The notes below the pieces were generated by a model. It worked only from the letters and a program-made list of their open reading frames with translations. It was not told where the DNA came from and searched no databases. A program made the position numbers and the translations under genes. Shown here one piece after another: positions 1-24,863 of a stretch of 24,863 nt of DNA (within the stretch, counting starts at the first letter, position 1; the number at the start of each line of letters is the position of its first letter). The DNA lies in the IMG/VR virus record IMGVR_UViG_3300035698_031449, positions 1-24,863 of that record; one strand, 5' to 3'. This DNA comes from a virus.

Positions 1-943
1 CATTATCACCTCGCTCTTCTATAGCATCAACGCAAGATTGGTACCAATGCCTATTCAGCAAAAGAACATCGTGATCTAAAAGCAACACCCAGCCATCTGA
101 TCTCTCCATTACCCTGTTGTATTCTCTGCCGAGATTACCATCAAGACAGTAAGGCACAATAATCTCTATATCCACCTTACTACTATTTGGCAGATAAGTC
201 AAGTTCTTTTTTATTCTTTCTGGATCAGCCATTCTTATCCATGCTCTTGTGACATTATCATCGAAAGCATCTATAATACTTCCTATATCTATACAGTGTA
301 TATCTATGCCTAAATCCCAAATCCTGCTGGCTATGGCCTTAGTTGCTGCACCGGCTGATGGGATAACTACATCGCATTTTCCGATATTCTTTTTTATTTC
401 TTCCCACCAATCATCGATTGTATAATAAGCATCAGCGCTTGGGACATTGATATAGAAATCTATATTCCCATAAAGACTCTCTGCTGCTTTTCTAGAAGCT
501 GCTCCAATGAACATTTTCTTTTTAGGCTTAATGTACTTGTTTAGGAAATTAACAAGAACTGAAGGGTTGAAAACGCTTAAATAGTGAAAAACAACAGGAT
601 TGTAAAAGAATCTCTCATTAGAAACTGCTACGGCTGATTTAGTCAAAGTATTCAGATAGTCACCGCTTTCAACAGAGCCTTCTATGAACATACCAGGAGC
701 CATGCCATCTTCTTTAGGATAGCCAAGGCTAGCTGCTTTCATAAACCTATCATCTCTTATAGAAAAAGATTTTCTAATCTCTGTCTGGATCTTAGGCGAG
801 GATCTATGTCTGCCGTTATACTCCCCTGCCATTAAGAACATGTCTCCATCGCCAAATCTTGTGTAGAACACCCTCTTGTTATCATCCAACATATTCGATA
901 ACTTATTTATGCTTTCTATCACAGAGGCGACTTTGAATGTCAT
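1..943 (-). CDS. Two-domain glycosyltransferase (GT-D fold + GT-A-like), partial
   Basis: The gene runs off the left edge, leaving 314 visible residues from an ATG at 943. Residues 1-235 resemble the GT-D (DUF1792) glycosyltransferase fold: an RFGDGD signature at 29-34, a GAASRKAAESL stretch near 147-157, and a 'GAATKAIASRIWDLGIDIHCIDIG' type ending at about 198-221, which matches the family's late G-x-x-x-K ... D-I-G region. After a short linker, residues 257-314 begin a second nucleotide-sugar-type domain: a beta strand IEIIVPY, then WVLLLDHDVLLL with a DxD-like DHD at 290-292, typical of GT-A enzymes. The start overlaps the stop of the connector gene by four bases (ATGA), so the two are translationally coupled. 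It probably transfers two sugars, or primes and extends a glycan on a virion component or surface polymer. The substrate cannot be told. Family assignment is by motif reading only. Confidence 0.72.
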   Translation of the reverse strand, partial: MTFKVASVIESINKLSNMLDDNKRVFYTRFGDGDMFLMAGEYNGRHRSSPKIQTEIRKSFSIRDDRFMKAASLGYPKEDGMAPGMFIEGSVESGDYLNTLTKSAVAVSNERFFYNPVVFHYLSVFNPSVLVNFLNKYIKPKKKMFIGAASRKAAESLYGNIDFYINVPSADAYYTIDDWWEEIKKNIGKCDVVIPSAGAATKAIASRIWDLGIDIHCIDIGSIIDAFDDNVTRAWIRMADPERIKKNLTYLPNSSKVDIEIIVPYCLDGNLGREYNRVMERSDGWVLLLDHDVLLLNRHWYQSCVDAIEERGDN

Positions 944-2103
944 ACAAGAACCTTTTTATATCGGTCAAGTATATCTTTGGCTTCTTTAGGTATTGGGCCT
1001 TTTTCAAAAATTGTCCTGAGACCAGTTGATCCACTAGCTCCAATATTATAGAAGTCGACGCCAAATACAGAGTTCTTTGCTTTTTCGAAAACGTGTTGGA
1101 TTATAATTTTTATAGCGAGTTTAAGATCTAGAGGCATATCAGCAGAAGCATAACCAGATGAATAGTCTACAAATACATTTCTGAATCCTTTTGGAAATCT
1201 CGTAGCAGCGACTAGCTGACCTCTGTCATAATCAACTTGTATATCTGAATCACCCTCATCAGGTAATGACAGATAAACTATTTTGCTATTTATACAGCTT
1301 TTCGCTGAATCTGTTATCATATCTGTAGACTTGAAAGAGCTATAAGTTGAACTAGATACAGTAGCAGACCAACTATTGCCTAAAGCATTAACAGCTGCTA
1401 CGACTGTTGCTATCGTAGCATATGTAGCAAAAAGGACTGTTTCATCTGCTGTACCGTCTAGGACTAATCTTAATCCAGTCGATTTTACAGACGCTGACGC
1501 TGAAGAACCAGTATTTGTATTCGTTATTTCTATAGCGTTGATTATGCCTACAGCTACTCTATCAACATTTATTACAGGATACTGAAGAAGATTAATTACC
1601 CTATAGCCTTTTCCGCTGTATCTCTCAAGAGTGTGAGTTGTTTCTTCAAATGTTCTTTTACAATAGCTGCTTATATACTCTTCCGTTTCAAGATGGATAG
1701 TGCTTGCTAAATCCGTTGGATCGCTAGCAGCGTTATTACTCGTTATCGTTTGGGCAGCAGCGTGATCTGCACTAAACCCTAATGTGAAACCTCCATCGCT
1801 ACCTGCGTGAGTATATGCTATAGTTTTTCCTACTGTAGCATCTAATGTGAATTTATAGGTTGTAGCTGAATAGGTTACGGCAAATGTTATTATGCTACCT
1901 GTTAATGTAGTGTCAGCATTCATAGCTGTTTCTAGCGCTGTAGCTAGCGTATCACCGTCATAAGTCCCATCAGAAATTGTTACAGTAGATGGCCCGCCTT
2001 CATCGCTGGTTAATACCATTTCATTATTACCGGCATTAATTTCGAAATATCCGGCATCGACTCCGATAAAGCTTAATACTTCAGAAGTAGATACAATCGT
2101 CAT
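940..2103 (-). CDS. Head-tail connector (gp6-like) with beta-rich insertions
   Basis: This 387-residue protein has a split connector core. A helix-rich segment at about 140-185 (YISSYCKRTFE ... INLLQYPVINVDRV) is the hallmark of HK97 gp6 / phiE125 gp8-like head completion proteins: a Y-x-x-x-Y-C-x-R-x-F start followed by an L-x-x-x-P-V turn. It resumes near residue 310 (VFVDYSSGYASADMPLDLK) and ends in the usual C-terminal helices. Family members are normally about 100-200 residues. Here residues 22-125 form an N-terminal Thr/Ser/Ala-rich beta domain (GTYDGDTLATAL ... TLGFSADHA) of a kind that recurs in phage structural proteins, and residues 200-285 form a second one. The protein should form the ring under the portal that closes the filled head. 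The ATG at 2103 follows a GGGGA ribosome site. Upstream lie a hairpin and a repeated 25-bp element. Confidence 0.75.
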   Translation of the reverse strand: MTIVSTSEVLSFIGVDAGYFEINAGNNEMVLTSDEGGPSTVTISDGTYDGDTLATALETAMNADTTLTGSIITFAVTYSATTYKFTLDATVGKTIAYTHAGSDGGFTLGFSADHAAAQTITSNNAASDPTDLASTIHLETEEYISSYCKRTFEETTHTLERYSGKGYRVINLLQYPVINVDRVAVGIINAIEITNTNTGSSASASVKSTGLRLVLDGTADETVLFATYATIATVVAAVNALGNSWSATVSSSTYSSFKSTDMITDSAKSCINSKIVYLSLPDEGDSDIQVDYDRGQLVAATRFPKGFRNVFVDYSSGYASADMPLDLKLAIKIIIQHVFEKAKNSVFGVDFYNIGASGSTGLRTIFEKGPIPKEAKDILDRYKKVLV

Positions 2104-2139
2104 TTATCTTCCCCTATCCCCTTATATCCGTCTAATCTC

Positions 2140-2164
2140 TATTGGCTAATGTAGGGCTATTACA
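2140..2164 (+). repeat. 25-bp intergenic repeat, copy A
   Basis: The sequence TATTGGCTAATGTAGGGCTA, continuing to TTACA, matches the element at 22816-22840 at 23 of 25 positions, in the same orientation. Both copies lie in short non-coding gaps. It may be a binding site or promoter element; its function is unknown. Confidence 0.6.
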
Positions 2165-2198
2165 ATTCGTTGATATTAGCACAAAAGCCTATCTTAAA

Positions 2199-2228
2199 GA
2201 ATGGCAACAGAATTACCCGTTGCCATTC
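2199..2228 (-). terminator. Hairpin after decoration-like gene
   Basis: A perfect 10-bp inverted repeat, GAATGGCAAC and GTTGCCATTC, encloses a 10-base loop. On the minus strand it lies about 25 bases after the stop of the 2252-2863 gene and is followed by TTTAAGATAGGCTTTT, a weak and interrupted T tract. It may be a partial terminator or an mRNA-stabilising hairpin that sets the high-copy virion gene apart from the connector gene downstream. Confidence 0.6.
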
Positions 2229-2251
2229 AGGTTTTAAAAGAACTAATATGC

Positions 2252-2863
2252 TTATAACCCTGTTGGTACTTCTTTCCAGGTCAACGCTAAATTCACGTTA
2301 ACACCTGCTGCTCCTAATGCACCCATTACGCAAGTCGTCCCAGGAGCAAATCCAAATGCGCCTTTGATATCACCAGAGATAACCTCAGCAGCTACAGTAT
2401 TGATTGCTGCCGTATTATGAAATAGTGGCCACGCAAGTACAGGAGCAAGGATTGTTGCTATACTGTAAGCAGGGCATGCGCCAGCAGTCAAGCCAGTACT
2501 GGCCGTCAATAATGTTTTTCCAGATAATGGAGCTGCAGTCACAGTCGTTGGTACAGTCAACTGAGTCCCAACTGCTAGAACAACACCGGTCATAGCAGCT
2601 GAAGTTGCGTAAACCTGAACACTCCATAAATAAGGAATAAGGTTGACACCACTACCAACTGGATTGTGAATAATTAATCCGATTGCTGATGTGGCGGTAT
2701 AAAGGGCAACTTCCATGTCTAGGGCGTTAGCGAAAAACATTTCACCGCCCTGCGTAGAATCCTGATAGTTGTTGCCACCAACGATAAGACCGCCAAGTTG
2801 ATCGGCTCTTAGTGGATTCGTTCCTGTCGATGCTGCAGTATTTCTTCCAATTTTTGCAAACAT
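2252..2863 (-). CDS. Putative virion structural/decoration protein
   Basis: A 203-residue protein rich in Ala, Thr, Val and Gly, with very few charged residues after residue 60, consistent with an all-beta capsid-surface or tail protein. Visible features include an N-terminal GGLIVGGNNYQDSTQGG segment and repeated T-x-T-x-T/AAG stretches. It has no signal peptide and no enzyme motif. It lies between two small virion-cluster genes and the head-tail connector on the minus strand, is preceded by an AGGAGG ribosome site, and is followed by a strong hairpin, all as expected for an abundant structural protein. No family was recognised with certainty. A head decoration protein or head fibre is the best guess from context and composition. 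Confidence 0.5.
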   Translation of the reverse strand: MFAKIGRNTAASTGTNPLRADQLGGLIVGGNNYQDSTQGGEMFFANALDMEVALYTATSAIGLIIHNPVGSGVNLIPYLWSVQVYATSAAMTGVVLAVGTQLTVPTTVTAAPLSGKTLLTASTGLTAGACPAYSIATILAPVLAWPLFHNTAAINTVAAEVISGDIKGAFGFAPGTTCVMGALGAAGVNVNLALTWKEVPTGL

Positions 2864-2893
2864 TTTACATCCTCCTTCTGATTCTAATTCTGA

Positions 2894-3097
2894 TTACGAT
2901 AACATTTCAGCTTGTTTGATTGCTCGCGCCATTCGCAGATCAATTGTCCACCCACCTGCAAAACGAACAAACTCGTTACCATTGTCAACGGCATGAAACA
3001 TTGTACCTGATGGATATTTATCAGAGTCTGTTAATTCGTCAAGATCTGCTAATACACCTTGGAAATTCTTGATAGTGAAAACTTGTTCAAGTGCCAT
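2894..3097 (-). CDS. Small virion-cluster protein, unknown
   Basis: A 67-residue protein with a strong ribosome site (AAGGAGGTGG) eight bases before the ATG. The middle reads YPSGTMFHAVDNGNEFVRFAGGW, a pattern (proline-glycine turn, short strand, Asp-Asn-Gly turn, strand, glycine-tryptophan end) often seen in small phage proteins next to head genes, which describe a two- or three-strand beta fold. The C-terminus is a short helix. It is co-directional with the neighbouring structural genes and sits between the 78-residue basic-tailed protein and the decoration-like protein. No function is assigned. The good ribosome site, coding-like composition and position support it as real. Confidence 0.6.
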   Translation of the reverse strand: MALEQVFTIKNFQGVLADLDELTDSDKYPSGTMFHAVDNGNEFVRFAGGWTIDLRMARAIKQAEMLS

Positions 3098-3118
3098 ACA
3101 AATCCACCTCCTTATGCC

Positions 3119-3355
3119 TTACTTCTTGCCTTTCCTTACAACCTTGGGCCTTTTAAGCTTATCTGGTTTCTCTGCCTTTTTAGGCTTTTCCGGTTGGTGT
3201 TTATTTTTAAGCTTGAGAGCATAAGCAGCTAGTCCTTCAAGCCTAACTATAACATGTGAAAAACGTGCTATTTCACCGTCAGCATATCTCTCAGCATCGT
3301 CTCTGATTTTATCAGCTATAGCAACCAGATCTTTAGTTTCCTGTACAATCGACAT
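3119..3355 (-). CDS. Small protein with helical body and basic Lys/Pro tail
   Basis: A 78-residue protein. The frame is open upstream to an ATG at 3379 inside the previous gene, but an AGGGGG ribosome site sits just before two adjacent ATGs at 3358 and 3355. The second has the better spacing and is used here. Residues 1-50 look like one or two amphipathic helices (ETKDLVAIADKIRDDAERYA). The last 27 residues are almost all Lys, Pro, Glu and Arg (KPKKAEKPDKLKRPKVV), a disordered basic tail that could bind nucleic acid or a charged capsid surface. It has no recognised family. Its place among virion genes suggests a minor structural or assembly role. Confidence 0.55.
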   Translation of the reverse strand: MSIVQETKDLVAIADKIRDDAERYADGEIARFSHVIVRLEGLAAYALKLKNKHQPEKPKKAEKPDKLKRPKVVRKGKK

Positions 3356-3365
3356 CATAATCCCC

Positions 3366-3755
3366 CTATTCAACTTCACCTATCTTGACTGCTGGGTTCC
3401 CTCCCCATATTTCACAGGATGGGACATCTTTCGTAACTATCGAGCCAGCAGCTATCACTGAATAATCACCTATATTCTTACAAGTATTCATTATCTGAGC
3501 ATTCACGCCTATGAATGTGTATTCCCCTATTCGCGTTGGCCAAGCAATCGGTTTAGGTAGCATGTATATCCATTTTTTCTTATTAAACCTATGCGTATGG
3601 GTATGGACATAAACACCTGAGCTTATTACAGCTTCCTCTCCAATTATCACCTTACTTCCAGTGACATCTATGAAAGGCCAAGGTTCTCTACCAACATGGG
3701 AATTAGCACCTTCAAAAACAACATCTTCTTTTTGACCTAAGAATGTCATTCTCAT
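3366..3755 (-). CDS. Left-handed beta-helix (hexapeptide) acyltransferase
   Basis: A 129-residue protein with the hexapeptide-repeat pattern of O-acetyltransferases of the maltose/NodL/WcaF type. It has successive I-G-x-x-x-x-I turns (VIIGEEAVISSGVYVHTHTH; IGEYTFIGVNAQIM; IGDYSVIAAGSIVTKDVP) and the closing WGGNPAVKIGE, which matches the family's G-x-P-A-k-x-I end. The catalytic His of the family probably lies in the HTHTHRF stretch. The expected reaction is transfer of an acetyl group from acetyl-CoA to a sugar or similar hydroxyl. It overlaps the upstream glycosyltransferase gene by one base (TAATG), so the two are coupled and probably act on the same glycan. The length is short for the family but covers the whole helix. 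Confidence 0.82.
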   Translation of the reverse strand: MRMTFLGQKEDVVFEGANSHVGREPWPFIDVTGSKVIIGEEAVISSGVYVHTHTHRFNKKKWIYMLPKPIAWPTRIGEYTFIGVNAQIMNTCKNIGDYSVIAAGSIVTKDVPSCEIWGGNPAVKIGEVE

Positions 3756-4513
3756 TATACTGTTTCCCTACCACGATAAATGCCTTTCTCATCTATAAGC
3801 CTTAGATCGACCGTCTTGCTTTCATCTGACGGTTTGTCTGCGAAGTCAGAAAATCTCTCAGAAAACGTATCATCTATAGCGAATGTGCTTAAATGCCTCA
3901 CCTTAATAGTCGTATCGACCCAACATTTAACGCCAGCTTCAGTCTTTAATGAAAGGCAAAATCTTGTGTCCATACACGGTATCCTACCCATAGTAGGCAG
4001 AGAATATGCTTCTTTGAACCAAGGCTTTTCAATAGCTAAAAGGCAATCGACTGGGAACATCAAAACGCCTGAGCCTATCATATCGATCTCTTGTAAATCG
4101 CCATCTTTTGGATCAATTACGTCTGCATCAGAGGCTTCTGGCCCTCTAAGTTTCCAAGCCATATGCTGAAAAGGCTTCATGTTCTGCTTCGGTATATGGC
4201 CTCTTGTTGGGACTAGCGCTGAAATAACATCACACCCATCTTCCTCAACCCTCGCTATCAATCTCGGTATCATATCTATTGGATGCAACTGATCTGAACC
4301 GATTATCAGTATGTGGGATGCACCAAACTCAATTGCCTGATCGCAAATATGGATATGACGTTTCGCTGGGCACCAACCACGTCCTTGAAAAACTTTTGAG
4401 CTAGCTGGCCGTTCAAGATTGACCAAATTCTGAGCAAACGGTGTCCATATGAACGGACTGTCCCATGGCCACCCAACAGCCAGCTTCTCAACTTTCCTTG
4501 TTACTTTAATCAT
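3755..4513 (-). CDS. GT-A-like glycosyltransferase
   Basis: A 252-residue protein resembling family-2-like GT-A glycosyltransferases of phages. It has a helix-strand HIHICDQAIEFGASHILIIG leading to a metal-binding-like SDQLHP (D74, H77), then a strand CDVISALVPTRG, an acceptor-side IGSGVLMFPVDCL, and a C-terminal MDTRFCLSLKTEAGVKCWVD ... VRHLS segment. The last corresponds to the catalytic acidic residue plus the His found at the end of the GT-A core. It lacks membrane segments and is probably cytoplasmic. A GGGG ribosome site precedes the ATG at 4513. Coupling to the acyltransferase gene and the presence of a second glycosyltransferase at 1-943 suggest joint synthesis of a modified glycan. 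Donor and acceptor are unknown. Confidence 0.75.
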   Translation of the reverse strand: MIKVTRKVEKLAVGWPWDSPFIWTPFAQNLVNLERPASSKVFQGRGWCPAKRHIHICDQAIEFGASHILIIGSDQLHPIDMIPRLIARVEEDGCDVISALVPTRGHIPKQNMKPFQHMAWKLRGPEASDADVIDPKDGDLQEIDMIGSGVLMFPVDCLLAIEKPWFKEAYSLPTMGRIPCMDTRFCLSLKTEAGVKCWVDTTIKVRHLSTFAIDDTFSERFSDFADKPSDESKTVDLRLIDEKGIYRGRETV

Positions 4514-4543
4514 TATAATAGCCCCTTTTTGTTAATATTTATA

Positions 4544-5491
4544 TTACGGTGCAAGCGTTACAATCGGATACTGATAAGCCTGTGTAGCAGCTCCGGCAGC
4601 TCTCACAGTACCAATCATTAAACTACCCCAGTCGTATAGATCACCAACCGTAGCAGCCAATGTGTAAGATAACAAGTTGTCGACAACTCCAGTTGAAGCG
4701 GAATTGAAATCAATTACCAGCCCTGCTGCTGCAACAGGCATAATTGTAACATTCTTTATGACCAGGTCTTCCATCAGAACAGCATTCTGATAAAAAACTG
4801 GACCATCGATATCGGTAGCTGCTGTAAAAGTCCCAAGTATGCCATCGATTAGCCAATCGTTAGAGCCACCTTCCCATACGATGATGCTATCTGGATTAGC
4901 AGCAGTCCCAACAATCGTCAAGTCCTTTAGCGTACCACGATGAGCAGTAGCAGCAACAGTGATACAGGTTAAATTTTTAGCGCCCATCTGAATCAGGCAA
5001 TTCTCCATGGTAAAATCGTGACCGCCAGCTGCTACACCAACATTTATAATAGCACCAGAACCACAAGTACCAGTAAGGATATTGATATTTTTGATAGTCA
5101 CATTAGCAACAGTTATATCGAAAGCATCTACTCCAGCGCCAGCATAAGTCGGCGTAAAGGAAGGTCGATTGGTTCCGTTGCCCATTCCGATGATAGATAC
5201 ACCAATTTTATTTACCGTAATTGCTGCGGTTGGTGCTTCAGCGTGACCAGGCATAAGAAAAATCATATCCCCGTTTGATGCGGTACAAGCCGCTAAAGCA
5301 GAAGTAAGGGTAAGGAATGGTGCGTCTGGATTTCTTCCGAATGAAGTTGTCGTACCACCTGTAGTTGTCGCGCCTGAGTCAACATAATAAATGTTCCCTG
5401 TGGTCAGCGTCTCATTCACAACAGTAAAGACGCCACCGCTCTGTTTACGAGAAAACAAAGCCGATCTCTGAGTTGAATCTGTTAATGCCAT
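4544..5491 (-). CDS. Right-handed beta-helix virion protein (tail-spike/decoration type)
   Basis: A 315-residue protein. An in-frame ATG lies further out at 5518, but the AAGGAG ribosome site eight bases before the ATG at 5491 fixes the start (MALTDST). The region after residue 30 reads IYYVDSG ... FGRNPDAPFLTLTSALAAC then GDMIFLMPGHAE, the usual entry to pectate-lyase-like right-handed beta-helix proteins of phages. It is followed by successive strand repeats (VSIIGMGNG, VTIKNINILTG, FTMENCLIQMG, GTLKDLTIVG). The C-terminus is Ala/Gly-rich. No obvious glycanase acid pair can be picked out by eye. It probably sits on the outside of the head or tail and binds or degrades surface polysaccharide, or serves as decoration. 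Its neighbours are glycan-related genes. Confidence 0.7.
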   Translation of the reverse strand: MALTDSTQRSALFSRKQSGGVFTVVNETLTTGNIYYVDSGATTTGGTTTSFGRNPDAPFLTLTSALAACTASNGDMIFLMPGHAEAPTAAITVNKIGVSIIGMGNGTNRPSFTPTYAGAGVDAFDITVANVTIKNINILTGTCGSGAIINVGVAAGGHDFTMENCLIQMGAKNLTCITVAATAHRGTLKDLTIVGTAANPDSIIVWEGGSNDWLIDGILGTFTAATDIDGPVFYQNAVLMEDLVIKNVTIMPVAAAGLVIDFNSASTGVVDNLLSYTLAATVGDLYDWGSLMIGTVRAAGAATQAYQYPIVTLAP

Positions 5492-5544
5492 TTTACATTC
5501 TCCTTTTGCAGGGTTCAAACCTGCTGTGAAAGGTGGCCCCTATT

Positions 5545-5766
5545 TTATACTCTCTTACTCCTAACGAGATCTTCAGTCTTAATCTCTTCAGGCTTATTAA
5601 AGGCTTCTTTCTGATTCTTAGTTAATACAGCAGACTTTCTATTTAAAAGGTTTTGAGCTGCATAACTATTAATTTTGACTACGGAACCTTTTGGGTGCCC
5701 TAGCCATTCTGATTTAAGTTTCACCTCAACAAATGTTACTTTCCCTGGTGTTTTTACGCTTATCAC
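5545..5766 (-). CDS. Small virion-cluster protein, unknown
   Basis: A 73-residue protein starting at a GTG (5766) behind an AAGGGGG ribosome site. The core, FVEVKLKSEWLGHPKGSVVKI followed by NSYAAQNLLNRKSAVL, has the 'K-G-x-x-V-x-V ... A-x-x-L-x-x-x-x-A' layout seen in many small phage proteins encoded near head genes: a short beta barrel-like entry and a helix that places a residue-number-like loop. The C-terminal 20 residues are charged. Function is unknown; a capsid-associated or assembly role is inferred from location only. Confidence 0.55.
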   Translation of the reverse strand: MISVKTPGKVTFVEVKLKSEWLGHPKGSVVKINSYAAQNLLNRKSAVLTKNQKEAFNKPEEIKTEDLVRSKRV

Positions 5767-5779
5767 GTTGCCCCCTTAA

Positions 5780-6646
5780 TTACAAATCATAACCAAAATG
5801 ATTCACTCTGCTAAATTTCTTAAAAGCCTCACCCCTTACGCTCTCTTCAGCTGTTGCTAAATGATGATAAGTCTCAACTGGAGTAAACAATGGTTTATCG
5901 TTCGTAAAATGAGAATAAGTAGGATCTCCATTCTGATAAGCCCATTCGATCCATTTTCTGTGGACAGTTGCTATAGCGTGATCAGGTTGCGATCTAATGA
6001 CGTCATTTCTGACAAACCACTTGTTGACCATTGTTTCAATATAAATCTGCTCTTCTGTTACTCCCCATTCAGTACTAGCGCCGATTCTTTTTTCATATTC
6101 AGTGCAAGCCCTTTTGAGAATGACAGATACGTCTTTTCCTAGATGTCTAGTCTCATTAACTTTTTCTCTGACTATCTTATAGCATTCAATGCCTTGCTCA
6201 AGTGAATGATTATAAAAATAACCGCCATAAAGGCCGTGAACATAAGATCTTACTTCGATACCACACTTACACGGTAAACCAAGACTTTTCTCAAGATCCA
6301 ATAATGAAAAAAGCCCCAAAAGGTTCTTTGGTCTAACAACTACTTTCCAACACTGCTGACAAGCACTAGGAACAAAAGCCCTGCCTTCTGGCATAGACAT
6401 GCTAAATAGATCAAATAATACAGTATGCCATCTAGAGCAGTCGAAAAAAGCATCATGGTTAACATGGTGCCAAGGAGTTTCTACTGGTACAGATGCTTGT
6501 GTGACACATATCTTCCCATCCTCATCCCTGACTTTATAACCACCAGTCCGAAGAAGTGGCAAGAATTTAGATATGATATCATTCTTAACAACTGAATCGT
6601 AATAACTTTCACTCACCGCTTCTTCTATCTCTCTTTCTTCAATCAT
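5780..6646 (-). CDS. Unknown Cys-rich protein in the virion operon
   Basis: A 288-residue protein I do not recognise. Residues 90-160 look the most conserved: a CxxC pair (C96, C99), a hydrophobic helix, then CKC (C126, C128) followed by GIEVRSYVHGLYGGYFYN. A second dense segment, VILKRACTEYEKRIGASTEW, lies near 176-195, and His-rich turns occur near 60-64 and 258-260. The four clustered Cys residues could hold zinc or another metal. There is no signal peptide, membrane segment or known catalytic motif. The gene follows a hairpin after the decoration-like gene and precedes the beta-helix and glycan genes. It may be an enzyme acting on the virion or its glycans, but that is inference from neighbours. 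Confidence 0.6.
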   Translation of the reverse strand: MIEEREIEEAVSESYYDSVVKNDIISKFLPLLRTGGYKVRDEDGKICVTQASVPVETPWHHVNHDAFFDCSRWHTVLFDLFSMSMPEGRAFVPSACQQCWKVVVRPKNLLGLFSLLDLEKSLGLPCKCGIEVRSYVHGLYGGYFYNHSLEQGIECYKIVREKVNETRHLGKDVSVILKRACTEYEKRIGASTEWGVTEEQIYIETMVNKWFVRNDVIRSQPDHAIATVHRKWIEWAYQNGDPTYSHFTNDKPLFTPVETYHHLATAEESVRGEAFKKFSRVNHFGYDL

Positions 6647-6667
6647 AATAAATTAGCCCCTTTGTTG

Positions 6668-6690
6668 TGAGCCCCCACTAGGAGGGCTCA
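6668..6690 (-). terminator. GC-rich hairpin after decoration-like gene
   Basis: On the minus strand TGAGCCCTCC and the matching GGGGGCTCA form a stem of nine pairs (one G-U) with a five-base loop, 11 bases after the stop of the 6702-7202 gene. No T run follows; the next bases carry the AAAGGGG ribosome site of the next gene. It is more likely an attenuator or 3' mRNA-stability hairpin than a full terminator. Confidence 0.5.
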
Positions 6691-6701
6691 ATATTAAACC
6701 C

Positions 6702-7202
6702 TTATACGTTTGCGTCAACTATCATCGGATCAGAAGCATATCTTGGAGCATGCAAAATTGCCGTAATGCCAAAAAGCGTAGCAGAGCTGATACCTGCAAA
6801 TGCCAATCCAACGCAATCGAAATCGCTTGTAGCATTGAGCGCTTTCCCATCGACTTCGAAAACATATGTTGCTGCGTTTGTAGAATCAACTACAACAGCA
6901 GAACTGGTACCAGAAGTTCTGGTCAAGATTGCGGTTGAGACACTAGCCTTATTAGACCAGTAATGCCCCAGCGCAAGCGCCGTGGTAGAAACTGACCCGC
7001 CAGCAACAGTTTTGGCCTGATGGACCTTTATAGTAGTGTCAGCCTCAGTCATAGCGCCACACTCAACAATGAATGTCACTTTAGAATAACCTTTCAGGCT
7101 GACCCAAGCTGCCTGTGAAGAAGCAGATATGCTACTATCGTTGCTTCTGGCAACTGGGGTCATGTACTGTGCTATTCCATAATTTTGTGCTATTGTCTGC
7201 AT
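6702..7202 (-). CDS. Putative head decoration / minor capsid protein
   Basis: A 166-residue, Ala/Ser/Thr-rich, mostly beta protein with a strong AGGAGGT ribosome site eight bases before the ATG. The layout is YSKVTFIVECGAMTEADTTIKV then a VHQAKTVAGG segment, a YVFEVDGKALNATSDFDCVGL segment, and a closing APRYASDPMIVDANV. This resembles a common class of phage structural proteins encoded right after the major capsid gene: a Gln-x-x-x-x-x-G-G turn, an Asp-Phe-Asp strand, and a final R-Y-A before P-x-x-x-D-A. Its position immediately downstream of the capsid gene and a following hairpin fit a high-copy virion protein. Head decoration is the favoured role; direct proof is lacking. Confidence 0.6.
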   Translation of the reverse strand: MQTIAQNYGIAQYMTPVARSNDSSISASSQAAWVSLKGYSKVTFIVECGAMTEADTTIKVHQAKTVAGGSVSTTALALGHYWSNKASVSTAILTRTSGTSSAVVVDSTNAATYVFEVDGKALNATSDFDCVGLAFAGISSATLFGITAILHAPRYASDPMIVDANV

Positions 7203-7339
7203 TTTTTCTTACCTCCTACTTATTGTTTGTGAAATGAACGATGAAACAAAGCGATATTTAAGTGCTCTTTTAAAATTTATTTTCATTACTTTATTCACCT
7301 TTATCAACGAATGCTTCATCGCTCACACTATAATGTTAT

Positions 7340-8611
7340 CTATGTTCTATCATCAAGCACCACAAACGGTGAAAGCGTGTCAGCCGTAGCTTGGGGTGGA
7401 ATTAATGACGTTGGCCACCAAGGCTGACCGTCAATTCTAAACACAAACCGGAAACAAGTCTGGTCGGCATCAAACTTAAGGTGAATAGACGTATCAAATT
7501 TACCGTCTGCAGCCTGACCTGATTTCTGGCCAACAAGATACTGTGACCAATCAGCGAGTATGATATCCCCTTGATCTCCAAGCGTAGAGCAATGCTTAGA
7601 CCAAATAAGCGGAATGCCCAGGAGAGTAGCGAAAGGCGCTCCAGATATACCACCAGCAGGCATCCAAACAGGGATTCCACCAGTACCAACAGCGAGAGAC
7701 ATAGCAGCAAGCTGAGGCAGTGTATTCTGATTTGCCATAAAAATTGCGTTAGAAGTATCGTGGATGCGAGAAAACATCTTAACGATATTCTCAAACACGA
7801 TAGTATCTGCAGCCTGACCAGTCTCCTTAGTAATAGAGACTAAACAAGGAGCATTCAAAATACCCATTGGGCATCCTGCTCCTGTCCCTCGGATAAACGC
7901 CTTATTGAGATTAAAGTTGAGTCCATCTCTGAAGCCGTTACGAAGGATGTTCTCCATAGACATAGGAGAATCCTCAAGGATCTCATCAGAGGCATAAGCA
8001 AGACCTGCCATCTTTTTGAGCTCAAGGGTAATACGCCCGAACTTTGGACGTGTTTCTGTTTTAGTGGCAAGCTCATCGAGCCATTTCCACTGAATTCCAC
8101 CGTAAACAAGTCCACCAGACTCATCGAAACCATTAACATAAGGCACTTTGACCATGGTAGTTTTCATTGGAACCGAAGTGGTCCTAGGCAGAATCTCATT
8201 CATCTGCTCAACAGCGATCATAAGCTCATTTCTGAACTCAGGTGGAATAAGATACCCACCGTACTGATCTTCACCTTCAACAAGAGAGGTGCTAGAAGCT
8301 GCTTTCTGGAGCCAAGTATCAAGCTCCTTACTTACGTTGCGACCTTTACTCTTATCAGCCTTAGCAACGTGCCCACAAAAATTACTTAAGCAGGAGAACC
8401 CACCTTTTTCATCTTTGTCGATTGGTTCATCGCCAATAGTGATTCTTGGGCGAAGAGTATCGATATCGCCTACGATCTCTTTAATTTTATCGTCAACCTC
8501 ATCTTTAATACTATCCAAAGACTTGCCATGGTCTTCAAGAAGCGGTTTGACACTAGATACCACTATTTCCTTAACCTTATCTGTAAACTCTTTCTCAGTT
8601 AATCCTGCCAT
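7340..8611 (-). CDS. Major capsid protein, HK97 fold
   Basis: A 423-residue protein of the HK97 gp5-like phage capsid family. Residues 1-105 are charged and coiled-coil-like (KEIVVSSVKPLLEDHGKSL), as in the delta/scaffold domain removed during maturation. The mature part opens with the typical GGYLIPPEF at 118-126, followed by the E-loop region and the FIRGTGAGCPMGILN motif near the spine helix. The C-terminus has the A-domain segment GDIILADWSQYLVG and the closing FRIDGQPWWPTSL. Length matches the family. AAGGAG precedes the ATG. It lies just downstream of the protease-ATPase fusion gene, which probably cleaves its N-terminal domain, at a guess near residues 100-115. Confidence 0.95.
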   Translation of the reverse strand: MAGLTEKEFTDKVKEIVVSSVKPLLEDHGKSLDSIKDEVDDKIKEIVGDIDTLRPRITIGDEPIDKDEKGGFSCLSNFCGHVAKADKSKGRNVSKELDTWLQKAASSTSLVEGEDQYGGYLIPPEFRNELMIAVEQMNEILPRTTSVPMKTTMVKVPYVNGFDESGGLVYGGIQWKWLDELATKTETRPKFGRITLELKKMAGLAYASDEILEDSPMSMENILRNGFRDGLNFNLNKAFIRGTGAGCPMGILNAPCLVSITKETGQAADTIVFENIVKMFSRIHDTSNAIFMANQNTLPQLAAMSLAVGTGGIPVWMPAGGISGAPFATLLGIPLIWSKHCSTLGDQGDIILADWSQYLVGQKSGQAADGKFDTSIHLKFDADQTCFRFVFRIDGQPWWPTSLIPPQATADTLSPFVVLDDRT

Positions 8612-8697
8612 TTTATTTCTCCTTTCATAAATTATAAGACCAGTACCTCCAGCAATACTCCTTCAAAAAGTAAGCATGCCTGATACAGTGCCTGCAA

Positions 8698-11247
8698 TTA
8701 AGATATTTTACCTCTAGCGACATCTACTCTCTCTTTAATGAACTCAACAATATTAGGATCTTTCTGGTCTCTCAGGATACCTTGAAGTGATTCTCCTATT
8801 GCCTTTGTGAGCGATACCTCATCGAAGTTAAACATCTCTTCCCTAGTAGCATCTTTTTCTTCCGTCTCATCTATTTCAATGATCGTTTCATCGATGCTAA
8901 CATCCTCTGTACCACTGTCTTTTGAATCAGCAGTTTCTACGACTTCATTTAATGCGCTAACTGCTTTATTCATAGTGTCAATAGCTTCACCTATAGCCGA
9001 TCTGGTCTTCTTAGACAAGACCTTACCGGATTTTTCATCAATTTTCGAAACAAGTTCTCCTAGCTCATCTCTCACTTCAACGAGATCTTTATCAACCTTT
9101 ACGATCTCATCTCCTACTTTGACTTCAATAACAGGAGCTAATTTCTCACCTTTTATACCAGAAATAAGCTCTCTTTGTTCGTTTATTTTATCTAGACTTT
9201 CACTAATTGCCTTATCAATAGTGAGATCCTCATCGTCTTCCATCAAAGTCCTAGCGAAAGCAACAAGCTCATACATATGTGCTCCGCTAAATCCAATAGT
9301 CTTTGTGATGAGAGGATCGATTGATTTTTCATTAATACCAGAAGCCCAAGACTTAAGCATAGCAATTCTAGTGGCGCCGTCAGGAAGATCGAAATTTAGA
9401 ACATCGTGGAATCTTCCTGGGCGATCAATTAAAGCATCTGGAAGTTCCTCAGGGTGGTTAGACGTCAATATCGTAACAAGACCTTTACTTTGGGCTATAC
9501 CATCCATCTCAGTCTTCAGAAGGTCTGTTGCCTGACCGTGAAGCCAATTATCGATATCCTCTATAAAGAGTACAGACGGAGCAAGGTCTTTAGCAAGACC
9601 AAATCCATATCCTATTCCACCCATAGCTCCGGCATAAGAAAAATCTCTTGCACTAATCCAGATGAATGTAGCGTCAGCAGAGTTCATTATAGCCCTTCCA
9701 GTCATAGTTTTTCCTGTACCTGGTGGACCCATAGCTATCATCCCTCTATTCGCAAGATCCTTTCCTTTCTTATTAAGAAGATCAGTTGTTCTGGTTATAG
9801 AATCCTTATTCTTCTTAGAAAGAAATATATGGTCAAAGCTTGTATCGCCTTTTTTAATAAAATCGCCACTCAAAGCAAAGCTTTCACCTTTGAGAAAATT
9901 ATTATCTTTTGTCCATATTTGAGTATCAGAGAATACCTTAAGTACAACATTCTTTGATTTCATAGGTGCATAAGATATTAGATTTATGCCATACCAACTC
10001 TCTTGTCTCTTGATTATAATTCTTTCACCATTCTTCTCGTAAAAGCCCATACCAGATACGAGAAAATCATTAGACTTTTCTGAATTCAGCTGGATAACTT
10101 CATAACGTGGAGGACTCTCTGATCCATCGTATAAGATATTCCTTACAGCGACCTCATCAAAATCTTCAAGAGATTTATCAAGACCTGTAAGATACGTCCC
10201 CATCATAGCAGAACCAACGCCATCGGCGCAAACAAAGATATCTCTGACTTCACACTCAAACCACTTTGACATTATATCGTACTGAGCTGTAGAAGGAGAT
10301 GCGTCATATCCGTCGATATCAAAGTCTTTGCTTAAGGAAGTGTTCCACCTTTCAGATATACCATCTACTGATTTGAACTTATAAAGAAGCGGAGCAGGGA
10401 AATCGTCAACTGGACTATCCTCTATTTCAAGTATCTCTTTCCCATATCTCTTCTCAAGTACCTTCTTAGCATCGAAAGCAGCATTCTCTTCAATAGCCTC
10501 TTCTTGATCATCGTCAAGCCAGACTGTTACCTTTTTACCAGCTTCAGTCTCTTCTGCTTCGACTGTTATGCTTTTATCTTCGATTATTTCCATAACAAAT
10601 GCTTTCTCTTCTGAGAACTTCTTTGCCTGATCACCAGTTAATATGCTCTTGCTTATAGCAAGCTGTAAAGCATCTGGATTAGACGGAACTGGAACATCGC
10701 TGTATTCAAGCAATAATGAATCAGGATAAATTCTATTCGCCCCATCTAGATCAGACTTCTCAAGGCCTAGTGCTTTGAGATCCAATCCTTCAAAATCATC
10801 TCTTTCTACAACAGAAAGCGGTATAAACCCTATACTTTTAGCCATAGGGAACCCATCTTTTCTGTACTCGTATATGTCGTTAGCTAGACTATGCTTAGCG
10901 TACTGAGTCTTTGATATAAGACCTTTTTCATCAGATTTCATCCACAGAGATTTACCAATAGGCAAAGAGCTATAATCGTGAGCAAATAGCACTACTGGGT
11001 TTTTCCTGTAATGATCAAGGATTACGCCTCCAGGAACAACAATCTCACCATCCCTGTCTACAGATTTCGTCGTTATGTAATCAACTGAAGATCTTTCACC
11101 CTTCTGGAACTTGGTATCTTCTGGCGTTATGCCTTTTCTGATGAGCTGGGCATCTTCTTCTTTAACGCCATGTTTCTCTAGCGCTTTCTTTGCCCACTCA
11201 GGCAGTCCGATGTCCTTTACCGATACTCTACGTGTAATAAGATCCAT
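8698..11247 (-). CDS. S78-like prohead protease fused to an AAA+ ATPase
   Basis: One unbroken 849-residue reading frame. Residues 50-200 form an S78/U35 prohead protease domain: TTKSVDRDGEIVVPGG at 59-74, the catalytic His in VVLFAHD (H90), the catalytic Ser in AKSIGF (S138), and an acidic residue before the VPVPSNPDAL stretch (E181). Residues 490-670 form a full AAA+ module: Walker A GPPGTGKT 507-514, Walker B VLFIEDID 559-566, sensor 1 near TSN 595-597, an arginine finger in DRPGRF 608-613, and a sensor-2 region GFSGAHMYEL 652-661, as in the FtsH/Cdc48 class. Residues 230-480 are unassigned. The last 150 residues include SKIDEKSGKVLSKKTRSAI, like the scaffold tail of other prohead proteases. 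GGAGGG precedes the ATG. It sits between portal and capsid, where the plain protease normally lies. Confidence 0.9.
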   Translation of the reverse strand: MDLITRRVSVKDIGLPEWAKKALEKHGVKEEDAQLIRKGITPEDTKFQKGERSSVDYITTKSVDRDGEIVVPGGVILDHYRKNPVVLFAHDYSSLPIGKSLWMKSDEKGLISKTQYAKHSLANDIYEYRKDGFPMAKSIGFIPLSVVERDDFEGLDLKALGLEKSDLDGANRIYPDSLLLEYSDVPVPSNPDALQLAISKSILTGDQAKKFSEEKAFVMEIIEDKSITVEAEETEAGKKVTVWLDDDQEEAIEENAAFDAKKVLEKRYGKEILEIEDSPVDDFPAPLLYKFKSVDGISERWNTSLSKDFDIDGYDASPSTAQYDIMSKWFECEVRDIFVCADGVGSAMMGTYLTGLDKSLEDFDEVAVRNILYDGSESPPRYEVIQLNSEKSNDFLVSGMGFYEKNGERIIIKRQESWYGINLISYAPMKSKNVVLKVFSDTQIWTKDNNFLKGESFALSGDFIKKGDTSFDHIFLSKKNKDSITRTTDLLNKKGKDLANRGMIAMGPPGTGKTMTGRAIMNSADATFIWISARDFSYAGAMGGIGYGFGLAKDLAPSVLFIEDIDNWLHGQATDLLKTEMDGIAQSKGLVTILTSNHPEELPDALIDRPGRFHDVLNFDLPDGATRIAMLKSWASGINEKSIDPLITKTIGFSGAHMYELVAFARTLMEDDEDLTIDKAISESLDKINEQRELISGIKGEKLAPVIEVKVGDEIVKVDKDLVEVRDELGELVSKIDEKSGKVLSKKTRSAIGEAIDTMNKAVSALNEVVETADSKDSGTEDVSIDETIIEIDETEEKDATREEMFNFDEVSLTKAIGESLQGILRDQKDPNIVEFIKERVDVARGKIS

Positions 11248-11263
11248 CTCTAACCCTCCATGG

Positions 11264-12670
11264 TTATAAACCCAATTTGCTAATAGCCATCTTCGTTATC
11301 TCGTCAGTTAATCTCGTAATATCCATCTCAGAAATTGGGATATCCCCTGTGTCTCCACCTTCACCTGCTGGTTCTACTTCTGGCCTATCGTCTAAAGGCG
11401 ACATATTATTATTGAGTATCGGTGAATCGCCCCACTCAACAGTTTCCTTATCATCAAGGACTCTTTCCATATTGATGCTACTGTAACCTGTCTTAAGGTT
11501 ACATTCTCTTTCTTTTAACTTGAATTCCTTATCTGGCGGGACAGGATCATCGAATGCTACAAATAATTTATCATCGAATTTCGGAGTTAGCTTTTCATTA
11601 AGCTTTTCTTCCATGCGAATGAGTCTAGGCTTTATCGTATCCCTCATAAAAGTAAAAGAAGCAACCTCTGCATTCGCTCTTGTAGCGTCTTTGTCATAAA
11701 GGCCTAGGGATTGCCCGTAAGCATTAACAATCTCCTCCTTTACGGCTTTGCGACCTTGCATGAAGCTAAGATCTTTAGGCGCTAGGCCATAAGGCTTATA
11801 ATGAACACCTTTTTCAAGAAGAGGTGATTTACCTACATTATCTAACCCTCTGAATGTCTGATTTATTTCTTCTTTAAGTCTTTCAAATTCATATTGACTT
11901 AATTCATTATCAGTTTCAAAAGCACCTTCAATTCTACCCATATTCCCAAAAACAAAGTTTTCATACTTGTTGATATTCTGACTAATGTTGTATGAATCCG
12001 TTACTGCTGCTAATGGCGCTTTACCATAATACATGCTCTCTGGAGAAGGAAACTTAAAATGAATAACTGATTCTTCACTGAATTCAACTTCATCGAATCC
12101 TCTAACAAAAGCATAACTCTTTATGAATTTCTCTTTATCTGGAATTATTCTCATATTCTGAGGAGGCATAGGCCATATTTCTCTTGGGACGCCTAACTTA
12201 TCCTCAACTATATACCAAAAAGCATTTCCACAAAGCTCTTGGTACAATCCCGTTAATTCGAAAAGTGAGAAATAATTCATAAAATTATTAACATTTCTCA
12301 GCATAGTCAACATAGGGTGGTCAAGAACTTCCTGTATCTCGACAGCCTTTTTAACCTGAGGAAGATTAGATAAAGAAGGATTTCCTCTCAGATATGTATC
12401 GATCTCTTTAGATATAGGTCTTACAGCGTGACTTTTTATGGCATTTCCATTTGGCTTCCCTACATAAAGTTTAAGAGGTACAGAAGCAACACTAGTAGCA
12501 TTCTTAGAAGATGCCACATACACCCAACCTCTATATGCTTTCATGAACGCAGCATAGTTATCTTTTGGCTGAAGCTTAGATCCATAAGACCAACTACGAA
12601 GGATATTCGACAGAAACTTTGAAGCATTTGGCTTTTTCTTACTTATATTTATGCCAAAAGGTAATTTCAT
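11264..12670 (-). CDS. Portal protein, HK97 type
   Basis: A 468-residue protein of the HK97-type phage portal family. It has the N-terminal helix with AFMKAYRGWVYVASSKNATSV (near 40-62), the wing segment ending in LDHPMLTMLRNVNNFMNYF, a GNAFWYIVEDKLGVP strand pair, the stem-like IPDKEKFIKSYAFV, and the clip/crown part with ELSQYEFERLKEEINQTF. The C-terminal 70 residues are acidic and Gly-rich and look flexible. It forms the dodecameric ring through which DNA enters the head. Its ATG overlaps the stop of the terminase gene by four bases (ATGA), so the two are coupled. Order terminase, portal, protease, capsid is the standard HK97-like head module. Confidence 0.93.
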   Translation of the reverse strand: MKLPFGINISKKKPNASKFLSNILRSWSYGSKLQPKDNYAAFMKAYRGWVYVASSKNATSVASVPLKLYVGKPNGNAIKSHAVRPISKEIDTYLRGNPSLSNLPQVKKAVEIQEVLDHPMLTMLRNVNNFMNYFSLFELTGLYQELCGNAFWYIVEDKLGVPREIWPMPPQNMRIIPDKEKFIKSYAFVRGFDEVEFSEESVIHFKFPSPESMYYGKAPLAAVTDSYNISQNINKYENFVFGNMGRIEGAFETDNELSQYEFERLKEEINQTFRGLDNVGKSPLLEKGVHYKPYGLAPKDLSFMQGRKAVKEEIVNAYGQSLGLYDKDATRANAEVASFTFMRDTIKPRLIRMEEKLNEKLTPKFDDKLFVAFDDPVPPDKEFKLKERECNLKTGYSSINMERVLDDKETVEWGDSPILNNNMSPLDDRPEVEPAGEGGDTGDIPISEMDITRLTDEITKMAISKLGL

Positions 12671-14406
12671 ATTAATCTTGCCTTTGGTCTACCAGGTGGT
12701 TGGGCAAAAGTTAAACATAAAGCATCGGCATCATCAGGACTTCTCCCAAGCTCTTTCCTCATCTGCTCTTTATCCATAACTTTTATTTTGCCATTAACGA
12801 TTTTGTATTCAGGAACAGATAGTTCCTCAACAAGTCTTTCATTAGGAGGTATCATCGCACCTTTATCAGTTCTAAGCCATTCTCTAACTTCCCACCAAAG
12901 CTGATCTCTTAATACACCAAATTCACCGATATCTGTTTTCTTCGTAGGCTTAGAAGCGACCATAATTCTTTGAGCGTTACAGTAGTGGACTTCCATAACA
13001 ATATCCTCAAGAACAACGCCTTCTTTCCCTTTGCATTTAGGACAATGCGTCATACTCTTTGGATCAGCGCTAGGTTCGACTATTACATGTCCGCATTCAC
13101 CGCATACAAGGCGATATGTAAGATTCATATTAGGAGCAAGACCTGCTCCAACGCCAGTAGCATCAACATTTATCACTCTAGATTCTCTTTCGTGATAAAA
13201 CAGGGAAGCTCTTTTTGCTGTTTGGTTAAGATCCATACCGTGCCAGCGTTTTATATCATCCACCCAGCCGCCATATCTAAAACATAATGTATTATGGTCT
13301 TCGCCTAAATCGGCAGCGTCTAAACCACCTATCCCTTTGACACCTACAGGTGGTTTCTTACCAAACTCTGAGACATACAAATCCCATCTAGCTCTGGCAT
13401 TATCTATCCACTCAACGTTTATAAGCTGATACATAGATTGAAGAGGATACTCACCAAGAACCATATATGCGAATTGAGGCTCTTCTATTCTCCTCCATCC
13501 TGCTTCAAGAGGTGCAAACTCATCCAATCTATCGTTTTTAGCTGTACACCCTATAAGAAAATCAGGAACTTCGAAACAAGAGTTGTCTGGCTCATCATCG
13601 TCGGATAAAGGCCTAGTCCATTCGTGTATGCGCTTTATTGTCTGACCTCTTGTTACAGCTCCCTGTATAATCTCTTTGCCTGATAAGACATTAGGATGAT
13701 CAAAAGCTCTCATGTAGATCACTGCGCATTGGCCATCTCTTATTTTCCTATAAACAGCGCCTAACCTTCTCTTGGGATTAAACATAACGAGAAGTCTAGC
13801 GAAACCACCGCTCATGCAGGATTCTATTGCTCTGTATACTTCATCTGGAATTGCGTCGCCCTCATCGAGGACGAAAAGGAGGTTTGGTGCGTGGATACCT
13901 GAAAACTTGGCTTCTCTTTCATCTATAGAGCCAGCCATAGGAATAGTGACACCCTGTATAAAGCTTTTAGGATTCTGTCCATCTTCTATATACAGTGTAT
14001 TAACTTTATCGTCTTGGAAAATAGTCGGATTGTTAACTATTTGCATTCTTATTTCACCCCAAAGCTTTGCTTTAAGGTTTCTCTCTGCTGGAGGAGCTGT
14101 AGCGAGAATAACTTGAGCGCCTCTTCTACATTTCTTGAACCATATAGCAGCGCAAGCAGCTCCATGTGTCTTTCCGACAGCATTAGCCGATACAGCAACG
14201 GATACTGGATTTACCAAGACTGATAAGAGCATCTTTTTGACATCTTCCGTAAGCTTTTGCTTAAGGACTTCTTCACAGAACTCAACAGGCTTATCAGCAT
14301 AGCTATCATAATCGACAGATGATAACATCTCTTCTACTGCTTCAAGAGTGTATCCATCGAGAATATTATCTGCTAAGACATCTACGTTTAAGCTTGAATT
14401 AATCAA
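12667..14406 (-). CDS. terL: Terminase large subunit with zinc-ribbon insertion
   Basis: A 579-residue packaging motor. ATPase domain: a Walker A-like SANAVGKT at 73-80, a Walker B LLFVLDEGD at 176-184 (D181, E182), and a coupling-motif-like MFNP at 208-211. Nuclease domain (RNase H-like): acidic residues in GLDAAD (D363), VDATGVG (D415) and the closing PDDADAL (around D558-D561). Inside the nuclease domain, residues 435-458 hold two Cys pairs (C435/C438 and C455/C458), a probable zinc ribbon not usual at this place. The start is TTG at 14406, chosen because AGGAG lies five bases upstream and no other start occurs until residue 27. It follows the small subunit gene by one base. The protein cuts concatemeric DNA and pumps it through the portal. 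Confidence 0.93.
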   Translation of the reverse strand: MINSSLNVDVLADNILDGYTLEAVEEMLSSVDYDSYADKPVEFCEEVLKQKLTEDVKKMLLSVLVNPVSVAVSANAVGKTHGAACAAIWFKKCRRGAQVILATAPPAERNLKAKLWGEIRMQIVNNPTIFQDDKVNTLYIEDGQNPKSFIQGVTIPMAGSIDEREAKFSGIHAPNLLFVLDEGDAIPDEVYRAIESCMSGGFARLLVMFNPKRRLGAVYRKIRDGQCAVIYMRAFDHPNVLSGKEIIQGAVTRGQTIKRIHEWTRPLSDDDEPDNSCFEVPDFLIGCTAKNDRLDEFAPLEAGWRRIEEPQFAYMVLGEYPLQSMYQLINVEWIDNARARWDLYVSEFGKKPPVGVKGIGGLDAADLGEDHNTLCFRYGGWVDDIKRWHGMDLNQTAKRASLFYHERESRVINVDATGVGAGLAPNMNLTYRLVCGECGHVIVEPSADPKSMTHCPKCKGKEGVVLEDIVMEVHYCNAQRIMVASKPTKKTDIGEFGVLRDQLWWEVREWLRTDKGAMIPPNERLVEELSVPEYKIVNGKIKVMDKEQMRKELGRSPDDADALCLTFAQPPGRPKARLI

Positions 14407-14407
14407 A

Positions 14408-14911
14408 CTATCTCCTGCTCCTATTCATCGATACTACTTTGCTACTGCTACTGCCTATTCTCTTATCTTCTATTTTCTTAGTAAGTGTTTTCTTCAATTC
14501 TGCTTTCATCTCTATAGGCAAGCCCTTAAGGAGATTACCAAGAGCTATCTCAACACCCATTCTTTCAAGTTCATTAAGGCCTAGGAGTTTGATCTCTTGA
14601 TCTATCGATCTAAGGACTATCGAAAGCTTGCCCTCTCTCCATGCTGCTCTTTTCGTCTCACCTATCTCTGCTAAAACTCTTGCTCTGTGATAAGAAATAT
14701 CTGAACTTGCTTCTTCTTTCCATTCATTCTCTATTGTTTTTAGATCGCTTGCTATCGTATTAACTGAATATGGATTACCTGTATCAGGGTTGACTACATT
14801 CTTTTCTACTAAGAATAAAATTATCTCATCCATCTTCATGCCACGAAGTCTTGCAGATGAAACAATCTTTTGTCTCATCATTTTTGTATGCTCATAAGAC
14901 CTCTTTAACAT
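14408..14911 (-). CDS. terS: Putative terminase small subunit
   Basis: A 167-residue protein encoded just before the large terminase. The N-terminal half (residues 1-60) has helix-turn-helix-like helices with the turn NPDTGNPYSVNTIASDLKTI, typical of small terminase DNA-binding parts that recognise a packaging site. The middle, SYHRARVLAEIGETKRAAW then LSIVLRSIDQEIKLLGL, matches the central oligomerisation helices of a common small terminase type. The C-terminus is Lys/Arg/Ser-rich and probably flexible. GGAG lies seven bases before the ATG at 14911. It is the first gene behind the candidate late promoter at 14950-14978. Assignment rests on helix layout and position; motif conservation is weaker than for the large subunit. 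Confidence 0.72.
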   Translation of the reverse strand: MLKRSYEHTKMMRQKIVSSARLRGMKMDEIILFLVEKNVVNPDTGNPYSVNTIASDLKTIENEWKEEASSDISYHRARVLAEIGETKRAAWREGKLSIVLRSIDQEIKLLGLNELERMGVEIALGNLLKGLPIEMKAELKKTLTKKIEDKRIGSSSSKVVSMNRSRR

Positions 14912-14949
14912 TGACCATCTCCAAATAAAATAGTTGTTTAATAAATTCG

Positions 14950-14978
14950 CCTATACTATACATTTACATAAAAGTAAA
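14950..14978 (-). promoter_or_regulatory. Candidate promoter for the packaging/head operon
   Basis: On the minus strand TTTACT (14978-14973) and TATAGG (14955-14950) are 17 bases apart, ahead of the small terminase gene. The -35-like TTTACT box recurs in the divergent control region. The -10 box overlaps a GCCTAT element. Box matching is by eye. Confidence 0.45.
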
Positions 14979-14985
14979 GGACTTT

Positions 14986-15399
14986 TTAAAAAAACCTGTT
15001 AAGTTTCAAAAGACCGTCACCTTCAAAGAAGTCAGATAAGCAGTCTCTTGTTAATGTAGAGGTAGATATACCAAGGCTTGCTGCGTATGCCTTTGCTTTA
15101 ATGTAAAGTTCTTCCGGCACGACTACATTAATTTTTTTTTTATTACTATTCTTAAAAGCGATGATATTACCAAGATTATCTTCGGCTGAGCCGTCTGTCT
15201 TCGCTTTTCTTAATTTTTTACCATAAAGTCTTTCAAATATTTGCGATGTTCTCATCTTCGAAATACCATACTTTTTAGCTATACTTGAAAGAGTTATTTC
15301 CCCGTCAAAAACATTCCTGAAGTCTGTCACGATACTTTCTGAGTGACGCTCCATGAGATTCTCTCTATACTCTTCATCTGATAATCTTTTTCTTCCCAT
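14986..15399 (-). CDS. DNA-binding regulator: HTH plus ribbon-helix-helix-like domain
   Basis: A 137-residue protein, using the ATG at 15399 behind GAGAGG; an ATG at 15411 four codons earlier lacks a ribosome site. The N-terminal half has a helix-turn-helix, TLSSIAKKYGISKMRTSQIF (about residues 36-57). After a linker rich in Asn and Lys, the C-terminal part INVVVPEELYIKAKAYAASL then GISTSTLTRDCLSDFF has the strand-helix-helix shape of ribbon-helix-helix (Arc/CopG) proteins. The linker is encoded by a run of ten A residues (15141-15132). It is transcribed away from the replication genes, from the divergent control region, and lies before the late operon, so it probably regulates the early/late switch and perhaps itself. 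Confidence 0.68.
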   Translation of the reverse strand: MGRKRLSDEEYRENLMERHSESIVTDFRNVFDGEITLSSIAKKYGISKMRTSQIFERLYGKKLRKAKTDGSAEDNLGNIIAFKNSNKKKINVVVPEELYIKAKAYAASLGISTSTLTRDCLSDFFEGDGLLKLNRFF

Positions 15400-15435
15400 A
15401 TGTCCTCTCATTTAATTATTTATGTTCTTGATATA

Positions 15436-15464
15436 CATATATACTGTTTAGCATATTGAGTAAA
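15436..15464 (-). promoter_or_regulatory. Candidate promoter for the regulator gene
   Basis: On the minus strand TTTACT (15464-15459) and TATATG (15441-15436) are 17 bases apart, about 37 bases before the regulator ATG. The upstream part is A/T-rich, including a T7 run on this strand, which could act as an UP-like element. Confidence 0.45.
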
Positions 15465-15480
15465 GAAAAAAATAAAAAAC

Positions 15481-15509
15481 TTTACTTTAGCCTATAACTA
15501 ATATAGTAT
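15481..15509 (+). promoter_or_regulatory. Candidate promoter for the replication operon
   Basis: TTTACT at 15481-15486 is followed after 17 bases by TAGTAT (15504-15509), with overlapping alternatives TATAGT (15502) and TATAAA (15507). The region CTATAACTAATATAG is a 5-5-5 palindrome that could be an operator. The first gene starts 69 bases downstream. The gap 15412-15577 holds this and the opposing promoter and no gene. Confidence 0.4.
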
Positions 15510-15577
15510 AAAACCCTTCCCAAATAGACCTAATAACAGATAAATGCTTGCTTTAACTAACAATTGGAGGTAATCCG

Positions 15578-16030
15578 TTGATAAGGCCACGTAGAAGGAA
15601 AGCTAAAGAGCATATAGTTGAAATAGGTTTAACTATATTTGAAGAGAAAGTCCAACCAAGATTTAATTGTAAGAAATTACTCCTTAAGCATAGTATACAT
15701 AAACAAGAACATAACAGATATTTCCAATTATTCTTAAGGATAGCGGAATATCTTGAAGAATTGAGAGGCGACTATGTAAATGAATTAGAAGATATGATAG
15801 AAGATTACTTGACGAATATCTTCAAGTATTATGAGCGATTCGGTAGAACCCCTTCACTAAATCAATTCAGCCCATCAGCAGCAAATCAAATAAGATTCGA
15901 AGAATGGACATGTGAGTATTCAAGAGAAAACGACGAACAATATCTTCAGACTGAACTTACTCCTGAAATAGACATCACGATGGTAAATACAATTCTCCCT
16001 GAGACTGAATTGGCTTTTATAGAGGTATAA
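15578..16030 (+). CDS. Unknown early protein upstream of the helicase
   Basis: A 150-residue protein starting at a TTG (15578) that follows TGGAGG by seven bases; no earlier or nearer start fits. The first eight residues are strongly basic (MIRPRRRK). Residues 30-95 look helical (YFQLFLRIAEYLEELRGDYV, DMIEDYLTNIFKYYERFG), and the C-terminal 40 residues are acidic. No family was recognised. It is the first gene of the replication arm and ends one codon before the DnaB-like helicase ATG, whose ribosome site (GAGG) lies inside this gene, so its product may work with the helicase, for instance as a loader or as an origin-binding protein. That role is inferred from order only. Confidence 0.65.
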   Translation: MIRPRRRKAKEHIVEIGLTIFEEKVQPRFNCKKLLLKHSIHKQEHNRYFQLFLRIAEYLEELRGDYVNELEDMIEDYLTNIFKYYERFGRTPSLNQFSPSAANQIRFEEWTCEYSRENDEQYLQTELTPEIDITMVNTILPETELAFIEV

Positions 16031-17389
16031 ATGGATTTAACTTTAGATGTAGATGATCAAGATAGGATTATGAATTTATGTATAGTCGATTCGAAATTCA
16101 TAGGTCACGTACTAAGACAAAAAATAGAACCAAGACATTTTGGATCAGAAGTAAGGCAAAAGGTCTTTAAAACGATAGCTGATTTTTACGGGAAATATAA
16201 AAGAGCACCAAGTGAAGACATTGTAACGGAAATAGAAGATAAAATAAAGAAGCGGAGAATACACGAAGAGGATGAAGGGTTATATGAACAATACCTTGTT
16301 AGCGTAATGTCCATACCCGACTTCTCGGAAAAAAGAGTCAGAGACAGACTTGAATTTTTCGTTAAAACAAGAATTATAACAAACCTATCCAACACCCTTT
16401 TAAAACTCCAAGACAGATTCGACATAGATCCTGATAAACCGCTAAACCTAATAAAAGAAGCTGCTCTTGAAGCAAATAGGGCTATAGGTAGAGAAGGGGC
16501 AACTAGTATTATGCATGATCCAATAGGAGATTTACAACAGAATTTCTTTGTTACCAAATTCGGAATAGACCCAATCGACAGACAACTAGGTGGAGGATTA
16601 AAGAGAGGTAACTATGTTATAATTCAAGCATTCACTGGTATGGGTAAGTCTTGGGCTATAAACCATCTAGGTAAAATGGCTGTTAGGTTTGGCAATACAC
16701 CTCTCGTTATACCTACTGAGATGGCTAATAGGACAGCGAGACTTAGATTCAGGATGTCCTTTACAGGACTTACTATGGATGAAGTATTTCAGAAGCCAGC
16801 TGATGTCAAGTCACAAGTAGCGAGATCTATGAACAAAGGAGCTGATATATTCCTCTTATCTGAAGAAGAAAAATCTATGAACGTTGACGAATTACCTGCT
16901 ATAATAGAAGACATAGAAATAAAGAATAACAATAAAATATCATTAGTGCTGATGGATTCCGCTGACGATATGGGCCCACCTGCTGGAAAATATAAGAGCG
17001 AAATAGAAAAGAATACGGCCATACACACATACCTTAAAAACTTTGCTAAAGATGAAGACATTTGTATTGTAAATACGGCTCAATGCCAAAGAATCGGTGA
17101 AACAAAAATGTGGCTAGGCCCTTCTAATGTTGGCGAGAATATAAACAAGTTAAGAAAAGCAACAGTAGGGATAAGCATAAACGGCTTAGTCGAAGAGAAA
17201 GAAAAATGGTATTATCGTTTATGGCTATTCAAGAATACCGATGGAGATGAAGGAGCAAAGGTGTGGGTGAAGCGTAATTTCAAGCGTGGACAATTCGTAA
17301 CGAAATATGGAGGTTGGCCAAAGAAAAAGGCTTATGATGCTATGTTAGCAAAAGAGCCAGTGATGGATAAAATAAGGAGGGACATGTAA
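16031..17389 (+). CDS. DnaB-like replicative helicase
   Basis: A 452-residue RecA-fold helicase. Residues 1-150 form an all-helical N-terminal domain of DnaB type (DRIMNLCIVDSKFIGHVL ... EPRHFGSEVRQKVF). The linker leads into the motor: FGIDPIDRQLGGGLKRGNYV before the Walker A AFTGMGKS (200-207), IPTEM as motif H1a, the Walker B SLVLMD (D309), and the H3-like CIVNTAQCQR with a Gln sensor (348-353). The closing segment KVWVKRNFKRGQF has the arginine-finger-like basic residues. It unwinds the fork as a hexamer at the start of replication and needs a primase; the Toprim protein three genes downstream is the candidate partner. It overlaps the next gene by one base (TAATG). Confidence 0.88.
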   Translation: MDLTLDVDDQDRIMNLCIVDSKFIGHVLRQKIEPRHFGSEVRQKVFKTIADFYGKYKRAPSEDIVTEIEDKIKKRRIHEEDEGLYEQYLVSVMSIPDFSEKRVRDRLEFFVKTRIITNLSNTLLKLQDRFDIDPDKPLNLIKEAALEANRAIGREGATSIMHDPIGDLQQNFFVTKFGIDPIDRQLGGGLKRGNYVIIQAFTGMGKSWAINHLGKMAVRFGNTPLVIPTEMANRTARLRFRMSFTGLTMDEVFQKPADVKSQVARSMNKGADIFLLSEEEKSMNVDELPAIIEDIEIKNNNKISLVLMDSADDMGPPAGKYKSEIEKNTAIHTYLKNFAKDEDICIVNTAQCQRIGETKMWLGPSNVGENINKLRKATVGISINGLVEEKEKWYYRLWLFKNTDGDEGAKVWVKRNFKRGQFVTKYGGWPKKKAYDAMLAKEPVMDKIRRDM

Positions 17390-17625
17390 TGAGTGAAGAA
17401 TTAGCAGCATTGCGGAAAAAATTCGAAAAGGGTCTTAATGTAAGATTATTCTTAAGTTCTGATATGTTCGCTTTGTGTATATTAAAGAATAAAGTAAGAG
17501 GTTACAGGTGTTACAGGTATTTTACACTAGACGGTGAATGGCAAGTAAGCATTGATAGGACACAAACAACTGCTGATGGAGCATTGTTCTGGGTAAACCA
17601 ATACGGAGAATATTTGTTCAGATGA
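17389..17625 (+). CDS. Small unknown protein between helicase genes
   Basis: A 78-residue protein with an AAGGAGG ribosome site. It begins one base into the helicase stop (TAATG) and overlaps the SNF2 gene by four bases (ATGA), so it is firmly part of the operon. The N-terminal 15 residues form a charged helix. The rest looks like a small beta fold (GYRCYRYFTLDGEWQVSIDR) ending with LFWVNQYGEYLF. It shows no metal-binding pattern and no known family. It may be an accessory subunit for one of its neighbours. Confidence 0.6.
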   Translation: MSEELAALRKKFEKGLNVRLFLSSDMFALCILKNKVRGYRCYRYFTLDGEWQVSIDRTQTTADGALFWVNQYGEYLFR

Positions 17626-19133
17626 GCTGGAATGATTTAAAACTCCTATCTAAGAAAGAGCTATTAGAGTTGATACCTGATAATTTCAATTTCAAGACAG
17701 ATCCTTGGACTCACCAGATAGCCACGTTCTTGGCTAATATATCGAATAATGGATTCCTAGATACTCTTGATCTTGGTACAGGGAAAACTAAAGTGTCGAT
17801 AGATACTTTCAGGTATATTAGCCTTCTGAAAGGTAGAAACACAAAAGTCTTGTACGTCTGCCTAGCTACGGCTATAGGTAAAATGGCTGATGAGGTACAT
17901 AAGCACTCAGATTTCAAAGCTATATGCCTGAATTGTGATAAAAAAGAAAAATGGAAAAGAATAGCAAGCAAAAAGCACGACTTCTTCATAATAGGCTATG
18001 AAGGCTTAAGATCTATGGTAACGAATAGAAAAGCAGTAAAGAAAAGATACTTTGATCACGACAATGATGAATTTAAAATCAAAATAACACGCAAAGAGAT
18101 AATTGATCTTAAGCTCGTTAATAAAATTAAAAAGATGGGCTTTGACGGGCTTATAGTAGATGAATCACATGTTATAAAAAACCCAGCTAGTCTTGTATTC
18201 AGAATAATCAAGAAGCTGTGTATGAATATCGATAATAGGATATTATTAACGGGCACGCCTTTCGGAAATACATTACTCGATGTATGGTCACAATACTTTA
18301 TAGTCAATAAAGGAGCTACATACGGGAAAAGCTTTTCAATATTCAGAGATTCATACTTCAAAGATGTCGGATATTTTGGAGAATCATATGTTCCAACAAC
18401 TATAGGGAAAGCGTTCATAACAGAGCACTTGTATGATTCAGCAATAAGATATTCTGAAGACGAAATAGACGATCTGCCTCCAAAAGTATTTAGAACGTTG
18501 AATTACAAGTTAAGCAAAGAGCAGAGGAGAGAATACGATAGCCTTTTAGATGATCAGATGAATGAACTCAACGTCAACATAGTCAATAAGGGGATCGGAT
18601 ACAGGCAGATAGCAAGCGGATTCATAAAAAGCTCTGATCACGTCTTCAAAAATAATCCAAAGCGGGACTTACTTTGGGAATTGATATCAGGGGTTATGAG
18701 CGACCATAAAGTTGTTGTGTTTTTCGAATACACTATGAGCAGGAAGTTAGTTGAAAAACTACTTATTAAAAAGAAAGTCAAGTTTAAGACTTTAGGCGGT
18801 GAAGTAAAAGATAAATATGAGTCATACACTACATTCCAGAACGATCCTAGCTATAGAGTATTCTTGGCTCAAATAAAATCAGGTGGATCAAGCATAGATC
18901 TTTTCGCTGCTTCATATTGCATTCACTATGAAAACGGAGGATCTGTCATAAACCACAAACAGTCTTTGAAAAGGATTCATAGAGGGGGACAAACTAAACG
19001 GTGTTTCTTCTATTCACTTATAGGTCTAGGGACTGTTGAAGTGAACATACACAAAGATTTATCGAACAACGTTGATGCTTTTACAAGAATAGTCGATGCT
19101 AAAAGCGCTGGCAAATACATAAGAGGTGAGTAA
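17622..19133 (+). CDS. SNF2-family (SF2) DNA helicase/translocase
   Basis: A 503-residue superfamily-2 ATPase with the complete motif series. Motif I is LGTGKT (51-56), motif II is the DEAH-like DESH (180-183), motif III is LTGTP (209-213), a motif IV-type strand is KVVVFFEYTMSRKLVEKL (363-380), and motifs V/VI are SGGSSIDLFAA and QSLKRIHRGGQ (447-457). The Q-x-x-x-R-x-H-R-x-G-Q ending is the Snf2/Rad54 signature. No nuclease or other added domain is seen. Phage members of this group are usually annotated as DNA helicases in replication or recombination clusters and may remodel forks or remove bound proteins. It overlaps both neighbours, forming part of one operon. Confidence 0.88.
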   Translation: MSWNDLKLLSKKELLELIPDNFNFKTDPWTHQIATFLANISNNGFLDTLDLGTGKTKVSIDTFRYISLLKGRNTKVLYVCLATAIGKMADEVHKHSDFKAICLNCDKKEKWKRIASKKHDFFIIGYEGLRSMVTNRKAVKKRYFDHDNDEFKIKITRKEIIDLKLVNKIKKMGFDGLIVDESHVIKNPASLVFRIIKKLCMNIDNRILLTGTPFGNTLLDVWSQYFIVNKGATYGKSFSIFRDSYFKDVGYFGESYVPTTIGKAFITEHLYDSAIRYSEDEIDDLPPKVFRTLNYKLSKEQRREYDSLLDDQMNELNVNIVNKGIGYRQIASGFIKSSDHVFKNNPKRDLLWELISGVMSDHKVVVFFEYTMSRKLVEKLLIKKKVKFKTLGGEVKDKYESYTTFQNDPSYRVFLAQIKSGGSSIDLFAASYCIHYENGGSVINHKQSLKRIHRGGQTKRCFFYSLIGLGTVEVNIHKDLSNNVDAFTRIVDAKSAGKYIRGE

Positions 19134-19582
19134 TGGCTGAGATAATATTCCCAGACGATTTCATAGGGAAAATAAATGAATTTGCTAAAAAGGTTGTTGA
19201 AGCATCTGAAAGAGAACGGACTATTGCTAGTGGCAATGGTGGCTACGTAATGTCGCACGGTGAACGTGTAACAGAGGTAAGAGATTGGGAGATAACAATG
19301 AAAGGGGGCAGTATGGCAGGATTATCGCACGAAAGAATGAGATTTAACACTATGACAGAAAGAAGGCTGTGGACTCGTTTAGGCAAAATCAGTAAACACG
19401 ATAAATTATTAGATTTCGCAATAGTGGCAAAAGAAAACGGTCAAGACGATCTAGCTATAGCAGCAGGAGCAAGATACAAGATGCTTACAGGTGAAGGAAT
19501 AGACTGGGGTACATCCTCTAACTACTCACAACCAAGAGCAAAAGAATCAGGTAGGCTTTTAAGGAGAATAGACTGTGATTGA
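19133..19582 (+). CDS. Unknown protein in replication operon
   Basis: A 149-residue protein beginning at TAATG overlap with the SNF2 gene. Residues 10-50 are helical and charged. A basic segment with paired Met and Arg (GLSHERMRFNTMTERRLW) lies near 63-80. The C-terminal half, DDLAIAAGARYKMLTGEGID, looks like a helix followed by a turn, and the tail is rich in Arg and Ser. No family was recognised. The 8-base overlap with the primase-like gene and a shared ribosome site region suggest its synthesis is coupled to that protein. A role as a primase or helicase partner is possible but unproved. Confidence 0.6.
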   Translation: MAEIIFPDDFIGKINEFAKKVVEASERERTIASGNGGYVMSHGERVTEVRDWEITMKGGSMAGLSHERMRFNTMTERRLWTRLGKISKHDKLLDFAIVAKENGQDDLAIAAGARYKMLTGEGIDWGTSSNYSQPRAKESGRLLRRIDCD

Positions 19583-20504
19583 TGTTAAAGCAATTCTAGA
19601 TGAATTAGGGATCGACTATAAATCCAGTGGGCGCAACGTAGGAGGTAACGACTGTAATATCGACTGTCCATTTTGTGGGGCAGATCACCACCTTGGTATA
19701 AACATTGATAACGGATATGTTAATTGTTGGGTGTGTGAATTTGAAGATCTGGAAAAAAGACCTTCATTCTTGTCTATCCTGTATAAATTAACCGATATAT
19801 CGTGGTCAGAGTTGATATTGCTAGCAGAAGAGTATGGCTGGGAGAGAGCAGAAGATGTTAATAAGCAGAAACCTATAACGAAATGCTATTTACCTAAAGA
19901 ATCTCTAAGCTTTGAAACAGATATAAAAGAAAGAGATGAAGCATTTGAATATCTCAGCAAAAGAGGATTCAGTGAAAATGAAATAGTCGATCATAAGTTA
20001 AGATTTGCTAAAATAGGCGATTTCAGCAATAGGATAATAATACCTATCTATTACAATGGTAAATTAGTTTCTTTCACGTCAAGAATTTTTAAAGGCGATA
20101 GTAGAAGCAGGTATAAACATGCCCCTTTCTATCTGTCAGAAAAAAGAATAAGCGCATTACTCTACAACTACGATTCTGCTAAGGAATACGACCACGTTTA
20201 CATCTTAGAAGGGCCAGCAGATGTTTGGAGAATGGGAGAAGACTCTATGGCGGTGTTTCGGTCTGATTTATCCCGTGCTCAAAGGAATTTACTATTAAAA
20301 GTAGGCTCTAGCTCTATAACTACTAGTATAACGATAGTTTTCGATCCGATGGCGACATCGAGAGCATACGCCGCAGCAGAAATCCTTTCTATAGCAATAA
20401 ACAAGATAAAAGTAGTAAGATTAACAGGAAAAAGAGATGTAGCTGATAGGACAAGAGAAGAGATATTAGATATAGAATCCGAAACACCATATTATAGGAG
20501 GTGA
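19575..20504 (+). CDS. DnaG/Toprim-type primase-like protein with altered Toprim
   Basis: A 309-residue protein. Residues 25-60 form a zinc ribbon of CHC2 type (C31, C34, C51, C54, with H38/H39 near), the part that reads the template in DnaG primases. After a linker comes a Toprim-like domain with motif 1 YILEGPADVW (E212, D216). The expected D-x-D motif reads FDPMATSRAYA: D257 is present, but its partner position is Met259. So one metal-binding Asp is lost, and activity is uncertain. The start is GTG at 19575, eight bases after AAGGAG. The product would prime DNA synthesis beside the DnaB-like helicase, or act as a template-binding helper if inactive. No separate helicase domain is present. 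Confidence 0.78.
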   Translation: MIDVKAILDELGIDYKSSGRNVGGNDCNIDCPFCGADHHLGINIDNGYVNCWVCEFEDLEKRPSFLSILYKLTDISWSELILLAEEYGWERAEDVNKQKPITKCYLPKESLSFETDIKERDEAFEYLSKRGFSENEIVDHKLRFAKIGDFSNRIIIPIYYNGKLVSFTSRIFKGDSRSRYKHAPFYLSEKRISALLYNYDSAKEYDHVYILEGPADVWRMGEDSMAVFRSDLSRAQRNLLLKVGSSSITTSITIVFDPMATSRAYAAAEILSIAINKIKVVRLTGKRDVADRTREEILDIESETPYYRR

Positions 20505-20505
20505 T

Positions 20506-21249
20506 GTGATATTCCACAATAAAGATAGCAGGATGATGAGCGAGATAAAAGACAAATCTGTTCATCTAATAATAACAAGCCCTATGTACCCTATGATAAA
20601 AAAATGGGACGATATGTTTGGCGTTCCTGAATTTGGAAGAGGTATGTTCGATCATCAGCATTATACGCTTATGCCAACTTGGGCTGAATGCCAAAGGGTT
20701 CTTGTTGATGGTGGCACAATGTGCATAAATATGGGCGACGCTACAAGATCTATGAACGGTAACTTTGCTTGTTATCCTAATATCGCTAAGACTACTATGC
20801 TTCTATGGGATATAGGATTGACAGCGCTTATACCTATAATATGGAAGAAAATTACCAACCGACCAAACGCATTCCTAGGTTCTGGGATGATGCCTCCAAA
20901 CGCTTATATCGCTCAAGACCACGAAGCAATCCTCATATTCAGAAAAGGCAGTCTAAGGAAATTCAAACCTAAAGACCAAAATAGAATCGATTCATCCTTT
21001 ACTAAAGAAGAAAGGGATATCTGGTTTCAACAGACGTGGACAATTCCTGGAGCTAAAGGAGCTAAAGAGACTAGCGCATTCCCAGAAGAAATACCATATA
21101 GACTAATAAGGATGTTCTCAGTCAAAGGAGATGTCATTCTTGATCCATTCTCAGGAACAGGGACTACAATGAAAGTAGCAGATAGACTAGAAAGAGAAAG
21201 TATTGGATATGATATAGTTGATTACATAAACGATAGACCAAGGAGGTAA
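20506..21249 (+). CDS. Amino-DNA methyltransferase (N4-C or N6-A, beta class order)
   Basis: A 247-residue S-adenosylmethionine-dependent methyltransferase. Motif IV near the start reads TSPMY (24-28), a variant of the T-S-P-P-Y of N4-cytosine enzymes. Motif I DPFSGTGTT is at 213-221, near the C-terminus, giving the beta-class order (IV before I). A target-recognition region of about 100 residues lies between, with WAECQRVLVDGGTMCINMGD helping place the fold and an FPEEIPYRLIRM helix. No restriction gene is seen nearby, so it is probably an orphan enzyme that marks phage DNA against host restriction or for regulation. The start is GTG at 20506, with AGGAGGTGAT directly before it. Methyl target and recognition site are unknown. 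Confidence 0.85.
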   Translation: MIFHNKDSRMMSEIKDKSVHLIITSPMYPMIKKWDDMFGVPEFGRGMFDHQHYTLMPTWAECQRVLVDGGTMCINMGDATRSMNGNFACYPNIAKTTMLLWDIGLTALIPIIWKKITNRPNAFLGSGMMPPNAYIAQDHEAILIFRKGSLRKFKPKDQNRIDSSFTKEERDIWFQQTWTIPGAKGAKETSAFPEEIPYRLIRMFSVKGDVILDPFSGTGTTMKVADRLERESIGYDIVDYINDRPRR

Positions 21250-21251
21250 AA

Positions 21252-22580
21252 ATGGATCTTGACCTTGTTTATGATGCATTAGAAGATCTTGCGTCAACGC
21301 CAGCTAGAAACGATAAGAAGGAAAAACTTGGAATCTACATAGGGGGTGTACCGTGGCTGGAAGAGGTAATAGAGCTAGCCTTGAATCCATTCAAACATTA
21401 TCACGTGACTAAGATTAAATTCCAACCAGAAAAAGCTGAGCACGTGCTTCTGAATTCACCGATGGGCATTTTTGAATATCTCGATAGACTGTCAAAAGAA
21501 AGCGGCACATCCAACGATGAAAAAGACCTCTTATCTATAATGTCATCGGTTACTGAGAAAACACATACAGTAGTCAGCAGGATAATTAAAAAGGATCTTC
21601 GATGCGGAGTTAGTGTAAAGACCGCAAAAGAGTTCATCCCTGATCTACCGCTATATGAGGTAATGAAACCTTTTGGTGACAATCCTTTCCCAGGCAGAAG
21701 ATTCGCTGAGTTTTGTTTAAAGTGTGAAAAACATATATTATGGGCAATCAAAGTAGACGGATACAGGATATCATATGCTACAGTATCAGTCGACGATAAG
21801 GTCACGTATCTTTCTACATCTGGAAAAACTTACGATAATTTTTCATCGTTCGACAATGAGCTTATATCTAAGGCTAGAGCAATCAATGAGAAATATGGTG
21901 TGCCGTATCCTATTCAATTCGATGGAGAGTGTGTATGGAGAGACGGCGACTTTCAATCAATGCAAAAACATGCTAGGCGTAAATCGAATATAGATAACGA
22001 TGGCTATAGGTTCTTAGTGTGGGATGTTATATGCGATAGGCCTTACATTGAAAGATATAATATGCTTGAAGGATTTGCAACGACTACTGGAGAGACTTAT
22101 AATTTAATAAAAATATTTAGCTTATCAAGAAGCAAAGTGTTCAGATTGTGTCACAAATTCCTCCCTTTACATGCTTTTGAAGATCTTGTTGGGCACATAA
22201 GGGATTTAACAAAACATGTCATATCAGAAGGAAGCGAAGGACTCATACTTAAAGACCCATACCACTTACACGAATTTAAAAGATCCAAATACTGGTTTAG
22301 GACAAAAGCCTTATATCTTAAAGGCACTGGTGTTGAAGTAGATGTTCCTGTTATAGGGTTTAATTATGGTAATAAAGGAACTCGTATGGAAAAGATGCTC
22401 GGCTCTTTTATATGCGAATATGAAGGGCACAGAGTTAGCATATCTGGGAAAATGACAGATAAACAGAGAATGAAATACGTCGAAGACTTACCATCGTTTA
22501 TAGAGGTTCACGCCGATAGCGTCACTAATGATGGAAGTTTAAGATTGCCTATCTTCCAGAGAGCTAGGTATGATAAATGA
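21252..22580 (+). CDS. ATP-dependent DNA ligase
   Basis: A 442-residue ligase of the ATP-dependent nucleotidyltransferase family, similar in length to phage T4-type enzymes. The adenylation motif I is AIKVDGYR with the nucleophile K167 and D169/G170. Motif III is FDGECVW (223-229, E226). A motif IV-type EGLILKD is near residue 333, and the motif V region ends RTKALYLK. The N-terminal 150 residues contain the RIIKKDLRCGVSVKTA stretch common in T4-like ligases, and the C-terminal part (about 355-440) forms the OB-fold. It seals nicks during replication and repair. AGGAGG lies five bases before the ATG. It overlaps the zinc-ribbon gene (ATGA). Confidence 0.92.
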   Translation: MDLDLVYDALEDLASTPARNDKKEKLGIYIGGVPWLEEVIELALNPFKHYHVTKIKFQPEKAEHVLLNSPMGIFEYLDRLSKESGTSNDEKDLLSIMSSVTEKTHTVVSRIIKKDLRCGVSVKTAKEFIPDLPLYEVMKPFGDNPFPGRRFAEFCLKCEKHILWAIKVDGYRISYATVSVDDKVTYLSTSGKTYDNFSSFDNELISKARAINEKYGVPYPIQFDGECVWRDGDFQSMQKHARRKSNIDNDGYRFLVWDVICDRPYIERYNMLEGFATTTGETYNLIKIFSLSRSKVFRLCHKFLPLHAFEDLVGHIRDLTKHVISEGSEGLILKDPYHLHEFKRSKYWFRTKALYLKGTGVEVDVPVIGFNYGNKGTRMEKMLGSFICEYEGHRVSISGKMTDKQRMKYVEDLPSFIEVHADSVTNDGSLRLPIFQRARYDK

Positions 22581-22789
22581 CAGATAGAGGCAATGAAGTT
22601 AAATCAGCAGCAAAAAGAGTTGAAGCGGTATGTCCTAGATGCGGAGCAAAACATAGAGTTTTAATATTCTATACAGGAAGGCCACCTATAAGAGTTTATT
22701 GCCAACAATGTAAGATGGTAGTGAATACCACATCTTTAATAGAAGAAATAAGCTTTAACAAAGCTAGGAATAGCGTAGGCAGAAGTTAG
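22577..22789 (+). CDS. Small zinc-ribbon protein
   Basis: A 70-residue protein with two Cys pairs (CPRCG at 19-23 and CQQC at 42-45), 20 residues apart, forming a classic zinc ribbon with beta strands between (HRVLIFYTGRPPIRVYC). The N-terminus is charged, and the C-terminus ends basic (KARNSVGRS). It could bind DNA or RNA, or contact the polymerase or replication proteins. Translation is coupled to the ligase gene (ATGA). Its stop codon lies within a GCCTAT-containing gap that also holds the repeated 25-bp element. The exact role is unknown. Confidence 0.75.
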   Translation: MTDRGNEVKSAAKRVEAVCPRCGAKHRVLIFYTGRPPIRVYCQQCKMVVNTTSLIEEISFNKARNSVGRS

Positions 22790-22815
22790 CCTATACTTAG
22801 GTACTCTAAAAATTA

Positions 22816-22840
22816 TATTGGCGAATGTAGAGCTATTACA
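22816..22840 (+). repeat. 25-bp intergenic repeat, copy B
   Basis: The sequence TATTGGCGAATGTAGAGCTA, continuing to TTACA, differs from the copy at 2140-2164 at two positions. It lies 23 bases before the exonuclease ATG in the 74-base gap after the zinc-ribbon gene. It could be a regulator or promoter site. Confidence 0.6.
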
Positions 22841-22863
22841 GCAAATGCAAATAAGGAAAAAAT

Positions 22864-23457
22864 ATGAGTAGCGCAACTTTATTCTTTGATACAGAAACGT
22901 CCGGTTTACCGAAAATCAAAGATGGATATGAAGCAGATCAGCCTTGGATAGTCCAGATAGGGGCTATTCTTTCAAATGAGTTCGCAACATATAGTGAATT
23001 AAATCTACTCATAAAATGCAATGGGAGATACATACACCCAAAAGCTCTTGAGACACACAATAAGCATCCTAGAATATTAGATGCCTATGGCGTAAGCGAA
23101 ACGCTAGCTTGTGAGGCATTCCTTGAGATTGCTTTGAATGCAGATAGGCTTGTCGGGCATAATGTTGAATTCGATAAATTCTTTATTACACATATGCTAT
23201 ATGCGAATGGATATTGTGAGGAAGCCGAATTCATCGATAGCATGTCATCAGTGTGTACTATGAAAGATCAGCATATCGTCGATATGTGCGGATTACCATA
23301 TCCATCAGGAAGAAGAGGCTACAAATGGCCAACGCTAAATGAGCTTCATTCTTTCTTATTTGGCAAAGAGGTTGAAGACGCTCACGATGCTATGGGTGAT
23401 GCGAGAGCGACTAAAAAATGCTATTACAAGATTTATAAGGATGACATACCATTTTAA
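22864..23457 (+). CDS. DnaQ-like 3'-5' exonuclease (DEDDh)
   Basis: A 197-residue exonuclease with the full DEDDh set: FFDTETSG with D9 and E11 (ExoI), GHNVEFDKFF with D104 (ExoII), and AHDAMGDAR with H174 and D179 (ExoIII). It is the size of a stand-alone proofreading-type enzyme, and no polymerase domain is attached. It probably degrades or trims DNA or RNA ends, or proofreads with a polymerase encoded outside the window. AAGGA lies seven bases before the ATG, in the gap that also holds the repeat. It is separated from the ligase by a zinc-ribbon gene and probably shares the replication operon. Confidence 0.9.
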   Translation: MSSATLFFDTETSGLPKIKDGYEADQPWIVQIGAILSNEFATYSELNLLIKCNGRYIHPKALETHNKHPRILDAYGVSETLACEAFLEIALNADRLVGHNVEFDKFFITHMLYANGYCEEAEFIDSMSSVCTMKDQHIVDMCGLPYPSGRRGYKWPTLNELHSFLFGKEVEDAHDAMGDARATKKCYYKIYKDDIPF

Positions 23458-23466
23458 GGAGACAAT

Positions 23467-23730
23467 GTGAAAATAACAGTTGAAATAGAAACAAGAGATG
23501 AAGATGAAGTCGGCATAGATGGAATAATGCACGGTAAAGATGCTATGAGAGCAATTAAATCGCTGTATAACTACCTATATGCTAGAATCAAAGATGAGAA
23601 TATAAGTGCTAAAGAATTGGAAATTTGTAAAAATGTAGCAAGAGAATTAGTGAATCGGCTTGATAAGCACTTTATACCTATAAATAAGATAGTTGGAGAT
23701 ACCCGTGAAGAAATTTTCGGAAACGATTAA
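23467..23730 (+). CDS. Small phage protein, unknown (AIKxLYNYL type)
   Basis: An 87-residue acidic protein starting at a GTG (23467) five bases after AAGGAG. The overlapping ATG at 23465 is immediately followed by a stop, so GTG is the start. The N-terminus is a short strand (MKITVEIET). The middle AMRAIKSLYNYLYARIKD and NVARELVNRLDKHF are two helices, a layout common to conserved small phage proteins of unknown function. It overlaps the next gene by 26 bases. Confidence 0.6.
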   Translation: MKITVEIETRDEDEVGIDGIMHGKDAMRAIKSLYNYLYARIKDENISAKELEICKNVARELVNRLDKHFIPINKIVGDTREEIFGND

Positions 23731-23932
23731 GGACGGATATACAAAAATTATTGCTTGGCCTGACGGGTTTTGGATGAGGTGGGATGATTTCGTTAACGAT
23801 GATTCTATGGAAAATTATAGCGACGATTATTTCATATCATTCATACCTGAAGAGTATGACGATGAAACAGTAGAACACATAATAAATGAAATATCAGAGG
23901 GCTATAAAAAAAACAGAGAAACTAAAGGGTAG
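23705..23932 (+). CDS. Small acidic unknown protein
   Basis: A 75-residue protein. A frame-open TTG lies at 23693, but GGAG six bases before the GTG at 23705 fixes the start (MKKFSETIKDGY). The N-terminal GYTKIIAWPDGFWMRWDD is aromatic and likely beta. The rest is very acidic (DDSMENYSDDYF). No family was recognised. Its TAG stop lies within the first bases of the tRNA gene, so the mRNA must be cut or the tRNA read from another transcript. Confidence 0.6.
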   Translation: MKKFSETIKDGYTKIIAWPDGFWMRWDDFVNDDSMENYSDDYFISFIPEEYDDETVEHIINEISEGYKKNRETKG

Positions 23933-24013
23933 GTTGCCAGAACGGTATTGGAGTGGATTGCTAATCCATCGGTGTAAAAAGCCTTACAGGTTCGAATCCT
24001 GTGCCTACCGCCA
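23928..24013 (+). tRNA. tRNA-Ser(GCU) with encoded CCA
   Basis: The gene folds as a class II tRNA of 86 bases. The acceptor stem pairs GGTAGGT (23928-23934) with GCCTACC (24003-24009), with a G discriminator at 24010 and encoded CCA at 24011-24013. The D-stem is CCAG with TTGG. The anticodon stem GTGGA/TCCAT closes the loop TTGCTAA, giving anticodon GCU, which reads AGC and AGU codons. A long variable arm and the T-arm ACAGG-TTCGAAT-CCTGT complete it. The first five bases overlap the end of the preceding small gene. It probably helps the phage translate its frequent AGC/AGU codons or evade host tRNA loss. Confidence 0.93.
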
Positions 24014-24025
24014 AAGGAGGTTACC

Positions 24026-24181
24026 ATGGCTATTGGAAAACCAGAAAGGATATGCCCTAATGAGTCACCTAAATACAAAAAATATCTTAAATGGAAGACG
24101 ACTAGGAGAAGAAGGAGATTGAGAAAAATGCATCTTGAGAATGCTCCGATAAAAACAGAATACAGAGGATATAGCTTATGA
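24026..24181 (+). CDS. Small basic protein, unknown
   Basis: A 51-residue gene with the strong site AAAGGAGG five bases before the ATG, directly after the tRNA. The stop overlaps the next ATG (ATGA). The product MAIGKPERICPNESPKYKKY, then a cluster of Arg and Lys (KWKTTRRRRRLRKM), is highly basic in the middle and may bind nucleic acid. A longer open frame across the tRNA in another phase is not used here because it would begin inside the upstream gene and run through the tRNA. Confidence 0.65.
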   Translation: MAIGKPERICPNESPKYKKYLKWKTTRRRRRLRKMHLENAPIKTEYRGYSL

Positions 24182-24768
24182 AATTAACAATACTTAAAAT
24201 ATATCACGATATCAAATGGGCGCTCACTAAAAAGAATAACAGCTCCTGGATGATGATCGACTGTAAACCAGATAAGAAGATATCGGATTGGCAAAAAGAA
24301 GAAGCAAGTTGCCCATACATCCCTATTCCACGCATTGGGTCTATTGCTGAATTAAGAGATTTATCGCTAAGAACAATAAAATATGTAAAGGATGAACATA
24401 AAGATGACTGGAGATCTTCATACCAAGCATACCTAGGAGGAAAAGGTGACTGCGAAGACCAAGCAGCAGTCCTATTGAAATGGATAAGATCCAACTCGAT
24501 GAGATTCAATCTTCCATATAAGCCTGAGGATGCCGGCATAATAATCACAGAACACCCAGAAGACCCTTCCAAAGGGCATGCTTTTGTTGGGATTTGGATA
24601 ACGAATTTGGATTTCATAATACTCGATAACGGACATTTCACTCTTAAGGTCTGTAAAGCAAGTGAGTATTTCCCAAGAAAAGGCCAAGCGCCAACATACT
24701 GGTTCAATGCGAATGAATGCAAAAGGATCAGACAAGTAAAGAATAATGGTGTGAACATAACACCGTAA
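24178..24768 (+). CDS. Transglutaminase-like cysteine peptidase-fold protein
   Basis: A 196-residue protein of the transglutaminase-like fold. The triad is readable: C92 in GKGDCEDQAAVLL, H134 in KGHAFVGIW, and D150 in FIILDNGHF, with the family spacing between Cys, His and Asp. The N-terminal 80 residues contain helices and a KISDWQKEEASCPYIPIP stretch. It has no secretion signal. The family includes bacterial cysteine peptidases and transferases that act on peptide bonds or amide groups. It lies in the early arm next to a small membrane-protein gene with a GGAGG site between them. It may modify a host protein or the cell wall; the target is not known. Confidence 0.75.
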   Translation: MKLTILKIYHDIKWALTKKNNSSWMMIDCKPDKKISDWQKEEASCPYIPIPRIGSIAELRDLSLRTIKYVKDEHKDDWRSSYQAYLGGKGDCEDQAAVLLKWIRSNSMRFNLPYKPEDAGIIITEHPEDPSKGHAFVGIWITNLDFIILDNGHFTLKVCKASEYFPRKGQAPTYWFNANECKRIRQVKNNGVNITP

Positions 24769-24778
24769 AGGAGGAGAG

Positions 24779-24863
24779 ATGGAAAATTTAAAGGGGCTTT
24801 TCTGGAGCATAATTGGAATAGTATTAGTGTTATCGCTTCTATACGGAATATATTATGGATTCA
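24779..24863 (+). CDS. Small membrane protein, partial at right edge
   Basis: The ATG at 24779 follows GGAGGAG. The 28 visible residues start MENLKGLF and then run as a single hydrophobic segment (about residues 7-27, rich in Ile, Leu, Val, Tyr and Gly) predicted to cross the membrane. The rest lies beyond the window. It could be a short phage membrane protein, for example a holin-like or regulatory one, but only the start is visible. Confidence 0.5.
   Translation, partial: MENLKGLFWSIIGIVLVLSLLYGIYYGF

Follow-up and report, generated by a model that had tools for sequence, protein, structure and literature searches.

A prohead protease of uncultivated phages that carries a Bcs1/YjoB-like AAA ATPase

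Introduction

Prohead proteases of the HK97 family (MEROPS S78; PF04586, TIGR01543, PHROG 80) share an H/S/E catalytic triad, a gene position between portal and capsid, and a fold like that of T4 gp21. S78 activity must wait until assembly, and the proteolysis and expansion of the procapsid are understood as ATP-free. Fusions of prohead protease and major capsid protein are also known (PHROG 617, NF045541). Other proteins, including P1 DarA/Hdf, T4 Alt and internal proteins (IPs), and the ejection proteins of SPN3US, are carried into the prohead from genes of their own, and processing by the prohead protease has been reported for DarA, Alt/IPs and SPN3US proteins. The internal head proteins of P1 are co-ejected, and DarA undergoes processing by the prohead protease (PMC12810830). 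The SPN3US protease itself has a C-terminal propeptide that it removes autocatalytically and that has been proposed to direct it into the core of the prohead (PMC7411985).

AAA+ ATPases linked to proteases are known from FtsH, Lon and PAN. In YjoB of Bacillus subtilis and mitochondrial Bcs1, a middle beta-domain and an AAA domain form one unit. Bcs1 has an N-terminal transmembrane helix, a Walker B motif of ED order and a heptameric ring. It translocates folded substrate from vestibule to vestibule (PMC12219900).

Here, we analysed a 24,863-nt stretch of viral DNA (hereafter, the window), which is a 24.9-kb IMG/VR virus record, and describe a gene in which a prohead protease and an ATPase of the Bcs1/YjoB type are combined. 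All the parts belong to known families, and the protease-AAA architecture is new.

Results and discussion

Domain organization of the fused gene

A single open frame on the minus strand (11247-8698) encodes 849 aa, with an ATG start that lies 7 nt after the Shine-Dalgarno sequence GGAGG (11255-11259, minus strand). Based on profiles and homologues, the protein comprises an S78 prohead protease, a linker, a Bcs1/YjoB-like middle domain, an AAA ATPase and an acidic C-terminal tail. The gene sits between those of the portal protein (11264-12670, minus strand; PF04860, E=2e-51) and the HK97-fold major capsid protein (7340-8611, minus strand; PF05065, E=1e-44 over residues 118-404), with the terminase large subunit upstream (12667-14406, minus strand; PHROG 2, E=4e-26), and these neighbours confirm the order of portal, fused gene and capsid that an earlier reading of the sequence only had given. 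Residues 1-117 of the capsid protein precede the Pfam domain and occupy the position of a delta-type scaffold domain.

The S78 core (residues about 50-195; 10663-11100, minus strand) contains the triad H90/S138/E181. PHROG 80 'head maturation protease' (E=8e-11) and TIGR01543 proheadase_HK97 (E=8e-9, under its equivalog cut-off) match the window protein, together spanning residues about 60-230. PF04586 reaches only E=0.009 there, below the Pfam cut-off, and about E=1e-13 in the sisters L016 and L021, which have the same gene position. The model of residues 1-230 aligned with the T4 protease gp21 (5jbl; Z 12.0, rmsd 2.9, 139 aligned residues) and, more weakly, with herpesvirus proteases (Z about 5). 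Among the relatives, the triad was conserved as H90 in 79/80, S138 in 81/81 and E181 in 82/82.

The classic AAA module (residues about 498-697; 9157-9756, minus strand; GPPGTGKT, FIEDID, TSN, RPGRFHD, SGAH) was matched by PF00004 (E=6e-19, residues 504-620) and has the set of Walker A, Walker B, sensor 1, arginine fingers (SRH) and sensor 2. The Walker A lysine, the Walker B ED (E563 D564) and the sensor-1 asparagine were each kept in 70/70 relatives and the arginine fingers in 69/69. The aromatic residue of pore loop 1 is not conserved (Y538 in 34/70; R, H, K, W or A elsewhere). Generic AAA profiles that match the window protein include FtsH and PAN. The combination of both domains in one frame, as the sequence-only reading had it, is thus upheld by PHROG 80, TIGR01543, PF00004 and the predicted gp21 fold, with a protease match present in the window protein itself. 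Both active sites are conserved within one polypeptide across 70+ distinct sequences, and since the triad and the ATPase motifs are all but invariant, both activities appear to be under selection together.

AlphaFold2 with 47 homologues predicted a protease core that disordered linkers connect to a rigid middle+AAA unit (residues 310-700, pLDDT about 96), and gave the tail as helical. The closest solved folds to the whole unit were those of YjoB (7w42; Z 20.9, aligned over residues 317-690) and Bcs1 (9gsn; Z 18.5, residues 306-693); the matches cover about 330-337 residues at 16-20% identity, and their high rmsd (7-9) indicates that the relative placement of the domains differs. Because the unit matches YjoB/Bcs1 as a whole, the 250 residues previously regarded as an unassigned part are better described as a disordered linker (196-310) followed by the middle domain of the AAA module (residues about 310-480; 9808-10320, minus strand; pLDDT about 96, with the YjoB and Bcs1 alignments). 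In its predicted fold, the unit of the window protein therefore resembles YjoB and Bcs1, with the ED order of Walker B as a further shared feature, and differs from them in being fused to a phage protease. Where Bcs1 has its transmembrane helix, the window protein has an acidic, disordered linker of low confidence before the middle domain (residues 196-309, pI 4.35; 10321-10662, minus strand; pLDDT mostly under 50); a transmembrane helix is not evident, and the linker between protease and middle domain ranges from 17 to 290 residues among relatives.

The protein ends in an acidic, helical and conserved tail (residues 714-849; 8701-9108, minus strand; core EKxGRVLSxKxR, pI 4.44). This tail is directly joined to the protease, with no AAA, in compact relatives (L172, 308 aa; L184, 292 aa; L188, 286 aa). 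Given these compact proteins, we regard the AAA part as an insertion that separates the protease from its usual C-terminal segment, in agreement with the sequence-only reading; compared with the HK97-family proteases, the window protein has about 400-500 extra residues, including the Bcs1/YjoB-like AAA, before the tail. An internal start giving a free ATPase or a free tail was rejected, as no conserved Shine-Dalgarno sequence plus start codon was found.

Relatives and gene layouts

A single-protein scan of viral contigs found no relatives. Related viruses with the fused frame were reached by using the neighbouring capsid and portal genes as seeds, and a scan with a middle+AAA alignment gave 96 viral relatives, the best 80 of which were kept. 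Over all IMG/VR loci gathered, there were 73 distinct middle+AAA frames, and 69 of them joined protease and AAA in one frame (65 S78-AAA and 4 AAA-S78-capsid), a linkage that applies to close members since only the best 80 of 96 relatives were kept. BFVD also contains Bcs1-like AAA proteins of phages that stand alone and are more distantly related. The relatives all come from uncultivated genomes, mostly fragments, and from many samples. A survey of other phages for the same domain order, which the sequence-only reading had called for, hence yielded 65 cases in IMG/VR. An assembly chimera or chance frame might be suspected in a single 24.9-kb record; with the same linkage in 73 distinct sequences on contigs from many samples, including the 65 protease-AAA and the 4 AAA-protease-capsid relatives, this explanation is vanishingly improbable and is ruled out by recurrence.

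The remaining 4/73 frames had no S78 match by the profiles used. L005 is cut at the 5' end of its contig, in L010 a one-base frameshift that looks like an error within a run of Ts leaves S78 in the frame before, and in L109 the protease is still detected by PHROG 617 (E=1e-9). L056 is a two-gene split, in which the AAA gene has its own Shine-Dalgarno sequence and ATG and starts exactly at the conserved ERWN. As this second gene starts where the middle domain begins, the middle+AAA module is self-contained.

The most surprising form of the architecture is the AAA-S78-capsid frame (L053:2693-5998, L064:968-4303, L065:4142-7354, L068:7905-11222), where the portal gene is downstream, not upstream. 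The 1102-aa frame of L053 was matched by Pfam AAA, S78 and Phage_capsid and by PHROG 617 (E=1e-143). These four frames contain the pair known from the protease/capsid fusions (PHROG 617, NF045541), with the AAA module added in front, whereas the capsid gene of the window is separate. The capsid gene lies directly downstream of the fused gene in nearly all relatives, and each layout seen (S78-AAA, AAA-S78-capsid and the two-gene split) is tied to head proteins.

A tblastn search of 50,697 phage records with three divergent members did not find the architecture; the cultured phages gave only separate S78 or AAA-only matches, such as FtsH-like genes, and no middle+AAA unit. A pattern-based scan of 84,980 species genomes found it in one small contig only. 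The sequence-only reading knew of no described example, and the searchable open-access literature (preprints not included) likewise gave no description of a prohead protease combined with an ATPase.

Distribution of the ATPase and exchange of proteases

The sample seeded with capsid, portal or protease contained 16 distinct proteins with AAA, 54 without and 8 that were cut, with the frameshifted L010 copy scored as AAA-less; that is, 54/70 uncut relatives are without the ATPase. On the protease tree, the presence of AAA changed 15-17 times by parsimony, with at least 9 changes forced by well-supported branches, when L056 (AAA as an adjacent gene) was entered as AAA-less. L004, without AAA, and L005, with AAA, have capsids that are 97.4% identical and downstream DNA that is 93.7% identical. 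Relocation of the module elsewhere on the contig was rejected as an explanation: it was found on 0/20 AAA-less contigs, with no matching AAA in 19 and a weak generic AAA in 1.

Proteases have been exchanged as well. L104 and L105 share 99.4% identity along a 9.4-kb stretch that begins in the linker (97% in the rest), and their proteases are only 27% identical; judged from this alignment, it is an in-place protease swap, with the protease form of L104 known from one contig. A similar exchange was seen between L099 and L103 (84% against 26% identity), and these comparisons indicate that the modules recombine. AAA distances followed capsid distances (partial Mantel 0.32 given protease) more than protease distances (0.06 given capsid), although the AAA part adjoins the capsid gene, and linkage alone might account for its correlation with the capsid.

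Since the AAA module is dispensable and very different proteases occur with the same AAA, we conclude that ATP does not drive head maturation itself in these phages. The suggestion of ATP-driven maturation made from the sequence only is therefore not sustained, given L004 without AAA, the 19/20 AAA-less contigs without a substitute and the exchanged proteases. The ATPase is an optional helper or a passenger of the protease.

Other inserts at the protease-tail junction

In AAA-less relatives, the protease-tail junction holds KPETTDNYHHIPVR-type domains, GARGG/HLAKHY domains or a linker alone, and no enzyme domains were found by Pfam in these non-AAA inserts. The small KPETTDNYHHIPVR-type domain was observed between protease and tail in L006, L009, L012, L014 and L043, and also in L016, L031, L186 and L205; in L009, L012, L014 and L043 it lies within the linker. 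It recurs with and without AAA and had no Pfam match in the members scanned. The VWRGVAAAMAALLGARGG...HLAKHY insert recurs at the same site in the AAA-less proteases of L021, L027, L165, L214 and L219. Separately, four very long frames (L055, L062, L067 and L090; 1286-2046 aa) have 550-1180 residues C-terminal to the AAA, in which no Pfam family scored above its cut-off.

Possible roles of the inserted ATPase

Our preferred reading, which we hold tentatively and at a little under even confidence, is that an S78/HK97-kind prohead protease with a self-contained Bcs1/YjoB-type ATPase inserted is co-assembled into the procapsid, remodels head proteins and releases itself. By analogy with the SPN3US protease propeptide, the conserved tail would target the polypeptide into the procapsid core and would carry with it anything lying between tail and protease. 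The ATPase would thereby assemble alongside the protease and the N-terminal scaffold of the capsid protein, and the flexible linkers would allow its ring to form. Using ATP, it could then hold, move or remodel capsid, scaffold or portal in their folded state, until the protease at last cuts itself and the ATPase module free. Procapsid entry, ring formation, target and release are all steps that we infer. Since Bcs1 moves folded substrate, a machine that holds, chaperones or remodels head proteins in folded form would fit the fold better than a threading unfoldase, the pore-loop aromatic of which is not conserved here. We counted in favour of an assembly helper the conserved active sites, the linkage to head proteins in every layout, the AAA-capsid distances and the YjoB/Bcs1 fold; and against it, the patchy AAA, the L004/L005 difference and the possibility that the AAA-capsid signal is linkage. 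Such lability is not what one would expect of a vital assembly step. As the module is optional, an obligatory maturation engine is disfavoured, and the two main readings are an accessory head-assembly machine and a packaged passenger.

The passenger is a serious rival, if a less favoured one. Protease and tail would be the loading vehicle, and the ATPase, freed by self-cleavage, would be ejected with the DNA into the next host, where it might act on host or defence proteins in the manner of P1 DarA/Hdf, T4 Alt and internal proteins. Those packaged proteins have separate genes, unlike the ATPase within the window protease, and the P1 precedent of co-ejected internal head proteins with a processed DarA lends the idea weight. 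The patchy presence of AAA, the other inserts taken by the junction in AAA-less relatives, a capsid that is unchanged with or without AAA (L004/L005) and proteases exchangeable under the same AAA (L104/L105, L099/L103) all point the same way. However, cargo would be expected to vary and the AAA type is always the same, none of the other inserts had a match to a known enzyme, and the AAA-S78-capsid frames would make the ATPase in capsid amounts.

Two further readings, in which the ATPase feeds or regulates the protease, are less likely than either an accessory assembly machine or a passenger. The sequence-only reading suggested a logic like that of FtsH or Lon, with the ATPase unfolding scaffold or feeding it to the protease, or remodelling the procapsid; in the feeding form, an AAA ring would unfold scaffold or capsid N-termini and pass them to the S78 sites. 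As in FtsH, Lon and PAN, AAA and protease are linked in the window protein, here with both intact in one polypeptide, and FtsH and PAN are among its generic AAA matches; nonetheless, this reading is improbable. The AAA subtype is another one, with a whole-unit fold nearest to YjoB/Bcs1 (Bcs1 moving folded substrate) and a pore-loop aromatic that is not conserved, and the flexible linker of 17-290 residues, the reversible domain order (AAA-S78-capsid frames), the optional module and the proteases swapped under an unchanged AAA also argue against it. Moreover, plain S78 enzymes work without ATP, presumably including that of the sister L004. It is also quite unlikely that ring formation serves to block the protease, or to cluster it, up to the closure of the procapsid. 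The physical tether and co-occurrence of AAA and protease, and the established need to delay S78 activity until assembly, would suit such a regulator; against this, the AAA works with very different proteases, is a separate gene in L056 and is dispensable.

If the accessory assembly machine is correct, head assembly would include an ATP-driven protein-remodelling step of a kind not known from the tailed phages studied so far. That a widespread group of uncultivated phages has a Bcs1-type ATP machine inside the assembling head, within the maturation protease or even the capsid polyprotein, with such a step in assembly, is a possibility we put forward with some reserve, short of an even chance. 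The conserved in-protease ATPase, which in four loci is part of a protease-capsid frame, would imply either an energy-driven head-assembly step or a vehicle by which the virion is loaded with a 45-kDa ATPase. Either possibility is open to direct testing, for which the natural pairs with and without AAA or with swapped proteases (L004/L005, L114/L192, L104/L105) are ready-made controls.

Genomic context

Downstream of the capsid gene, the minus-strand genes of 2-6646 probably encode head-tail proteins of a phage group not yet described; those scanned (2-940, 940-2100, 2252-2860, 3755-4510, 4544-5518 and 5780-6646) had no significant PHROG match. The sole member in the genome collection, L120, lies on a contig of 3.4 kb within a Candidatus Cloacimonadota metagenome-assembled genome (MAG), which gives a weak hint of the host. 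Beyond L120, a prophage scan of genome contigs returned generic AAA proteins of archaea that lack both the middle domain and a protease. The other half of the window has a replication module oriented oppositely to the fused gene (16031-23454, plus strand), with a DnaB-like helicase, a DNA helicase (PHROG 62), a primase, a DNA methyltransferase, an ATP-dependent DNA ligase and an exonuclease. A tRNA-Ser (GCT) was found at 23928-24013 within this replication half.
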